A DNA stretch of 64,000 nt, taken from NCBI RefSeq assembly GCF_026460885.1, contig NZ_JAOVZW010000023.1, positions 62,001-126,000 on the forward strand. The letters are read 5' to 3'. Each line of letters starts with the position of its first letter. Position 1 is the stretch's first letter. Below the pieces are notes generated by a model that was not told where the DNA came from, made no database searches, and saw only the letters and a program-made list of their open reading frames with translations. The position numbers and the translations under genes were made by a program. This document shows positions 1 through 64,000 of the stretch, piece by piece. Source of the stretch: Chryseobacterium formosum (GTDB lineage Bacteria; Bacteroidota; Bacteroidia; Flavobacteriales; Weeksellaceae).

Positions 1-408
1 AGTTTTCAATTGCTCAGAAATTGGAGGTGGAGGAGTCTCTACTTTTGGAGCTTTCACCGGTTCCGGAACTACGTTTTGGATAATCTCAATTTTTTCCTCT
101 TCCACTGGTGGTGGAGGAGGTGGTGGTTCTTCTTCTTTTGGCTGCTCAATAATTGGATCCTCTTCAATGATTTCCATCAATTCAGAGTTTACTTCTTTTG
201 GCGCCTCTGCATTCATATTCTTAATCGTCATATAAATGAAAGGAGACAAAGCAGTCACCAAGAATAATCCTGTACCAATAATAAAAGACTTTGTCAGTAA
301 TCTAGGATACTGATGTCTAATATCGTAAGCACCGTATTCTTTATTTCTATTTTCAAATACAATCTCGTCTAAAGTAAGATTTTGACCGTAAATATTTTCA
401 TCTGCCAT
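1..408 (-). CDS. tonB: Energy transducer TonB, N-terminal part (cut by window edge)
   Basis: This is the N-terminal 136 codons of a TonB-family protein; the C-terminal receptor-contacting domain lies beyond the left edge. It begins MADENIYGQNLTLDEIVFEN. A cytoplasmic stretch containing NRNKEYGAY, characteristic of Bacteroidota TonB proteins, is followed by one membrane segment at about residues 40-60 and then a periplasmic spacer rich in Pro and Glu (EEEPPPPPPVEEE). TonB couples the proton gradient harvested by ExbB/ExbD to outer-membrane TonB-dependent receptors. It lies 42 bp after the exbD gene and closes the visible part of an exbB-exbD-exbD-tonB operon. I am confident of the family; substrate specificity cannot be told. 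Confidence 0.9.
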   Translation of the reverse strand, partial: MADENIYGQNLTLDEIVFENRNKEYGAYDIRHQYPRLLTKSFIIGTGLFLVTALSPFIYMTIKNMNAEAPKEVNSELMEIIEEDPIIEQPKEEEPPPPPPPVEEEKIEIIQNVVPEPVKAPKVETPPPPISEQLKT

Positions 409-450
409 TGTATTGCAAATTTAAATGTTAAATTACTTTGCAGTAACTTG

Positions 451-993
451 TTAGTTACCTACTTTCTTGTCGTAGATAGCTTTTTCATAAGGCTTAAGGT
501 CGGTTACACCGTATCTCTCACTTTTTGTAATTGCCATCTCATCAAGAATATCTACAAAGTTTTTATATACCGCATCGTCAGTAGGCTTAATAATCACTGT
601 AAACAGATCTTTCTTTTTAGCTCTTGCTTTTGCTTGCTTAATAACTTCTCTAATACCTGCTCTATCTGAAGAAGTTTCGTTCAACGTCTGATCATTAAGA
701 CCCGCAGGATCTTGCTGATGCCAAAATATCTTATTATCTTTTCCTAATAACAGGGTTATTGAATTAGATAAATCAATTTCGTTTGGTGGTGGTTGTGGTT
801 TTGTAGGATCCGGTTTTGCAGGCAATCCCAAATCCATCACATTCGGTTTACTAAAAGTTGATGTAAACATAAAGAACATCAATAGTAAGAAATTAAGGTC
901 AACCATAGGAGTCATATCGACTCTGGGGTTGTTTTTCTTGGATCGAACCTTGCCGCCTTTGGCACTCTTATCCTGTACTTGTACTTCTGCCAT
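451..993 (-). CDS. exbD: ExbD/TolR-family biopolymer transport protein (first of two in operon)
   Basis: This 180-residue ExbD-type protein would work with ExbB as the proton-driven motor that energises TonB. A short basic cytoplasmic N terminus is followed by the conserved VDMTPMVDLNFLLLMFFMF segment (about residues 25-43), the single membrane helix with the proton-path Asp. The rest is periplasmic and ends in the region ExbD uses for TonB contact. It lies 9 bp after the other exbD (1003-1611). It closely resembles the orphan ExbD at 16536-17057: both share SKPNVMDLGLPAK just after the helix. Family assignment is firm; whether it serves TonB or another TonB-like partner is inferred from the operon. 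Confidence 0.92.
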   Translation of the reverse strand: MAEVQVQDKSAKGGKVRSKKNNPRVDMTPMVDLNFLLLMFFMFTSTFSKPNVMDLGLPAKPDPTKPQPPPNEIDLSNSITLLLGKDNKIFWHQQDPAGLNDQTLNETSSDRAGIREVIKQAKARAKKKDLFTVIIKPTDDAVYKNFVDILDEMAITKSERYGVTDLKPYEKAIYDKKVGN

Positions 994-1002
994 TTCTTCT
1001 TA

Positions 1003-1611
1003 TTATTCGTTAGGTTTACCTTCTTGTGACGTAATCAACCAAAATTTAAGAAAATTAATATCTCTTAAACCCTCAAATAAACTTTTCACTTTAGGATATT
1101 CTGTTGTAACATCACCCTTGATTGCCAATTTGTAATCAGGTTTAACGCTTAAACTTTGTTCTACCCAGTCTATTAATTGTTTATTTGTACTATCCATCGG
1201 AATCCCAGTAGGACTCTTATAACTTTTTTGCTCATCTTCTGGCAAATCCAAATAGCTTTTCAATTGGCTCATAGGAACACCAATAGATTGTACTTTTTGG
1301 AAAGATGCTTTTTGATTATTGTCAAAAGTAACATTGTACTTTTTACCCATTTTTTCTAAAAGCTCTAATCTCTCTGTTGCATTTTCTACTGGCTGGAAAT
1401 AAAATTTTCCGTCCGGAGTAGCATTAATAGTCATTAAACTTGCATCAGGAAGTAACTTCTCTGAGATTGAAGATGGCGGTTTGATCTGCTCCACGTCAGG
1501 TTTTTTGAACTGAGTGGTCATAATAAAGAACGTAAGTAGTAGGAACGTAACGTCGCACATTGCGGTCATATCCGTAACTACACCATGTCTTTTTGGTTTT
1601 ATTCTCGCCAT
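1003..1611 (-). CDS. exbD: ExbD/TolR-family biopolymer transport protein (second of two in operon)
   Basis: This 202-residue ExbD/TolR-type protein has a basic cytoplasmic N terminus (MARIKPKRHGVV) followed by TDMTAMCDVTFLLLTFFIM, the single membrane helix with the conserved Asp, and a long periplasmic part. Its sequence diverges from the 451-993 copy, so the operon encodes two distinct ExbD subunits. Paired ExbD genes after exbB are common in Bacteroidota TonB operons, where the motor may be a hetero-oligomer; that is family knowledge and was not tested here. It lies 60 bp downstream of exbB. Confidence 0.92.
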   Translation of the reverse strand: MARIKPKRHGVVTDMTAMCDVTFLLLTFFIMTTQFKKPDVEQIKPPSSISEKLLPDASLMTINATPDGKFYFQPVENATERLELLEKMGKKYNVTFDNNQKASFQKVQSIGVPMSQLKSYLDLPEDEQKSYKSPTGIPMDSTNKQLIDWVEQSLSVKPDYKLAIKGDVTTEYPKVKSLFEGLRDINFLKFWLITSQEGKPNE

Positions 1612-1671
1612 TATTAATTATCTAATTATTAAAACTTCTTTTTTTGTGTAAAAACACAGGTTCACTATTTC

Positions 1672-2535
1672 TTAGTGAAATTCTGCAAAAGACTGCTGAA
1701 TGCTCATAGCGATCTCATCGATCTTATAAGTCAATCCGTCAATTTTAGAAGTAAAGAAGTTGTAAAGGATAATTGCTACTGCAGAAGTACCAATACCTAA
1801 TGCCGTGTTGATCAAGGCTTCAGAAATACCGATTGATAACGCAGCTGCATCCGGAGTACCACCTCCAGCTCCTAAAGCGAAGAATGCTCTAATCATACCG
1901 ATTACCGTTCCCAATAGTGCTACTAATGTTGCAACAGTACCTAAAGTAGAAAGAATCATCATGTTTTTCTCTAACATTGGCATCTCAAGAGTTGTAGCCT
2001 CTTCGATAGCTTTGTTTAGAGCAACCATTTTCTGCTCTTTATTAAGAGTAGTATCGTGAGCTAAAGCTTTGTAAGTTGTAAGACCTTCTTTTACAACATT
2101 CCCTACAGAACCTTGTTGTCTGTCACACTCTTCTAAAGCTTCATCAACTTTATTGCTATTTAATAAACTTCTTACTTTTACTACGAAGTTATCTACGTTA
2201 CCTGCACCTGAAGCTTTGCTCAAAACAAAATATCTTTCAAATGAGAAAACGATTACAGTAATCATGAATGTTACCAATAAAGGTACAATAATACCTCCCA
2301 TGTAGATCATTCCCAAAAATCCTTCAGGATGCATCTCTTTACCTTCTACATCAGAAAATGCTACTGACGCACCTGCCAATCTTGGATCAGCTTTAAAGTT
2401 ACCCGGGCTACCCAATACGAATAACCAAATACAAATCCCTATAACCAATAGAATAGGAATAATTACAGCTGGATTAAGACCTCCTGCTTTTCTAGCAACT
2501 ACTTGCTCATCACTTTTTGAAACATTCATTTCCAT
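1672..2535 (-). CDS. exbB: MotA/TolQ/ExbB-family proton channel
   Basis: This 287-residue ExbB-type inner-membrane channel subunit is the first gene of the TonB operon. One hydrophobic segment lies near residues 24-44 and a second near 76-98. The two conserved MotA/TolQ/ExbB helices are near residues 195-220 (LSTLGTVATLVALLGTVIGM) and 235-262. These form the pentameric proton channel around the ExbD helices. The start ATG has a good promoter 50-80 bp upstream (2585-2613). The extra N-terminal hydrophobic segment and ~40-residue periplasmic insert are usual for the Bacteroidota branch of the family. Confidence 0.92.
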   Translation of the reverse strand: MEMNVSKSDEQVVARKAGGLNPAVIIPILLVIGICIWLFVLGSPGNFKADPRLAGASVAFSDVEGKEMHPEGFLGMIYMGGIIVPLLVTFMITVIVFSFERYFVLSKASGAGNVDNFVVKVRSLLNSNKVDEALEECDRQQGSVGNVVKEGLTTYKALAHDTTLNKEQKMVALNKAIEEATTLEMPMLEKNMMILSTLGTVATLVALLGTVIGMIRAFFALGAGGGTPDAAALSIGISEALINTALGIGTSAVAIILYNFFTSKIDGLTYKIDEIAMSIQQSFAEFH

Positions 2536-2579
2536 ATTTAACTAAATTATATTGTTTTAAAATTTTAAAGTTGTAAAAT

Positions 2580-2629
2580 AAAGGCAAAATTAATTAAAAT
2601 GCAATAGTATCAAATAACATTTTGCCTTT
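2580..2629. repeat. 11-bp perfect inverted repeat spanning the exbB promoter
   Basis: AAAGGCAAAAT (2580-2590) and its reverse complement ATTTTGCCTTT (2619-2629) are separated by 28 bp. The left arm covers part of the exbB -7 box and the right arm lies just beyond the -33 TTG. It could be an operator, or a weak terminator of leuS with a long loop. Confidence 0.5.
2585..2613 (-). promoter_or_regulatory. Promoter of exbB-exbD-exbD-tonB operon
   Basis: On the minus strand a TTG (2611-2613) is followed after 18 bp by TAATTTTG (2585-2592), matching the Bacteroidota TTG-N17-23-TAnnTTTG promoter. It lies 50 bp upstream of the exbB start. The -7 box is embedded in one arm of an 11-bp inverted repeat. 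Confidence 0.6.
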
Positions 2630-2773
2630 TTTTGATAACGATAATTTGATAAGATTCCGATATCGTAATTATTTTTAAATATTTTATTAATTTTTATCAT
2701 TTTGAGAAAATACGTTAGAAAATCAAAAATATAAATACCCTAAAATTTTGATTTTACCAATGTTAAATTTCTT

Positions 2774-5764
2774 TTAAATAACAATATTAACGATTTTTTT
2801 TGGCACAACGATGATTTTTTTAGGGGTTTTACCCTCCAAGAGAGCTCCCATTTTTTCATTTTGAAGCACTAAATCTTCAACCTCTTTAGCAGATAATGTT
2901 GCAGCAAGGGCAATTTTAAATTTCATCTTCCCGTTAATGCTTACAGGATATTCAATTTCATCTTCAATTAAATATTCTTCATTCAAAATTGGGAACTTTT
3001 CAAACTCAATTGAAGAATTATTTCCCAGCAAATTCCATACCTCTTCACAAATATGTGGTGCATAAGGGGAAATTATAACGGCTAAAGGTTCTAAAATATT
3101 GCGCTTGTTACACTTTAATTTCTGTAATTCGTTTACAGCGATCATAAATGAAGATACAGAAGTATTGAAAGAGAAGTTTTCGATATCGTAAACAACCTTC
3201 TTTATTAAGGTATGCAAAACTTTATATTCAGCTTTCGTCGGTTCTTCGTCCGAAACTTTAAATTGATCTTCGTTGAAATATAAATTCCAGAATTTTTTCA
3301 GGAAACCATAAACTCCACTTAATCCTTGCGTGTTCCAAGGCTTGGATTGTTCCAATGGACCTAAGAACATTTCGTACAATCTTAAACCGTCTGCTCCGTA
3401 TTCATTACAGATATCATCCGGGTTTACAACATTGTATTTAGACTTAGACATTTTTTCAACTTCACGATCAACAATATATTTACCATTTTCTGTAATTATA
3501 ATAGCATCTGCAAAATCTTTATTATAAAGTCCATCATTTCTAAATGCGTCAATATCAAGTTCGTCTGTTGTACCTTTTAACAAAGAAATATTTATATGAA
3601 ATCTTTGAGGAGAAAAACCACTAAACTTTTCAATTTCAATTCCTATTTGTTCTTGAATTTGTTTAGTAACTTCTTTCTCATCTTTTTGACCAATAACAAA
3701 AACTTCTTTTACTTCTTTTCCATCTGGATTTTCCCAAAAACTAAGATATTTTGAAGGAATTACTAAATTCAATCTTTTCTTTTCAAGAGTTTTATCTTTT
3801 AGTTCATAATATTTCGGATCAAGAAAAATTCTATTACCCAAAGCACTCATTCCCAAAATCATCCCCTGATTGATCAACTTTTGGAAAGGCTCATCATTAT
3901 TAATATATCCTCTGTCTTTTAAGAACATATTCCAGAAACGGGAATATAATAAATGACCGGTTGCGTGTTCGCTTCCACCGATATATAAATCAACTTGTCC
4001 CCAATAATCTGATAATTCTTTATTAGTAAAAAGCTCATCATTATTCGGATCCATATATCTAAGGAAGTACCATGAACTTCCCGCCCAACCCGGCATTGTA
4101 GATAATTCTAATGGGAAAACAGTTTTATCATCAATTAAATCTGTCGCAACCACTTTTTGATTTGCTTCGTCCCAAGCAAAAGTTTTAGAGTTTCCTAATG
4201 GTGGATCTCCATCTTCTGTCGGTAAATATTTTTCAACTTCAGGAAGTTCCAAAGGCAATGCAGAAGTCGGCAATGTATAAGGCATTCCATCCTTATAATA
4301 TATAGGAACTGGTTCTCCCCAATATCTTTGTCTTGAGAAAATCGCATCACGTTGTCTGTAATTGGTAGTTCCGTGACCAATTCCTTTGTTTTCTATTTCA
4401 GAAATTATTTTTGATTTTGCATCATTATAATTTAAGCCATTTAAAAAGTCTGAGTTTACACAAACAGAATCTTTAGAATCAAAAGATTTTTCCTGAATGT
4501 CTTCTTCTGTTTCTACAACTTTTTTAATTTCAAGATTAAATTTCTTTGCAAATCTGTGATCGCGCTCATCATGTGCAGGAACAGCCATTACAGCACCCGT
4601 TCCGTAACCCATCAAAACATAATCTGAAATATAAATCGGCATTTTTTCTCCACTGAACGGATTGACCGCATAACTTCCAGTGAAAGCACCCGAAACGTTT
4701 TTCACGTCTGCCATTCTATCACGCTCAGTTTTCTTTGAAGTTTCTTCAATATAAGAATCTACCTCAGCTTTTTGTTCAGCCGTAGTAATTGTTTCTACTA
4801 AAGGATTTTCCGGAGCCAATACCATAAAAGTCGCTCCGAAAATTGTATCAGGTCTTGTTGTGAAAACCTCAACGATTTCATCATGACCTTCAACATTAAA
4901 TCTAACTTGCGCACCTTGAGATTTTCCGATCCAGTATTCCTGAGAATCTTTCAAGGGTTGTGGCCAGTCTAAAGTTTTTAATCCTTGTAATAATCTTTCA
5001 GAGTAAGCAGAAATTCTCATGCTCCACTGCATCATTTTCTTTTGGAAAACAGGGAAACCTCCTCTTTCGGATTTTCCGTCTTTTACTTCGTCGTTTGCCA
5101 ATACTGTTCCTAATGCAGGACACCAGTTTACAGTTGTTTCCGCTCTGTACGCTAAACGGTAATTTAATAAAATATCTTCTTTATCAATTTCAGAAGCAGA
5201 TTTCCATTCTTCTGCAGTGAAATTTAATTCGTCATTTTGATTGGCATTTAATCCTTCTGTTCCTTTTTCTTCAAAATGCTTAATCAAAGTCGAAATCGAT
5301 TCTGCCTTGTCTGTATCTTTATTATACCAAGAGTGGAACAATTCAATAAAAATCCACTGTGTCCATTTATAATAAGAAGCGTCAGAAGTTCTCACTTCCC
5401 TACTCCAGTCAAATGAAAAACCAATTTTTCTTAATTGCTCTTCATATCTCGTAATGTTTTGTTCAGTTGTAATCGCAGGATGTTGCCCTGTCTGAATAGC
5501 ATACTGTTCAGCAGGAAGTCCGAAACTATCGTAACCAACCGGGTGGAGAACATTGAAACCTTGGTGTCTTTTATATCTCGCATAAATGTCGGACGCAATA
5601 TATCCAAGAGGATGACCTACGTGAAGTCCTGCTCCGGATGGATACGGAAACATATCGAGAACATAAAATTTAGGTTTGTCTGTGTTATTGGAAGTTTTGT
5701 AAGTTTGGTTGTCTTCCCAATATTTCTGCCACTTTTTTTCTATCTGCTGATGATCGTAAAACAC
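2774..5764 (-). CDS. leuS: Leucyl-tRNA synthetase
   Basis: This 996-residue class I aminoacyl-tRNA synthetase charges tRNA-Leu. The HIGH signature is in PYPSGAGLHVGHPLGY (about residues 41-56) and the KMSKS signature in REVEKMSKSKYN. A central editing domain with TTRPDTIFGATF (about residue 305) and the GTGAVMAVPAHDERD motif hydrolyses mischarged tRNA. The C-terminal anticodon-binding part is intact. It is somewhat longer than the roughly 920-950 residues I expect for Bacteroidota LeuRS. The excess appears to sit shortly before KMSKS, about residues 647-719, in the region of the leucine-specific domain. It is monocistronic in appearance, with a -7-like box at 5831-5838. Confidence 0.97.
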   Translation of the reverse strand: MFYDHQQIEKKWQKYWEDNQTYKTSNNTDKPKFYVLDMFPYPSGAGLHVGHPLGYIASDIYARYKRHQGFNVLHPVGYDSFGLPAEQYAIQTGQHPAITTEQNITRYEEQLRKIGFSFDWSREVRTSDASYYKWTQWIFIELFHSWYNKDTDKAESISTLIKHFEEKGTEGLNANQNDELNFTAEEWKSASEIDKEDILLNYRLAYRAETTVNWCPALGTVLANDEVKDGKSERGGFPVFQKKMMQWSMRISAYSERLLQGLKTLDWPQPLKDSQEYWIGKSQGAQVRFNVEGHDEIVEVFTTRPDTIFGATFMVLAPENPLVETITTAEQKAEVDSYIEETSKKTERDRMADVKNVSGAFTGSYAVNPFSGEKMPIYISDYVLMGYGTGAVMAVPAHDERDHRFAKKFNLEIKKVVETEEDIQEKSFDSKDSVCVNSDFLNGLNYNDAKSKIISEIENKGIGHGTTNYRQRDAIFSRQRYWGEPVPIYYKDGMPYTLPTSALPLELPEVEKYLPTEDGDPPLGNSKTFAWDEANQKVVATDLIDDKTVFPLELSTMPGWAGSSWYFLRYMDPNNDELFTNKELSDYWGQVDLYIGGSEHATGHLLYSRFWNMFLKDRGYINNDEPFQKLINQGMILGMSALGNRIFLDPKYYELKDKTLEKKRLNLVIPSKYLSFWENPDGKEVKEVFVIGQKDEKEVTKQIQEQIGIEIEKFSGFSPQRFHINISLLKGTTDELDIDAFRNDGLYNKDFADAIIITENGKYIVDREVEKMSKSKYNVVNPDDICNEYGADGLRLYEMFLGPLEQSKPWNTQGLSGVYGFLKKFWNLYFNEDQFKVSDEEPTKAEYKVLHTLIKKVVYDIENFSFNTSVSSFMIAVNELQKLKCNKRNILEPLAVIISPYAPHICEEVWNLLGNNSSIEFEKFPILNEEYLIEDEIEYPVSINGKMKFKIALAATLSAKEVEDLVLQNEKMGALLEGKTPKKIIVVPKKIVNIVI

Positions 5765-5767
5765 TTT

Positions 5768-5805
5768 ATTTATAGATATTAGATGTTAGATATTAGATAT
5801 TAGAT
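5768..5805. repeat. Short tandem TTAGAT-type intergenic repeat
   Basis: Upstream of leuS, units of the type TAGATATTAGATGT follow one another several times as variations on TTAGATRT. A related array with the same TTAGATGTTAGA core occurs before accC (28945-28973). Confidence 0.6.
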
Positions 5806-5830
5806 TTTTAAATCCTAATCCTAATTTTCA

Positions 5831-5838
5831 CAAAAATA
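5831..5838 (-). promoter_or_regulatory. -7 box, probable leuS promoter
   Basis: The minus strand reads TATTTTTG, 66 bp upstream of the leuS start. No clear TTG is found at the -33 position, so this is a partial match. Confidence 0.35.
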
Positions 5839-5894
5839 ATGAATTTAAAAGAAATGGAAATTGATTTTGAATTAAATCTAATCTATTATTTAAA

Positions 5895-5922
5895 CAAAAA
5901 ATCTCACCTTACGATGAGATTG
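5895..5922 (-). terminator. Terminator of the lipocalin-like lipoprotein gene
   Basis: Read on the minus strand, ATCTCA and TGAGAT pair around an 8-nt loop and are followed by a T-rich run. It lies 24 bp past the stop of the gene at 5946-6413. Confidence 0.55.
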
Positions 5923-5945
5923 TATATTTTGGTAAATAACTTTTG

Positions 5946-6413
5946 TTATTGAGCAATTCTTTTGAATGTATACGTTGTAGACTTATAAACTGTAGGATCT
6001 GTAGTATCTTCAATTTTAAGATTTAAAGTTTGAGCATCCAATAAAGTCACTTTTCCTTTATCTGAAACAACAGTTCCTTGGTATTTGATCTCAAAATTCT
6101 TTTCTGAAGCACTATAAATATAAGAAAAATTACGCTGAGAAATTGTAGAACAAGTTGGAGTTGTACCCGCCAAATCTTTATTGGTTCTTTGCCCAGACAT
6201 ATTTTCATTAAACACCCATCTTGATTCTTTTTGACAATCTGTGTAAACAATTTCATCAGAAACACCTGCTCCACTAGCTGGAACCGACGTTCTTACTTCT
6301 TTGGTTGGTGACCACGTTCCAACAAGAGGAAACACCTGCTCCGGCGTATCGTCGTCATTACATCCTGTAAAAGCTAATAATGATAATCCTGCAATAAATG
6401 CTAATTTCTTCAT
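5946..6413 (-). CDS. Lipocalin-like lipoprotein
   Basis: This 155-residue secreted lipoprotein has a signal peptide (MKKLAFIAGLSLLAFTGC) whose lipobox LAFTGC makes Cys18 the lipidation site. The following NDDDTPEQ is an acidic tether of the kind often seen in surface-directed Bacteroidota lipoproteins. The mature part starts with LVGTW, the usual opening of lipocalin-like (Lipocalin_4 type) domains, and continues as alternating beta-strand-like sequence. The ligand is unknown. The gene stands alone with its own terminator. Assignment as lipoprotein is firm; lipocalin-like is moderately sure. Confidence 0.8.
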   Translation of the reverse strand: MKKLAFIAGLSLLAFTGCNDDDTPEQVFPLVGTWSPTKEVRTSVPASGAGVSDEIVYTDCQKESRWVFNENMSGQRTNKDLAGTTPTCSTISQRNFSYIYSASEKNFEIKYQGTVVSDKGKVTLLDAQTLNLKIEDTTDPTVYKSTTYTFKRIAQ

Positions 6414-6537
6414 AGATCAAATTTTTCAAGGCTTAAAATTATGACTTTTTTTAAAATTTCAATCATTTTTTTTGAATTTTGAACTATAATTTACATTTTC
6501 TTAAAAATTCACTGACATTACTCTATTATCAAACCCT

Positions 6538-6545
6538 TATATTTG
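6538..6545 (+). promoter_or_regulatory. -7 box for glycosyltransferase gene
   Basis: TATATTTG lies 12 bp before the ATG at 6558 and would give a leader of only about 9 nt. No convincing -33 TTG is present. Confidence 0.35.
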
Positions 6546-6557
6546 TAAAAAAAACAC

Positions 6558-7310
6558 ATGCCAGAAGTTTCAATCATTACGCCCTGTTACAATTCTTCTC
6601 CTTTTTTGGAAGAAACAATAAGCTCGGTAATGAATCAAACTTTTACCGATTGGGAATGGATCATTACAGACGATCAATCGACCGACAATTCTGTTGAAAT
6701 CATTCAAAAACATCAAGATTCCAGAATAAAACTGATTATTGCAGAAAAAAACGGTGGTGCAGGTCATGCAAGAAATCTTTCTTTAGAAGAAGCTAACGGA
6801 AGATTTATCACTTTTTTGGATGCCGATGATTTTTGGGAGCCCAATTTCATTGAAGAAATGGTAAACTTCATGAAGAAAGAAAATGCCGAAATTGCTTACT
6901 CAAATTATGCAAGATGTGATGAAAATTTAATTCCGAAAATTGAAGATTTTAAAGCTGACAAAGAAGTTACTTTTAATAATTTATTGAAAACCTGCAGACT
7001 TTCCCTTCTTTCTTCCATGTACGATTCTAAAAGAGTTGGAAAGGAGTTTTTCCCAGAAGGAAGTAAAAGAGAAGATCACGTCATGTGGTTGAATTTATTA
7101 AAAAAAATTCCCGTAGGAAAACCGCTTCCCAAAACGATGGCAAAATACAGAATGCGGGAAAACAGCATTTCAAGAAAGAAACAAAACATTGTGAAAGATC
7201 AATATCTTGTCTATAAAGATTTCATGGGATTTTCGACTTTAAAATCCTTATATTATACAACAAACTGGGCATTGAACGGATTTATGAAGTATTCGAAAAT
7301 ATTTAATTAA
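6558..7310 (+). CDS. Family 2 glycosyltransferase
   Basis: This 250-residue GT-A fold transferase has the GT2 nucleotide-sugar site at the N terminus (VSIITPCYNSSPFLEETISS), TDDQSTDNS at about residues 37-45, and the metal-binding DXD equivalent in FLDADDFW at about residues 91-98. GT2 enzymes move sugars from UDP- or GDP-sugars to lipopolysaccharide or other glycan acceptors. The acceptor is unknown; the nearby Kdo transferase waaA makes the lipid A/core pathway plausible but unproved. Its stop overlaps the next gene's start in TAATG, suggesting coupled translation. Confidence 0.9.
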   Translation: MPEVSIITPCYNSSPFLEETISSVMNQTFTDWEWIITDDQSTDNSVEIIQKHQDSRIKLIIAEKNGGAGHARNLSLEEANGRFITFLDADDFWEPNFIEEMVNFMKKENAEIAYSNYARCDENLIPKIEDFKADKEVTFNNLLKTCRLSLLSSMYDSKRVGKEFFPEGSKREDHVMWLNLLKKIPVGKPLPKTMAKYRMRENSISRKKQNIVKDQYLVYKDFMGFSTLKSLYYTTNWALNGFMKYSKIFN

Positions 7311-7936
7311 TGGAGTATTCTAAAGAATTTAAAGCAGCATTAAGTCAGCTTTCAACGGTTGAAAAAGACCGATTGATTTTCAGATTATTGAGAAAAGATG
7401 AAATTTTATCTAAAAAATTATATTTCGAATTAATCGATGAAGAAACCGTTGATCAAAAGCGTGATGCAATGGAAGATTTGATTAAAGAAAAAGTAGAATA
7501 TGCTTCAAAATACATCAGTAATCAAAAATATTTTATTGTACTTATCCGTAAAATAAGTGCACAAATCACAGAGCACGTAAAAGTAACCAGCGATAAATTT
7601 GGCGACATCAGTTTGAACCTTTTATTAATCAATGAAATTCTTGAAAGTAACGATAAACTCAGCAGACAAAGATTCAATGATGTTTACAAACTTTACCTTT
7701 ATATCATTAATAAAATAGTGAAAGCCTTAACTTTAACTAAAAAAATAGACGAAGATTATTGGATGGAAATTGATGAATATCTTTCAGTTAGCCATGAAAG
7801 AGTTACAGGCAACATTTATCTTGAAAAACTTTTCATCAACAACGGAATCGATTTTAATTGGTTTAATACAGATAGAATCCCAGATCATTTTGATTTAATT
7901 ATAAAAGATATTAAGAATCAAGGATTTCTAAAGTGA
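7310..7936 (+). CDS. Conserved hypothetical protein, mostly helical
   Basis: I do not recognise the family of this 208-residue protein. It has no signal peptide or membrane segment and is rich in charged residues with leucine and isoleucine spacing typical of a helical bundle (for example YIINKIVKALTLTKKIDED). It starts on the last base of the preceding glycosyltransferase stop (TAATG), so the two are probably co-translated. Its 3' end overlaps waaA on the opposite strand by 9 bp (7928-7936). It is likely cytoplasmic. Confidence 0.75.
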   Translation: MEYSKEFKAALSQLSTVEKDRLIFRLLRKDEILSKKLYFELIDEETVDQKRDAMEDLIKEKVEYASKYISNQKYFIVLIRKISAQITEHVKVTSDKFGDISLNLLLINEILESNDKLSRQRFNDVYKLYLYIINKIVKALTLTKKIDEDYWMEIDEYLSVSHERVTGNIYLEKLFINNGIDFNWFNTDRIPDHFDLIIKDIKNQGFLK

Positions 7937-9166
7937 TAAAATCTTTTCAATAATTAGTTTTGATGAATCGGGTTGTTGAGCAACAAATTTCTCTGCATTT
8001 TCAGACATCACTTCTAATTGTTTTTTATCTGTAATTAAGTTTAAAACAAATTTAACTGCCGAATTTTCATCTTCAAAAGACTTTCCTCCTTTAGCCGAAA
8101 TCAAGTTATCCGCTTCAGGATTTTTCTTGTACTGATTTCCAAAAACTACAGGAACACCGAAAGTTGCCGCTTCTAAAATATTATGAAGTCCCGCATCATG
8201 GAAACCTCCTCCAACTATTGCAATATCTGCGTAAAAATAAAGTCTGGAAAGAAGTCCGATACTATCAATAATTAGAATTTGAGAGTTTGAGAGTTCAGAA
8301 ACTTGAGAGTTTTTCAATTCGCTGTACAATAAAGCTTCAGGAAAAATTTCTTTTAAATTCCCTACTCTTTTTAAATCGTGTGGAGCGATTATTATTTTTA
8401 AATCAGAATTATTTTCTGAAATAATTTTAGCGATTTTTTCTTCAGATTGCCATGAACTTCCAAGGACAATTGTTTTTTTACTTCCAATAAATTCTTCAAC
8501 AAAATCAACATGATTATTTCGAAGCTTCAAGTGTTTCACCCTATCAAATCGCGTATCTCCGGTTACCGAAGAATTTAGTAGACCAATACTTTTAGCCAAA
8601 ACGTAGGAATGCTGAGTCTGATGAAAAAACCAAGTTATATTTTCTTTTAATTGTTTCACAAACCACTTACCATAACTCGTAAAGAAAGACTGACTTTCAT
8701 AAAACAAAGCAGAGATCACAAAAGTTTTTACATTCCTATTTTTAAGTTCAGCCAAAAGATTGTACCAATAATCATATTTTACAGTAAAAAACAATTCGCA
8801 GTCAAACTGAGAAACAAATTCTTTAACTGTATTTTTTTCATCAAAAGGAAGATAACAAACTGCATCTGCAATATGTTTTTTCTTGACTACATTTTCGTAA
8901 CCCGAAGGCGAAAAAAAAGTAATCAGAATTTTATGAGAAGGGAAATTTTCTTTTAATTTTTCTAAAACAGGAAGCCCTTGTTCGTATTCTCCAAGACTTG
9001 CAGCATGCATCCACAAAACTTTATCAGATTTTGAAAATGAAGATTTTACAATATCTAAAGAATTTTTTCTTCCTTCAACGCCTTTTTTAGTTTTATCATT
9101 AAACAACGACAAAACTTTCATTCCGAAAATGAGAAGATATATAAATATGGAATATAAAAAAGCCAT
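7928..9166 (-). CDS. waaA: 3-deoxy-D-manno-octulosonic acid (Kdo) transferase
   Basis: This 412-residue WaaA/KdtA-type GT30 enzyme adds Kdo from CMP-Kdo to the lipid A precursor at the inner membrane. An N-terminal membrane anchor (residues 1-20) is followed by WMHAASLGEYEQGLPVLEKL at about residue 52, the family signature with the catalytic Glu. The C-terminal half carries IAPHDLKR and IVGGGFHDAGLHNILEAATF, where the nucleotide binds. It is the last gene of a five-gene minus-strand operon and overlaps the preceding gene by one base. A short low-complexity stretch (KNSQVSELSNSQ) is encoded by direct repeats at 8281-8311. Confidence 0.93.
   Translation of the reverse strand: MAFLYSIFIYLLIFGMKVLSLFNDKTKKGVEGRKNSLDIVKSSFSKSDKVLWMHAASLGEYEQGLPVLEKLKENFPSHKILITFFSPSGYENVVKKKHIADAVCYLPFDEKNTVKEFVSQFDCELFFTVKYDYWYNLLAELKNRNVKTFVISALFYESQSFFTSYGKWFVKQLKENITWFFHQTQHSYVLAKSIGLLNSSVTGDTRFDRVKHLKLRNNHVDFVEEFIGSKKTIVLGSSWQSEEKIAKIISENNSDLKIIIAPHDLKRVGNLKEIFPEALLYSELKNSQVSELSNSQILIIDSIGLLSRLYFYADIAIVGGGFHDAGLHNILEAATFGVPVVFGNQYKKNPEADNLISAKGGKSFEDENSAVKFVLNLITDKKQLEVMSENAEKFVAQQPDSSKLIIEKILSL
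8281..8311. repeat. GAGAGTT direct repeats inside waaA
   Basis: GAGAGTT occurs at 8281, 8289 and 8305. On the coding strand these are AACTCTC units that encode a Ser/Asn/Gln-rich stretch in WaaA without breaking the frame. Confidence 0.6.
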
Positions 9167-9681
9167 TAACTCTTCATTAAACCTCTAAAGAATTGAATTC
9201 CTCCAAAAATTACGGCTCCGTAAGCAATAAAACCTCCTTTTCCGCTTGCTACAGAAACGAGTGTAACAGCAAGACCACCAACAAACCAAATTCCACCATA
9301 GAGAACGTCTTTATTAGCATCTTTCTTTTCCATAGCCTGTCTTTGAAACATTTGGTCACGTCTCAATTTTTCAAGCTTGTGACTTTCTTCATTTGAAATC
9401 TCAGAATAGGTAGGTAAAGAATTATAATACTCCTGATAATTTGCAACATTTTTACTTTCAAACAATTCGGTTTCAAGTTGCGAAATAGGTTTTCCTTGCG
9501 CATCTGAAAACGCTGTAATTAATTTTTCGATTTCTTCATTAATTTGAATTCCTCTTCTTTTAATTTCAGAATAAGCAAGAATTACGGTTTCTTCCGTGTA
9601 ATATTGCCAACTCACCAAAATCTCCGAAAGCTGGAAACCTTTTGAACTTGAAATTTGAGCTAATGTTTTCGTGGTTTTCAT
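9166..9681 (-). CDS. Hypothetical protein with C-terminal membrane segments
   Basis: This 171-residue protein belongs to no family I recognise. The first 120 residues look soluble and helical with many Glu/Lys/Gln. The C terminus has two hydrophobic segments at about residues 128-145 and 150-166 (Gly-rich, GGIWFVGGLAVTLVSV), separated by SGKGG, so it is probably a tail-anchored inner-membrane protein. It lies between the DUF1648 gene and waaA with a one-base overlap to waaA, so it is part of that operon. Function is unknown. Confidence 0.75.
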   Translation of the reverse strand: MKTTKTLAQISSSKGFQLSEILVSWQYYTEETVILAYSEIKRRGIQINEEIEKLITAFSDAQGKPISQLETELFESKNVANYQEYYNSLPTYSEISNEESHKLEKLRRDQMFQRQAMEKKDANKDVLYGGIWFVGGLAVTLVSVASGKGGFIAYGAVIFGGIQFFRGLMKS

Positions 9682-9707
9682 GTTTAGTTTAAAAAAATAT
9701 ATAGTTT

Positions 9708-10175
9708 TTATTTATAAATATATGCGGTAATAATCGCAGCCATTACACTTACAAAAATAATGGGAATGAACAATAGGATGTGAACTCTAGCTTTTGAATC
9801 AGGGTTAAAGCTATATCTAAAAATATAATCCTGAAGATTTAAAAATAGAAGCAAAACCAAGAGCAGAAGCCATTTCATCACAAGAGTCATAATGAAATAT
9901 TGAATTTCATAATTAGCTTTCGTAAGTTCTATCGGGAAATTTCCATTTTCAGGATTTTGAGTAATGAAAAAGAAGACTACAAAGAAAATACTTGATAAAA
10001 TTGGAAGTAAGAAAGCAAATTTTTTCTTACCAAAATGATCAGGTTTTCCTTCAAAATCAAAGTGAGTCGGAATTTTCTCAGGAAGTTTTTTATACGTTCT
10101 AAATGTATAGCTCCATAAAAACAGAACCAATAACAAATTCAGAATATCTAAAATTATTAAAACTGTACTTCCCAT
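9708..10175 (-). CDS. DUF1648-domain membrane protein
   Basis: This 155-residue inner-membrane protein has about four hydrophobic helices (near residues 5-22, 52-72, 93-112 and 128-150). Between the first two is the DUF1648 signature: YKKLPEKIPTHFDFEGKPDH, followed by FGKKK. DUF1648 proteins resemble the N-terminal part of SdpI-type immunity proteins, but no toxin gene is near, so an immunity role is not supported. It sits 6 bp after the NlpC/P60 gene in the waaA operon. Confidence 0.85.
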   Translation of the reverse strand: MGSTVLIILDILNLLLVLFLWSYTFRTYKKLPEKIPTHFDFEGKPDHFGKKKFAFLLPILSSIFFVVFFFITQNPENGNFPIELTKANYEIQYFIMTLVMKWLLLLVLLLFLNLQDYIFRYSFNPDSKARVHILLFIPIIFVSVMAAIITAYIYK

Positions 10176-10181
10176 AAAGAT

Positions 10182-10898
10182 TTAAAGAACGCTTTTAATG
10201 ACTCTTAATTTATGAGTGTGTTTGTTTAATTCTTTATTGAAAATTCCACTGGAATCCAATGTATCAATTCTTACTTTTCCTGAAGCATGAATGATTTTTT
10301 GGTTTTCAAGCATAATTCCGACGTGGATAATCTTTCCTTCAGAATTTTCAAAATATGCCAAATCTCCCGGCTGGCTTTCTTCAACAAAACTTAAAGCTTC
10401 ACCAACTTCCGCCTGTTGATAAGTATCTCTAGGCATTTTTATATTATGAATTTTGTAAACCAACTGTACAAAACCTGAGCAGTCAACCGCAAAAAAACTT
10501 TTCCCACCCCACAAATAAGGAATGTTCAGGAATTCTTTTGCCGTTAAAGCAATACTTTCACGTAAATCATGACTTCTTCTTGACGCAACAGCAGGAAATT
10601 CTACCTCAGAACCCATTGAAAGCAATGTTTTTCCGTCAAGCGTCATTACCGAAGAAAAATCTTCCGTAATTAAAGTTACTTTTCTGTTAGCAAGATATTC
10701 TTCTGTGACAGGTTTGATTTGTTTGGTATCCATCCAACCTTCATAGCCATCATAGTGCATTTTAATTTTCGTCCAGTTTTTATTGACTTCCAAAATGTCT
10801 GCACTTTCACCGTACAAAATTTCGGTCACAATTTCTGCTCTGTCCGAATTTTCAGCACGAACAGGCGCAACAGTCACGATACAAATTCCTTTATTCAT
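10182..10898 (-). CDS. NlpC/P60-family cell-wall peptidase with SH3 domain
   Basis: This 238-residue protein has an N-terminal bacterial SH3 region (about residues 5-60, with VNKNWTKIKMHYDGYEGWM), a linker, and a C-terminal NlpC/P60 domain. The catalytic Cys is in FFAVDCSGFVQLVYK and the His in IIHVGIMLEN. Such enzymes cleave gamma-D-Glu-diaminopimelate bonds in peptidoglycan peptides. I chose the ATG at 10898 (MNKGICIVTVAPVR) because the in-frame extension to 10943 adds 15 residues of intergenic-looking sequence. No signal peptide is evident, which suggests action on recycled muropeptides in the cytoplasm. Confidence 0.88.
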   Translation of the reverse strand: MNKGICIVTVAPVRAENSDRAEIVTEILYGESADILEVNKNWTKIKMHYDGYEGWMDTKQIKPVTEEYLANRKVTLITEDFSSVMTLDGKTLLSMGSEVEFPAVASRRSHDLRESIALTAKEFLNIPYLWGGKSFFAVDCSGFVQLVYKIHNIKMPRDTYQQAEVGEALSFVEESQPGDLAYFENSEGKIIHVGIMLENQKIIHASGKVRIDTLDSSGIFNKELNKHTHKLRVIKSVL

Positions 10899-10904
10899 TG
10901 TATT

Positions 10905-10985
10905 AATTTGGAGATTAAGAAATTTAGGAATTAAGAAAATCAATGCTTTCTAATGTCTAAATCTCTGAATTCTTTAATTTTTTAA
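10905..10985. repeat. Degenerate AT-rich intergenic repeat
   Basis: Repeated GGAGATTAAG / GGAATTAAG / AATTTTTTAATTA-like words fill the gap between the NlpC/P60 gene and the O-methyltransferase gene. They resemble the sequence at 23523-23555. Confidence 0.4.
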
Positions 10986-11633
10986 TTACTTTCTGCGAAG
11001 AAAGTTTACTCCATCTCGCAAAGGTAAAATAAGATTTTCAAAATCTTCATCTTTTGCCGCCAAATCATTAAGTTCCTTAATAATCTGCGTAGATTTTTGT
11101 TTAGGATTTTCTTCTAAAACTTTCCCGTACCAGAGCACATTATCAAACAAAACAATAGAGCCTGATTTTGTTTTTGGTTTAATTAATCTGAAATATTCAG
11201 CGTAATTTTCTTTATCAGCATCAATAAAAACAAGATCAAAAAACTCATCCGTATTTCTTAAAAACTCTTTTGCATCCTGAATTTTAAAATCAATCTGACT
11301 TGAATATTCACTTTCAGAGAAATATTTTCTTGGTAAATAAGCTAAATCTTCATTCACATCAAGCGTCGTAATTTTCCCTTCCGAAGATAAACCTTCCGCA
11401 AGACAAAGCGTTGCATATCCTGTAAAAGTTCCTATTTCCAAAACATTTTTAGGATTTAGCATCTTAGAAATAATCGTTAAAAGTCTTCCTTGCTGATAAC
11501 CGGAAATCATGTGTGGCTGAGTAGTTTTCTGAAAAGTTTCCCGTCTCAATTTTTTAAGAATATCAGGCTCTGATGAGGCATGATTTTCTAAATACCTATC
11601 CATTTCAGAATTTTTTTCTTCAAAAAAGCTCAT
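10986..11633 (-). CDS. SAM-dependent O-methyltransferase (family 3)
   Basis: This 215-residue class I methyltransferase is of the catechol/caffeoyl-CoA O-methyltransferase type. The SAM-binding motif I is VLEIGTFTGYATLCLAEGL (about residues 60-78). The metal-binding motif is VFIDADKENYAEYF near residue 138, followed by the usual SIVLFDNVLWYGKV. The methyl acceptor cannot be told from sequence. It is the promoter-proximal gene of the minus-strand run ending in waaA, with an 87-bp repeat-rich gap to the next gene. Confidence 0.9.
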   Translation of the reverse strand: MSFFEEKNSEMDRYLENHASSEPDILKKLRRETFQKTTQPHMISGYQQGRLLTIISKMLNPKNVLEIGTFTGYATLCLAEGLSSEGKITTLDVNEDLAYLPRKYFSESEYSSQIDFKIQDAKEFLRNTDEFFDLVFIDADKENYAEYFRLIKPKTKSGSIVLFDNVLWYGKVLEENPKQKSTQIIKELNDLAAKDEDFENLILPLRDGVNFLRRK

Positions 11634-11726
11634 TATTTTTTTTATTTGTTCAAATTTAATTAAAATAAATCGGTGTGTTTAAGGAAAATTAAAACTCCGA
11701 TAAAAAAAATACCGTAAAAACACGGA

Positions 11727-11757
11727 TTGCCAAAATCACCATTCACCGTTAACTTTG
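11727..11757 (+). promoter_or_regulatory. Strong Bacteroidota-type promoter before a small gene
   Basis: TTG (11727-11729), a 20-bp spacer and TAACTTTG (11750-11757) match the TTG-N-TAnnTTTG consensus well. Transcription would start near 11761, about 37 nt before the ATG of the 50-codon ORF. Confidence 0.6.
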
Positions 11758-11797
11758 CACCACTGCAACGAAACTGACAGGAGGTAAAAATACTATA

Positions 11798-11950
11798 ATG
11801 AAGATGGTGAAAATAAAATTATTATCAGCGAAAGAAACTAAACAGAACACAAAAACTAATTCTTCCGCACAACACAAAACCCTAAAAAGAAAGCGCAGTA
11901 ATTTCTTAGATCAACTTATATTGCTTCTCAAAAAAGAAGATGTAGTTTGA
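11798..11950 (+). CDS. Small basic protein of 50 residues (candidate small gene)
   Basis: The product begins MKMVKIKLLSAKETKQNTKT and ends DQLILLLKKEDVV. It is very basic through residues 1-35 and has a hydrophobic patch near the C terminus. I recognise no family. Support for a real gene: a consensus promoter at 11727-11757; an AGGAGGT Shine-Dalgarno sequence at 11779-11785, 12 nt before the ATG, notable because this phylum seldom uses one; and a clean terminator 15 bp after the stop. It is too short to judge by codon use. It may also be a structured RNA that merely contains an ORF. Confidence 0.5.
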   Translation: MKMVKIKLLSAKETKQNTKTNSSAQHKTLKRKRSNFLDQLILLLKKEDVV

Positions 11951-11964
11951 CAAAACACAATAAA

Positions 11965-11995
11965 AAAATTCCGATAATTGCTTATCGGAATTTTT
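11965..11995. terminator. Bidirectional terminator between small gene and ompA-like gene
   Basis: AAAATTCCGATAA (11965-11977) pairs with TTATCGGAATTTT (11982-11994) around a 4-nt loop. T runs on both strands let it serve both convergent genes. Confidence 0.75.
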
Positions 11996-12015
11996 ATTTC
12001 TATTGAAATCAGAAA

Positions 12016-12849
12016 TTATTTCTTAGGAGTAATATCCATTAATTTCATGAATTCATCAAGCTTAGGCATAATGATGATTTCAGTTCTTCTGTTCTCAGCT
12101 CTTCCTGTAACACTCATGTTTGTCGCTTTCGGATTGTACTCAGAACGACCACCTGCTGTAATTCTTGCAGGATCTACACCAAATTGACTTTGTAAAACTT
12201 TAGCAATCGCTGTACCTCTCAATGCAGAAAGATCCCAGTTATCTCTTGGCAAGTTTGCAGAGCTTAATGGTGCATTATCTGTATTACCTTCAATCAATAC
12301 AGAATATTTATCGTAATCGTTGATCACTTTTGCTACTTTACCCAAAACTTCCTGAGCTGCAGGTAAAATGTTGTAATCACCAGTTTTGTACAACAATTTA
12401 TCTGATAATGAAATCATTACCACACCTTTAAGAACTTTCACCTGAACATCCTGATCTGTTACATTATCCAAAGATCTTTTCAGTTTGTTTGATAAAGCTA
12501 AATTTAAGCTGTCATTTTTAGCATTTGCCGAAATAAGCTGCTTGATATAAGAGTTTGAAGAATTGATTTCTCCAACCAATTTATCAATATTCGCAGAGCT
12601 TTTTCCTGTATTTGAAAGACATGCATCCAAAGATGATTTCAAAGCATCATGCTGACTTTTTAATAGGTTGTTTTCCGCAGTTAACGTAGAGTTCTGACCT
12701 TTCAGATCCTGAATTTCACGTTGTCTTTCACCAATATTTTCAATACACTGTTTGTAGTTGCCACTTAGGGCATCATACTGCTTCTTACTTACGCAAGATG
12801 TCATTCCCAACACCACTGCCGAAGCCATCAAAATTTTAAAAATCTTCAT
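12016..12849 (-). CDS. OmpA-family outer-membrane lipoprotein
   Basis: This 277-residue protein has a lipoprotein signal (MKIFKILMASAVVLGMTSC, Cys19), a coiled-coil region at about residues 25-90 (ERQREIQDLKGQNSTLTAEN) and a C-terminal OmpA domain that binds peptidoglycan. In that domain LIEGNTDNAPL, NWDLSALRG, ITAGGRSEYNP and GRAENRRTEIII are the conserved elements, including the Asp and Arg that hold diaminopimelate. It probably anchors the outer membrane to the cell wall. It is monocistronic, with TACCTTTG on the minus strand at 12872-12879. Confidence 0.92.
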   Translation of the reverse strand: MKIFKILMASAVVLGMTSCVSKKQYDALSGNYKQCIENIGERQREIQDLKGQNSTLTAENNLLKSQHDALKSSLDACLSNTGKSSANIDKLVGEINSSNSYIKQLISANAKNDSLNLALSNKLKRSLDNVTDQDVQVKVLKGVVMISLSDKLLYKTGDYNILPAAQEVLGKVAKVINDYDKYSVLIEGNTDNAPLSSANLPRDNWDLSALRGTAIAKVLQSQFGVDPARITAGGRSEYNPKATNMSVTGRAENRRTEIIIMPKLDEFMKLMDITPKK

Positions 12850-12871
12850 AAATAAACTTTTTAAACGATTT

Positions 12872-12879
12872 CAAAGGTA
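12872..12879 (-). promoter_or_regulatory. -7 box of the ompA-like gene
   Basis: The minus strand reads TACCTTTG, 23 bp before the start codon. It lies back to back with the tilS box at 12906-12913. Confidence 0.4.
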
Positions 12880-12905
12880 ACAAAATTCATTTTAATAAAT
12901 AGGCC

Positions 12906-12913
12906 TATCTTTG
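12906..12913 (+). promoter_or_regulatory. -7 box of tilS
   Basis: TATCTTTG lies 19 bp before the tilS ATG. No clear -33 TTG is seen. Confidence 0.4.
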
Positions 12914-12932
12914 TCCAAAAGAAATTCTAAGC

Positions 12933-14258
12933 ATGATGCTTTCACCATTCGCTTTCGAAAAACAGCTTCAAAATCTTGTAAAAAATTCTGACAATGAAAC
13001 CTATCTTTTGGCAGTAAGCGGAGGCGCAGATTCTATGGTTTTAGCGTTTCTGTTTAATGAGTTACGAATTTCAGGTTGCAAATTTCAGGTTGCGCATATC
13101 AATTACAAACTTCGTGGAGAAGATTCAGATTCGGATCAGAAAATTGTGGAAGATTTCTGCAAAAAAAATGATGTTAAATTTCATTTATATGAAGTTTCGA
13201 AGAAAGATGAAAAGCCTGAAAATTCTATTCAGCTTTGGGCAAGAGAACTTCGTTACAGATTTTTCAGAGAGATTCAATTAAAAGAAAATTTAGATTTTCT
13301 AGTTACTGCTCATCATTTAAATGACCAACTAGAAACATTTATTATCAATCTCTCAAAAGCTTCAGGAATTAATGGCTTAAGTGGAATTCCAGTAAATGAA
13401 AACAATATTCTTCGACCATTGCTAAATTTTTCAAAAGAAGAAATCTACCGATTTGCTGAAGAAAATAAAATTGATTTCCGAGAAGATTTATCCAATAAAA
13501 AAAGTGATTATTTAAGGAATAAAATCAGAAATGAAATTGTTACGAAACTTTCAGAAACCAACGAACAGTTTTTAGAAAATTTCAGAAAAAGCATTTTAAT
13601 TTTAAATCAAACTAAAGATTTTGTCAATCAACAAATCAATGAAATTGAAAAAAATATTTCAATCAAATCTGAAGAAAAGATTATTTTAAATAAAGAAAAA
13701 CTGAATCAGGAAACGGATTTTATTCAATTTGAAATTTTAAAAAAATACGGATTCAATCAACCCGAAGAAATTCAGAAAATCTTCACCGCAGAAACAGGAA
13801 GTTCATTTCATTCAAAAGAATTTAAATTAATTATCAATAGAAACGAATTGATTTTCATTAAATTAAATTCAAACACTGAAATTCAGGAAGAAATATTTTT
13901 AACTAATACCACAGAATCGAATCAAAAACCGAGCATCAATCTTTCTCATCATATTGAAATCATCGACGAAATCAATAAAGATTTGAATTGGGAATTTGAT
14001 GCCGAAAAAATTACACATCCGCTGAAACTTCGTGCAAAAAAAGAAGGAGACCTATTCTACCCTATCGGTTTTTCGGGGAAAAAGAAAGTTTCGAAGTTTT
14101 TTAAGGACGAAAAATTGTCTATTTTAGCGAAGCAAAAAATCTGGCTTCTGACAGATGGAAATGACGCTGTTTTGGGCATTATTCCGTTCAGACAAGATCG
14201 GCGATACGCAAAAGATGAGAAAACTCAAAAGGTTCTCACAATTTTTAATCAAAAGTAA
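12933..14258 (+). CDS. tilS: tRNA(Ile)-lysidine synthase
   Basis: This 441-residue N-type ATP pyrophosphatase converts C34 of the CAU-anticodon tRNA-Ile to lysidine, so that it reads AUA. The PP-loop is LAVSGGADSMVLAF (about residues 26-39). VAHINYKLRGEDSD and the TAHHLNDQLETF motif follow, and the C-terminal tRNA-binding domain includes FYPIGFSGKKKVSKFFKDEK. Two ATGs are adjacent (12933 and 12936); the first is used here. A 12-bp direct repeat at 13069-13096 encodes part of the stretch before VAHINYKL. dsbD follows after one base. Confidence 0.95.
   Translation: MMLSPFAFEKQLQNLVKNSDNETYLLAVSGGADSMVLAFLFNELRISGCKFQVAHINYKLRGEDSDSDQKIVEDFCKKNDVKFHLYEVSKKDEKPENSIQLWARELRYRFFREIQLKENLDFLVTAHHLNDQLETFIINLSKASGINGLSGIPVNENNILRPLLNFSKEEIYRFAEENKIDFREDLSNKKSDYLRNKIRNEIVTKLSETNEQFLENFRKSILILNQTKDFVNQQINEIEKNISIKSEEKIILNKEKLNQETDFIQFEILKKYGFNQPEEIQKIFTAETGSSFHSKEFKLIINRNELIFIKLNSNTEIQEEIFLTNTTESNQKPSINLSHHIEIIDEINKDLNWEFDAEKITHPLKLRAKKEGDLFYPIGFSGKKKVSKFFKDEKLSILAKQKIWLLTDGNDAVLGIIPFRQDRRYAKDEKTQKVLTIFNQK
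13069..13096 (+). repeat. Direct repeat ATTTCAGGTTGC inside tilS
   Basis: ATTTCAGGTTGC occurs twice, separated by only a few bases, encoding ISGC and FQVA in different frames. The reading frame is kept. Confidence 0.5.
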
Positions 14259-14259
14259 A

Positions 14260-16326
14260 ATGAAATTTAAAAACTGGTTTTTACTGATTCTTCTGTTTTT
14301 GGCAACAGGAATCAATGCACAAATCAAAAATCCCGTAAAATTCAAATTCGCAGTCAATGACCTTGGCAACAATCAGTACGAAGCTGTTCTGAATGCAACT
14401 TTGGAAAGCGGATGGCATATTTATTCAAGAGATATTCCGGAAGATACAGGAATTCCCACAGAATATGTTGTTTCAGGAAAAAATATAGAATTAATTGGAA
14501 AGTTTCAGGAAATAGGAAAAAAGCATGAGGAATTTTCTGAAGCTTTCGGCGGGACGATTATTTATTATTCCAATTCTGCTGGTTTCAAACAAAAATTCAA
14601 ACTAAAAGATCCAACAAAAGCTGGAGATTTAGTTGCTGAAATTACATATCAGACTTGTGATGACAGAGTTTGTCTTGCTCCGAATACTTTAGAATTCAAT
14701 AAAAAAATTACACCAACCGGAGTAACAGAAGAAGTTGTAGATGGAAAGGCAGAATCTGCGAAAGATTCTGTAAAAACTACTGAAACACTTGTAGAAAATC
14801 CTTCAACTGGAAAAATTACCGTTGTTGATACACCCAAACTCGATCCTAAGCAATTAAAAATTGCATCAATCGACATCGCAAATCCTTTAACAGATTGCGG
14901 AACCGGTTCATCAAAAATCGCTGAAAATTACTGGACTTATCTTTTATTAGGTTTTATTGGTGGTTTAATCGCTTTGTTGACGCCATGCGTTTTCCCGATG
15001 ATTCCGTTGACGGTTTCTTTCTTTACAAAAGGAAATAAAAATCCTGCAAAAGGAAAAAGAGACGCTTTGATTTATGGGTTTTTCATTCTTTTGATTTTTG
15101 TTTTATTAAGTCTTCCTTTCCATTTAATCGATGGAATTGCCGGAAATATTTTCAACGAAATTTCTACCAACGTTTGGCTGAATATCGTTTTCTTCATCAT
15201 CTTTATTTTCTTCGCAGGAAGCTTTTTTGGATATTACGATATTACTTTACCAAGTTCGATTGCTAACAAATCTTCAAAAGCTGAAGAAGCAGGCGGAATG
15301 ATTGGTATTTTCTTTATGGCTTTAACTTTAGTAATTGTTTCTTTCTCTTGTACAGGTCCAATTTTGGGAAGTTTACTAGGAAGTGCGATTACTGGTTCGG
15401 CAAACGTTCCGATGTTGTTGACATTTGCTTTGGGTGGTTTCGGATTGGCTTGGGCGATTGTTTTCGGATTATTAGCATTATTTCCGCAAGCTTTACAGAG
15501 TCTTCCAAAATCTGGAGGTTGGATGAATACTGTGAAAGTGGTTTTAGGTTTTGTGGAATTGGCTTTAGCTTTAAAATTCTTATCAAAAGCAGATTTAGTT
15601 TCTAAAACATTCTTAATTAAAAGAGAATTGTTCATCGCAATCTGGATTGTAGTTGCCATTGGATTGGTTATTTATTTATTCGGATTGATAAGATTCCCTC
15701 ATGATGATAAGAAACCAAAAATTTCTGTTACAAGAAAGATCATCGGAGTTTTGGGGATTGGTTTTGTAGTCTATTTAATTCAGGGATTAATTCCTGCTGA
15801 ACGCCCGAAACTGCAATTATTGAGTGGGATTTTACCTCCATTAAATGTAAGTTATTTCCATGACGAAAAAGATGGAATTTTGGGAATGCATCCTGAACAT
15901 GATTTCTTTAAATCTATCGAATTAGCAAAAAAGGAAAACAAACCAATTTTGATTGACTTCACTGGTTATGGTTGTGAAAACTGTCGTAAAATGGAAGAAT
16001 TTGTTTGGAGTGAGCCAGATATTTTACCAATCCTGCAGAACGATGTTGTTCTTGCTTCTCTTTACGTTGACGACAAAGAAGAGCTTCCAGAAGATCAAAA
16101 AACAAAAATTGATTTGGGAGACGGACAAGTAAAAAAAGTAAAAACAATTGGAGATAGATGGAGCTTATTCCAGACGGCTAATTTTAATAATAATTCGCAA
16201 CCGCATTATGTTCTTTTAACTCCCGATGGAAAAGTAATTAATACACCTGTTTCCGGTTATATGGAAAAAGAGAAATTTAAAAAATTCTTGGAATGTGGTG
16301 TTAATTATTTTAAGAATAATAAATAA
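14260..16326 (+). CDS. dsbD: Thiol:disulfide interchange protein DsbD
   Basis: This 688-residue membrane protein passes electrons from cytoplasmic thioredoxin to periplasmic oxidoreductases. In order: a signal peptide (MKFKNWFLLILLFLATGINA), an N-terminal immunoglobulin-like domain with the TCDDRVCLAP cysteine pair, a Thr/Lys linker, a central eight-helix transporter with the redox cysteines in LLTPCVFPMIPLTVSFF and SFSCTGP, and a C-terminal thioredoxin-like domain with GYGCENCRKME. The start at 14260 is chosen because it opens directly with the signal peptide; the in-frame extension to 14155 lies inside tilS. tilS ends one base earlier, so the genes are co-transcribed. Confidence 0.93.
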   Translation: MKFKNWFLLILLFLATGINAQIKNPVKFKFAVNDLGNNQYEAVLNATLESGWHIYSRDIPEDTGIPTEYVVSGKNIELIGKFQEIGKKHEEFSEAFGGTIIYYSNSAGFKQKFKLKDPTKAGDLVAEITYQTCDDRVCLAPNTLEFNKKITPTGVTEEVVDGKAESAKDSVKTTETLVENPSTGKITVVDTPKLDPKQLKIASIDIANPLTDCGTGSSKIAENYWTYLLLGFIGGLIALLTPCVFPMIPLTVSFFTKGNKNPAKGKRDALIYGFFILLIFVLLSLPFHLIDGIAGNIFNEISTNVWLNIVFFIIFIFFAGSFFGYYDITLPSSIANKSSKAEEAGGMIGIFFMALTLVIVSFSCTGPILGSLLGSAITGSANVPMLLTFALGGFGLAWAIVFGLLALFPQALQSLPKSGGWMNTVKVVLGFVELALALKFLSKADLVSKTFLIKRELFIAIWIVVAIGLVIYLFGLIRFPHDDKKPKISVTRKIIGVLGIGFVVYLIQGLIPAERPKLQLLSGILPPLNVSYFHDEKDGILGMHPEHDFFKSIELAKKENKPILIDFTGYGCENCRKMEEFVWSEPDILPILQNDVVLASLYVDDKEELPEDQKTKIDLGDGQVKKVKTIGDRWSLFQTANFNNNSQPHYVLLTPDGKVINTPVSGYMEKEKFKKFLECGVNYFKNNK

Positions 16327-16347
16327 GACAGTTCAATTATAAATTCT

Positions 16348-16381
16348 AGCCTTATCAATTCATTTTGATAAGGCTTTTTTA
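16348..16381 (+). terminator. Terminator of tilS-dsbD
   Basis: AGCCTTATCAA (16348-16358) pairs with TTGATAAGGCT (16365-16375) and is followed by a T run. It lies 21 bp after the dsbD stop. Confidence 0.8.
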
Positions 16382-16535
16382 ATTAAAACACAAATCAATT
16401 AACAAGACAAACAACAATTCTAACAATTTAACACTAAAATGAAAATTTAGGTATAAACTTTGCATCGAATCAATTTAAAGTGAAATAAAATTTCATTGAT
16501 TCTAAAAATTTGTTCAACATTTAAAAAACTGAATT

Positions 16536-17057
16536 ATGGCTGAAGTTATTACCCAAGAAAAATCCGGAGGCAAGCAAAAAAAGAAAAACGTCAAAATCGA
16601 CATGACTCCGATGGTCGATTTAAATTTTTTATTACTGATGTTTTTTATGTTCACATCAAGTTTCTCAAAACCCAATGTGATGGATTTAGGATTGCCCGCA
16701 AAAGATCCAAATCCTATTCCCACAAACTATGATATTGACCAACGTAATCAAATCACGTTCATCATTGGTGAAAACAACAGAATTTTCTATCATCAAAGTA
16801 ATGAAAAGGATTTGAAGGAAACAGGTTTAAAAGAAACAGATTATAATGGCTTAAATGTTTCAAAAATTATTTCTGAAGCCTATGAAAAAGCTCCGAAAAA
16901 AGAAATTTTCACCATTATTGTAAAACCAACTGATGATGCGAATTACAAAAATTTCGTAGATATGATGGATAATATTTCAATCTCTAAAAAAGAACGATAC
17001 GGAATAAGCGACATCAAACCCTGGGAAAAGAAAGTTTACGAAAACGTAATAAAATAA
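16536..17057 (+). CDS. exbD: Orphan ExbD-family protein
   Basis: This 173-residue ExbD/TolR-type subunit has a basic N terminus, then KIDMTPMVDLNFLLLMFFMF (about residues 21-40) as the membrane helix with its conserved Asp, and a periplasmic domain. It is a close paralogue of the ExbD at 451-993: the helix and the following SKPNVMDLGLPAK match almost exactly and the C-terminal pattern (IIVKPTDDANYKNFVDMMD) is parallel. No exbB or tonB lies beside it, so it must borrow a channel subunit encoded elsewhere or replace the operon copy under other conditions. It is bounded by terminators on both sides. Confidence 0.92.
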   Translation: MAEVITQEKSGGKQKKKNVKIDMTPMVDLNFLLLMFFMFTSSFSKPNVMDLGLPAKDPNPIPTNYDIDQRNQITFIIGENNRIFYHQSNEKDLKETGLKETDYNGLNVSKIISEAYEKAPKKEIFTIIVKPTDDANYKNFVDMMDNISISKKERYGISDIKPWEKKVYENVIK

Positions 17058-17063
17058 AACCTT

Positions 17064-17090
17064 AGAGCATTTTTATAATGCTCTTTTTTT
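17064..17090 (+). terminator. Terminator of orphan exbD
   Basis: AGAGCAT and ATGCTCT pair around a short AT loop and are followed by seven T residues. Confidence 0.75.
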
Positions 17091-17093
17091 ATA

Positions 17094-17101
17094 TAAATTT
17101 G
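17094..17101 (+). promoter_or_regulatory. -7 box for lipoprotein gene
   Basis: TAAATTTG lies 20 bp before the ATG at 17122, directly after the exbD terminator. Confidence 0.4.
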
Positions 17102-17121
17102 AGCATAAATTTCAAACCAGG

Positions 17122-17643
17122 ATGAAAAAAATTTTAGTTTTAGCAGGTATCGGCATTCTTACTTTATCGTGTTCAAAAAAAGAAACAACAACTGTTGAGA
17201 ATAAATCAGACAGCACAAAAATTGTAGATTCTATCAATGCTGCAAGAACAAAAATCAACGACAGTATTAAAGCTAAGAACAGTGAAAACCGTTTCAAAGA
17301 TTTTAACGGAAGTCATAAATTTACCTACGAAACTTCAAACTTTAATAAAATTACAGGAAACATAGATTTCAAAAAAATTGAAGGCGAAAGAGATAATTAT
17401 AATGTTTCAGGAAACATTAAATCTGGAAATAATTCTCTAAATATAAAAGGTTTTGTACAGGTCGTTTCTGCTAAATACATGAATTTCACAGGCGAAATAA
17501 CTCAAAAAATACCTGAAAACGGAAAACCGTACACAAGAAAAGGCACTAAAACATTTGCATCTAAAGACGGTGGAAAAACCTACCGACTTCAGGATATGGT
17601 AAATGGTTCAGGATTTGTAGATTATATCGACATTCAATATTAA
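17122..17643 (+). CDS. Putative lipoprotein of unknown function
   Basis: This 173-residue protein has a lipoprotein signal peptide (MKKILVLAGIGILTLSC, Cys17). It continues with a lysine/serine-rich linker containing a short helical repeat (INAARTKINDSIKAKN) and a C-terminal region of alternating polar and hydrophobic residues suggesting a small beta domain. I do not recognise a named family. It is followed after 12 bp by the alpha/beta hydrolase gene, so the two are probably co-transcribed. Confidence 0.8.
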   Translation: MKKILVLAGIGILTLSCSKKETTTVENKSDSTKIVDSINAARTKINDSIKAKNSENRFKDFNGSHKFTYETSNFNKITGNIDFKKIEGERDNYNVSGNIKSGNNSLNIKGFVQVVSAKYMNFTGEITQKIPENGKPYTRKGTKTFASKDGGKTYRLQDMVNGSGFVDYIDIQY

Positions 17644-17655
17644 AATTTTAAGATT

Positions 17656-18438
17656 ATGCTCAATTTTGAAAAAAAAGGCGAAGGAAAAGAGACATTGGTT
17701 CTGCTTCATGGTTTTATGGAAAATATTTCGATATGGAGCGACCTTGAAAAAAAACTATCCAAAGATTTTACTCTTCTAAAAATAGATCTTCCAGGACATG
17801 GAAAATCAGATATTCTAGCGGAAGTTCACACTATGGAAATGATGGCTGAAGAAGTTAAAAAAGTTTTAGACCATCAAAATTTAGATAAAATTCATTTGCT
17901 CGGTCATTCAATGGGTGGTTATGTTTCGTTAGCGTTTGCTGAAAAATTTCCTGAATATTTAAAAAGTCTGACTTTATTTTTCTCCACTTATTTTTCGGAT
18001 GATACCGAGAAAAAAGAGCAGCGCATTAAGAGCTACAGAATTATAAAAGATGCTTTTGCACATTACGCGAAAGCCGGAATTCCTAATTTATTTAATCCTA
18101 ATGAAAGAGATGTTTTGGAAGGAAAAATAGAAACTGCATTAGAAGTTGCACTTTCTACCAACAATCTTGGAGCTTTAGCCTGTGTAAAAGGTATGGTGGA
18201 AAGAACCGATAAAAAACATATTTTAGAAAATTTAGAGTGTCGAATTTTAGTTTTAGCAGGAAAGCACGACAATGCCGTAAAAACTGATAAAACAATCAAT
18301 AATCTTCCCGATCGTACCAATATCAAATCTTATGTTCTTGATTGCGGGCATAACGGGCATTGGGAAAAACCTGCAATTTGTGCCGAAATTATTAACACCG
18401 AACTTCTTCATCATTTGCCTAAAAAACTTTTACTGTAA
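17656..18438 (+). CDS. Alpha/beta-fold hydrolase
   Basis: This 260-residue cytoplasmic hydrolase has the oxyanion-hole motif LLHGFMENISIW at about residue 16, the DLPGHGKSD segment, and the nucleophile elbow HLLGHSMGGYVSLAF, with Ser near residue 85 as catalytic residue. The acid is probably in VLAGKHDNAV and the catalytic His in DCGHNGHWEKP near the C terminus. The substrate, an ester or related compound, cannot be inferred. It lies 12 bp after a lipoprotein gene. Confidence 0.92.
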   Translation: MLNFEKKGEGKETLVLLHGFMENISIWSDLEKKLSKDFTLLKIDLPGHGKSDILAEVHTMEMMAEEVKKVLDHQNLDKIHLLGHSMGGYVSLAFAEKFPEYLKSLTLFFSTYFSDDTEKKEQRIKSYRIIKDAFAHYAKAGIPNLFNPNERDVLEGKIETALEVALSTNNLGALACVKGMVERTDKKHILENLECRILVLAGKHDNAVKTDKTINNLPDRTNIKSYVLDCGHNGHWEKPAICAEIINTELLHHLPKKLLL

Positions 18439-18527
18439 CGCCTAAGCTCAGATTTAAAATCAACACAAAACAGAATTAACAAGGTTTTAAAATAAATCTT
18501 GTATCTTAGTAAGGCTTAAATTTTTCA

Positions 18528-19319
18528 ATGGGTTTATTCTCTTTCAAAAAAAAGAAACCGATTATAGGACTTACACTTTCCGGCGGCGGAATGCGCGGAA
18601 TTGCCCACATTGCCGTTCTAAAAGCTTTAGAAGAATACGATTTGAAACCCGACATTATCTCCGGAACAAGCGCAGGATCAATCGTTGGAGCGTTTTATTC
18701 TTTCGGAAAAACTCCTGATGAAATGATGAAAATTGTCCATGAGACCACTTTTTTTTCACGTTCATATCTCAAGCTTTCTAAAAACGGAATTTTCAGTTCA
18801 AAATTTATTCTAAAACTTTTTAATGATCATTTTCCTGAAGATGATTTTAAAATTTTAAAGATTCCGGTTTACGTTACAGCTACAGAAATGACTCATGGTA
18901 TTGTAGATTTTTTCTCTGAAGGTGAACTTTTCGGACCACTTTTAGCATCTTCGAGTGTACCTTTTGTTCTACCACCCGTAAAAATTGGTGAAAAAATTTA
19001 TGTTGACGGCGGAGTTTTAGATAATCTTCCGATTGAGCCCATCATTGATAAATGTGATTTTCTAATTGCTTCACACGTCAATTCTATCAGCTATGACGGA
19101 TTGGAAAACATGAGTTTAATGAAAGAGTTTGACCGTATCTTGCACTTAGCGATTGCCAAATCTGTTTATTCTAAGGCAACTCATTGTGATATTTTTTTAG
19201 ATCCTCCGAAAATGACAAAATTCAGTTTATTCAACAAGAAATTTCTTGATGTAATGTTTCAGGAAGTTTATGAATATACTTGTAATAACCTTGAAGAAAG
19301 AGGTTACAGAAAAATTTAA
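18528..19319 (+). CDS. Patatin-like phospholipase
   Basis: This 263-residue protein has the complete patatin catalytic set. The Gly-rich oxyanion motif is LTLSGGGMRGIAHIAVLKAL (about residues 15-34), the nucleophile Ser is in ISGTSAGSIVGAF, and the Asp of the Ser-Asp dyad is in YVDGGVLDNLPIEP. It resembles small RssA-type bacterial patatins, predicted lipid acyl hydrolases. No signal peptide is seen, so it is probably cytoplasmic or peripheral. Its stop abuts the end of the convergent DHH gene with no gap. Confidence 0.93.
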   Translation: MGLFSFKKKKPIIGLTLSGGGMRGIAHIAVLKALEEYDLKPDIISGTSAGSIVGAFYSFGKTPDEMMKIVHETTFFSRSYLKLSKNGIFSSKFILKLFNDHFPEDDFKILKIPVYVTATEMTHGIVDFFSEGELFGPLLASSSVPFVLPPVKIGEKIYVDGGVLDNLPIEPIIDKCDFLIASHVNSISYDGLENMSLMKEFDRILHLAIAKSVYSKATHCDIFLDPPKMTKFSLFNKKFLDVMFQEVYEYTCNNLEERGYRKI

Positions 19320-20324
19320 TTACAAATTTTCTTCTGCAATTCTGCTTTTAAAAGTTTCGATTGTATCTGGTAAAGATTCCATTGATTTTCCTCCAGCTGC
19401 GTTGATATGACCTCCTCCACTGAAATATTTTCTTGAAAACTGATTCACATCCACATCATCTTTACTTCTGAAAGAAATTTTAATGAAATCCTCATACAAA
19501 TCTTCCATGAAAAACGCTGCTATTCTTACCCCAACAATACTCAGTCCGTAATTTACAAAACCTTCTGTATCTCCTTTCTGGAAACCATATTCCTGAAGTT
19601 CTTTTCTCGTTAAATATAAAACAGCAACTTTTCCGTCATTCACAACCTCAATTCTACCTAAAATTAAAGCCAGTAAATGCATACGTGAAACAGTATTCGT
19701 ATCCCAAGTATTTGAAGTAATCACAGAAGGATCTGCGCCTTTTTCAATTAAATTAGCAACAATTCTATGCGTCGTCGCACTTGTAGAGCGGAAACGGAAA
19801 CCTCCTGTATCGGTCATAATTCCTGTATAAAGACATTCTGCAATATCTTTATTAACCAAATCTTCATCATTCATTGCCTCAATAAAATGATAAACCATCT
19901 GACAAGTTGCCGGAATAATTGTGTCAGAATACACAAAATCAAAATCTTCAGGTTGTTGATGGTGATCAATAAGAATTTTCTTGGCTTTCGCTCTCATCAA
20001 CCAATCACCTAAAAGTCCGATTCTTGCAGGAGAATTAAAATCAAGACAGAAAATTACATCTGCTTCATTAATACTATCAAAAGCTACCTTTCTTTTGTAT
20101 TCACCAATGATATTTTTCTTTGCTTCAGGCATCCATTTCAGAAACTTCGGAAAATCATTGGGAACGACAACTTCAGCTTCCAGACCTTTAGCTTTCAGAT
20201 AATGTTTCAGACCTAAACTAGATCCAATAGCGTCTCCATCCGGGTTATAATGGGTAAGAATTACAATTTTATTTTCCGGAACAAGCAATGTATTGATTTC
20301 TAAAAGTTCTGCAGGTGTAAACAT
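19320..20324 (-). CDS. DHH-family phosphoesterase, NrnA-like
   Basis: This 334-residue protein has the DHH and DHHA1 domains of NrnA-type enzymes, which degrade nanoRNA or cyclic-dinucleotide breakdown products and dephosphorylate 3'-phosphoadenosine 5'-phosphate. Metal-binding motifs visible are HYNPDGDAIGSSLGL, FCLDFN, ILIDHHQQPEDFDF and DTGGFRF. The C-terminal substrate-binding motif is GGGHINAAGG. I chose the ATG at 20324 (MFTPAELLEI) rather than 20375 because the 17-residue extension looks like non-coding sequence. The gene converges on the patatin gene without a gap. Confidence 0.9.
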   Translation of the reverse strand: MFTPAELLEINTLLVPENKIVILTHYNPDGDAIGSSLGLKHYLKAKGLEAEVVVPNDFPKFLKWMPEAKKNIIGEYKRKVAFDSINEADVIFCLDFNSPARIGLLGDWLMRAKAKKILIDHHQQPEDFDFVYSDTIIPATCQMVYHFIEAMNDEDLVNKDIAECLYTGIMTDTGGFRFRSTSATTHRIVANLIEKGADPSVITSNTWDTNTVSRMHLLALILGRIEVVNDGKVAVLYLTRKELQEYGFQKGDTEGFVNYGLSIVGVRIAAFFMEDLYEDFIKISFRSKDDVDVNQFSRKYFSGGGHINAAGGKSMESLPDTIETFKSRIAEENL

Positions 20325-20397
20325 TTTCTTTAAATTTGAGTTTCCAAAGATAAAGGTTTTTAATCTAGATAACATTTACAAGTTCTTAAACATTTTT

Positions 20398-20427
20398 TTG
20401 CTTTTTTAAAATTAATTATTACATTTG
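20398..20427 (+). promoter_or_regulatory. Promoter at the start of a long leader
   Basis: TTG (20398-20400), a 19-bp spacer and TACATTTG (20420-20427) are an excellent promoter match. No long ORF follows until 20791, so it should produce an untranslated RNA or a leader of about 360 nt. Confidence 0.6.
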
Positions 20428-20465
20428 TTACTAATCAATAAAAACACAATAACTAAACAATACTA

Positions 20466-20531
20466 ATGATGAAAATATCCTCAGTTACAAAATACCAAAA
20501 TTCTTTTTTTATAACAATATTTAAGTTATAA
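20466..20531 (+). other. 21-residue ORF in the leader (speculative)
   Basis: An ORF with two adjacent ATGs (MMKISSVTKYQNSFF...) lies about 35 nt after the predicted transcription start. It has no Shine-Dalgarno sequence and could be chance. If translated it would be a leader peptide. Confidence 0.25.
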
Positions 20532-20790
20532 AACAAAAACTCAAATCTAGCAATTATTATTTTTCAACGTCGATTGAAAAATTCAAAACATTTGTAAATA
20601 CTATTCGCCTTTATTATTTTTCACGTTGCGTTTTAAAAGGATAGCAAAGAACGATGTAAAAAAATAAAAGAGTTAATAATATTTCAAAAAGGTAGGAAAA
20701 CCTGAAGCCTCCCTCGGAAAGGAAAGATTAAAAATTTCAAAGTGAAATAAAAATTGAATAAGTAGGGATTAAAACATTAAATTTTAAAAA
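20532..20790 (+). other. Non-coding leader region, about 260 bp
   Basis: No gene is seen here. The part from about 20570 to 20720 is less AT-biased than usual for a spacer in this window (TTTTTCACGTTGCG, AAGCCTCCCTCGG), which hints at structure. It runs into the small secreted peptide gene at 20791 with no terminator visible. Confidence 0.35.
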
Positions 20791-21045
20791 ATGAAAAAAA
20801 TGATTTTTACAGCGACAATATTGTTAACTTTAGGAGGATCTGCGTTAATTAATAACGTCAACGCATGTTCAAAAGATGGATATGTAGGACCAAACGGAAC
20901 AAGCTGTTTATATTGGGACGCTTCAACAAAATGTTATATGCGAGTAGAACATCATCGTGCTTTCTTTGGGCTTTTCCAATGGAATACGGTTGAAGTTGCT
21001 GGTTGTGACAAACCATCAACAGACATCTCAGCTTCAGTAGAGTAA
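20791..21045 (+). CDS. Small secreted cysteine-containing peptide
   Basis: This 84-residue protein has a clear signal peptide (MKKMIFTATILLTLGGSALI, then NNVNA). The mature part of about 59 residues has four cysteines (near 26, 39, 47 and 73) plus several aromatic residues. The layout, a signal peptide ending near NVNA followed by a Cys-rich tail, recalls the NVEALA-type secreted peptides of Bacteroidota, but the motif is not exact and I do not claim membership. The downstream palindrome AATACTTGGTATTG/CAATACCAAGTATT at 21049-21087 ends its transcript. It has a long promoter-driven leader. Confidence 0.75.
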   Translation: MKKMIFTATILLTLGGSALINNVNACSKDGYVGPNGTSCLYWDASTKCYMRVEHHRAFFGLFQWNTVEVAGCDKPSTDISASVE

Positions 21046-21048
21046 AAA

Positions 21049-21087
21049 ATAATACTTGGTATTGTTATTATATTACAATACCAAGTA
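21049..21087 (+). terminator. Hairpin after small secreted peptide gene
   Basis: AATACTTGGTATTGT (21050-21064) pairs with ACAATACCAAGTATT (21074-21088, approximate) as a long stem around an AT loop. The T tract after it is weak, so it may be an inefficient terminator or an mRNA 3'-end stabiliser. Confidence 0.6.
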
Positions 21088-21125
21088 TTTATATAAAATC
21101 TCTAATTAGCAACTTAAAATATTCA

Positions 21126-21983
21126 ATGAAAAAACTATTAAAACTTATTCTCTTTTTTATTTTTGGAAGTTATTTTTGTCAAGATGTTCAGGGATTCGTT
21201 TCTAATGAAAACTTAATAGGAATAAAGGATGTAGTCATTAGCCTAAATAATAAAACAATAACCTATACTAATAATAATGGTTATTTTTCAATTCCTAAAG
21301 CTAAAGAACTAGATACTATATCATTTAACAAATCCGGTCATCTAAGAAAAGATATTCTTATGAAAGACTTTAAAGAAAGCAACCATAAAATAACTTTGGA
21401 GAGAGTATACGACATTGAAACTGTAGTCTTTAACGAAAAAGAATACAAGAAAGTAAACTATAATTTTGCGCTTAAAAAGCAATCAAATATAAGATTCATA
21501 CCATACCCCAACTGGGAAATGGGGCTAAAATTTAAAAATGATTTAGAAAAAAAAGGCTTTGTAAGTAATGTGACTTTATATTTACATAAAACCGATACTG
21601 ATGTAAGAAATACTAATGTCGAGATAAATTTTTATACTATAGACTCTCTTACAGGTAAGCCCAAAATGAAACTTAACAAAAGTAAAATAATCTATACACC
21701 TTCGGATAAAAGCAGAAAACAAGCAATTGTAAATGTAGAAAAACTAAAAATTCCTTTTCCTCTAAACGGTATTTTTGTAAGCATGAAATGGCTTCCAAAT
21801 GAATTTAATGATAAAAAATTAGGTCCCTCTATTAGATATACTACATCATCAGAAGAAGAGCTTACTTATGAAAGGTTATATGGAGATTGGGGATCAAAAG
21901 CTGGTCAAAATCCACGTAAAAGCAGTTTTGTAAATATGATGATGGGGTTAGAGGTTTACATAAAAAAAACAAAGAATGAGTAA
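21126..21983 (+). CDS. Secreted protein with carboxypeptidase-regulatory-like domain
   Basis: This 285-residue protein has a signal peptide (MKKLLKLILFFIFGSYFC). It is followed at about residues 19-95 by a domain resembling CarboxypepD_reg-like beta sandwiches (VQGFVSNENLIGIKDVVISL, then NNNGYFSIPK). The remaining ~190 residues are predicted beta-rich and I do not recognise them. Proteins of this design are common in Bacteroidota as periplasmic or outer-membrane-associated factors of unknown role. Its last 8 bases overlap the start of the DUF1573-like gene, implying co-translation. Confidence 0.8.
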   Translation: MKKLLKLILFFIFGSYFCQDVQGFVSNENLIGIKDVVISLNNKTITYTNNNGYFSIPKAKELDTISFNKSGHLRKDILMKDFKESNHKITLERVYDIETVVFNEKEYKKVNYNFALKKQSNIRFIPYPNWEMGLKFKNDLEKKGFVSNVTLYLHKTDTDVRNTNVEINFYTIDSLTGKPKMKLNKSKIIYTPSDKSRKQAIVNVEKLKIPFPLNGIFVSMKWLPNEFNDKKLGPSIRYTTSSEEELTYERLYGDWGSKAGQNPRKSSFVNMMMGLEVYIKKTKNE

Positions 21984-22395
21984 AAAATATTTATATATAA
22001 TCATAGGGATATTGGTTCTTATAATTATTGGGTTTGCAACTCACGAAACAACCACCACGTTAATTATAAAAGACAAAGAAGATGGTACTACCGTAGATTT
22101 TGGAATATTAAAGAAAAAAAATACTTCGACAAAAAACTATACTTTCAAATATGTTAACAAAATGCACGATTCATTAAAAGTATATGATGTACTTGATGGA
22201 TGTGATTGTACAATAAGCAATGTAAAAAAAGGATTCTATCTTCGTAATGATACTATTACAGTTGAAACCAACTATAATCCTAATAAATATAAAGACCAAG
22301 GATTAACTGTAAAGCAAATATTTTTAGTAACAAATAAAACTATTTCAAAATTTGATACGATTTATCCTTTAACATTAAAAGGCATTGTCGAATAA
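21976..22395 (+). CDS. DUF1573-like membrane-anchored protein
   Basis: This 139-residue protein has an N-terminal membrane anchor (residues 4-21, YLYIIIGILVLIIIGFA) and a periplasmic domain of DUF1573 type. Diagnostic are the fold start VDFGILKKKNTSTKNYTFKY, the cysteine pair in VLDGCDCTISN (usually CGCT) and the terminal PLTLKGIVE. DUF1573 domains are Ig-like and often lie near secreted-peptide loci in this phylum, though the role is unknown. It overlaps the preceding gene by 8 bp. Confidence 0.8.
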   Translation: MSKKYLYIIIGILVLIIIGFATHETTTTLIIKDKEDGTTVDFGILKKKNTSTKNYTFKYVNKMHDSLKVYDVLDGCDCTISNVKKGFYLRNDTITVETNYNPNKYKDQGLTVKQIFLVTNKTISKFDTIYPLTLKGIVE

Positions 22396-22417
22396 ATTAA
22401 AAAAAGATGTATAATAT

Positions 22418-22447
22418 TTGCATCTAATAAAAAAATCTATATCTTTG
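22418..22447 (+). promoter_or_regulatory. rpmH promoter
   Basis: TTG (22418-22420), a 19-bp spacer and TATCTTTG (22440-22447) form a consensus promoter 43 bp before the rpmH start. Confidence 0.65.
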
Positions 22448-22490
22448 CAACCTGAAAATTAATAGATAATTACGACTTAAACATATAGTA

Positions 22491-22649
22491 ATGAGTAAAA
22501 GAACATTCCAACCATCAGAAAGAAAGAAAAGAAACAAGCACGGTTTCAGAGAAAGAATGTCTACGCCAAACGGAAGAAGAGTTTTGGCAGCGAGAAGAGC
22601 TAAAGGTAGAAAGAGTCTATCTATCAGTTCTGCAAGAGCTAAAAGATAA
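22491..22649 (+). CDS. rpmH: 50S ribosomal protein L34
   Basis: The 52-residue product begins [20 protein letters not shown] and contains the conserved [20 protein letters not shown] core, so it is L34 at its usual length for this phylum. It sits in the large ribosomal subunit. It has its own promoter and a hairpin terminator (22674-22705). The usual neighbours dnaA and rnpA are not beside it. Confidence 0.97.
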
Positions 22650-22673
22650 TTCTTTAGTTACAATATACAGATT

Positions 22674-22705
22674 ATGCTTGAAAAGTACTTTTTCAGGCAT
22701 TTTTT
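22674..22705 (+). terminator. rpmH terminator
   Basis: ATGCTTGAAAA and TTTTTCAGGCAT pair around GTAC with one mismatch and are followed by a T run. Confidence 0.7.
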
Positions 22706-22804
22706 GTTGTTAAAATATACTAATTTTTTAGGTTTATAGAATATCTTTTTTTATTTTTAAAATCTGAAAAATTGCTTTCTGAAAAGCCTCATAAAAATCA
22801 AATT

Positions 22805-23515
22805 ATGCCACATACAAATATCACGGGAGACAGCATCGTAAGTCTGCAAAATGCAAAGATTGCCCAAAAAAACTTCACGGTACTTTCTGACGTCAACCTT
22901 AATATCAAAAAAGGAAGATTCTGTTATCTTATCGGGAAAACAGGTTCGGGAAAAAGCTCATTGCTGAAAACTCTTTACGGGCACATTCCGTTGGTTGCAG
23001 GACAGGCAAAAGTTGTTGGTTTTGATTTGGCTAAATTAAAAGCTTCAGACATTCCAAATTTGAGAAGAAAACTGGGAATTGTTTTTCAGGATTTCCAATT
23101 ATTGTCTGACAGAACAGTTGAAAAAAATCTAAAATTTGTTTTGGAAGCTACAGGATGGAGTGACAAACAAAAAATGGACGACCGTATCAACGAAGTTCTT
23201 TCAAGTGTAAATATGAAAGGCAAAAAGCATAAGATGCCACACGAACTTTCTGGTGGAGAACAGCAACGTATTGCGATTGCAAGAGCTCTGTTAAATCATC
23301 CAGATTTAATTTTAGCGGATGAACCTACAGGAAATCTTGACCCAGAAACTTCTAACGAAATTATGACTCTTCTTAAAAAAGTTGCCGAAGATAATCACGC
23401 AGCAGTTGTAATGGCAACTCATGATTATCACATGATTCAAAATTTTCCGGGAGAAGCAATCAGATGTGAGGATGGGAAAGTATCTGTTTTAGATACAGCA
23501 GAATTATTCGAATAA
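22805..23515 (+). CDS. ftsE: FtsE-like ABC transporter ATPase
   Basis: This 236-residue ATPase has Walker A LIGKTGSGKSSLLKTLYG (about residues 41-58), the Q-loop at VFQDFQLL, the ABC signature ELSGGEQQRIAIARALLNHP, Walker B LILADEPTGNLD, and the H-loop ATHDYHM. Sequence and size fit FtsE, which with FtsX links division to peptidoglycan hydrolases; LolD-type exporters are the nearest alternative. No ftsX is adjacent. I chose ATG 22805 (MPHTNITGD) because the extension to 22772 begins in the rpmH downstream spacer. Confidence 0.85.
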   Translation: MPHTNITGDSIVSLQNAKIAQKNFTVLSDVNLNIKKGRFCYLIGKTGSGKSSLLKTLYGHIPLVAGQAKVVGFDLAKLKASDIPNLRRKLGIVFQDFQLLSDRTVEKNLKFVLEATGWSDKQKMDDRINEVLSSVNMKGKKHKMPHELSGGEQQRIAIARALLNHPDLILADEPTGNLDPETSNEIMTLLKKVAEDNHAAVVMATHDYHMIQNFPGEAIRCEDGKVSVLDTAELFE

Positions 23516-23522
23516 ATTTGAT

Positions 23523-23555
23523 TGAAAGATTTAGAAATTAAGAGATTTAGAAAAC
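23523..23555. repeat. AT-rich intergenic repeat between convergent genes
   Basis: GATTTAGAAATTAAGAGATTTAG-type sequence lies between ftsE and trmN6, with AGATTTAGAAA recurring. It resembles the spacer at 10905-10985. Confidence 0.4.
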
Positions 23556-23570
23556 ACTAATTTGTAAAAT

Positions 23571-24275
23571 CTAATCTCCAACTTCTTTAAATACATGAAA
23601 CTCTTTGGTGAGTTCAAGATATTGGTCCGAGTATTTTCTCGGACTTTTTTCTATAGTAAATTCAGATTCTTTCAAGTCTTTTTCGGTTAATGAAAATTCC
23701 AGAACCAATCTTTTTATTTTTGAATTTTCTATTCCTTTAATATTGATTTTTCGGATTAAAAATAAGTGATTTTCACGAGCCAATTCAACAAAATTATCAC
23801 CAATTTCAAAAGGAATAATTACTGATAAAATCCCATTTTCAGAAAGCAATTTTGAAGATTTTGAAATTAATTGTTGGAAATTCAATTCGACCGTTTGCCG
23901 CGCCAATTTATCTTTTTCAGAATCTGATTCTTCAAAATATGGCGGATTTGAAACAATTAAATCAAATTTCTCTTTGGTTTCAAAACTTTTAAAATCCTGA
24001 TGAATATTTTTCAACCTTGAATTATAAGGAGAATTTTCAAAATTAACCTGAGTAAGATTCACCGCTTCCTCATTAATATCAATTCCTAAGAATTGTGTAG
24101 AAGAATTTCTTTGTGCTAGCATTAAAGAAATTAAACCCGTTCCCGTTCCTACTTCCAAAACTTTTGAAGCATCACCGACATTTGCTAAAGCACCCAACAA
24201 AACACCGTCTGTTCCCACACGGAAGACGTTTTTTGACTGTTGAACTTCAAATTGTTTAAACTTAAAAGATTTCAC
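23571..24275 (-). CDS. trmN6: tRNA1(Val) (adenine-37-N6)-methyltransferase
   Basis: This 234-residue SAM-dependent enzyme is of the TrmN6/YfiC type. The N terminus FKFKQFEV and then VGTDGVLLGALAN are typical. SAM motif I is VLEVGTGTGLISLMLAQR (about residues 41-58), and the N6-adenine catalytic motif is VSNPPYFEES near residue 108. It methylates A37 of tRNA1-Val in E. coli; substrate conservation here is assumed. It starts on the last base of the histidine kinase gene, as the third gene of ribE-kinase-trmN6. Confidence 0.9.
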   Translation of the reverse strand: MKSFKFKQFEVQQSKNVFRVGTDGVLLGALANVGDASKVLEVGTGTGLISLMLAQRNSSTQFLGIDINEEAVNLTQVNFENSPYNSRLKNIHQDFKSFETKEKFDLIVSNPPYFEESDSEKDKLARQTVELNFQQLISKSSKLLSENGILSVIIPFEIGDNFVELARENHLFLIRKINIKGIENSKIKRLVLEFSLTEKDLKESEFTIEKSPRKYSDQYLELTKEFHVFKEVGD

Positions 24276-25729
24276 TATAAATTTGTAGGTAAAGTGATCG
24301 TAAAAGTAGAACCTTTTCCGACTTCGGATTTCACAGAAATTTCACCTTTGTAATCTTCTACCATTTTTCGAACCATTGATAAACCAAGTCCCATCCCACT
24401 GTTTTTGGAAGTAAAATTAGGTTCAAAAATTCTTTCGTACATATCTTCCGGAATTCCGATTCCATTATCTTGAACAGAAATAATGACCCTCCTTTGATGC
24501 TGTTCAATATCGACATTTACCAAAAGATCTCTATCGTCACTTTGTGCCTGCTTCGCATTGGTAACCAAATTGGTAATGATTCGTGAAAGAAAAACACGAT
24601 CCATCGTAATCATAATATTGCTCTTATTGGCATGAACAAATATCTGATCATCATTGAAAACTCTTAGAATATCATCAACTTCAGTATTTAAATTAATTAC
24701 TTCGTTGTTTTTTTCGGGAAGTTTTGCAAACTCAGAAAATGCAGAAGCAACCGTTGCAATTACATCGATCTGATCTACCATCGTTTTGCTCATTTGCTTC
24801 ACTCGTTCAGTAACATTCGGATCATTTGGATCAAATTTTCTCTCAAAATTTTGAATCGTCAGTTTCATTGGAGTTAAAGGGTTCTTCACTTCATGAGCGA
24901 CCTGTTTTGCCATTTCACGCCAAGCTTCTTCAGATGCTTTAAAACGAAGTCTTTCTTTCTGATCCTGAATCTGAAGAATCATTCGATTATAAGCTCTTGC
25001 CAAAGCATTTAATTCATCATTTTTATAATATTTGATTGGGCGCATTTCATTCTCAAAAAGAGTGATTCGCGTAATCATATCAGAAAATTTAGTGATATTT
25101 TTAGCTAAATTATTAGAAGTAACCCAGCTTAACCAAATACTGAAAATAATAATTAAAAGATCCACTAGAAGAATGTAAATCACATATTTATGTAACACAT
25201 CCATATAAGCAGATTCGTTGTGATAGAGAGGTATATAGATAATTCCGATTGGTTCCCAGTTATTATTTTTAAGGACTAAATAGGATGAAGTGTAAACCGC
25301 ATCTTTATCTTCATCATAACCACGAATATCATATCTCGTTTCCTTGGAAAGAATGCTGTTAACAATTTTAATCGGAATTTTCTTTCGATCAACCTGATTT
25401 TGTTCTTTATTAGAAAGTAAATAATTACCTTTTAAATCATAAATAATAATATCGTGTTGATTGATATCGGCAATTTCAAAAATTTTACTGCTCAAAATTT
25501 TTTTAAGATCACTCGTTTGAACAGAAGAGCGGCTCAAAGCATAATCGAAATATGCCATAACCGCATTCGTTTTATTCTGCATATCAATCTTACTCTGTTG
25601 AAGCGCATTATTTCGTAAAACAAAATAAGGCACAAGCGAAGAAGCTACAACACTTAAAAGACATATTAATAAGAAACCGAAAAATACTCGGTTTCTCAAA
25701 CTATATCCTTTATATTTATTAAATGCCAT
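24275..25729 (-). CDS. Membrane sensor histidine kinase (NtrY-like)
   Basis: This 484-residue kinase has two membrane helices (about residues 12-34 and 183-203) enclosing a periplasmic sensor of roughly 150 residues. A HAMP-like segment follows. The dimerisation domain has phospho-acceptor His in [13 protein letters not shown], and the ATPase domain carries N box [13 protein letters not shown]1 [10 protein letters not shown] and G2 [12 protein letters not shown]. The HEVKNPLTP form is typical of NtrY-type kinases. No response regulator gene is adjacent, so the partner is unknown. It overlaps ribE upstream by 11 bp and trmN6 downstream by one base. Confidence 0.92.
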
Positions 25730-26315
25730 TCTGCCTATTAACTAATTTTGAAATATATTTACCTATAATATCAAACTCCAAGTTGACTTTATTGCCTACC
25801 TGAAGAGTATTCATATTGGTAAATTCCCATGTATAAGGGATGATTGCTACAGAGAACTGAAAATCTTCACTCTTAGCTACCGTTAAACTAATTCCATTTA
25901 CTGTGATTGAACCTTGAGGAACTGTAACAAAATTACCTTCTGAATTATATTTTACAGTAACAAAATAACTGCCATCTTTATTTTCGATGCTTACAATTTC
26001 TCCGGTTTTATCTACGTGACCTTGTACAATGTGTCCATCAAGCCTTCCGTTCATCATCATACAACGTTCAAGATTTACAACACTCCCCTCTTTCCAGTTT
26101 CCTAGATTTGTTTTTTCTAAAGTTTCATTAATTGCAGTAACGACGTATTGATTGTCTTTAATCTCAACAACTGTTAAACAACAGCCATTATGGGCAAGAC
26201 TTTGGTCTATTTTCAATTCGCTCGTAAAAGAGCAACTTAGTGTAAAGTCTATATTCGTTCCGTTCTCCTGTATTTTTTCAATAACTCCTACTGCTTCAAT
26301 AATTCCTGTGAACAT
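25719..26315 (-). CDS. ribE: Riboflavin synthase, alpha subunit
   Basis: This 198-residue enzyme makes riboflavin by dismutating two molecules of 6,7-dimethyl-8-ribityllumazine. The N-terminal MFTGIIEAVG is the family hallmark. The two lumazine-binding barrels follow, with AHNGCCLTVVE in the first and VNGISLTVAK in the second, plus DGHIVQGHVD. I chose 26315 because MFTGII is the near-universal start; an upstream in-frame ATG at 26513 runs through the promoter and into pdxA. It overlaps the kinase gene by 11 bp. Confidence 0.96.
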   Translation of the reverse strand: MFTGIIEAVGVIEKIQENGTNIDFTLSCSFTSELKIDQSLAHNGCCLTVVEIKDNQYVVTAINETLEKTNLGNWKEGSVVNLERCMMMNGRLDGHIVQGHVDKTGEIVSIENKDGSYFVTVKYNSEGNFVTVPQGSITVNGISLTVAKSEDFQFSVAIIPYTWEFTNMNTLQVGNKVNLEFDIIGKYISKLVNRQNGI

Positions 26316-26327
26316 ATTATTTTTTGC

Positions 26328-26335
26328 TAAATTTG
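26328..26335 (+). promoter_or_regulatory. -7 box of pdxA
   Basis: TAAATTTG lies 29 bp before the pdxA ATG, between the two divergent genes. Confidence 0.45.
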
Positions 26336-26350
26336 TAAAATTATAATCTT

Positions 26351-26358
26351 CAAAGATA
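26351..26358 (-). promoter_or_regulatory. -7 box of ribE operon
   Basis: The minus strand reads TATCTTTG, 35 bp before ribE. It lies downstream of the pdxA box, so the two divergent transcripts would overlap by a few bases at their 5' ends. Confidence 0.45.
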
Positions 26359-26364
26359 ATCAAA

Positions 26365-27456
26365 ATGAGCCCAAAAAACCATAAAGTACGAGTAGGAATT
26401 TCAATTGGCGACTTCAACGGCATCGGCCCGGAAATCATCATGAAATCTCTGAAAGACAAAACAATTACAGATTTTTTTACTCCTGTTATTTTTGGTTCGG
26501 GTAAACTTTTCACTTATCAGAAAAATATTTTTAAATTAAATTTAAACTTCAACTACATTACAGAAGCCTCACAAGCACAAAACGGGAAACTGAACATGGT
26601 AAACCTTGTGAAAGAAAATTCTACTGTAGAATTGGGAAAACCAACTGAAGAATCCACAAAAATGGCAATCGATTCTCTTGAAGCAGCAACCGAAGCTTTA
26701 ATAAAAGGAGAAATTGATGTTTTGGTAACTGCACCGATCAATAAAGATGAAATGGTGAAAATGGGTTTCAAACACGCAGGCCACACTGGTTATTTTGAAG
26801 AAAAATTTAATAAAAAAGGGTTGATGTTTTTGGTAACAGAAGATTTAAAAGTGGCCGTTTCTACGCATCACATTCCTTTGTCACAAGTAGCTGAAAACAT
26901 TTCTAAAGAAAAAATAAAGAAGCAGATTCGAGCTTTAAATCAAACTTTAATTGAAGATTTTGCAGTTAGAAGACCGAAAATTGCTGTTTTAGGCTTAAAC
27001 CCACATTCCGGTGACGGAGGCGTTATTGGAAATGAAGAGATTGAAATCATTTCTCCGGCAATAAAAGAACTTTCAGACAGCGGATTTCTTACTTTCGGAC
27101 CCTTTCCGGCAGACAGCTATTTTCAACCTGGAAAATATAAAAACTATGATGCCGTTTTAGCGATGTATCACGATCAGGGATTAGCTCCATTTAAAACTTT
27201 AGCTTACGAAGAAGGGGTTAATTATACCGCTGCACTTCCTTTTATCAGAACATCTCCTGATCACGGTGTTGCTTATGACATTGCAGGAAAAAACATTGCA
27301 GACGAACAGAGTTTTGTAGAAGCAATTTTTACAGCAATAAAAATTTTTAATAACAGAAATGATTATAAAGATTTGATGAGCAACCGTTTGCAGCCAAAAA
27401 GAATACCTTCAGACAATGGAATTGATGAAGATTTACCTGTAGAAAATGAAATGTAA
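26365..27456 (+). CDS. pdxA: 4-hydroxythreonine-4-phosphate dehydrogenase
   Basis: This 363-residue enzyme acts in the DXP-dependent pyridoxal phosphate pathway, oxidising 4-phosphohydroxy-threonine with NAD. Signatures are ISIGDFNGIGPEIIMKSL (about residues 12-29), FKHAGHTGYFEEKF with a metal-binding His, MYHDQGLAPFKTLAY and SPDHGVAYDIAGK. The length is slightly above the usual ~330 because of a short charged C-terminal tail (NGIDEDLPVENEM). It is divergent from ribE. Confidence 0.95.
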   Translation: MSPKNHKVRVGISIGDFNGIGPEIIMKSLKDKTITDFFTPVIFGSGKLFTYQKNIFKLNLNFNYITEASQAQNGKLNMVNLVKENSTVELGKPTEESTKMAIDSLEAATEALIKGEIDVLVTAPINKDEMVKMGFKHAGHTGYFEEKFNKKGLMFLVTEDLKVAVSTHHIPLSQVAENISKEKIKKQIRALNQTLIEDFAVRRPKIAVLGLNPHSGDGGVIGNEEIEIISPAIKELSDSGFLTFGPFPADSYFQPGKYKNYDAVLAMYHDQGLAPFKTLAYEEGVNYTAALPFIRTSPDHGVAYDIAGKNIADEQSFVEAIFTAIKIFNNRNDYKDLMSNRLQPKRIPSDNGIDEDLPVENEM

Positions 27457-27498
27457 AATTTACAAACAGATTAAAAATTAATTTGTTACGGATTTTAT

Positions 27499-27528
27499 TT
27501 GTAATATTAAAAAAATTGCATATTTTTG
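27499..27528 (+). promoter_or_regulatory. Promoter of the DUF177-rpmF-accB-accC region
   Basis: TTG (27499-27501), a 19-bp spacer and TATTTTTG (27521-27528). Transcription would start about 9 nt before the ATG at 27541, which rules out the in-frame start at 27526. Confidence 0.6.
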
Positions 27529-27540
27529 CACACTCATTTT

Positions 27541-28065
27541 ATGGACAAGTTAAGAAACTACGATGTAAGCTTTTCCGGATTAAAAACCGGCAAACATGAG
27601 TTCAGGTTTGAGATAGATAAAGAGTTCTTTCAATTATTTGACACTGAACAGGAATTTACAGAACCTAAAATAACAGTAGATGTTTTGCTTGACAAACACA
27701 CTACTTTTTTAGAGTTTGAAATTAAAGTTGATGGTACAGTAGAACTAGTTTGTGATATTACAAACGAAAATTTTACCCATCCCATCGAAAACCAAATCGG
27801 TATTTTGGTGAAGTTTGGCGAAGAATACGATGACAGCGAAGAAGATGTGATCACCATTCCTACCAACGACCATGCTTTTAATGTATCTCATTTGATTTAC
27901 GAAAACGTGGCACTTTCAATACCAATGAAAAAAATATCACCTAATATAAGTGATGAAGATTTGGAAATTCTTGAAAAATTCAGTCCAAAAGAAATAGAAG
28001 AAGAGCAAGAACAGCAAGGCGATCCTAGATGGGACGCACTAAAAAATTTAAAGAATAAAAATTAA
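27541..28065 (+). CDS. DUF177 (YceD-family) protein
   Basis: This 174-residue YceD-type protein is found just upstream of rpmF in very many bacteria. It matches the family in the acidic middle (FGEEYDDSEEDVITIP), the following YENVALSIPMKK and the C-terminal DPRWDALKNLK. Family members have been linked to 23S rRNA processing or stability; that role is inferred. A CDIT-type Cys remains, but no zinc cluster is obvious. Start 27541 is preferred over 27526 because of promoter position. Confidence 0.9.
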   Translation: MDKLRNYDVSFSGLKTGKHEFRFEIDKEFFQLFDTEQEFTEPKITVDVLLDKHTTFLEFEIKVDGTVELVCDITNENFTHPIENQIGILVKFGEEYDDSEEDVITIPTNDHAFNVSHLIYENVALSIPMKKISPNISDEDLEILEKFSPKEIEEEQEQQGDPRWDALKNLKNKN

Positions 28066-28074
28066 ATAGTTTAA

Positions 28075-28101
28075 TGATGGGATGAGGAATCTCATCGATC
28101 A
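28075..28101 (+). other. Hairpin in the DUF177-rpmF spacer
   Basis: GATGAG (28081-28086) and CTCATC (28091-28096) pair around a GAAT loop. TGAT (28075-28078) and ATCA (28098-28101) extend the stem. No T run follows, so it is not a terminator; it may be a processing or translational control site for L32. Confidence 0.45.
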
Positions 28102-28124
28102 TCAATTAAAAAAGTTATTACAAA

Positions 28125-28328
28125 ATGGCACATCCAAAGAGAAGACAGTCGTCTACAAGAAGAGATAAGAGAAGAACTCACTACAAAGCTGTAGTTCCTC
28201 AATTAGCAAAAGATGCTACAACAGGTGAAATGCACCTTTACCACAGAGCTCACTGGCATGAAGGAAAACTTTATTACAGAGGTAAAGTAGTATTGGAAAA
28301 AGAAGTAGCAACTACTGACGAAAACTAA
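28125..28328 (+). CDS. rpmF: 50S ribosomal protein L32
   Basis: This 67-residue protein begins [20 protein letters not shown], the standard L32 start, and ends in an acidic tail. L32 is in the large ribosomal subunit. It lacks the CxxC zinc pairs seen in some L32 versions (the middle reads [19 protein letters not shown]), which is usual for this phylum. It follows the DUF177 gene, as in most bacteria. Confidence 0.97.
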
Positions 28329-28366
28329 GAGTCGCTTTTCCTCGAAAAACACTCGTTTTAATACAG

Positions 28367-28405
28367 AAACCGCCCGATTTTTATAAAATTTGGCGGTTTT
28401 TTGTT
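28367..28405 (+). terminator. rpmF terminator
   Basis: AAACCGCC (28367-28374) pairs with GGCGGTTT (28392-28399) and is followed by a T-rich run. It separates rpmF from accB, although read-through is likely. Confidence 0.7.
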
Positions 28406-28455
28406 GTTTTTTATGTTTTTTTGGTATCTTTGGCTCAAAATCAAATATCAAATTT

Positions 28456-28938
28456 ATGGACATTAAAGACATACAAAATCTTATTAAGTTTGTATCTAAA
28501 GCTGAAGTTTCTGAAGTAAAATACAAAACAAAAGATTTCGAAATTACTATTAAAACCCCACTTGGAGGTAATGAAGTAAGCTATGTTGCTCAACCGGCAA
28601 TGTATCAGCAAGCTCCACAACAAGCTGCTCTGGCTCAAGCTCAAGTTGCTTCTCCTGTAGCTACTGAAAAAGTAGAATCAGCTTCTGATGACAGTAAATA
28701 TGTAACGATTAAATCTCCAATGATTGGAACTTTCTACAGAAAACCATCTCCAGATAAAGACGTTTTTGTAAATGTAGGTGACGAGGTTTCTGTTGGAAAA
28801 GTGGTTTGTGTAATTGAAGCAATGAAATTATTCAACCAAATTGATTCTGAAGTTAGTGGTAAAATCGTTAAGATTTTAGTTGATGACGCTACTCCAGTTG
28901 AATACGATCAGCCATTATTCTTAGTAGACCCATCTTAA
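28456..28938 (+). CDS. accB: Biotin carboxyl carrier protein of acetyl-CoA carboxylase
   Basis: This 160-residue protein carries biotin between the biotin carboxylase and carboxyltransferase in fatty-acid synthesis. An N-terminal domain (MDIKDIQNLIKFV) is followed by an Ala/Gln/Pro linker and the C-terminal biotinyl domain with VIEAMKLFNQ, in which Lys is biotinylated. Start 28456 is chosen because the extension to 28390 encodes the rpmF terminator region. accC follows after 97 bp. Confidence 0.96.
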   Translation: MDIKDIQNLIKFVSKAEVSEVKYKTKDFEITIKTPLGGNEVSYVAQPAMYQQAPQQAALAQAQVASPVATEKVESASDDSKYVTIKSPMIGTFYRKPSPDKDVFVNVGDEVSVGKVVCVIEAMKLFNQIDSEVSGKIVKILVDDATPVEYDQPLFLVDPS

Positions 28939-28944
28939 GTAGAA

Positions 28945-29026
28945 GTTAGATGTTAGACATTAGATGTTAGATTAAATTCTACATTAAAATAACATTATCT
29001 AATTTTCAAATTATCTAATTTTCAAA
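28945..29026. repeat. Two short repeat arrays in the accB-accC spacer
   Basis: GTTAGATGTTAGACATTAGATGTTAG-type units fill 28945-28973. After a short gap, TTATCTAATTTTCAAA is repeated twice at about 28995-29026. Together they fill nearly the whole spacer. The first array resembles that upstream of leuS. Confidence 0.6.
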
Positions 29027-29035
29027 TTGAAAAAG

Positions 29036-30391
29036 ATGTTCAAAAAAATATTAATTGCCAATCGTGGCGAAATTGCAATGCGTATTTTACGTACTTGCAA
29101 AGAAATGGGAATCAAAACGGTTGCAGTATATTCTACTGCAGATAAAGACAGTCTTCATGTAAGATTTGCTGACGAGGCTGTTTGTATTGGTCCTGCGATG
29201 AGTAAAGACTCATACCTAAAAATCCCTAATATTATTGCGGCTGCAGAAATTACAAATGCAGATGCAATTCACCCTGGTTACGGTTTCTTATCTGAAAATG
29301 CTAATTTCTCAAGAATCTGTCAGAAAAACGGTATCAAATTTATTGGTGCAAGTCCTGAGCAAATAGAGAGAATGGGAGATAAAGCCAATGCTAAAGCAAC
29401 AATGAAAGCAGCAAACGTACCTTGTGTACCTGGTTCTGAAGGTTTAATTGAATCTTACGAACACGCTGTAAAAACTGCTGAAGAAACGGGTTATCCTGTA
29501 ATGATCAAAGCTACTGCAGGTGGTGGTGGAAAAGGAATGAGAGCCGTTTGGAAAGCTGAAGACCTTAAAGAACATTGGGAATCTGCCATTCAGGAAGCTG
29601 TTGCTGCGTTCGGAAACGGAGGTATGTATATGGAAAAACTGATTGAAGAGCCTAGACATATCGAAATTCAAGTTGCAGGAGATCAATTTGGTAAAGCTTG
29701 TCACCTTTCTGAAAGAGATTGTTCGGTTCAGAGAAGAAATCAAAAATTGACTGAAGAAACTCCTTCTCCGTTCATGACTGACGAACTTCGTGAGAAAATG
29801 GGTGAAGCTGCTGTAAAAGCTGCTGAATTTATCGGTTATGAAGGTGTAGGAACGATTGAATTCTTAGTTGATAAGCACAGAAATTTCTATTTCATGGAAA
29901 TGAACACGAGAATTCAGGTTGAGCACCCGATTACTGAACAGGTTATTGATTATGACTTAATCAGAGAGCAAATTCTTTTGGCAGCAGGAACTCCAATTTC
30001 AGGAATAAACCATTATCCGAAATTACATTCAATTGAATGTAGAATCAATGCGGAAGATCCTTATGCTGATTTCAGACCGTCACCTGGAAAAATCACTGGA
30101 TTAAACATTCCTGGAGGACACGGAATCAGAGTTGATACTCATGTTTATTCTGGATATACAATTCCTTCTAACTACGATTCAATGATTGCAAAATTGATCA
30201 CAACGGCTCAAACCCGTGAAGAAGCAATTGCAAAAATGAAGCGTGCTTTGGAAGAATTCTATGTAGAAGGTGTGAAAACCACTATTCCTTTCCACAGACA
30301 GTTGATGGAAGATGAAGCTTATCTTTCAGGAAACTATACCACAAAATTCATGGAGAGTTTTGTAATGGATAGAAAATATGATAATCATTAA
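29036..30391 (+). CDS. accC: Biotin carboxylase subunit of acetyl-CoA carboxylase
   Basis: This 451-residue ATP-grasp enzyme carboxylates the biotin on AccB. Seen are [19 protein letters not shown] at the start, [11 protein letters not shown], the Gly-rich ATP loop [12 protein letters not shown] (about residues 158-169), [12 protein letters not shown], the catalytic [11 protein letters not shown] and DYDLIREQI. Length matches the family. I use ATG 29036; the in-frame TTG at 29027 lies in the repeat array. Confidence 0.97.
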
Positions 30392-30413
30392 GATTATTTT
30401 AAAAATAAATTTT

Positions 30414-30443
30414 AAACCGTCTCAGCATTGAGACGGTTTTTTT
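30414..30443 (+). terminator. accC terminator
   Basis: AAACCGTCTCA (30414-30424) pairs with TGAGACGGTTT (30429-30439) around a 4-nt loop and is followed by a T run. Confidence 0.85.
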
Positions 30444-30489
30444 ATTTGAAAATCAAAAATAAAAGCCTAAAAATACCCCTTTTGGGTGA

Positions 30490-30520
30490 TTGCAGTTTTT
30501 CAATATCTCTAATATATTTG
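30490..30520 (+). promoter_or_regulatory. Promoter of secreted protein gene
   Basis: TTG (30490-30492), a 20-bp spacer and TATATTTG (30513-30520), placed 33 bp before the ATG at 30554. Confidence 0.55.
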
Positions 30521-30553
30521 GATAATAAATTTATCTAACTAATACTAAAAACC

Positions 30554-31030
30554 ATGAAAAATTTACAATTACTATTTCTTTGTCTGTTTGCAAACATCCT
30601 TTTTGGACAGACAAAATTTGACAATGAAAAACTGATGACTGTTCAGGACATCTACCACAACTCTACCAAGAAGAATATCAACACTTTCATGCAAGCTAAA
30701 GGTTACACTGTTGCAGAAGTTGAAAAAAGTGAGGAAGAGGGCGATGCTCACAGCTTCAAATCAGAATTTAACCGAGTACAGGTATTATACACTCCAAAAG
30801 GCGAAATGGATGGGGTTATTATGCTTTATGCGGGAGCAATGAATAATACTTTTATAGAAATGAAAATAAGAGACGCAGGATATTCAGCAACGGAGCATTC
30901 AAATGTTATTGATGGTAAAGATTTCACAAGAAAACAATGGAGTAAAAAAGGAGAAAAAACTTCTTTTGTCACCTATGCAGATAGTGACGAAAAAATTGGT
31001 TTTTTAGGCTATGGCGAATTTAAAGATTAA
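30554..31030 (+). CDS. Secreted protein of unknown function
   Basis: This 158-residue protein has a signal peptide (MKNLQLLFLCLFANILFGQ). The mature part has no cysteines and is rich in charged and aromatic residues. I recognise no domain. The order helix (LMTVQDIYHNSTKKNINTFM) then strands (NRVQVLYTP, FVTYADSDEKIGFLGY) suggests a small alpha/beta fold. It is monocistronic, with promoter and hairpin terminator. Probably periplasmic. Confidence 0.78.
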   Translation: MKNLQLLFLCLFANILFGQTKFDNEKLMTVQDIYHNSTKKNINTFMQAKGYTVAEVEKSEEEGDAHSFKSEFNRVQVLYTPKGEMDGVIMLYAGAMNNTFIEMKIRDAGYSATEHSNVIDGKDFTRKQWSKKGEKTSFVTYADSDEKIGFLGYGEFKD

Positions 31031-31052
31031 ACTAACTGATTAAATATCTTTT

Positions 31053-31083
31053 AAATCTCATAATTTTCTGAATTGTGAGATTT
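31053..31083 (+). terminator. Terminator of secreted protein gene
   Basis: AAATCTCATAATT pairs with GAATTGTGAGATTT around TTCT, with a modest T content afterwards. Confidence 0.6.
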
Positions 31084-31138
31084 ATAGTTTTAAGCTATTG
31101 ATTTAAAAAAATTATTAAAATATAAACTAAACAAAATT

Positions 31139-31873
31139 ATGAAACAATTCATCACACTCTATCTTCTGATAATACAACCATTTTTAATTAATGCACAAAA
31201 GAAAATCGGAAATTTTAACGATAACGGACAAAAAATAGGAATCTGGAAAACCTATAATGCATATGGCAAATTATTAGAATTAGCTCATTATGATAATGAC
31301 AAAAAAAATGGTGAATGGAAAAGCTATGACAACGATGAAAAATTACTGGAGGCAGGATATTATAAAAATGATGTAAAAACCGGAGAATGGACTAGTTATT
31401 ACAAAGACAATTCTCAACTACATGTGAAAGAAACATACGTAAACGGCGAGTTGGATGGAGAATCTATAGCTTACCACAAAAATGGACAAGTACGCTCCAT
31501 TTCAAATTATATAAAAGGTGAAGGAGAAGGAGAATGGAAAGATTATTATGAAAATGGACAATTAGAAGAAATAGGAGCATTAGAAAATGGTGACAAAACA
31601 GGCGAATGGAAATATTACCACGAAAACGGGAACCTAGCTTCAATAGGGAAATACAAAAATAATGACGCTACAGGAGAATGGATTGTTTATTATGAAAGCG
31701 GAAAAGTTGAAAGTATCTCAAACTATAGAAATAAAGGACAAAATGCAGAAGTAAAAAATTATCACGAAAATGGAAAAGTGAAAAGTTTGGAATATTATAA
31801 AAATGAAGAAAAATCAGGAGTCTGGAAAACCTACGATGAAAACGGAAAGCTAATAGAAACAAAAAAATATTAA
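31139..31873 (+). CDS. Secreted MORN-repeat protein (YwqK-like)
   Basis: This 244-residue protein has a signal peptide (about residues 1-20, ending INAQ). It then consists almost wholly of about eight 23-residue MORN-type repeats, each with a core like GEWKYYHENGNLASIGKYKN. Such repeats form a beta-meander. Databases often label the family as a toxin-antitoxin antitoxin (YwqK), but no toxin is adjacent and the signal peptide argues for an exported protein. Role unknown. Confidence 0.88.
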   Translation: MKQFITLYLLIIQPFLINAQKKIGNFNDNGQKIGIWKTYNAYGKLLELAHYDNDKKNGEWKSYDNDEKLLEAGYYKNDVKTGEWTSYYKDNSQLHVKETYVNGELDGESIAYHKNGQVRSISNYIKGEGEGEWKDYYENGQLEEIGALENGDKTGEWKYYHENGNLASIGKYKNNDATGEWIVYYESGKVESISNYRNKGQNAEVKNYHENGKVKSLEYYKNEEKSGVWKTYDENGKLIETKKY

Positions 31874-32007
31874 AATTATAATCTCGAGTTTCAAATAGAT
31901 ATAAAAACTACAAATCTACATTTCGGATACTAAAATTTAACTTCCGGTATGATTGTTCACTATTAAAACCAACTTAATTCATAGTCATCCTTAGTACTAC
32001 ACAACTG

Positions 32008-32039
32008 TTGAGCAGTTTCATTTATAATAGTTAAATTTG
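32008..32039 (+). promoter_or_regulatory. rocD promoter
   Basis: TTG (32008-32010), a 21-bp spacer and TAAATTTG (32032-32039), ending 18 bp before the ATG. Confidence 0.55.
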
Positions 32040-32057
32040 TAAAAAAGCAAAAAGAAT

Positions 32058-33308
32058 ATGTCAACAGTTGAACAAACAAAAAATTCTCAATATTTTATTG
32101 AACTTGAAGAAAAACACGGTGCTCACAATTATCATCCGCTTCCAGTGGTTTTAGATAAAGGTGAAGGTGTTTTTGTTTGGGATGTTGAAGGCAAAAAATA
32201 TTACGACTTTCTCTCAGCTTATTCAGCGGTGAACCAAGGTCATTCTCACCCGAAAATTGTTGATGCTTTAGTAAATCAGGCTAAAAAATTAGCACTAACT
32301 TCAAGAGCATTTTACAACTCAAGTTTAGGAGAATACGAGAAAAAAATTACAACTCTATTCGGGTTTGATAAAGTTTTACCTATGAATTCCGGAGCTGAAG
32401 CAGTGGAAACCGCAGTGAAATTAGCAAGAAAATGGAGCTATGAAGTAAAAGGAATCTCTGAAAATGCAGCTAAAATTGTAGTTTGTGAAAACAACTTCCA
32501 CGGAAGAACAACAACAATTGTTTCTTTCTCAAACGATCCTGATGCAAATAAAAACTACGGACCTTTCACTCCAGGATTTGTAAAAATCCCATATAATGAT
32601 CTTGCCGCTTTAGAAGAAGTTCTTAAAAATGACGCTCAAAATATTGCTGCATTTTTGGTTGAACCGATTCAAGGTGAAGCTGGAGTTTACGTTCCAGATG
32701 AAAATTTCCTTAAAAACGCTTCAGAATTGTGTAAAAAACATAATGTTCTTTTCATTGCAGACGAAGTTCAAACCGGAATTGCAAGAACAGGAAAATTAAT
32801 TGCTTGTCATCATGAAAACGTACAGCCGGATATTTTGATTTTAGGAAAAGCACTTTCTGGAGGAATGTATCCCGTTTCTGCGGTTTTGGCGAATGACGAA
32901 ATCATGAATGTCATCAAACCAGGACAACATGGTTCTACTTTTGGTGGAAATCCGATTGCTTGTGCTGTTGCAATTGCAGCTTTGGATGTTGTGGAAGAAG
33001 AAAAACTTTCTGAAAGAGCTGAAGAATTAGGAAAACTTTTCAGAAGTGAGATTGAAAAAGTGATTGAAAAATCTGATTTAATTACTAAAGTTCGTGGTAA
33101 AGGTTTATTGAATGCGATTTTAATCAACGATACACCTGAAAGTTCTACTGCGTGGAATCTTTGTTTACAATTAAAAGAAAACGGATTACTAGCAAAACCA
33201 ACTCATGGAAATATCATCAGATTAGCACCACCTTTGGTCATTACAGAAGAACAATTATTAGATTGTGTAAAAATAATTGAGAAGACCATTTTAGAATATA
33301 AAAAATAG
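32058..33308 (+). CDS. rocD: Ornithine aminotransferase
   Basis: This 416-residue class III PLP-dependent enzyme converts ornithine and 2-oxoglutarate to glutamate semialdehyde and glutamate. The N-terminal [20 protein letters not shown] is characteristic of ornithine aminotransferase. PLP contacts are seen in [47 protein letters not shown] and the Schiff-base Lys in [17 protein letters not shown] (about residue 257). It is monocistronic with its own promoter and terminator. Confidence 0.95.
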
Positions 33309-33330
33309 ATTTTTCATCATATTTAAAATT

Positions 33331-33365
33331 AATAACACTCTAAATCAGAGTGTTATTTTTTATTT
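33331..33365 (+). terminator. rocD terminator
   Basis: AATAACACTCT (33331-33341) pairs with AGAGTGTTATT (33347-33357) and is followed by a T run. Confidence 0.85.
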
Positions 33366-33426
33366 AAGAAATTAAACAAACGATTGCTTAACTTTTTGAG
33401 ATTTCTTTCATCTAATTATTTTAATA

Positions 33427-34197
33427 ATGAAAATGACTATGAAAGATCCGAAAATAAGCGCATTGCTGATTGTATTTAATGAAGAGAAAAATATTGAAGA
33501 GGCATTAAAATCAGTTGAGTTTGCAGACGAAATCATCGTCCTGGATTCTTTCAGCACCGATAAAACCATTGAAATTATTAAATCTAAATTCCCACGAGTA
33601 AAATTATATCAAAATAAATTTGAAGATTTTACCAAACAACGAAATATGTGCATTTCTTATGCAAAAAATGATTGGATTCTGTTTTTAGACGCTGATGAAA
33701 GAATTACATCAGAATTAAAAACTGAGATTTTAAAAGAAATTAAAAAACCAGTTACTCAAACAGCTTATTTCTTCAAGAGAAAATTCTTTTTTATGGGAGA
33801 GAAAGTAAATTACTCAGGAACTCAGAATGACAAAAACATTCGTCTTTTCAAAAAAGAAGTTGCTCATTATGATGAAAATAAAAGAGTACATGAGGGTCTA
33901 AGCAACGTAGATAATCCTGGAACTTTGCAAAATTATCTGCTTCATTTTTCCTTCGATTCTTACGAAGCCTACCACAAAAAAGTACTTCATTATTCCCACT
34001 TAAAAGCTCGGGATCTTTACGAGAAAAGAATTCAGTACAAGAAGATGAAACAACTTTCTAAAAGTGCATTCAACTTCTTTAAAATGTATTTTTTGAAACT
34101 AGGTGTTTTAGATGGAAGAAAAGGGTTTATACTCTCCTATTTAAGCGCATTGAGCTCATTTAAAACTTACGAATTTCTGAAAGAAGAATATGCATAA
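33427..34197 (+). CDS. Family 2 glycosyltransferase (WaaE/KdtX-like)
   Basis: This 256-residue GT2 enzyme is first in the polysaccharide cluster. The nucleotide site is ISALLIVFNEEKNIEEALKS (about residues 10-29), then IIVLDSFSTDKTIEI, and the DXD region is ILFLDADERIT. Both the KQRNMCISYAK motif and overall length fit the lipopolysaccharide core glucosyltransferase WaaE type. It is a diverged paralogue of the next gene (34267). Three ATGs lie within 12 bases of the start; the first is used. Confidence 0.88.
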   Translation: MKMTMKDPKISALLIVFNEEKNIEEALKSVEFADEIIVLDSFSTDKTIEIIKSKFPRVKLYQNKFEDFTKQRNMCISYAKNDWILFLDADERITSELKTEILKEIKKPVTQTAYFFKRKFFFMGEKVNYSGTQNDKNIRLFKKEVAHYDENKRVHEGLSNVDNPGTLQNYLLHFSFDSYEAYHKKVLHYSHLKARDLYEKRIQYKKMKQLSKSAFNFFKMYFLKLGVLDGRKGFILSYLSALSSFKTYEFLKEEYA

Positions 34198-34239
34198 CGA
34201 TTATTTTACAGCCGCTTTAAAATTCTGAAAATAAACTGT

Positions 34240-34247
34240 ATTTTTGC
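34240..34247 (+). promoter_or_regulatory. -7 box before second cluster transferase
   Basis: TATTTTTG lies 19 bp before the ATG at 34267, so this gene may have its own start site. Confidence 0.4.
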
Positions 34248-34266
34248 ATCAGTAAGTCACGTTTTT

Positions 34267-35022
34267 ATGAAGCTTTCTGTAGCAATCATCACTTATAACG
34301 AAGAAAGAATAATCGAAAAAAATCTGAACGCCGTTCACGATTTAGCCGATGAAATTATCATTGTAGACAGCTTTTCTAAAGACTGTACAGGAGAAATTTG
34401 TTCTAAATTTCCGAAAGTAAAATTCATTCAGCAAAAATTTTTAGGTTTTGGAAAACAGAAAAACTTTGCAATCGAAAAATGTCAGTCAGAATGGATTCTT
34501 TTTTTAGATTCAGATGAGATTCCTGATGAAGAACTCAAAAACTCAATTCGAAAATTAATCACAGAGGCAAAGCCTGAATTTAATGTTTATGATGTTGAAT
34601 TTAATAATATTTTCTTAGGCGAAACTTTAAAATACGGAGGCTGGGGAAACATCAAAAGAGAACGACTTTTCAGAAAAGGTCACGGAAAATATTCTGAAGA
34701 CATCGTTCATGAAGAATTTATTACAACCGAGTCCAAAGGAAAATTAAAAGGCAAAATCAACCATTACACCTACAAAGATATTTATCATCACATCGAAAAA
34801 TCTAACAAATATACTTCGATGATGGCAGAAAAAATGTACAAGAACGGTAAAAAATCTAATTTATTTAAGATATTGTTTAAACCGCTTTTTCAGTTTTTCA
34901 AGTCTTATTTTTTACGTTTAGGTTTTCTGGATGGTTTGGTTGGATATTATGCAGCGACAACTGCGGCGTTTTACACTTTTCTTAAGTATAAAAAACTGCA
35001 CGAAATTCATAAATTCAAATAA
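34267..35022 (+). CDS. Family 2 glycosyltransferase (WaaE-like paralogue)
   Basis: This 251-residue GT2 protein begins MKLSVAIITYNEERIIEKNL, with IIVDSFSKDCTGEI and the DXD region ILFLDSDEIPDEE. It shares its layout with the gene before it, including GFGKQKNFAIEKC in place of TKQRNMCISYA and a C-terminal YFLRLGFLDGLVGYYAA versus YFLKLGVLDGRKGFILS. It probably adds a sugar to core or O-type glycan. The polysaccharide deacetylase follows after 3 bp. Confidence 0.88.
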   Translation: MKLSVAIITYNEERIIEKNLNAVHDLADEIIIVDSFSKDCTGEICSKFPKVKFIQQKFLGFGKQKNFAIEKCQSEWILFLDSDEIPDEELKNSIRKLITEAKPEFNVYDVEFNNIFLGETLKYGGWGNIKRERLFRKGHGKYSEDIVHEEFITTESKGKLKGKINHYTYKDIYHHIEKSNKYTSMMAEKMYKNGKKSNLFKILFKPLFQFFKSYFLRLGFLDGLVGYYAATTAAFYTFLKYKKLHEIHKFK

Positions 35023-35025
35023 GCC

Positions 35026-35766
35026 ATGATTCAATTTCTAAAAATGATTTTTGGCTTTTCGAAGAAAGACAGCGTCAGAATTTTGATGTATCACCAAGTT
35101 TTGCCACAATCGATCGCTCCAAAAAATGATTTAATTGTAACTGTTGAAAATCTTGATGAACAATTAAATTTCATTAAAAACAATTATAAAACCATATTTT
35201 TCAAGGATTTAGAAAAGGAAAAATCTACTGAAAATAAAATCATCCTAACTTTTGATGACGGATATTACAACAATTTACAATATCTCCTTCCTTTATTGGA
35301 AAAACATCAATTGAAAGCGACTATTTTTATTCCAACTGAATATATTCAGAAAAACGAAAATAACGGAGAGAAAGTTTACATGAATTTTGATGAAATAAAA
35401 TCTTTGAATCCCGATTTAATTGAAATTGCTTTACACAGTCATTCTCATCGTAATTTTTCTCAATTATCAATCGAAGAAGCAGAAATAGATTTGCTTAAAA
35501 ACATTGAAATTTTAGAGCAAAATAAAATTAACTTCACAAAAGTTCTTGCCTATCCTTACGGGAAATTTCCGAAAGAAAAACAGAAGAAAAAAGCGTTTTT
35601 CACACTTCTCGAAAGAATCGGAATTACTTCTGCAATGAGAATCGGAAATAATGTAGATTTTTATCCATATAAAAATAAATTTGAAGTAAACAGAATCGAC
35701 ATAAAATATGGTGATAGTTTGAAAGCTTTTAAATGGAAACTCAAATTCGGTAAAACGAAGCTTTAA
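35026..35766 (+). CDS. NodB-type polysaccharide deacetylase
   Basis: This 246-residue enzyme is of the carbohydrate esterase 4 type. LMYHQVLP at about residue 21 is followed by ILTFDDGYYNNLQYLLPLL (motif 1 with the catalytic base and metal Asp), the metal-binding ALHSHSHRNFS (HxxxH-like) and AYPYGKFP. It would remove N-acetyl groups from sugars of the glycan made by this cluster; the true substrate is unknown. No signal peptide is evident. Its last four bases overlap the convergent glycosyltransferase at 35763. Confidence 0.9.
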   Translation: MIQFLKMIFGFSKKDSVRILMYHQVLPQSIAPKNDLIVTVENLDEQLNFIKNNYKTIFFKDLEKEKSTENKIILTFDDGYYNNLQYLLPLLEKHQLKATIFIPTEYIQKNENNGEKVYMNFDEIKSLNPDLIEIALHSHSHRNFSQLSIEEAEIDLLKNIEILEQNKINFTKVLAYPYGKFPKEKQKKKAFFTLLERIGITSAMRIGNNVDFYPYKNKFEVNRIDIKYGDSLKAFKWKLKFGKTKL

Positions 35767-36842
35767 TTCAATAAATCTTCATAAAGTTTTTCATAGGAAT
35801 CAGCCATCTTTTTATAACTGAATTTTGAAGCTCTTTCTTTTAATTTTTTTACAAAATTTTCTTTATCAGCATTAAATTTTTCAATTCCATCATTATAAAC
35901 TTTTCTCATATTTTCAGGTAAAAAATCTTTAAAATAGAAAGCTAAATCTCCGCCAATTTCCGGAAGGCTCGTTAAATTGCTCAAAAAAACAGGCTTCCCA
36001 AAATACATCGCTTCAACCGGAGGAATTCCAAAACCTTCTGCCAATGACGGATGACAATATGATTCACAATGTTGAAGAAGAAAATATTTTTCATTATTTT
36101 CTACATTTTCTAAAATATGAACTCGTTTTTCTAGACCTAAATCTTTAATTTTATGAAGAAATTTTTCTTTGTAATCAGACTTTGCTGAAGAAGTTATCAA
36201 AACTAAATCACGGTCATTTTCAACAATTAAATTCAATAAAACCTCTTGATTTTTCTTCGGAAAAAGAACACCGATATTCAGAATATATTTTCTGTTGATG
36301 AATTCATAATTTTTATCCGAGTTAAATTTTTCATTTTCAGGGAAAACTAATCCGTTATAAATCACTTCAACTTTAACATCGCTTTTCAAGTTAAATAAAT
36401 GCTTGTTCTTAAGAAAATCATCTTTTACAAAGTCTGAAATACAGACAATTGCATCTGCGTTTCCTATATTTTTTTGAACTAATTTCTTAGATTTTTCGAT
36501 TTTCCTTTCAGAACTATTATCATGAAGAAAGTTCAGATCATGAAGCGTAACCACCTTTTTTTGATTAGATTTTTTTGAATGAAAATAATCTGAAAGTTGA
36601 TGCGTTACATGAATTAATGAAAAATACGACGTATTGATTTTGAGTTTTTTCTGCCAGAATTTCCAATCAATAATGTCAAAATCTGCTTTGATTAAGGGGA
36701 TATTTTTTTTAGGGCCATAAAGCGTATAGTCAAAATGGCATAATTTTTCGTCTAAACCTTTTATCAGAGAAATGCACACATTTGCAATTCCAGATTTGGG
36801 GTATTTTAGTCGTTCAACGTCGATGAGAATCTTCTTTTTCAT
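35763..36842 (-). CDS. Glycosyltransferase family 4-type (GT-B fold), opposite strand
   Basis: This 359-residue GT-B transferase has an acceptor-side N-terminal domain and a donor-binding C-terminal domain. The donor-site signature is PSLAEGFGIPPVEAMYFGKP (about residues 275-294), with IEVIYNGL-like and ILNIGVLFPKKNQEVL sequences at the inter-domain start. It is the only minus-strand gene in the cluster, divergent from the gene at 36905 and convergent by 4 bp with the deacetylase. Confidence 0.9.
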   Translation of the reverse strand: MKKKILIDVERLKYPKSGIANVCISLIKGLDEKLCHFDYTLYGPKKNIPLIKADFDIIDWKFWQKKLKINTSYFSLIHVTHQLSDYFHSKKSNQKKVVTLHDLNFLHDNSSERKIEKSKKLVQKNIGNADAIVCISDFVKDDFLKNKHLFNLKSDVKVEVIYNGLVFPENEKFNSDKNYEFINRKYILNIGVLFPKKNQEVLLNLIVENDRDLVLITSSAKSDYKEKFLHKIKDLGLEKRVHILENVENNEKYFLLQHCESYCHPSLAEGFGIPPVEAMYFGKPVFLSNLTSLPEIGGDLAFYFKDFLPENMRKVYNDGIEKFNADKENFVKKLKERASKFSYKKMADSYEKLYEDLLN

Positions 36843-36892
36843 TAAAAACCGTGGCTTTTCTCCAAAAATAAAAATTTAAACTTAAAAATCTT

Positions 36893-36900
36893 TACTTTTG
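36893..36900 (+). promoter_or_regulatory. -7 box immediately before a start codon
   Basis: TACTTTTG ends only 4 bp before the ATG at 36905. If it is used, the mRNA would be almost leaderless. Confidence 0.35.
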
Positions 36901-36904
36901 CTTT

Positions 36905-37879
36905 ATGAAAATTTGTTTAATCAGTTTTGATTTTTGGCACTATGATGAACATATCGTAAATAAACTCAAAGAAAAAGGTGTTGAAGCGTATCATATCAAC
37001 ATTGGAGCTTTTACGCATAAAAATTTTGGAGCCAGAGTAACGAACGCAATGAGCAAAGTTTTCATCGGTAAAAATCTAAAACACGAAAAAAGACAAGATT
37101 TCATCATCGAATCTCTTGAAAAAATCGGAAGACAAGATCAGATTTTGGTTATTAACCCAGAAAATATTGAGGAAAGAGTACATGAAGTTATTCGAAAATA
37201 TGCAGATAGAAATATTGCCTATTTGTATGATAGTATGTCTAGAAACCCAGCTGAACATATTTTGCATTACTTCGACACAGTCTTTTCATTTGATGATGAA
37301 GATGTAAAAAAATATGGGTTTAAGAAAATCACCAATTATAATTATCTTGAATATTGCCCTGCAGAGAAGCAAAATCCTAAATTAGATTTATTTTATATTA
37401 CTTCGTATGATACACAAAGATTATTGCGTCTAAATCTTTTGATTAATCAGATTAGCGATTTAAATATAAAATTCAGAACAATTGTTGCCGGAAAAAAAAG
37501 CTGGAAAAACAAAATTACACAAATTGTTGATACAAAAAACATTGACATAATTACTTTCAGAACTAAAAATATCCCCCAACAATCATTACCTAAGTTATAT
37601 AAAAACACAAAGGTAATACTCGACCTTCAAAGAGACAACCAAATAGGATTGAGTTTCCGTATTTTTGAAGCGATGGCATTGGAAAAAAAGTTTATTACAG
37701 ATAATATAAACATTAAGAATTACGATTTTTATAACCCTGATAATATTTTGATTTTGAATGAAGATTTCAGTAATATTGAAAAGTCTTTTTTCGATACTGA
37801 ATATCAAAAACTTTCAGACGAAATTTATTACAAATACACACTTGATAGTTGGGTGAATACAGTTTTTAATTTGAGCTAA
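36905..37879 (+). CDS. CgeB-like glycosyltransferase (GT-B type)
   Basis: This 324-residue protein has a Rossmann-like N terminus (MKICLISFDFWHYDEHIVNK) and a C-terminal donor-site region ending GLSFRIFEAMALEKKFITDN, followed by YDFYNPDNILIL, the pattern of CgeB-like transferases. It lacks a signal peptide. It is paralogous to 38848-39870, which shares the same final 70-residue layout. The next gene starts with no gap. Sugar specificity is unknown. Confidence 0.78.
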   Translation: MKICLISFDFWHYDEHIVNKLKEKGVEAYHINIGAFTHKNFGARVTNAMSKVFIGKNLKHEKRQDFIIESLEKIGRQDQILVINPENIEERVHEVIRKYADRNIAYLYDSMSRNPAEHILHYFDTVFSFDDEDVKKYGFKKITNYNYLEYCPAEKQNPKLDLFYITSYDTQRLLRLNLLINQISDLNIKFRTIVAGKKSWKNKITQIVDTKNIDIITFRTKNIPQQSLPKLYKNTKVILDLQRDNQIGLSFRIFEAMALEKKFITDNINIKNYDFYNPDNILILNEDFSNIEKSFFDTEYQKLSDEIYYKYTLDSWVNTVFNLS

Positions 37880-38851
37880 ATGACAAAAATTTCAGTTGCA
37901 CTTTGTACTTATAATGGTGAAAAATTTATCCACGAGCAAATTGACTCTATTTTAAACCAATCTTTAAAAGTTGATGAGATTATAGTTTGCGACGATGGTT
38001 CAACGGATAAAACTCAAAATATCCTCTCTGATTATCAAAACAAATTCCCTGACATATTTCAAATTTACATCAACGAAAAAAATCTTCGAAGTGTAAAAAA
38101 CTTTGAGAAAGCAATTTCTCTTTGTAAAGGTGAAATTATTTTCCTTTCTGATCAGGATGATATTTGGGAACGAGACAAAGTAAAAGTTTTATTGAATTAT
38201 TTTAATGATAATCCTTCAATAAATGCAATTTGCAGTAATGGTAATGCTATCAATGAAAAAGGAGAAACTTTAGATAAAATGACAATTTGGGAAGTTCCAA
38301 CTCTGCTTAAAAATGCAGATATAAAAATCGATTATTTTAATATTCTTGCTTTTATAGAAAATATTGCAACAGGGGCAGGAATGGCTTTCAGGTCAGTTAT
38401 TCGAGAAAAGATTTTACCAATTCCTATTAAAAAGGGATTTCATCACGATGAATGGATCGCTCTAATTACCGCACATGATAAAAGTTTCACGATGATACCT
38501 GAAAAGCTTTTCAGATATAGAATTCATGAAAACCAGCAAGTTGGCGGAGTTATTTACGAGAACAACGAATCAACAAAAAACAGACTTGCGCATCATTTTA
38601 ATCTTTTTTCTGAAGACAAAACCTTTTCTCAATATAAAAAATTCTTAAAAAGATTGAGCCAAAGTTATTCCAAACATAAAGAGCTAAGTATAGAAAATGA
38701 TAATGAGAATACAAGCTTATCTAAAGACATCATTAAACGCTGCAGAGAATTATTTGATTATCATCGACAAAAAATGAAGGAGAAATATCCTTTTAGATTT
38801 TCTATTTTAAATTTAGCAGACCTATTCAGTAAAAAAAGAAAAATACAATGA
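37880..38851 (+). CDS. Family 2 glycosyltransferase
   Basis: This 323-residue GT2 enzyme begins ISVALCTYNGEKFIHEQIDS, then IIVCDDGSTDKTQNIL and the DXD region IFLSDQDDIWERDKV, typical of rhamnosyl-type GT2 transferases. The C-terminal ~80 residues are helical and basic. The gene starts directly after the previous stop and its own stop overlaps the next start in ATGA, so 36905-40883 is one translationally coupled string. Confidence 0.92.
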   Translation: MTKISVALCTYNGEKFIHEQIDSILNQSLKVDEIIVCDDGSTDKTQNILSDYQNKFPDIFQIYINEKNLRSVKNFEKAISLCKGEIIFLSDQDDIWERDKVKVLLNYFNDNPSINAICSNGNAINEKGETLDKMTIWEVPTLLKNADIKIDYFNILAFIENIATGAGMAFRSVIREKILPIPIKKGFHHDEWIALITAHDKSFTMIPEKLFRYRIHENQQVGGVIYENNESTKNRLAHHFNLFSEDKTFSQYKKFLKRLSQSYSKHKELSIENDNENTSLSKDIIKRCRELFDYHRQKMKEKYPFRFSILNLADLFSKKRKIQ

Positions 38852-39870
38852 ACATGAATTTTGGAGCCAATAAAAAACTTTTTCTTGCAGCACCATCAGA
38901 TTTTGAAATTAATAAAAGAATCAAACAAAATCTCGAAAAGTTCGGATTTGAAGTTATTCTTCACACTTATATTTACAGATGGAGCATCCCTCCAAAAGAT
39001 ATAATTATTCACAATTATAAAAAAATCATACATAAAGACAGGACGTATAAAACTGAAATCAGAAAAGTACGTAATGAAGAATGGCAAAAAAAATACGAAC
39101 AAAGCATTGCTTCTGACCATAAACATTTTGATTATGCACTTTTTATAAGACCTGATCAATATTCCTTAGAGTTCGTTAAGAGTATTGTGGCTATTTCTGA
39201 TGTTTCTGCAGCGTATCAATGGGATGGAATGGATCGTTTTCCTGAAGTAAAGGAGTACACCAATCTTTTTAGTCGTTTTTTCGTTTTTGATGAACATGAT
39301 TTAGAAGCTTACCCTAGCTTTCATTTTATCACTAATTTTTATTTTGAAAAAAATACTTCTGAAGATAACATTCAGGATATTTTCTTTATTGGAAGCTATC
39401 TGCCGGAAAGAAAAGAACTTTTGAATAAAGTAACCAAAAGGTTTAAACATACAGGATTACGTACAAATATCAATATTTTCTCCTTAGATAAGAAATTGAG
39501 AAAAGAGAAAAATATTTTTAATATTGTTGATCGTTTTTTTACATTTGAAGAAAATCAGGAAAATGTAAAAAAGTCAAAATTTGTACTCGATATTTCAAAC
39601 TCTGTACACCATGGATTATCGTTTCGTACTTTCGAAAGTTTAGGTTACAAAAAGAAACTGATAACCAATAATGCTTTGGTAAAACAATATGACTTTTATA
39701 ATCCTAACAATATTTTTGTATTTGAAGATTATGAAATGAAAGGGCTTGAAGAGTTTATAAAAACTCCTTATGAAGATATTCCGGAAGACGTTTATAATAA
39801 ATATTCTTTTGAAAATTGGATCAAATATATTTTTAAAATACATCCATTCACTGAAATAACAAGACCATGA
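38848..39870 (+). CDS. CgeB-like glycosyltransferase paralogue
   Basis: This 340-residue protein resembles 36905-37879. Its C terminus has GLSFRTFESLGYKKKLITNN, then YDFYNPNNIFVFEDYE. The N-terminal half differs and opens with a beta strand (KKLFLAAPSDFEINKRIKQN). Two starts (38848 and 38854) are possible; the first overlaps the previous stop as ATGA. Function is inferred to be transfer of a sugar to the cluster's glycan. Confidence 0.75.
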   Translation: MNMNFGANKKLFLAAPSDFEINKRIKQNLEKFGFEVILHTYIYRWSIPPKDIIIHNYKKIIHKDRTYKTEIRKVRNEEWQKKYEQSIASDHKHFDYALFIRPDQYSLEFVKSIVAISDVSAAYQWDGMDRFPEVKEYTNLFSRFFVFDEHDLEAYPSFHFITNFYFEKNTSEDNIQDIFFIGSYLPERKELLNKVTKRFKHTGLRTNINIFSLDKKLRKEKNIFNIVDRFFTFEENQENVKKSKFVLDISNSVHHGLSFRTFESLGYKKKLITNNALVKQYDFYNPNNIFVFEDYEMKGLEEFIKTPYEDIPEDVYNKYSFENWIKYIFKIHPFTEITRP

Positions 39871-40883
39871 GTATAAAAATCTCTTCAAAATCTGTCATTT
39901 ATATTTTATGCCCTGCTAACTTTGCAACGGGTGGACCTGAAGCTTTGCATCAATTAGGAGAACAACTCAATCAACTTGGCTTTAATGCACAAATGTCTTA
40001 TCTGGAAAACGATCATGGAACTCTTGAAAATCCTGTACATGAAAGTTATAAAAAGTACAATGTTCCTATAGCAGAAAAAATAATCAACGACCAAGATAAT
40101 TTTTTGATACTGCCAGAAACATATACCTGTTTTTTGTGGGATGAAGAATATAAAAATTTAAATAAAATTGTTTGGTGGCTAAGTGTTACTAATTATTTAA
40201 TCTCACTTGAGGATCATTTTTCGCAGTACAGACATTTGAAAAATTTTAAATTCAAACATTATTTTAATAAATATCCCATTCCTACTATCAAGAGAATGAA
40301 AAAGACTAAGAAACTTTATCATTTGGCGCACTCCTATTTTTCTGTGGATTTTTTAGCTAAAAATAAATTAGAAAAAATTGGCCAAATTTCCGACTATATG
40401 AGTGAAAGCTTTAGAAAAGGTGGAGATTATAGTTTACAAAAAGAAAATATCATTATTTACAATCCTAAAAAAAATGATGAATTTCTCGAAAAAATTAAAG
40501 AAAAAAACAGTCAATTCACATGGCTTGCTTTAGAAAATATGACTCCGGAAGAAGTTTCCGAAAACATGAAAAAAGCTGAAGTTTATATTGATTTTGGTTA
40601 CCATCCTGGAAAAGAAAGGATGCCACGAGAGTCTTGTATGATGGATTGTTGTTTAATTATTGGCAAAAAAGGTTCTGCTGCGTTTAAAGAAGACATGCCA
40701 ATAGATGAAAAATACAGATTTGAATTTGACGAAAAAAATATCCCTCAGATCTCAAAAATTATTGATTACTGTATAAATCAATACGATGACGCTTCTCAAG
40801 ATTTTAAATCTTATAAAAACATTCTATTAAAAGAAAAAGAAACATTTATAAAAGACATTCAGACTGTCTTTCTAAAAAGATAA
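39867..40883 (+). CDS. Putative glycosyltransferase
   Basis: This 338-residue protein opens with a GT4-like motif (VIYILCPANFATGGPEALHQ), in which the GGPE step is typical of acceptor-side GT-B domains. A C-terminal region (VYIDFGYHPGKERMPRESCM) could be the donor side. It is diverged, so the call is moderate. The start overlaps the previous stop as ATGA and a terminator follows the stop. Confidence 0.7.
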   Translation: MSIKISSKSVIYILCPANFATGGPEALHQLGEQLNQLGFNAQMSYLENDHGTLENPVHESYKKYNVPIAEKIINDQDNFLILPETYTCFLWDEEYKNLNKIVWWLSVTNYLISLEDHFSQYRHLKNFKFKHYFNKYPIPTIKRMKKTKKLYHLAHSYFSVDFLAKNKLEKIGQISDYMSESFRKGGDYSLQKENIIIYNPKKNDEFLEKIKEKNSQFTWLALENMTPEEVSENMKKAEVYIDFGYHPGKERMPRESCMMDCCLIIGKKGSAAFKEDMPIDEKYRFEFDEKNIPQISKIIDYCINQYDDASQDFKSYKNILLKEKETFIKDIQTVFLKR

Positions 40884-40908
40884 AAAGACCGAAAATTTCG
40901 GTCTTTTT
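40882..40908. terminator. Bidirectional terminator after polysaccharide cluster
   Basis: AAAAAGACCGAAA pairs with TTTCGGTCTTTTT with almost no loop. A and T flanks on both sides let it serve both convergent genes. Confidence 0.85.
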
Positions 40909-40910
40909 AT

Positions 40911-41255
40911 TTATTTTCTATCATACTCATCATCCAGCCTCACAATATCATCCTCACCAAAATAAGTTCCGGTCTGAACTTCAATAAAAACAACAGGTTT
41001 TTCAGAAAGATTCATGATTCTATGTTTAGCTCCCAATGGAATGAAAATACTTTCTCCATAAGACAGTTTTATCTCTTTATCATCAAGAATTATGGTAGCA
41101 TCACCTTCGATGATTGTCCATTGCTCCTGTCTTTGGTGATGGTATTGGTAAGACAGCTTTTGTCCCGGGTTTACTTCTATTCTTTTTAGTTTATAGTTGG
41201 GTTCGTCCGCTAATACGTAATATTTTCCCCAAGGTCTTTCGCCGATTTCTAGCAT
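40911..41255 (-). CDS. Mannose-6-phosphate isomerase type II cupin
   Basis: This 114-residue single-domain cupin matches the C-terminal isomerase part of bifunctional mannose isomerase/GDP-mannose pyrophosphorylase. The start is RPWGKYYVLADEPNYKLKRI. Metal-site residues are seen in LSYQYHHQRQEQWTIIEG and the second cupin motif in SIFIPLGAKHRIMN. It is a free-standing version with no nucleotidyltransferase domain, and could supply mannose precursors to the adjacent glycan cluster. Confidence 0.88.
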   Translation of the reverse strand: MLEIGERPWGKYYVLADEPNYKLKRIEVNPGQKLSYQYHHQRQEQWTIIEGDATIILDDKEIKLSYGESIFIPLGAKHRIMNLSEKPVVFIEVQTGTYFGEDDIVRLDDEYDRK

Positions 41256-41350
41256 AATTGATGAATTCTAAATTTGTACAAATGTATATAATAAGATTAA
41301 AAAATCCCAACATCAAAAATATTAAACATCTGTAAAATATTTAATTTGAG

Positions 41351-41358
41351 TAAATTTG
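41351..41358 (+). promoter_or_regulatory. -7 box of gltX
   Basis: TAAATTTG lies 18 bp before the ATG at 41377 and overlaps the upstream in-frame start at 41356, which argues for 41377. Confidence 0.45.
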
Positions 41359-41376
41359 CAAAAATTTTATTTAAAA

Positions 41377-42885
41377 ATGGAGAAAGTAAGAGTCCGTTTT
41401 GCTCCAAGTCCTACAGGACCTTTGCATTTGGGAGGCGTAAGAACCGCATTGTATGATTATCTTTTTGCTAAAAATCAGGGTGGCGAGTTTGTATTGAGAA
41501 TTGAAGATACAGATACCGCAAGATACGTTGAAGGTGCAGAAGATTACATTGAAGAAGCTTTGGAATGGTGCGGAATTATTCCCGATGAAAGTCCTAAAAA
41601 AGGCGGGAAATTTGCTCCATACAGACAATCTGAGAGAAGAAACATCTATGACAAATATACTGAGCAAATCTTGAAAACAGACTATGCTTACATCGCTTTT
41701 GACACCGCTGAAGAATTAGACACAATCCGTGCTGAATATGAAGCAAAAGGAGATGTATTTTCTTACGATAACAAAACTAGAAACCGTTTAAGAAACAGTC
41801 TTTCGCTTTCTGAGGAAGAAGTTCAAAAATTATTGGATGAAAAAACTCCATATGTTGTAAGATTTAAAATGCCAGTTGACAGAACTTTAGGTTTAGTAGA
41901 CATTATCAGAGGAAATTCTGCGGTAAACACAGATGTTTTAGACGATAAAGTTTTAGTAAAAAACGATGGAATGCCAACTTACCATTTCGCCAACATCATC
42001 GATGATCACGAAATGGAAATTTCTCACGTGATCCGTGGTGAAGAATGGCTACCTTCATTAGGTTTGCACATTTTATTATATGAAGCAATGGGTTGGGAAG
42101 CTCCACAATTTGCTCATCTTTCTTTAATTTTAAAACCGGAAGGCAAAGGAAAACTAAGCAAAAGAGACGGCGATAAATTCGGATTCCCAGTATTTCCTTT
42201 GAATTTTACAGATCCTGCAACCGGAAATATATCTAAAGGCTACAGAGAAAGCGGTTATTTACCGGAAGCATTTATAAATATGGTTGCACTTTTGGGTTGG
42301 TCTCCTGCAGACGACAAAGAAATTTTGACTTTGGAGGAAATGACTAAAGAATTTGATTTAAATAAAGTTCACAAAGCCGGAGCAAGATTCAGCAAAGAAA
42401 AATCTGAGTGGTTTAATCATCAGTATATTCAAAAAACTTCAGATGAGGATTTAATGAATATTCTTAAAAATTCAGATTTAAATTTAAATATTGAAGATGA
42501 GAAACTTCTCAAGATTATTCATCTGATGAAAGAAAGAGCAACTTTCCCGAAAGACATTTATGAGAACGGAAAATTTTTCTTCGAAGCACCAACTTCTTAC
42601 GATGAAAAAGCTTCAAAAAAAGCCTGGAATGATGAAACTTCCAGCCTTTTGACTGAATTTGCAGAAAATTTAAACTCATTAAATGATTTTATCTCTGAAA
42701 ACATTAAACAAAATTTACATGATTTTGCAGAAAGCAAAGGTTTAGGAATGGGGAAAGTAATGATGCCTCTCCGTCTGGCTTTGGTGGGAGAATTGAAAGG
42801 ACCAGACGTTCCAGATATTTTAGAACTCATTGGTAAAGAAGAAAGTATCGCTAGAATAAGCAATGCTGTAAATAATTTTAAATAG
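41377..42885 (+). CDS. gltX: Glutamyl-tRNA synthetase
   Basis: This 502-residue class I synthetase begins EKVRVRFAPSPTGPLHLGGV, where PTGPLHLGG is the HIGH-equivalent. VLRIEDTDTARY, the tRNA/ATP motif HVIRGEEWLPS and the KMSKS-equivalent GKLSKRDGDKFGFPV follow, and the C-terminal anticodon-binding helical domain is complete. The start at 41377 is preferred over 41356 on promoter grounds and by alignment with the usual short N terminus. It is followed by accA after 47 bp. Confidence 0.97.
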   Translation: MEKVRVRFAPSPTGPLHLGGVRTALYDYLFAKNQGGEFVLRIEDTDTARYVEGAEDYIEEALEWCGIIPDESPKKGGKFAPYRQSERRNIYDKYTEQILKTDYAYIAFDTAEELDTIRAEYEAKGDVFSYDNKTRNRLRNSLSLSEEEVQKLLDEKTPYVVRFKMPVDRTLGLVDIIRGNSAVNTDVLDDKVLVKNDGMPTYHFANIIDDHEMEISHVIRGEEWLPSLGLHILLYEAMGWEAPQFAHLSLILKPEGKGKLSKRDGDKFGFPVFPLNFTDPATGNISKGYRESGYLPEAFINMVALLGWSPADDKEILTLEEMTKEFDLNKVHKAGARFSKEKSEWFNHQYIQKTSDEDLMNILKNSDLNLNIEDEKLLKIIHLMKERATFPKDIYENGKFFFEAPTSYDEKASKKAWNDETSSLLTEFAENLNSLNDFISENIKQNLHDFAESKGLGMGKVMMPLRLALVGELKGPDVPDILELIGKEESIARISNAVNNFK

Positions 42886-42902
42886 GTTTTCATAATTTTT
42901 CA

Positions 42903-42910
42903 TACATTTG
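42903..42910 (+). promoter_or_regulatory. -7 box of accA
   Basis: TACATTTG lies 22 bp before the accA ATG, inside the spacer after gltX. Confidence 0.4.
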
Positions 42911-42932
42911 AAAGATTTAATTTACTTCAAGA

Positions 42933-43889
42933 ATGGAATATTTAAGTTTCGAACTTCCTATAAAAGAGCTGATGGATCAATATCAAACATGTTCTTTGGT
43001 AGGAGAAGAAAGTGGTGTTGATGTAAAATTAGCATGCAGCCAGATCGAAGACAAGATCAGAGATACAAAAAAAGAAATCTACGGAAATCTTACACCTTGG
43101 CAAAGAGTACAGTTATCGCGTCATCCGGATCGCCCTTATACTTTAGATTACATTAAAGGAATGGTAGATAAAGGAAGCTTCTTAGAACTTCACGGTGACA
43201 GAAATTTCGCTGATGATCCTGCATTAATTGGTGGTTTAGCTACTTTAGACGGTCAGAGAATTATGATTCTTGGAACTCAAAAAGGGAGAACTACCAAAGA
43301 AAGACAGCACAGAAGATTCGGAATGCCGAATCCTGAAGGATACAGAAAAGCTTTAAGACTAATGAAATTAGCCGAAAAGTTCAAAATTCCTGTAGTAACT
43401 TTGGTTGATACACCAGGAGCTTACCCTGGATTGGAAGCCGAAGAAAGAGGACAAGGTGAAGCAATTGCAAGAAATATTTTCGAAATGACGATGCTTAAAA
43501 CTCCAATTTTTACTTACATTATTGGTGAAGGTGCAAGTGGTGGAGCATTAGGAATTGGCGTTGGTAACAAAGTTTACATGTTGGAAAACACTTGGTACAC
43601 AGTAATTGCACCAGAAAGTTGTTCATCAATTCTTTGGAGAAACTGGGATCACAAAGAAGATGCAGCTAATGCATTAAATCTTACTCCAGCTGATGCATTA
43701 AGAGAAAAATTCATTGATGGAATCGTAGAAGAACCACTTGGTGGCGCTCATTACGATCCTGAAGTTGCTTATTTAAATTTAAAAGCTTCAATTTTACAAA
43801 ACATTAAAGCTTTCTCTAAATTTACAGGTAAGGAATTAGAAACTCACAGACAAGACAAGTTTATTGCGATGGGGCAATTTAAAGGATAA
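42933..43889 (+). CDS. accA: Acetyl-CoA carboxylase carboxyltransferase, alpha subunit
   Basis: This 318-residue subunit transfers the carboxyl group from biotin to acetyl-CoA, giving malonyl-CoA. Seen are the N-terminal [29 protein letters not shown], the [20 protein letters not shown] segment and the oxyanion-forming [15 protein letters not shown]. Length is normal. It is separate from accB-accC elsewhere in the window. A bidirectional terminator follows. Confidence 0.96.
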
Positions 43890-43890
43890 C

Positions 43891-43927
43891 AAAAAAAGCG
43901 GTTAAGAAATTCTTAACCGCTTTTTTT
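43891..43927. terminator. Bidirectional terminator of accA and the secreted two-domain gene
   Basis: AAAAAAAGCGGTTAAGAA pairs with TTCTTAACCGCTTTTTTT with a 1-nt loop. It is symmetric and serves both convergent genes. Confidence 0.88.
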
Positions 43928-43941
43928 ATTTTATTGTCAAT

Positions 43942-44640
43942 TTAATCAGCAACATTTAATGCAATTTCGATATCTCTGGTCACTTTTTTAAGAGAAGAAT
44001 ATTTTGCATCACAAACTGAGGTCGTCAAAACATACTCGCCTTTTTCTACCATTACAAAATTCTGTCCATTTGGGGGAACATCAAGATTGTAATATTTTTT
44101 TCCACTGATTTTTACAATCAATCGGCATTTAGATTTATTTTTAATATTAATATAAGCTTCATTATCATTAGGATCATTATTAAAAAGATGCGTTAAATAA
44201 GAAGCTGTTTTTTTTGCATCAGCACTTGGCTCAGATTTCTTACTTGAACTTCCTACTGCAGCATAATTTACTGTGCGTTGTGGCGTTGCAGCTTTAGAAT
44301 TAGACGCTAAATCTTTTCCTTTATTAAGCTCACTATTGCTTACTATTTTTTCAATTTTATCTTTGCTGATTGGTCTTATAGTAGGCTTAGCCTCTATAGA
44401 ATTATCTGCCATAATAATATAAATTAGTTTTCTTTTTAACTTATCGTTTTTTTCGTGTCCTGGATTTTGTTTGATAAAACCTGCAATAATTCTTGCTTCC
44501 GCAGTACTTTCTGCTTCTTCAAGTGTATAAATAATAACAGTTTCTTTCTCTGCAACGACTTTGGCTTTGGCTTTTTTCTTCTTTTGAGCAAAGCCTATAC
44601 TGAAGATTGATAGGAATATAATTAGAAATATTTTTTTCAT
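43942..44640 (-). CDS. Secreted two-domain protein, first of a four-member family
   Basis: This 232-residue protein has a signal peptide (MKKIFLIIFLSIFSIGFAQ) and a Lys-rich start to the mature part. A helical region around residues 45-80 (EARIIAGFIKQNPGHEKNDK) is followed by a low-complexity middle. The C-terminal beta domain carries NIKNKSKCRLIVKISGKKYY, NLDVPPNGQNFVMVEKGEY and VCDAKYSSLK. That C-terminal domain recurs in the genes at 60493, 62153 and 62679. The family function is unknown. It may correspond to a Chryseobacterium-type DUF, but I did not verify this. It is divergent from tsf. Confidence 0.8.
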   Translation of the reverse strand: MKKIFLIIFLSIFSIGFAQKKKKAKAKVVAEKETVIIYTLEEAESTAEARIIAGFIKQNPGHEKNDKLKRKLIYIIMADNSIEAKPTIRPISKDKIEKIVSNSELNKGKDLASNSKAATPQRTVNYAAVGSSSKKSEPSADAKKTASYLTHLFNNDPNDNEAYINIKNKSKCRLIVKISGKKYYNLDVPPNGQNFVMVEKGEYVLTTSVCDAKYSSLKKVTRDIEIALNVAD

Positions 44641-44718
44641 GTAGCGGAAACCTTTAAAAATTTATTAAATAAATACTATAACGTGAAAAGTCATTTTTTA
44701 GTTTATCATTAAAATCAT

Positions 44719-44726
44719 TATCTTTG
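44719..44726 (+). promoter_or_regulatory. -7 box of tsf
   Basis: TATCTTTG lies 62 bp before the tsf ATG, giving tsf its own promoter in the absence of rpsB. Confidence 0.45.
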
Positions 44727-44788
44727 CACATCTTTAAAATAAACTATTAAAGTTAATCATAATTTTAAATAAAAAAATAATAAATATT

Positions 44789-45613
44789 ATGTCTTATTCA
44801 CCAGCTGCTGCAGACGTAGCAAAATTGAGAAACCAAACAGGTGCAGGTATGATGGACTGCAAGAAAGCTTTAGTTGAAGCAGAAGGAGACTTCGAAAAAG
44901 CAGTTGATATCCTTAGAAAAAAAGGACAAAAAGTTGCAGCTAACAGAGCTGACAGAGATTCTTCTGAAGGTGCTGTAATCGCTAGAGTAAACGAAGATAA
45001 CACTTTAGGTGTTGTAATTTCTCTAAATTGCGAAACTGACTTTGTTGCTAAAAACGAAGCGTTCATCGAGCTAGCTTACGAAATTGCTGAAATGGCTATT
45101 TTCGCTGCTACTAAAGAAGAATTATTGGCTACAGATTTCCACGGAATGACTGTTGCTGAAAAATTGATCGAGCAAACTGGAGTTATCGGTGAGAAAATCG
45201 AGATTGGTGCTTTCGAAAGAATTACAGGACCTTTCTTAGGAGCTTACATCCACGCTGGAAACAAAATCGCTGCAATCACTTCTCTTTCTGCAAAAGTAGA
45301 CGGAGCTGATGAAGCTGCTAAATCTGTTTCTATGCAAGCTGCTGCAATGAACCCAATTGCACTTGACGAAACTTCTGTTTCTCAGGAAACTATCGACAAA
45401 GAATTGGAAATCGAAAGACACAAACTTACTGAAGAAGGTAAGCCTGCAAACATTATCGATAATATCTTGAAGGGTAAAATGCAGAGATTCTACAAAGACA
45501 ATACTTTGGTACACCAAGATTTCATCAAAGACAGTTCTATTTCTGTTGCTGATTACGTAAAATCTGTAAACGGAGACCTTAAAGTAACAGGATTTATCAG
45601 AGTTAGCTTATAA
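44789..45613 (+). CDS. tsf: Translation elongation factor Ts
   Basis: This 274-residue guanine-nucleotide exchange factor for EF-Tu has an N-terminal UBA domain (VAKLRNQTGAGMMDCKKALV at about residues 9-28), the core with TDFVAKNEAFIELAYEIAE, and the C-terminal region (KGKMQRFYKDNTLVHQDF) of the exchange domain. rpsB, normally upstream and co-transcribed, is about 18 kb away on the other strand here, and tsf carries its own promoter and terminator. Confidence 0.97.
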   Translation: MSYSPAAADVAKLRNQTGAGMMDCKKALVEAEGDFEKAVDILRKKGQKVAANRADRDSSEGAVIARVNEDNTLGVVISLNCETDFVAKNEAFIELAYEIAEMAIFAATKEELLATDFHGMTVAEKLIEQTGVIGEKIEIGAFERITGPFLGAYIHAGNKIAAITSLSAKVDGADEAAKSVSMQAAAMNPIALDETSVSQETIDKELEIERHKLTEEGKPANIIDNILKGKMQRFYKDNTLVHQDFIKDSSISVADYVKSVNGDLKVTGFIRVSL

Positions 45614-45637
45614 TAACTTTTTTAAATTTAAAATATT

Positions 45638-45670
45638 AATCCCGATGATTTTTTCATCGGGATTTTTTTT
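45638..45670 (+). terminator. tsf terminator
   Basis: AATCCCGATGA pairs with TCATCGGGATT around a 5-nt T loop and is followed by eight T residues. Confidence 0.88.
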
Positions 45671-45813
45671 GCATAAAGCTCTTTATGATATTAATAAAGC
45701 ATAAAGTATTTTTTTGAAATTTCGCAAGTATATTAAATTATAATTAAATGTTAAAAACATTACGTAAAAATTTGATTATTAATATGTAAATTTGTCGCCC
45801 CTAAAACTGAGGC
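45671..45813 (+). promoter_or_regulatory. Spacer before first giant protein, with -7 box at 45787-45794
   Basis: TAAATTTG at 45787-45794 lies 20 bp before the ATG. A TTG at 45772 is only 12 bp away, which is too close for the consensus. The rest of the spacer holds no gene. Confidence 0.4.
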
Positions 45814-48800
45814 ATGAAAAGATTTCTACTTATTATTTGTACATTTTGGTGTTTAATCATAAATGCTCAACTTGATACAGAACATTGGTTTGCTCCAATG
45901 TCTGCAAAAGCCGGAACTAACGGATTGGAAGGATATTTATATTTATCTACCGACGAAGCAACTCCTTTTGCTGTTCAGATTTTTAATAACAATACATTAT
46001 ACACTACTGTTCAGGTAAGTAAAAACAATCCTGCGCAAGTTATTATTCCTAATAACTTTTTAGTTGCATCATCGCAATCACAATTGTTTACTTCTAACAA
46101 TATGGGATTAAATGTAAAAGGTTCAAAAAAATTCTTTGCCAATTACAGGTTTGCAATGCCTAATCATGCCGAAATTTTAACTTCAAAAGGTGCAGCAGGT
46201 TTAGGAACTACATTTTATGCGGGTGTTGCTCCAATTACAGGATCAGAAGATCACATGAATGCAACAATCGGAGTAATAGCAACTGAGGACAATACCGTTG
46301 TGACTATTTCTGGTTACAATCCAGCTATTACTTTTTCGGATGGAATTTCTTCTCCAACAAGAACTTTTACACTTAATAAAGGAAAATCTTACATTTTAGA
46401 TGTTGTAAGTTCGTGGTCAAATGCCAATAAAACAGGTTTAGTAGGAGCTAAAATTGTTGCGACAAAAGCAATTTCTGTAACAAACGGAAACTTTAACGCA
46501 GCTTATACTACTCAAAACCTTACCAATAATGACATTTTGATGGATCAGGCAGTACCTGTTGATCGTTTAGGAAAAGATTTCGTAGTGGTAAAAGGAAACG
46601 GAACGGTAACTTCTCAAATGGAAACCGCTTTAATTATTGCTACAGAGAACAATACACAGATTACATTTAACGGAACCGGAGCTGCAATAACTCTAAATGA
46701 AGGGCAATATTATCAAGTTCCAAGTGCAAGATATCAAAATCAAGGTAATGGACATTACAATATGAATATTTCTGCAACCAAAAATGTTTATGTTTATCAA
46801 TTACTTTCTGGCGCAACCAACGGAAACGAATATGCTTCCGGAGGAATGAATTTCATACCACCTTTAAGCTGTTTTATGCCTAATAAAATTGATGAAATTG
46901 GTTTTATTAACAGAATTGGAGGTCAAACTTTTGCAACAAGATTAAATATTATCACCCAAACCGGAGCAACGGTAACTTTAAACGGTGGCCCAATTGCAGC
47001 AGGAAACGGACCCTATCCTGTAACAGGAAATCCAAACTGGGTAAGCTACTCTATTCAAAATGTGACAGGAAATATTACTTTAAATTCCACAAAAGCTATG
47101 ACTGCAGGAATCGCTGCAGGAAGTGGTGCCGTAGGATATGGAGGGTATTTTTCAGGATTCTCTTCTGTTCCCGCAATTACGAAAACTGGTGACTGTTACG
47201 CAGGAATTGAGCTTCAGGTTGATAACAATTATGATGCTTATCAATGGTATTTAAATGGAGTTGCGATTACCGGAGCTACAACTTATTTTATTAATCCTGA
47301 ATTGTATGGAGCAGGAGCATATACTTGTTCGGTAACGAAAAATAACTGTGAAACAAAATTGACGACGATTTATAACTACACATTATGTCCGCCAATTTCA
47401 ACAACAACTTATACAATCGGATCTTGTAATACAAAAGTAATTACGCCTGCATTTACAAGCTCTACACAAAACATTGTTCCTTCATTAACAGCAATTATTG
47501 CTCAGCCAACTAACGGAACAGCAACTGTAAATTCAACTACAGGTCAAATTACATACACACCAAATGCAACGACCGTAAATACTACAGATCAGTTTATTTA
47601 TTATATTCAAGGAAACGGAAATCCATTTGCTTTTGAATATTTTAAAATTATAATTAATACAGATGCTCTTCAGGTAAATAATGCTTCAATAAGCATTTGT
47701 AACAGTACTTCAGGAAATGGAACCTATAATTTGACAACTGCGAATGTAACATCGGCTGTTGGAGCAAGTATTACTTATTTTACCAATTCAAATTTGACCG
47801 GTCAAATTGCTGTTCCTACAAATTATACAGGACCTGCAGGAATTATTTACGCTAATGTAACTTCAACTTACGGATGTTCTAAAGTTGCGCAGATTACATT
47901 AATCATGAACCAATCTCCAAATATCAATACAAGTGCTTATAATGCAGAGTTTTGTGATGATAATTTTTCTGGAGTTATCAATATAAATTTTGCAACCGTT
48001 ACTCCTCAAATTGTTACAAATTCAGCGAGTTTTATTGTAAAATATTATTTAAATCAAGCTGATGCAACCGCAGGAAATAATAATACATTACCAACTAACT
48101 GGAATTACACTTCAAATACAACAGTTTATATAAGAGTTGAAAGTACAAACGGTTGTCCTCCCGCTTTTGGACAAATCAATTTTGTGATTAAAAATAAGGT
48201 TCCTTTGTTAACTCCTACACATGTATTAGAAATTTGTGACACAGACATGAATGGTTCTGAAACTGTCAATTTAATGAATTATAAAAATATTTTCACCACA
48301 GATCCTGCAACCTCGGTTACTTTCCATAGTAGTTTGGCAGATGCACAATCAGGAGCAAATGCAATCTCTGCAACACAAACAATCAACAACGGAACAACAG
48401 GAACTTTTTATTTAAGATTCACTAATGCAACACAGTGTTTTAATACAGCTAATTTAGCTATCAAAGTAAATGCTGTTCCTAATATCAATATTGCGAATTT
48501 TAACGGTAATCTTTGTGATGATAATTTTGACGGAATTGTAAACGTAAATTTTGCGACCATAACTCCACAAGTTGTAACAAATTCAGCAAATTTTACAGTA
48601 AGATATTACTTAAGTCAAGCCGATGCAACTGCAGGAAACGGGAATACACTTCCAACCAACTGGACGTATACTTCAGCAACAATTGTTTACATAAGAGTGG
48701 ATGGTACAAGTACAACTTGCCCTACTGCTTTTGGACAAATTAATTTTACCGTAGGTAACAAACTGACTCTTCTAACAACAAATGTAACGACACAAGTTTG

Positions 48801-49716
48801 TGATAATGATTTAGATGGCTCTCAAAGTGTAAATCTTAGTGATTATAAAAATCAATTTACGGCAGATCCGTCAGTTACCCTTACTTTCTATTCTACTTTA
48901 GCCAATGCGCAAGCTGGAACTAATGCCATACCTGCAACTCAGGTTATTACAACTTCAGCAACTTTCTATATTAGATTTACAAGTAATAATGCTTGTCCGA
49001 ACATTGGAACTCTAACAATTAGTTTAAAATCTCCAAAAAAATCAAGTACTTTACAAGATCAGACTATTTGTCTAGACGCAAAAGCAATTCTTAATGCAGG
49101 TAATGGATTTACATCTTATTTGTGGAGCACAGGAGCAACTACCTCGTCAATTACCGTTGGTGTTGGAACTTACTTTGTAGATTTAGGATTTAACGGATGT
49201 ATTTACAGACAAACAGTAACCGTAACAGCCGCTCAAGCTCCAACAATCACAAGCATTGTTGTTACAGGAACAAGTGCAACAATTAATGTTACAGGAGGAA
49301 CTGCACCTTATCAATATTCATTAAACGGTTCAGATTACCAGAGTTCAAATGTATTCTCAGGATTAACAAGAGGACCGCACAAAGTTTACGTAATTGGGAG
49401 AGATGGATGTCAACCCGTGATTAAAGATTTCTTAATTTTAAATTTAATTAATACAATTACTCCAAATGGGGACGGAAGAAATGATGTTTTAGATTATTCT
49501 GACTTAAAAATTAAGGATCAAGTAAATATTGAAGTGGTTGATAGATACGGAGCAAAGGTTTACAAATCATCCCCAAATAACTACAAATGGGATGGAAAAT
49601 CAGGTGGCAGAAATCTACCAACAGGGACTTACTGGTATATTATCAGATGGATTGAACCGGACACAAAATTGCCAGTTTCTCATTCTGGGTGGCTTTTAAT
49701 TAAGAATAGAGAATAG
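45814..49716 (+). CDS. Giant IgGFc-binding-like surface protein, subtype A, T9SS type B
   Basis: This 1300-residue protein has a signal peptide (MKRFLLIICTFWCLIINAQ), then DTEHWFAPM and an IgGFc-binding-like N-terminal region (about residues 20-450; VIATEDNTVVTISG, LMDQAVPVDRLGKDFVVVKG, NVYVYQLLSG). Next comes an Ig-like stretch (DAYQWYLNGVAITGA), then two consecutive copies of a ~187-residue module starting CDDNF (47950-49030). It ends with a CHU_C sorting domain (about residues 1213-1300; NTITPNGDGRNDVLDY, TGTYWYIIRW, GWLLIKNRE) that directs export by the type IX system. It is probably an adhesin; the ligand is unknown. Confidence 0.88.
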   Translation: MKRFLLIICTFWCLIINAQLDTEHWFAPMSAKAGTNGLEGYLYLSTDEATPFAVQIFNNNTLYTTVQVSKNNPAQVIIPNNFLVASSQSQLFTSNNMGLNVKGSKKFFANYRFAMPNHAEILTSKGAAGLGTTFYAGVAPITGSEDHMNATIGVIATEDNTVVTISGYNPAITFSDGISSPTRTFTLNKGKSYILDVVSSWSNANKTGLVGAKIVATKAISVTNGNFNAAYTTQNLTNNDILMDQAVPVDRLGKDFVVVKGNGTVTSQMETALIIATENNTQITFNGTGAAITLNEGQYYQVPSARYQNQGNGHYNMNISATKNVYVYQLLSGATNGNEYASGGMNFIPPLSCFMPNKIDEIGFINRIGGQTFATRLNIITQTGATVTLNGGPIAAGNGPYPVTGNPNWVSYSIQNVTGNITLNSTKAMTAGIAAGSGAVGYGGYFSGFSSVPAITKTGDCYAGIELQVDNNYDAYQWYLNGVAITGATTYFINPELYGAGAYTCSVTKNNCETKLTTIYNYTLCPPISTTTYTIGSCNTKVITPAFTSSTQNIVPSLTAIIAQPTNGTATVNSTTGQITYTPNATTVNTTDQFIYYIQGNGNPFAFEYFKIIINTDALQVNNASISICNSTSGNGTYNLTTANVTSAVGASITYFTNSNLTGQIAVPTNYTGPAGIIYANVTSTYGCSKVAQITLIMNQSPNINTSAYNAEFCDDNFSGVININFATVTPQIVTNSASFIVKYYLNQADATAGNNNTLPTNWNYTSNTTVYIRVESTNGCPPAFGQINFVIKNKVPLLTPTHVLEICDTDMNGSETVNLMNYKNIFTTDPATSVTFHSSLADAQSGANAISATQTINNGTTGTFYLRFTNATQCFNTANLAIKVNAVPNINIANFNGNLCDDNFDGIVNVNFATITPQVVTNSANFTVRYYLSQADATAGNGNTLPTNWTYTSATIVYIRVDGTSTTCPTAFGQINFTVGNKLTLLTTNVTTQVCDNDLDGSQSVNLSDYKNQFTADPSVTLTFYSTLANAQAGTNAIPATQVITTSATFYIRFTSNNACPNIGTLTISLKSPKKSSTLQDQTICLDAKAILNAGNGFTSYLWSTGATTSSITVGVGTYFVDLGFNGCIYRQTVTVTAAQAPTITSIVVTGTSATINVTGGTAPYQYSLNGSDYQSSNVFSGLTRGPHKVYVIGRDGCQPVIKDFLILNLINTITPNGDGRNDVLDYSDLKIKDQVNIEVVDRYGAKVYKSSPNNYKWDGKSGGRNLPTGTYWYIIRWIEPDTKLPVSHSGWLLIKNRE
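47950..49030 (+). repeat. Tandem ~560-bp module duplication inside first giant gene
   Basis: Two copies start at TTTGTGATGATAATTTT-type words near 47950 and 48511. They encode CDDNFSGVININFATVTPQI and CDDNFDGIVNVNFATITPQV, each followed by a CDxDxxGSxxVNL segment. The copies are diverged but collinear. Confidence 0.7.
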
Positions 49717-49764
49717 ATTTTAAATTTTATTTATGATTTATTAACAATATATTAAAATTTATTC

Positions 49765-49772
49765 TAATTTTG
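49765..49772 (+). promoter_or_regulatory. -7 box of second giant gene
   Basis: TAATTTTG lies 24 bp before the ATG at 49797. Confidence 0.4.
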
Positions 49773-49796
49773 TAGAAATCCTAATTCCATAATTTT

Positions 49797-52700
49797 ATGA
49801 AAAGATTTCTACTAAGTTTTGCAGTAATGCTTCTGACAATCAACAGTCTTTTTGCACAAAGAGATACTGATCATTGGATTGCACCCTATTATAATTCAGG
49901 GGGAACATATTCTACTGCCGTTTATCTGTCAACAGATTCTGTAACGCCATTTGCAGTGAATATTTTCAGTAATAATGTGCAGATCAATACCACTCCTATT
50001 ATGGTGAGTAAAAACAATCCTGTTACTTATGATGTGGGAACTTATATTTCTACAGCTTCCACAAGTGACGGTTTTAAAGTTCTTAATAAAGGATTGTATT
50101 TAAAAGGAGCAAAACCTTTTTATTGCACTTTAAGAACGGCGCAAATCTCTCATGGCGAAATTGTAACAAGTAAAGGAAAAGCTGGAATAGGTAAAGAGTT
50201 TTATGTTGCAAATACACCTTACGCGGGAAGTACAGCTACCCTTTACAGTTTTACTGCAGGGGTTATGGCTACCGAAGACGCTACAACTGTGACAGTTAGC
50301 TGGCCAGGAACAATAACGTTTTTTGGACAACCGGCCACCCCACCGTCCAATCCCTATACTTTTACATTAAATAAGGGGGAATCATTTATATTTGCAGGAA
50401 ATGCTGCAAGTGCCGCTCCGTTTATGGGAGCTAAAATAACTTCCACTAAACCAATCACGCTCACTAATGGTAACATGAATGGAAATTTTGGAAATTCACC
50501 TTCAGGTTCAGATGCAATTCTTGACCAGTCTGTCCCTACCGAAAGATTGGGAAGCACTTTTGCAATGGTGAGAACACTTTCCACATCTTCAGACCTTGAA
50601 GGAGGTATAGTGATTGCTACGGAAGATAATACGCAAGTATTTATAAATGGATCATTGATACCTGCAGCTACTATTAACCAGGGACAATGGTACCGAATTC
50701 CAGGTTCGTCATATCAGTTGCAAGGAACTAGTGGACATTACAACATGCTCGTATCTACTTCTAAAAACGTTTACTTATATCAGTTGGTTTCTGTAGATGA
50801 TAGCAATGCCACTTGTGGATTTAATTATATTCCTCCCCTCAACTGTTTCCTACCTAGAAAAATTGATGAGATTGGTAAGGTAAATGAAATGCCAAACACA
50901 TCATCTACTATCACTCTTAAACTTAATATTCTTACTGAGGCAGGAGCTACGGTTACTTATAGTACTAATGGAGGAACACCAATCACACCAACGGCAGCAC
51001 AAGGGCCTTATCAGCTTCTAGGAAATACAAACTGGGTGACTTATGCAATAGAAGGTGTTACAGGAAATCTAACTATTCAATCTACAAAAGCGGTTACAGC
51101 TGGCGTAAACGGAGGATATAGCACTGCAGGCTACGGTGGTTATTTTGCAGGATTCTCTTCAATACCAGTTATTGCAAAACAAACTGGAGATTGTATTCCC
51201 GGTATCATTTTGGAAGTTGACGACAGCTATGAAACTTATCAGTGGTATTTGAATGGTGGTATCATTACAGGAGCTACATCTGCTACATATACACCAGCAG
51301 TTGCAGGGGATTATACTGTAAAAGTAACGATGGGTACGTGTCCACCAGTTACTACACCAATATATAAAGTATTTACATGTTTAACTAATACCGTTAAAAC
51401 TTTAAATATCTGCGGTACGAAAGCTATTATACCTGCATTTACTAGCTCAACGCAAACACCAGTACCGGGAACTGTACAAATCATTACGGCACCAACACAA
51501 GGTACTGCTACACTAAATCCTGCTACAGGAATTATTACCTACGTACCAAATGCAGGCTACTTAGGGGCAGATAAGATTATTTATAAATTCTGTGGAAATG
51601 CTGCTGAATTTGTAGATTGTGAACAAATTACACTAAACCTAAATGTTGTACCATTTGTACTTACAGATGTAACAATCAAAACTTGTCAATATGCCGGCAA
51701 AGGATATTTTGATTTAACTACTGCGCCTGTAACTTCTTACAGCCCTACAACTAAAAAATTCTATCCAACTTTAGCAGACTTAAATGCAAATACAAACCAA
51801 ATCAGTAATCCTACAAATTATTTCTTTGGATTAGGATCAGTATATGTACAAGTAACTACAGACGAAGGATGTATTGGAACGGCAAAAATCACTCTTGATT
51901 TCTACCCTACTCCAGTTGTAAATGAAACTACATTAACGGTATGTTTTATTGAAAATAATGAAACAAAAGGAGTATTTAATCTTCCAAATGCGAATGTTAC
52001 ATCACAAACTCCAGTTACTAAAAAGTATTACCCAACGTTTACAGATGCAAGCAACGGAACGAATGAAATAACACTTCCAGTAGATATGTATATTTCAGGA
52101 GACGGTGCTGTTTATGCAAGAGTATTTAATAGTAACGGATGTTATGCAATTGCAAAAATCAATCTTAAAGTTACTCCTCCAAAGAAATCATCTTTATTGG
52201 TTGACAAATATATCTGTATTGATAGCAGAACTACATTAGATGCTGGAGCAGGATATCAGTCATACCAATGGAGTACTGGTGCAACTACGCAAACAATTCA
52301 AGCAGTACCAGTAGGAGATTATTGGGTTATTCTTCAAAATGCAGGATGTTATACTAAACAAACGGTTAGTGTGAAAAAAGCTTTGGAGCCAGTAATTACT
52401 TCAATAGAAATTTCTAATAATACAGCAACAGTTATTGTAACCGGAGGTACTGCACCTTTCAAATATGCGGTAGACGGAACATCAACTTGGCAGGATTCTA
52501 ATGTATTTACAAATTTGAGCAGAGGTCAACATACTTTCTATGTGAAAGACGAGTTCAACTGTTCTCCGGTATCTGTAGAAATTACAGTTCCAAATCTTGT
52601 AAATGCAATTACTCCAAACGGAGATAAAATAAATGATTTCATCGATTATAGTGAATTAGCTTACAAAGACAATCTTTCTTTCACGATTTATGACAGATAT

Positions 52701-52874
52701 GGTAATAAAGTCTTTGTCGGTGATAAATTCAATAACTACAAATGGGATGGAACTCAATCCAATAAAAAGATTGTTACCGGAACATATTGGTATCACATCA
52801 ATTGGACAGAACCAAATGCTACTAAAACTCCAATAAAATACACAGGTTGGATTTTAGTTAAGAATAGAGAATAG
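49797..52874 (+). CDS. Giant IgGFc-binding-like surface protein, subtype B, T9SS type B
   Basis: This 1025-residue protein has a signal peptide (MKRFLLSFAVMLLTINSLFAQ). Its first residues nearly match the previous gene, but it then has RDTDHWIAPYY. The IgGFc-binding-like region (about residues 25-470) contains GVMATEDATTVTVSW, LDQSVPTERLGSTFAMVRTL and FNYIPPLNCFLPRKIDEIGK. An Ig-like region (ETYQWYLNGGIITGATSA), a cadherin-like stretch and short Cys-containing modules follow. The CHU_C sorting domain (NAITPNGDKINDFIDYSE to GWILVKNRE) ends it. It lacks the CDDNF module of subtype A. It is followed by a terminator and is probably transcribed alone. Confidence 0.88.
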   Translation: MKRFLLSFAVMLLTINSLFAQRDTDHWIAPYYNSGGTYSTAVYLSTDSVTPFAVNIFSNNVQINTTPIMVSKNNPVTYDVGTYISTASTSDGFKVLNKGLYLKGAKPFYCTLRTAQISHGEIVTSKGKAGIGKEFYVANTPYAGSTATLYSFTAGVMATEDATTVTVSWPGTITFFGQPATPPSNPYTFTLNKGESFIFAGNAASAAPFMGAKITSTKPITLTNGNMNGNFGNSPSGSDAILDQSVPTERLGSTFAMVRTLSTSSDLEGGIVIATEDNTQVFINGSLIPAATINQGQWYRIPGSSYQLQGTSGHYNMLVSTSKNVYLYQLVSVDDSNATCGFNYIPPLNCFLPRKIDEIGKVNEMPNTSSTITLKLNILTEAGATVTYSTNGGTPITPTAAQGPYQLLGNTNWVTYAIEGVTGNLTIQSTKAVTAGVNGGYSTAGYGGYFAGFSSIPVIAKQTGDCIPGIILEVDDSYETYQWYLNGGIITGATSATYTPAVAGDYTVKVTMGTCPPVTTPIYKVFTCLTNTVKTLNICGTKAIIPAFTSSTQTPVPGTVQIITAPTQGTATLNPATGIITYVPNAGYLGADKIIYKFCGNAAEFVDCEQITLNLNVVPFVLTDVTIKTCQYAGKGYFDLTTAPVTSYSPTTKKFYPTLADLNANTNQISNPTNYFFGLGSVYVQVTTDEGCIGTAKITLDFYPTPVVNETTLTVCFIENNETKGVFNLPNANVTSQTPVTKKYYPTFTDASNGTNEITLPVDMYISGDGAVYARVFNSNGCYAIAKINLKVTPPKKSSLLVDKYICIDSRTTLDAGAGYQSYQWSTGATTQTIQAVPVGDYWVILQNAGCYTKQTVSVKKALEPVITSIEISNNTATVIVTGGTAPFKYAVDGTSTWQDSNVFTNLSRGQHTFYVKDEFNCSPVSVEITVPNLVNAITPNGDKINDFIDYSELAYKDNLSFTIYDRYGNKVFVGDKFNNYKWDGTQSNKKIVTGTYWYHINWTEPNATKTPIKYTGWILVKNRE

Positions 52875-52894
52875 AATCTTAAATAATAGAATGA

Positions 52895-52928
52895 AAATAC
52901 CACAACTTAACTGTTGTGGTATTTTTTT
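52895..52928 (+). terminator. Terminator of second giant gene
   Basis: AAATACCACAAC pairs with GTTGTGGTATTT around a 6-nt loop and is followed by a T run. Confidence 0.85.
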
Positions 52929-52983
52929 ATCATAAATTTAATTTTTTTTATATTTTTTTTATAAAACATATGAATTATTACAT

Positions 52984-52991
52984 TATTTTTG
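52984..52991 (+). promoter_or_regulatory. -7 box of third giant gene
   Basis: TATTTTTG lies 21 bp before the ATG at 53013. Confidence 0.4.
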
Positions 52992-53012
52992 TATGAATCC
53001 TAATCCTAGACT

Positions 53013-55862
53013 ATGACAAAACTTCTACTTACTTTTTTAATGGTAATTTTTAGTAGTAATATCCTATTCGCTCAGAGAGACACAGAGCATTGGATAGCGC
53101 CCTACTATGAATCAACCTCTTACACTGGACGAACATTATATTTGTCCACAGATTCGACCACACCTTTTACCGTTACTGTTTATAGCAATAATGTTGCACT
53201 CGGAACAGTGACAATAAGTAAAGGATCTCCTCAAATTTATGCAGTTCCAGCGCAATATATTGCCGGTTCTAGTGTATCTGATGCCTTTAGAGTAATTAAC
53301 AAAGGACTTTATTTGAGTGGAGAAAAGCCATTTTACTGTACACTAAGAATGGCAAGTAGTACAACGCACGCTGAAATCGTTACCAGTAAGGGTAAAGCCG
53401 GTATTGGTAAAGAATTTTATGTAGCGGCAACTCCTTCAATTTATACCTCTACAAGTAACAACTTTACTGCGGGAGTTTTAGCAACAGAAAACAATACAAC
53501 AGTTACTGTAACATGGAGCGCAACTACACCTATAACATTTCTTGGTAGTGCACCTGCAACAAACACCCATACGTTTGTATTGAACAAAGGGCAATCTTTT
53601 ATTTTTGCTGGAAACGGGGCAACTGCTGCAAATATGCAAGCATTTATCGGAGCTAAAATTGTTTCTGATAAACCAATTACTTTGACTAACGGTAACATGA
53701 ATGGAAATTTTGGTACTGTAAGTAATCTTGGTTCTGACTCTATTTTGGATCAATCTGTTCCAGTTGAAAGACTTGGAAATACTTTTGCAATGGTAAGAAC
53801 AAGATCTACTTCTCCAGATGTAGAAGGTGGAATTATAATTGCAACTGAAAATAATACACAAGTATATTTAAATGGTTCTGGAACTGCTGTTGCAACCTTA
53901 AATCAAGGTCAATGGTATAGAATTTCAGGAAGTAATTATATCGTACAGGGCGGAACGCATGCTAATATGTTTATTAGTACTACAAAAAATGTTTATTTAT
54001 ATCAACTTGTAACTGTTGACAACAGTAGTGCAACTTGTGGTTTCAACTACATTCCGCCATTGAACTGTTTTTTACCTAGAAAAATTGATGAAATTGGAAA
54101 AATTAACGAAATGCCTTCCGGTACTGGTGGAGCAAGTGTTGTAGCAAGCGGAACTAATGTAAAATTAAATATTCTTACTGAAGCGGGTGCTGTTGTTACT
54201 TATACCGTTAATGGAGGAGCACCAATAACTCCAACTGCAGCACAAGGACCATATGTAGTGACAGGAAATACGAACTGGGTAACATATGGTATAGAAAATA
54301 TGACAGGAACTGTAGCTGTAGCTTCTAATAAAGCTGTAACTGCAGGAATCAACGGTGGATACAGTACATCAGGATATGGTGGTTACTTTGCAGGTTTCTC
54401 TTCTATTCCACTTATTGCAAAACAGACGGGAGATTGTATTCCAGGCTTAGTTTTAGAAGTTGATGATAGTTATGATACTTATCAGTGGTTTAGAAATGGG
54501 GTAGCAATTCCTGGAGCTACAACCAATTCATACACACCTACCACTGCAGGAAACTATACTGTAACTATTACAGTTGGATCTTGTATACCTGCAACAACGC
54601 CAATCTATAAAGTTTTTACTTGTTTGCAAAAAACAACAAAAACAAAAACAGTTTGTGAAGGTTATTTAAATATTGTACCCGAATTCACAACATCTCAACA
54701 AAATTTCACACCAGGAAGTGTACAAATTATTACACAACCAACAAATGGTACTGCAATATTGAATCCTACAACGGGTGTTATAGGGTATACTCCAAACTTT
54801 GGTTTTGTAGGAAATGATAAAATTGTATATAAATTCTGCGGAAATGATCCTGAGTTTGTAGACTGTGAAGAAATTACACTTACTTTAACAATAGCAGAAA
54901 GCCCTACAGTTAATCCTGCAACATTAAGAACTTGTTTTCTTGAAAGTAATACAGCAACTGGATTATTTAATCTAACAACCGCTAATGTAAGTACACAATC
55001 AGGTATTATTAAAACATATTATCCTTCATTAACGGATGCTCACAACCAGACTAACGAAATTCTAAATTTTGCAAATTATACAGCACCAAATGGTGTGGTT
55101 TATGTAAGGGTACGCAATGCAAACGGATGTTATAATGTTGCTCAGATTACTCTTGTAGTATTTCCTCCAACAAAATCAACAGTTCTTGTAGACAAAGTAA
55201 TTTGTATTGAAGACAGAACTATATTAGATGCAGGTACAGGTTTTTCAAGTTATGAATGGAGCACAGGAGCTACAACTCAAACCATATCTAATGTAGGAGT
55301 TGGTACATATTGGGTGAAACTTAAAACAGGAGACTGTACCACAAAACAGGAAGTTAAAGTATACGCTTCAGAACAGCCGGTAATTTCAAATATTGATGTT
55401 TCAAACAACAGCATTACTATAACTGCAGTTGGAGGAGTAGGACCTTATGAATATTCAATTAACAATAATAATTTTCAATCTTCAAACGTATTTACAGATC
55501 TTCCAAGAGGTGATGTGAAAGTTTATGTAAGAGATACTTTCAAATGTGTTCCGATTGAGGTAAGCATTACAATTCCTAATATTGTAAACGTAATTACCCC
55601 TAACTCAGATGGAGTAAATGATATTTTAGATTACTCAGCTCTTGCTAATAAACCAAATTTAGTTTTCGACATTTTTGATAGATACGGAAACAGAATTCAC
55701 CAAGGAAATAAAGAAAATCGTTATACTTGGGATGGAACAACCAATGGTAAAAAGAGAGTTTCTACAGGAAACTATTGGTTCAGCATCAGTTGGAATGAGA
55801 ATGGACAAGCTAAAACACCAATCAAATTCTCAGGCTGGATTTTAGTTAAAAACAGAGAATAA
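53013..55862 (+). CDS. Giant IgGFc-binding-like surface protein, subtype B, second copy
   Basis: This 949-residue protein has a signal peptide (about residues 1-21, ending ILFAQ) and RDTEHWIAPYYE. Its IgGFc-binding-like region runs parallel to the gene before it (KGLYLSGEKPFYCTLR, DQSVPVERLGNTFAMVRT, CGFNYIPPLNCFLPRKIDEI). Then DTYQWFRNGVAIPGA begins the Ig-like part, and the CHU_C domain (NVITPNSDGVNDILDYSA to GWILVKNRE) ends it. It is the shortest of the four and looks like a tandem duplicate of 49797-52874 with one Cys module fewer. Confidence 0.88.
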   Translation: MTKLLLTFLMVIFSSNILFAQRDTEHWIAPYYESTSYTGRTLYLSTDSTTPFTVTVYSNNVALGTVTISKGSPQIYAVPAQYIAGSSVSDAFRVINKGLYLSGEKPFYCTLRMASSTTHAEIVTSKGKAGIGKEFYVAATPSIYTSTSNNFTAGVLATENNTTVTVTWSATTPITFLGSAPATNTHTFVLNKGQSFIFAGNGATAANMQAFIGAKIVSDKPITLTNGNMNGNFGTVSNLGSDSILDQSVPVERLGNTFAMVRTRSTSPDVEGGIIIATENNTQVYLNGSGTAVATLNQGQWYRISGSNYIVQGGTHANMFISTTKNVYLYQLVTVDNSSATCGFNYIPPLNCFLPRKIDEIGKINEMPSGTGGASVVASGTNVKLNILTEAGAVVTYTVNGGAPITPTAAQGPYVVTGNTNWVTYGIENMTGTVAVASNKAVTAGINGGYSTSGYGGYFAGFSSIPLIAKQTGDCIPGLVLEVDDSYDTYQWFRNGVAIPGATTNSYTPTTAGNYTVTITVGSCIPATTPIYKVFTCLQKTTKTKTVCEGYLNIVPEFTTSQQNFTPGSVQIITQPTNGTAILNPTTGVIGYTPNFGFVGNDKIVYKFCGNDPEFVDCEEITLTLTIAESPTVNPATLRTCFLESNTATGLFNLTTANVSTQSGIIKTYYPSLTDAHNQTNEILNFANYTAPNGVVYVRVRNANGCYNVAQITLVVFPPTKSTVLVDKVICIEDRTILDAGTGFSSYEWSTGATTQTISNVGVGTYWVKLKTGDCTTKQEVKVYASEQPVISNIDVSNNSITITAVGGVGPYEYSINNNNFQSSNVFTDLPRGDVKVYVRDTFKCVPIEVSITIPNIVNVITPNSDGVNDILDYSALANKPNLVFDIFDRYGNRIHQGNKENRYTWDGTTNGKKRVSTGNYWFSISWNENGQAKTPIKFSGWILVKNRE

Positions 55863-55886
55863 TAATTCTTCCACTTAAATATTATA

Positions 55887-55916
55887 AAAACCACGATATC
55901 AAATCGTGGTTTTTTG
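55887..55916 (+). terminator. Terminator of third giant gene
   Basis: AAAACCACGAT pairs with ATCGTGGTTTT around a short loop and is followed by a T run. Confidence 0.85.
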
Positions 55917-55949
55917 TTTATTTTAATAACTATTAACGTATTTTATTAT

Positions 55950-55957
55950 TAAATTTG
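55950..55957 (+). promoter_or_regulatory. -7 box of fourth giant gene
   Basis: TAAATTTG lies 19 bp before the ATG at 55977. Confidence 0.4.
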
Positions 55958-55976
55958 TGATAAAATCAAGTGCAAA

Positions 55977-58900
55977 ATGAAGAAAATTCTATCTTTTTTT
56001 CTTATTTTTTATATATTCTCTACTACATTCGCTCAATTAGATAGAGATCATTGGTTCGCACCTATGGTAGATCGTACAGGAAATCCAAATCCGTATCAGC
56101 GATTATACCTTTCTACAAATCGTACAACTCCATTCGCAGTTACTATTTACAATAATAATGTGGTCATTGGTACTGTAACGATTAGTAAAAATAATCCTCA
56201 GAGATTTGATGTACTCCGCGATTATATTATCACAACTCAACAAACAGATCTTTTTACTACTACTACAAAAGGTTTATATTTAAAAGCAGACTTTCCTTTT
56301 TATGCCAATCTAAGATTTTCTGTTTTCAATCATGCAGAAATTATTACTTCAAAAGGTATTGCTTCAACGGGGACGACTTTTCATGTAGCGACTGCTCCAA
56401 TTACCGTAAATAATGGTATTCTAAATTTTATGACGAGCGTTTTGGCTACAGAAGACAATACAACCGTTACAATTTCAGGCTATAAACCAACTGTACAGTT
56501 TTCAAATGGAACAAGTGGTGCAACAAATCCTACACTTACTTTCACATTAAATAAAGGACAATCTTATATTCTCGACGGAATAGGAAATATTACAGGAAAT
56601 TTTGACGGATTTATCGGTGCTAAAATTGTTGCGACAAAACCTATAAACGTTACCAATGGAAATTTCAACGGTCAATACGCCGGAAACAATCCTACAAGTT
56701 CTGATATTTTGATGGATCAATCAATACCAGTTAGCCAATTAGGAAATACATTTGCATTAGTAAAAGGTAATGGGAATGTGGGAAGTAGTATGGAAGGCGC
56801 TTTGGTTGTTGCGACACAGGATAACACTTTAGTTTACGTCAATAATGAAGGATTACCAATCGCCACTTTGAATACTGGACAATATTTTGTAATTCCCGAT
56901 ACCAAATACCAACTTCAAGGAACTACGGGTCATTACAATCTTTATATTGTAACGAGCAAAAATGCTTATGTTTATCAATTACTCGCTGGAGCAGCAAGTA
57001 CTGGAAATGAAGTTGCAACTGGTGGTTTCAATTTCATTCCAGGGCTAAACTGTTATCTTCCGAAGCAAATTGATGAGCTCGGATTTATTAATGAAAACTT
57101 TGTACATACCAATGTAAATCCTGCAGGAATACTTACAAATCCAACAAAATTAAATCTAATTACAGAAAGAGGTGCCGCCGTTCTTGTAAATGGAGTTCCC
57201 CCTCCTGTAGGAACGGGACCTTTCGACATGACGGGAACCCTAAATTGGGTAACTTATGGTATTCCAAATACAACTGGAACCATCACAGTAACTTCTACAA
57301 AAGCAATCACAGCAGGAATTACAGCAGGAAGTGATGCTGTAGGTTACGGTGGTTTTTTTGCAGGATTTCCAACACAACCTGTTATTTTAAAAACCGGAGG
57401 TGACTGCGTTCCAGGAATTGTTCTTACGGTAGACCCAATTATTTATGAGTCTTATCAATGGTATGTTGGCGGCGTTGCTATTATCGGGGCCACTTCACCT
57501 TCTTATACTCCTACTGGATCAGGAAATTACACTTGCGCTGTTACAATGGGAACTTGCGCTCCGCTTATTACTATACCTTACAAAGTTTTAAATTGTACAA
57601 AACAAAGTGTCGCATCTTACAATATTTGTGATGTAAAAACAATTACTCCGGCTTTCACGACTTCTACACAAACTCCAGTAGCATCGACTGTATCGATTAC
57701 CACACCTCCTACACTAGGAACTGCAGTTATCAATACTGCAAACGGAATTATAACGTACACTGCAACCAATCCAAATGCAGCCGGAACAGATACTTTTGTT
57801 TATACATTCTGCGGAAACAACGTTGATTTTCCGGACTGCGAAACAGTGACAGTGACCATAAATATTCAACCTGTAACATCAAACAATGCAACATTAAATG
57901 CGTGTAATGTAAATGGTGTTGGAACATTTAATCTTACTACGGCAGTTGTGACAAGCAATAATCCGGTTACGATTACTTATTATCCGACTCTAACGACAGC
58001 ACAAAACGAAACTTTAACGGCATTAATTACCGTTCCCACAACATATTCTGCTCCTAATGGAACTATCGTTTATGCAGTTGTAAAAAATAGTACAGGGTGT
58101 AAAAGCATTGCACAAATTACTTTAAATCTTTTTCCTTTAGCCATTGTGACACCTGCAAATATGGGTAATCAATGCGATGAAAATTTAGATGGAACAGTAA
58201 ATGTGGTTTTATCGAACATTACTCAATTAATATTAAATAATCCAGCCTACTTTACCAATGTAAGATATTATGCTCAATTAACAGACGCCAACTTAGGAAA
58301 TAACACGACACTACCCAATAACTGGAGTTACAATACAAATACAACAATTTACATTCGTGTAGAATCTCCTGATGGATGTGCTCCTGTGATTCAACCTGTT
58401 AATTTCACCGTTGGAACTAAGCTAACTTTAATTAAAAATATTTTTTCTACAACTTTTTGTGATGATGATTTAGATGGAATTAAACCAATGAATCTATCGA
58501 CATTCCTGAATGAATTCACTACAGATCCGCTTGTTACAGTAAGTTATCACTCAACTTTAGCCGATGCTCAAAATGATGTATCACCTATAAGTGGAGCTGT
58601 AACACTTACCGGGCTTCATACTTATTACATCAGATTTGAAAAAGCAGGTTTCTGCCCTGATGTTGCAACAATTAGAATTACTCTTAAAACTCCTAAGAAA
58701 TCTGATATTCTTGCTGACCAAGCCATCTGTCCTAAAACTAAAACAATTTTAGATGCAGGATCAGGATTCACCGCTTATCTTTGGAATACGGGAGCTACTA
58801 CTCCATCTATTTCTGATGTAAGTGCAGGAAATTACTGGGTTGACCTTACTTTTGACGGTTGTGTTTACAGACAGTTCGTGAATGTTTCAGAAGCAACTTT

Positions 58901-59399
58901 ACCTGTAATCAAAACAATCGACATTAACGGAACAACAGTAACAATTGGAGTTACTGGAGGAAATCCTGCTTACCAATATTCGCTTGATGGTTTTATTTGG
59001 CAGACATCAAATGTATTTACAAATCTTGCTATTGGTACTTATACGGTTTATGTGAGAGATACTCTTAATTGTGGTATTGTAAAAGAAAACTTCGTTATCA
59101 TTAAACTCATCAACACCATTACACCAAACGGAGACGGCAGAAACGATGAAATTGATTATTCTTCATTAATGAATAAACAGGATCTAGAATTTAGAATTTT
59201 TGACCGATACGGTGCAGAATTATTCCGAGGAACTCCTTCAAATAAATTTACCTGGGACGGAAATATGAAAGGCAGACCTGTTCCTACAGCAACTTATTGG
59301 TACTTCTTAAGCTGGACAGAACTTGGAAATATTACCACCGTAAAATATTCGAGTTGGCTATTGGTAAAACACAGAAACAACAGTCTTTGGGACAAATAA
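55977..59399 (+). CDS. Giant IgGFc-binding-like surface protein, subtype A, second copy
   Basis: This 1140-residue protein has a signal peptide (MKKILSFFLIFYIFSTTFAQ) and RDHWFAPMVDRTG. Its N-terminal region has TSVLATEDNTTVTISGYK, LMDQSIPVSQLGNTFALVKG and NAYVYQLLAG. An Ig-like region (ESYQWYVGGVAIIGAT) follows, then one copy of the CD-x-N/D-LDG module (58170-58670) where the first subtype A gene has two. The CHU_C domain (NTITPNGDGRNDEIDYSS, SSWLLVKHR) ends it with an extra NNSLWDK tail. It is closer to 45814-49716 than to its neighbour. Confidence 0.88.
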   Translation: MKKILSFFLIFYIFSTTFAQLDRDHWFAPMVDRTGNPNPYQRLYLSTNRTTPFAVTIYNNNVVIGTVTISKNNPQRFDVLRDYIITTQQTDLFTTTTKGLYLKADFPFYANLRFSVFNHAEIITSKGIASTGTTFHVATAPITVNNGILNFMTSVLATEDNTTVTISGYKPTVQFSNGTSGATNPTLTFTLNKGQSYILDGIGNITGNFDGFIGAKIVATKPINVTNGNFNGQYAGNNPTSSDILMDQSIPVSQLGNTFALVKGNGNVGSSMEGALVVATQDNTLVYVNNEGLPIATLNTGQYFVIPDTKYQLQGTTGHYNLYIVTSKNAYVYQLLAGAASTGNEVATGGFNFIPGLNCYLPKQIDELGFINENFVHTNVNPAGILTNPTKLNLITERGAAVLVNGVPPPVGTGPFDMTGTLNWVTYGIPNTTGTITVTSTKAITAGITAGSDAVGYGGFFAGFPTQPVILKTGGDCVPGIVLTVDPIIYESYQWYVGGVAIIGATSPSYTPTGSGNYTCAVTMGTCAPLITIPYKVLNCTKQSVASYNICDVKTITPAFTTSTQTPVASTVSITTPPTLGTAVINTANGIITYTATNPNAAGTDTFVYTFCGNNVDFPDCETVTVTINIQPVTSNNATLNACNVNGVGTFNLTTAVVTSNNPVTITYYPTLTTAQNETLTALITVPTTYSAPNGTIVYAVVKNSTGCKSIAQITLNLFPLAIVTPANMGNQCDENLDGTVNVVLSNITQLILNNPAYFTNVRYYAQLTDANLGNNTTLPNNWSYNTNTTIYIRVESPDGCAPVIQPVNFTVGTKLTLIKNIFSTTFCDDDLDGIKPMNLSTFLNEFTTDPLVTVSYHSTLADAQNDVSPISGAVTLTGLHTYYIRFEKAGFCPDVATIRITLKTPKKSDILADQAICPKTKTILDAGSGFTAYLWNTGATTPSISDVSAGNYWVDLTFDGCVYRQFVNVSEATLPVIKTIDINGTTVTIGVTGGNPAYQYSLDGFIWQTSNVFTNLAIGTYTVYVRDTLNCGIVKENFVIIKLINTITPNGDGRNDEIDYSSLMNKQDLEFRIFDRYGAELFRGTPSNKFTWDGNMKGRPVPTATYWYFLSWTELGNITTVKYSSWLLVKHRNNSLWDK

Positions 59400-59536
59400 T
59401 TCTAAAAAATATTATTAAAAAACACTTTCTATAACATACATTAACAGTTTCATTCAAAGTTTAATATAATTTTAACCTGTTATTGATAAATCTCACATAA
59501 AGATTGACGCAATTCTTATGTAATTTTGCACGAGAT
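59400..59536 (+). promoter_or_regulatory. Spacer with -7 box at 59521-59528
   Basis: TAATTTTG at 59521-59528 ends 8 bp before the ATG at 59537. The spacer holds no gene, and no strong terminator of the giant gene is visible. Confidence 0.4.
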
Positions 59537-60325
59537 ATGAAGAAACTTATTATTATAATGCTGTTGGTTTTTGTAAGTAAAATTAATGCGCAAAATTTAT
59601 CGGGAGAGGTATTTTTAAGAGACAATTCGGTTTTGTATCTTAATCAGGTTTATGTCACCAATCTTAATACACTTAAAACTGTTCTTACAACTTATAATGG
59701 AGATTTCAATATAAAAGCAGATCCCGGAGATGTAATCCGTTTCACATCAATTGTCACAGAAAGAAAAGATATAAAGCTTACTCCACAAATGTTTAACTCT
59801 AAAAATTTGGTTGAACTAAAAGTGGCGTATCACGATATTCAGGAAGTTGTAATCAGCAGATTCCGCCCTACCGGAAATTTGAGATATGATATGAATTCTC
59901 TTCGTAAAGAAGATAAAGCTTATGCCCTGAAAAAAGTAATTGGTTTACCCGAACCAAAAGGTGACGGAACTTCGCCTGTACTTCCGGTTGCCGGCTTAAG
60001 AGACGGAGGTCTTACTTTTAGCCTTGAAAGTATTTTTGATATTATTTCGGGTGAACGTAAGAAAAAACAGCGTTTAGTAGCTTATGAAAGAATGCATACT
60101 TCCGTTACCAATATTAAAAATTATTTAGGTAAAGATTATTTCACAAGAATTAAAATTCCGGAAAATCTTATTGATAATTTCTTGCAGTTTGTTTATACTT
60201 CAGAAAATATTGAAGTTTATTTACAAGCCGGAAATATTGAAGCGGTAAAATTACCTATCGAAAAATACCTTCCCATTTATCAACGAAGACTTAGAAATTC
60301 TCATCTTCAGGAAGTCATCAATTAA
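59537..60325 (+). CDS. Secreted protein with carboxypeptidase-regulatory-like domain
   Basis: This 262-residue protein has a signal peptide (MKKLIIIMLLVFVSKINAQ), then a CarboxypepD_reg-like beta sandwich (about residues 20-95; LSGEVFLRDNSVLYLNQVYV, TYNGDFNIKADPGDVIRFTS). The rest (about 100-262) is not recognised; it includes RPTGNLRYDMNSLRKEDKAY and a basic stretch (GERKKKQRL). The ATG at 59537 is chosen because a -7 box at 59521 lies inside the longer ORF. It lies directly after the last giant gene and could be functionally linked. Confidence 0.8.
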   Translation: MKKLIIIMLLVFVSKINAQNLSGEVFLRDNSVLYLNQVYVTNLNTLKTVLTTYNGDFNIKADPGDVIRFTSIVTERKDIKLTPQMFNSKNLVELKVAYHDIQEVVISRFRPTGNLRYDMNSLRKEDKAYALKKVIGLPEPKGDGTSPVLPVAGLRDGGLTFSLESIFDIISGERKKKQRLVAYERMHTSVTNIKNYLGKDYFTRIKIPENLIDNFLQFVYTSENIEVYLQAGNIEAVKLPIEKYLPIYQRRLRNSHLQEVIN

Positions 60326-60446
60326 CATTTTGAATCATTTTTGATTTAAATATTTAACTAAAAACAAATCTTAACACTTTAATCGGTGATGTTTTTTGAA
60401 AATTTGTTTATTTTTAATGAAACTAATAATTCACTAAAGCTTTAAA

Positions 60447-60454
60447 TAGATTTG
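60447..60454 (+). promoter_or_regulatory. -7 box deciding the start of the next gene
   Basis: TAGATTTG would start transcription about 4-5 nt before an ATG at 60463, favouring the ATG at 60493 as the real start. Confidence 0.4.
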
Positions 60455-60492
60455 AGAGAATTATGAAACCACATCACCAAATCTTTTATTCA

Positions 60493-61272
60493 ATGAAAAA
60501 GTTAGTTTTACTTTTTACCACATTATTATTTGTATCCTTTTCAGCGCAGAAACAAGGCAAAGATTACAGCAATATTCTTAAAAGTAAGAGTATTTATGAA
60601 ATCAATGCTTTTCTGAGAGATGCTCATCCCGATGATCCGCGAAGATCTGTACTCAAACCAAGAGTAATGGATTTTATGAAAGATTACATCAAAAATGCTC
60701 CTCCGGGTGACAAAAAAGTACGAGAAATGCAGGACAATCTTGCAAGACTGAAAAGAGGACCGTCTACAAAAGTTTCTTTTGAGGAGATGAATGCAATGAT
60801 TAAGCAGAAACAGATTTTAAAATATCAAAAACAGCTACAGGTTGGTCAGTCAGCAGTTGTTTATACACCAAGTTCAGCGCAGAATGTCTATGTTACAAAC
60901 ACAACTGCAACCAAAAACACCAAAGTAATTGCAGATACAGAAGCCTCAGAATTTAATATGTTGATGGGAGAAAACCCTACTGAACATAAAAATAAAACGG
61001 TAAAAATCTTAAACTCATTATTTGATAACGATCCCAATGCGAAAGAATGCATCGTGATGATCGAAAACAAATCTGATTGTAATATTATTGTAAGAATTGA
61101 GGGTATTGGAAATACAAAATACAGACTTCCGATTCCTGCTCATGGAGACAATTCTATTGTGGTAGAAAAAGGTGATTATCTTTTCACAAGTATTGTTTGT
61201 GGAGCACAATATGCATCGCAAAAAACTATTCAAAAACCGTTGATGGTTGCTTTGGGAAGCTCTTCAAAATAG
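60493..61272 (+). CDS. Secreted two-domain protein, second of the family
   Basis: This 259-residue protein has a signal peptide (MKKLVLLFTTLLFVSFSAQ). The N-terminal helical domain contains SKSIYEINAFLRDAHPDDPR and a middle linker is rich in Gln and Thr. The C-terminal domain (about residues 185-259; MIENKSDCNIIVRIEGIGNT, PIPAHGDNSIVVEKGDY, VCGAQYASQK) is shared with the genes at 43942, 62153 and 62679. The ATG at 60463 would add MKPHHQIFYS before the signal peptide, so 60493 is preferred. Function unknown. Confidence 0.8.
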   Translation: MKKLVLLFTTLLFVSFSAQKQGKDYSNILKSKSIYEINAFLRDAHPDDPRRSVLKPRVMDFMKDYIKNAPPGDKKVREMQDNLARLKRGPSTKVSFEEMNAMIKQKQILKYQKQLQVGQSAVVYTPSSAQNVYVTNTTATKNTKVIADTEASEFNMLMGENPTEHKNKTVKILNSLFDNDPNAKECIVMIENKSDCNIIVRIEGIGNTKYRLPIPAHGDNSIVVEKGDYLFTSIVCGAQYASQKTIQKPLMVALGSSSK

Positions 61273-61330
61273 ATTTTAAAGTCTCCCTTTTTTCGTTCCG
61301 ATTTAAACTTTATATGCTCCATAATTTTCG

Positions 61331-61338
61331 TAATTTTG
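61331..61338 (+). promoter_or_regulatory. -7 box of trmB
   Basis: TAATTTTG lies 20 bp before the ATG at 61359, between it and the longer ORF start at 61197. Confidence 0.45.
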
Positions 61339-61358
61339 CAGCATTTCATATATATTTC

Positions 61359-62036
61359 ATGGGCAAAAACAAATTAAGAAGATTCGCTGAAAATAAAATA
61401 TTACCAAACGTTATTCAACCCTCAAGAGAGCAAGCTTTAAGTGGTTTTGAATTGAAAGGAAACTGGAGAAAAGATTTCTTTAAAAATGACCAACCTATCG
61501 TTTTAGAATTAGGTTGTGGAAAAGGAGAATATACAGTCGGACTTGCAAAAACTTTCACAGATAAAAATTTTATCGGGATTGACATTAAAGGGGCAAGGTT
61601 TTGGTTCGGTGCGAAAGAAGCTGTAGAAAACGGAATGACAAATGTCGCTTTTTTGAGATCGCAAATCGAATTGGTAGAATATTATTTTGCTGAAAATGAA
61701 GTTGATGAAATCTGGATTACTTTTCCCGATCCTCAAATTAAATTTAAACGTACAAAACACAGATTAACACACCCTGATTTTCTTGAAAGATATAAGAAAT
61801 TCTTAAAACCAGGCGGAATTGTTCATTTAAAAACAGATTCTGAATTTTTACACGGCTATACTTTAGGCTATTTACAAGGTGCAGGTTATGAAATCATTTC
61901 TGCTCATCACGATATTTACGGAGCTTTGGAATATGATCCGAATACACCACATTTGAGAGACATTAGAACTTATTATGAAGAATTGTTTTCAGCAAAAGGA
62001 AAAACAATTACCTATATAAAATTTAAGATTAATTAA
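61359..62036 (+). CDS. trmB: tRNA (guanine-46-N7)-methyltransferase
   Basis: This 225-residue class I methyltransferase makes m7G46 in tRNA. Seen are MGKNKLRRFAENK at the start, SAM motif I VLELGCGKGEYTVGLAK (about residues 48-64), FIGIDIKGARFWFGAKEA, and the catalytic region EIWITFPDPQIKFKRTKHRL. The ATG at 61359 is chosen because of the promoter box and because MGKNKLRRF is the usual start; the longer ORF overlaps the previous gene. A housekeeping gene inside the accessory stretch. Confidence 0.95.
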   Translation: MGKNKLRRFAENKILPNVIQPSREQALSGFELKGNWRKDFFKNDQPIVLELGCGKGEYTVGLAKTFTDKNFIGIDIKGARFWFGAKEAVENGMTNVAFLRSQIELVEYYFAENEVDEIWITFPDPQIKFKRTKHRLTHPDFLERYKKFLKPGGIVHLKTDSEFLHGYTLGYLQGAGYEIISAHHDIYGALEYDPNTPHLRDIRTYYEELFSAKGKTITYIKFKIN

Positions 62037-62059
62037 TTTCTTGAAAATAAAATTTAAAG

Positions 62060-62088
62060 GCTGTAAAATGATTTTGCAGCTTTTTTTT
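62060..62088 (+). terminator. trmB terminator
   Basis: GCTGTAAAAT and ATTTTGCAGC pair with one G-T wobble and are followed by eight T residues. Confidence 0.75.
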
Positions 62089-62126
62089 ATGACAATAAAG
62101 CAACTTTTAGAGTTTAATAAAAAGTT

Positions 62127-62134
62127 TAAATTTG
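62127..62134 (+). promoter_or_regulatory. -7 box of lipoprotein family member
   Basis: TAAATTTG lies 18 bp before the ATG at 62153 and over an in-frame TTG at 62132, arguing against that TTG as start. Confidence 0.4.
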
Positions 62135-62152
62135 AACCTTGAAAAAATCAAC

Positions 62153-62608
62153 ATGAAAAAGCTTTTATTATTTTCTTTTGCAGTTACACTATTTCTGAAT
62201 AGTTGCAGCACCACAAATTATAATTCCAAACGACCAATATATAAGTCTTCTTCAGTCAATCCAAATAGCGGAATAAATATTAATCCTAACGCACAAACAG
62301 AAAGAGAATATCAGGCTTTACTAAAAACTTATAAACCGGAAACTGCAGAAGTTTTAAACAGTTTGCTTAATGATTCTTCAAGCAGCCTAAATGTATCTAT
62401 TTCAGTAGAAAACAAATCGACTTGCAATATGGTTTTAACAATCAGCGGAAATAATTATTTCAAAAAAATCCCAATTGGAATTAATAAAATCGGTTCAGCA
62501 ATGGTTCCAAAAAATCAGAACTATAATCTTTCGGGAATGCTTTGCAACTCGGTTTATCAGAAAACAAAATTTGTTTCAAATTCTTTTAGTATAAAGTTAT
62601 CCAATTAG
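62153..62608 (+). CDS. Lipoprotein, third member of the two-domain family
   Basis: This 151-residue protein has a lipoprotein signal (MKKLLLFSFAVTLFLNSC, Cys18). It has a short Ser/Asn linker instead of the N-terminal domain, a helix (EYQALLKTYKPETAEVLNSL) and the C-terminal family domain (SVENKSTCNMVLTISGNNYF, LCNSVYQKTK). It is the shortest and most diverged member. The start is the ATG at 62153, not the in-frame TTG at 62132. Function unknown. Confidence 0.8.
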   Translation: MKKLLLFSFAVTLFLNSCSTTNYNSKRPIYKSSSVNPNSGININPNAQTEREYQALLKTYKPETAEVLNSLLNDSSSSLNVSISVENKSTCNMVLTISGNNYFKKIPIGINKIGSAMVPKNQNYNLSGMLCNSVYQKTKFVSNSFSIKLSN

Positions 62609-62618
62609 TTAAATTATT

Positions 62619-62626
62619 TATCTTTG
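62619..62626 (+). promoter_or_regulatory. -7 box of fourth family member
   Basis: TATCTTTG lies 52 bp before the ATG at 62679. Confidence 0.4.
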
Positions 62627-62678
62627 TAATCAACAAGATATTCTGAATAAAATTCAGATTTAATTTAAACACATTTTG

Positions 62679-63401
62679 ATGAAGAAAAAGACTTTTACTT
62701 TTTTCTTCTTTAGTCTCATTATTTCATCTTGCGCCAGTAATACTGCTGACAAAGTTGATATTCTTAAAAGTAAAAACATTACTGAGATTGAAGAATACCT
62801 TGGAAAAACACATCCACAAGATCCCAAAAAAAACATCCTGAAACAACGTGTCATTGCATTGAAAAATGCAGAATGGACGAAAGGTGCCAAAAACGCAAAA
62901 CCTATGGAAGCAAGACCTGTTTTCATAGAACTACCCGATCAATTGAGCCGTAAAAAAAACAGCGAAGCCAATCAGGAAATCTTTAAAAAACTAATGTCTG
63001 AAACCCCGGAAGAGCATAAAGAAAAGACAAAAAAGCTTTTGAACAATATGTTTAATGAAGATATTACTCATAATGAAGCGATTCTTTTGCTTAAAAATAA
63101 TTCTGACTGTAATTTGGTTTTAGAAATATCCGGAAAGAAGTTCTACAATCTGGCTGTTCCAGCAAAAGGAGAAAATTTCATAGTTCTGAATAAAGATTCT
63201 TATAAATTCTCTGGAAACCTTTGTGATGTACCATATCAAAGTTCAAAAGACATTTCTAAAGGTCTTATTATCGTTCTTCAAAACCCAGCTTTAAAATCTG
63301 ATGATAATAAAGATTTACTTGCACAGAACAGATCAGATAGGGATTCAGAAAAATCTGAAATTAAAAAGAAAATTTCAACAAAAGGAAAGAAGAAAAAATA
63401 A
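62679..63401 (+). CDS. Lipoprotein, fourth member of the two-domain family
   Basis: This 240-residue protein has a lipoprotein signal (MKKKTFTFFFFSLIISSC, Cys18). It has the N-terminal helical domain (SKNITEIEEYLGKTHPQDPK, close to that of 60493), a linker with TPEEHKEKTKKLLNNMF, the C-terminal family domain (LKNNSDCNLVLEISGKKFY, NLAVPAKGENFIVLNKDSY, LCDVPYQSSK) and a Lys-rich tail (ending STKGKKKK). The C-terminal domain is closest to that of 43942-44640. Its end converges on rpsB. Confidence 0.8.
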   Translation: MKKKTFTFFFFSLIISSCASNTADKVDILKSKNITEIEEYLGKTHPQDPKKNILKQRVIALKNAEWTKGAKNAKPMEARPVFIELPDQLSRKKNSEANQEIFKKLMSETPEEHKEKTKKLLNNMFNEDITHNEAILLLKNNSDCNLVLEISGKKFYNLAVPAKGENFIVLNKDSYKFSGNLCDVPYQSSKDISKGLIIVLQNPALKSDDNKDLLAQNRSDRDSEKSEIKKKISTKGKKKK

Positions 63402-63420
63402 ACAATTAATATAAAATAAT

Positions 63421-63448
63421 AAAACCGCCGAATAAATTCAGCGGTTTT
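63421..63448. terminator. Bidirectional terminator between lipoprotein gene and rpsB
   Basis: AAAACCGCCGAAT pairs with ATTCAGCGGTTTT with one mismatch and a 2-nt loop. T runs on either side serve both convergent genes. Confidence 0.8.
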
Positions 63449-63472
63449 ATTATTTTAAAGATAATCTTCAGA

Positions 63473-64000
63473 TTATTCAGCAGAATCGAAATCTGCATCT
63501 TTATCAGCAGAAACTACTTCACCTTCTTCTTTAGATTTTTCTTTATCAGCTTTTCTTTGAGTCTGACCTTCTTTGATAGATTCTGAAACAACGCTCAAGA
63601 TCATATCGATAGATTTAGAAGCATCATCGTTTCCTGGGATAACGAAGTCAACTTTTCTTGGATCAGAGTTTGTATCAACAATACCGAAAACTGGAATACC
63701 TAATTTCTTAGCTTCAGTTACAGCGATGTGTTCTCTCATGATATCTACAACGAAGATTGCAGAAGGAAGACGAACCATGTCAGAAATAGAACCTAAGTTT
63801 TTCTCTAAGTTAGCTCTTTGTCTGTCAACCTGAAGTCTTTCTTTTTTAGATAAAGTTTCGAACGTACCGTCTTTTTTCATTTTGTCGATATGGTTCATTT
63901 TCTTAACAGCCTTTCTGATAGTAACAAAGTTTGTTAACATACCTCCCGGCCATCTTTCTGTAATATAAGGCATATTAAGTTCAGCAGCGTGTTTTGCAAC
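63473..64000 (-). CDS. rpsB: 30S ribosomal protein S2, C-terminal part (cut by window edge)
   Basis: This is the C-terminal 175 codons of S2; the N terminus lies beyond the right edge and the frame is open to the edge (VAKHAAELNMPYITERWPGG). Family marks are ERWPGGMLTNFVTIRKAVKK, FVVDIMREHIAVTEAKKLG and GIVDTNSDPRKVDFVIPGND. It ends in a charged tail of about 30 residues after the S2 core (KEKSKEEGEVVSADKDADFD). tsf is not beside it: the downstream neighbour is the convergent lipoprotein gene. Confidence 0.97.
   Translation of the reverse strand, partial: VAKHAAELNMPYITERWPGGMLTNFVTIRKAVKKMNHIDKMKKDGTFETLSKKERLQVDRQRANLEKNLGSISDMVRLPSAIFVVDIMREHIAVTEAKKLGIPVFGIVDTNSDPRKVDFVIPGNDDASKSIDMILSVVSESIKEGQTQRKADKEKSKEEGEVVSADKDADFDSAE

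Follow-up and report, generated by a model that had tools for sequence, protein, structure and literature searches.

The window analysed here is a 64,000-nucleotide stretch of a contig of Chryseobacterium formosum, and all positions are counted from its first letter. Four consecutive open reading frames on the plus strand (A to D), uninterrupted after tsf, fill positions 45814 to 59399 (Table 1). This is exactly the span for which an earlier note, made from the letters alone, had claimed four tandem genes of 1300, 1025, 949 and 1140 residues; its word "giant" is an overstatement for proteins of 949 to 1300 amino acids. Identity to A over the alignment is 46% for B, 45% for C and 50% for D. The C. 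formosum genome (4.5 Mb, 63 contigs) contains no matches to the family PF17517 (IgGFc_binding) other than these four genes.

Table 1. The four-gene block, its neighbours and associated sequence features, with positions in the window.
Feature	Position	Strand	Remarks
tsf (elongation factor Ts)	44789..45613	+	fixed left neighbour of the block
Stem-loop after tsf, terminator-like	45638..45664	+	stem-loop scan
-7 box (TAnnTTTG) of gene A	45787..45794	+	motif scan
Gene A, first of the block, 1300 aa	45814..49716	+	PF17517 head on a long stalk of Ig-like modules; type B CTD
Head region of A, about residues 21-453	45874..47172	+	PF17517 match 128-432; swapped between some relatives
Stalk repeat inside A	47951..48709	+	copies 47951-48148 and 48512-48709, 79% identical
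CHU_C type B sorting domain of A	49441..49701	+	profile match
-7 box of gene B	49765..49772	+	motif scan
Gene B, 1025 aa, middle position M1	49797..52874	+	its stalk falls among those of M1
Head cassette of B, class h2	49863..51167	+	PF17517 match; edge and class analyses
CHU_C domain of B	52596..52859	+	profile match
Stem-loop after B, terminator-like	52894..52925	+	minus strand alone scored; T run on the plus strand too
-7 box of gene C	52984..52991	+	motif scan
Gene C, 949 aa, middle position M2	53013..55862	+	stalk within the 49-row M2 clade
Head cassette of C, class h2	53079..54410	+	edge and class analyses; AlphaFold2 model
CHU_C domain of C	55581..55847	+	profile match
Stem-loop after C, bidirectional, terminator-like	55886..55914	+	stem-loop scan
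-7 box of gene D	55950..55957	+	motif scan
Gene D, last of the block, 1140 aa	55977..59399	+	head replacement in 0/47 sister comparisons
Head of D	56040..57380	+	3' limit from head length of the L042 ortholog
CHU_C domain of D	59103..59360	+	profile match
Fixed right neighbour gene	59537..60325	+	weak NCBIfam BamP match, 43 bits against a cut-off of 230

The four proteins share one architecture, which consists of an all-beta PF17517 head of about 440 residues, a stalk built from Ig-like modules, and an anchoring domain of type B. The IgGFc-binding-like N-terminal region and the CHU_C sorting domain that the earlier note had read from the sequence, and had proposed to check against IgGFc_binding and TIGR04131, are both borne out by profile searches, with significant matches for all four proteins. 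PF17517 scores 115.9-143.5 bits against a gathering cut-off of 25.6 (E-values of 1.1e-41, 8.5e-37, 2.9e-33 and 5.6e-37 for A to D), and CHU_C is above cut-off in every protein with both PF13585 and TIGR04131. The N-termini are hydrophobic and end in A-Q in all four, resembling signal peptides as judged by eye; after the putative signal peptide comes the shared opening motif already remarked upon, D(T/R)(E/D)HW(F/I)AP.

The type IX secretion system (T9SS) exports proteins with a type B C-terminal domain (CTD), which PorP-like proteins may retain on the surface (PMC9143113). The C. formosum genome contains SprA (TIGR04189) and a PorP/SprF protein above cut-off, the two components by which the presence of a T9SS was judged, and the four proteins are predicted to be secreted by this system and displayed on the outer membrane. 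Fourteen CHU_C proteins above cut-off stand against one PorP/SprF match (PF11751) in the same genome, from which it would follow that several cargo proteins may share a single anchor partner. "IgGFc" is the name of a family and does not by itself indicate Fc binding. The N-terminal domain of human FCGBP is PF17517, like the heads of all four proteins, and bacterial homologues of this domain are mentioned in a review (PMC9354016). In FCGBP the domain is followed by vWD repeats (PMC9354016), whereas in the block proteins Ig-like modules and a type IX sorting domain come after it. A search of the open-access literature found no account of a bacterial array of such genes or of head exchange.

AlphaFold2 modelled the C protein of the window from 86 alignment rows with a pLDDT of 90.1 and a pTM of 0.63, and the head of C alone from 109 rows with a pLDDT of 93.8 and a pTM of 0.93, the latter being mostly beta. 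A fold search with the whole model covered the stalk only (residues 443-835), which resembles chains of Ig-like domains. Among its best matches is GhpA, the grappling hook protein of Aureispira sp. CCB-QB1 (best Z 9.8), where an rmsd of 14.7 over 279 residues indicates that the likeness is that of a chain of similar small domains and extends to common Ig-like modules only. GhpA, whose residue numbers exceed 5000 in the PDB titles, is a far bigger protein than those of the block, and the match leaves their head uncovered. Searches with the head alone gave no clear match, with a best E of 3.5e-05 (TM 0.13) in Foldseek and a best Z of 4.7 in VIA (rmsd 4.5 over 125 residues), the latter to proteins other than GhpA; these results point neither to a new fold nor to a known one. 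In a sequence search of the PDB the head portion of the bacterial profile found no matching chain; none of the 18 matches listed has its best stretch in the head, and those to Fc receptors fall on an Ig-like module of the stalk with E-values of 0.58 or worse. A four-fold internal repeat of the head was considered and rejected: repeats 2 and 3, carrying the "ATExNT" motifs, are homologous (HHalign 96.6%, E 6.6e-10), and the other five pairs remain under 4%.

Each of the four genes is preceded by its own -7 box, as had been proposed. In relatives the motif TAnnTTTG is found no more than 80 nt ahead of the gene in 248 of 254 family members, compared with 7/254 on the opposite strand, and thus exceeds chance. 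A strict promoter of the form TTTG-N16-21-TAnnTTTG was found upstream of 1/254 genes and rejected, so that our claim is limited to the -7 box. The earlier note credited two of the genes with strong terminators; terminator-like stem-loops are present after tsf, B and C. The whole region contains 12 terminator-like sites against 8.4 (sd 2.6) in shuffled sequences, so that the stems by themselves prove little. A scan for inverted repeats that might make a promoter or cassette invertible, and so switch expression, listed 17 pairs (arms of 16-25 nt, 75-94% identity); none near the promoters was convincing, and by eye none frames a promoter save the terminator-like stem.

The block is a core locus of the genus at a fixed site beside tsf. 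PF17517 was found (E 1e-5 or better) in 147 of 148 Chryseobacterium genomes, that of C. formosum included, with 0-11 copies per genome and a median of 4 (52 genomes have four, 35 have three and 30 have five); the comparison of copy number suggested by the earlier note therefore reveals variation and not a fixed single-copy arrangement. The family occurs in 64 of 120 genomes, representing 18 of 33 genera, in a sample of the bacterial family, and in 27/118 genomes in a sample of the phylum, where five of the ten same-order genomes listed carry one copy each. Seventy-six loci were fetched with a query led by A, and their genes were labelled A to D by best BLAST match to the four genes of the window. 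An A-type gene lies directly after tsf in all 71 loci showing tsf, and D lies directly before the right neighbour in all 35 showing that gene. The 53 loci with a complete block are arranged as ACCD (20), ABCD (12), ACD (9), ABD (6), AABCD (3) and three other layouts, two of which count fragments of a broken gene. The nearest named relative, Chryseobacterium luquanense (L042), is 97% identical over A.

Eleven regions from other genera of the family show tsf in eight cases; it adjoins the family genes in six (L127-L132) and lies about 2-5 kb from them in L123 and L124. No tsf was seen in the fetched regions of L125, L126 and L133, nor in five regions at the level of the order, one of which (L122) is cut by a contig end. 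L129-L131 have A-B-B-D or A-B-C-D beside tsf. The arrangement therefore predates the genus and is part of its core, an argument against a function specific to hosts.

The heads have not shared the evolutionary history of the stalks. The head tree was built from 256 open reading frames of at least 850 aa, minus two lacking the D..HW motif and plus the four of the window, giving 258 rows (84 A, 58 D, 34 B and 82 C). The A heads form one clade of 84 rows and the D heads one of 58, each with a support of 100, and the B and C labels are intermixed. The stalk-plus-CTD tree was based on 115 of the 116 middle genes, one having no usable tail, and has 37 open forks among 112; it splits 66 to 49 with a support of 100. 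This split is one of gene position, because every gene of the first group (M1) precedes every gene of the second (M2) in the 44 loci holding both kinds. A further 19 loci have M1 only, and one has M2 only, its M1 being fragmented. Head classes were defined by average linkage at 0.38, a threshold of our choosing, and the main three comprise 49, 44 and 15 rows. On the stalk tree the head classes need 25 changes where seven is the least possible, and the starred branches force at least 10 changes for each of the two largest classes; on the head tree the classes need the minimum of seven, and position needs nine, of which at least six are forced. These counts indicate that heads have passed from lineage to lineage and also from one middle position to the other. 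M1 and M2 draw on one pool of heads, and the heads of A and D stay outside it. No donor of a head was found: like heads (88-93% identical) on clearly different tails (75% or less) occur in only seven pairs, all of them A. The secondary arrays fetched from multi-copy genomes have further M1- and M2-like genes and lack tsf; these were considered as head donors and rejected, their best heads being 58-76% identical to the main-array set in nine regions from four of the nine multi-copy genomes examined.

The same conclusion can be approached from sister species. Pairs of loci were chosen by a protein identity of at least 85% in an unrelated neighbour gene (43942-44640); 54 loci were used, the others lacking a neighbour gene, the start of A or the end of D, and of 74 pairs at this level 27 with differing layouts were dropped and 47 with the same layout kept. 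A replacement was called where identity over the first 460 mature residues, at the head, fell short of that over the last 230, at the C-terminus, by 12 points or more. This was the case in 29 of 85 comparisons of middle genes, 7/47 of A and 0/47 of D, and the reverse pattern was found in none of the 179 comparisons; sister pairs share species, and these counts are not independent. Counted by eye there are about seven separate replacement situations, namely M1 of the L064 group versus the L066 group, L091 versus L049 and L084 versus L101; A of L069/L079 versus L096 and L066 versus L067; M2 of L046 versus L050; and the two M1 copies inside L107. One example is the pair L064 (C. herbae) and L070 (Chryseobacterium sp. 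JM1), where head and tail of M1 are 57 and 95% identical, against 97 and 92% for A, 96 and 96% for M2 and 97 and 94% for D; three neighbouring proteins of this pair have identities of 95-99%. In comparisons of the window with L043, L046 and L050, identity is 89-95% for the heads of A and D, 71-74% for that of B and 61-77% for that of C; between the window and its nearest relative, L042, no head replacement was found.

The edges of the replaced pieces were mapped in 60-nt identity windows numbered from the D..HW codon. In M1 of L064 and L066 identity is 100% at -143, 81 and 71% over the signal peptide, 43-75% across nt +34 to +1338, and 70-95% thereafter. M1 of L049/L091, M2 of L046/L050 and M1 of L084/L101 are alike, but their 3' edges are gradual, starting at about nt 1000-1800, and in M1 of L043 versus L046 the mosaic pattern is more complicated. 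Replacement thus begins at about the signal peptide or the start of the mature protein and extends approximately as far as the GYGGYFAGF motif, covering PF17517; the promoter region remains alike. Tails have also been homogenised within single genomes (L059, L092 and L107). The "room for recombination" that the earlier note saw in the block is supported, in the far more specific form of an exchange of head cassettes.

From these observations we consider it probable that the four genes encode proteins of the cell surface that serve in adhesion or recognition and whose binding heads can be exchanged, in which the stalks and the gene order descend vertically and the heads are swapped as cassettes. 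The A-M1-M2-D order after tsf would be inherited together with the stalks; recombination, with one edge at about the signal peptide and the other close to where head and stalk meet, would replace the heads of M1 and M2 as near-intact cassettes and that of A from within A's own pool, and D would retain its head. Since the sequences show that the head (about 440 residues) is exchangeable and the stalk, the anchor and the last gene are fixed, the head appears to be the part that carries specificity, and it is most likely the outward binding part. Its exchange would alter what is recognised (a surface, a glycan, another cell or a phage) and leave export and anchoring untouched, and might alter specificity or exposure to phages, predators or competitors; selection may favour diversity of ligand or of antigen. 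The earlier interpretation was half right. Neither the family nor the predicted secretion route is out of the ordinary; whole-head replacement within a fixed core block is the part that a specialist would not expect.

A stronger version, which we put forward tentatively, holds that the block beside tsf serves the whole genus as a polymorphic recognition locus, setting self/non-self, surface or phage specificity. On this proposal the head alleles would predate the species and be traded across lineages and both middle positions, and constant stalks would be framed by two constant or nearly constant bookend proteins. The closest pattern to our knowledge is that of TraA of the myxobacteria. TraA is a surface receptor whose polymorphism sets recognition (PMC6372800); it is a single locus in another phylum, and we liken it to the block in pattern only.

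It is improbable that the block is simply an ordinary core T9SS family which arose by old tandem duplication with loss and gain, its heads having diverged by point mutation without exchange of cassettes. Copy number does drift across genomes, the block is old, as the arrays beside tsf in L129-L131 attest, and PF17517 is spread over 27 of the 118 genomes of the phylum sample. The heads that have not been replaced evolve slowly, however, with median dN/dS values of 0.041 for A (40 comparisons), 0.041 for D (47) and 0.051 for M (56), compared with 0.076, 0.068 and 0.055 for the tails of the same comparisons. Unreplaced heads are under purifying selection and are no less constrained than tails, for which reason fast point evolution of heads was dropped. 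In the 29 replaced M heads dN is 0.386, a value raised in part by construction because replacement was called on protein identity, and dS is 1.74, undefined in six of them; the tails of these genes have a dN of 0.068 and a dS of 1.14. At tail identities of at least 85% head identity has a bimodal distribution in A, where 17 of 80 pairs lie at 55-70% and none at 70-80%. The distribution in M is largely bimodal as well (45 of 159 pairs at 50-60%, 10 at 60-75% and 104 above), and none of the 52 pairs of D falls below 80%. Three findings are the most informative here, namely the tight constraint under which unreplaced heads evolve, the elevated dS and this bimodality at fixed tail identity; in addition, the divergence starts and stops near domain edges, and unrelated stalks bear recurring head classes.

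Slightly less probable again is a role in gliding, with the proteins acting as SprB-like adhesins that the motility machinery carries. SprB shares the type B CTD with the block proteins (PMC9143113), and a hint of the SprB repeat (PF13573) is listed for C alone, at 24.6 bits under a cut-off of 28; none of the four proteins has a repeat match above cut-off, and the head of SprB is a different one. The main text of a paper on colony spreading in Flavobacterium collinsii contains no mention of IgG (PMC9950754).

The surface adhesin half of the earlier reading is retained in our preferred interpretation. Its other half, interaction with a host, was dropped as the main explanation, the block being near-universal in the genus and fixed beside tsf; the record titles of the relatives name environmental as well as host-associated species, so that some members may live with a host. 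That the proteins bind IgG Fc or mucus as host adhesins is very unlikely: PF17517 is present in all four and some relatives have host-associated names, but the 147 of 148 genomes with the family include species named for soil, herbs, moss and a reactor, and the Fc-receptor matches listed from the PDB lie, as noted, on the stalk.

Bacteroidota have many type IX surface proteins of obscure purpose. Under our preferred reading, that of exchangeable binding heads, natural allele pairs such as those of L064 and L070 offer a direct test of binding by a bacterial PF17517 domain. With regard to a switch by slippage, the B and C genes of the window have no homopolymer of seven or more bases at the head-stalk junction. 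Among the genes compared, such a run lies within 60 nt past the end of the head in 0/57 D genes, 1/81 A genes and 16/111 middle genes.

Across relatives, the protein encoded by the first gene of the block, A, varies in length from about 1110 to 1619 aa, which suggests that modules have been gained and lost. Within the stalk of the present A gene there is also an internal repeat, the two units of which are 79% identical.

When the M2 gene (the second of the two middle positions) is compared between the related loci L043 and L046, dS is 0.06 for the head and 0.39 for the tail; the low head value looks as if this head had recently been shared between both species. Another PF17517 gene lies in L142, a region without tsf; its tail and that of M1 in C. 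polytrichastri (L108) share 98% identity, while its head reaches 70% to its best head match.

In two Chryseobacterium genomes (L082 and L100), M1, the first middle gene, carries a frameshift within an A-run at the head-stalk junction, and the remaining frame, of 475-477 aa, encodes the head only. Relatives have intact copies; the frameshift may be genuine or an assembly slip.

Downstream of the block, one gene separates a DUF6759 protein from two short ORFs, relatives of which accompany the block in several loci. Elsewhere in the window's own genome, matches to CHU_C (type B CTD) lie close together at two further sites, both without PF17517.

Coordinates of the features discussed
Feature	Location	Position	Remark
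A stalk repeat, first unit	window	47951-48148	
A stalk repeat, second unit	window	48512-48709	
DUF6759 protein	window	60463-61272	
Two short ORFs	window	62132-63401	
CHU_C cluster	own genome (G000), C62	197394-203902	3 matches
CHU_C cluster	own genome, C1	63428-73023	4 matches
PF17517 gene	L142 (G105 C5)	4954 on	
Frameshifted M1 gene	L082	13409 on	
Frameshifted M1 gene	L100	13424 on
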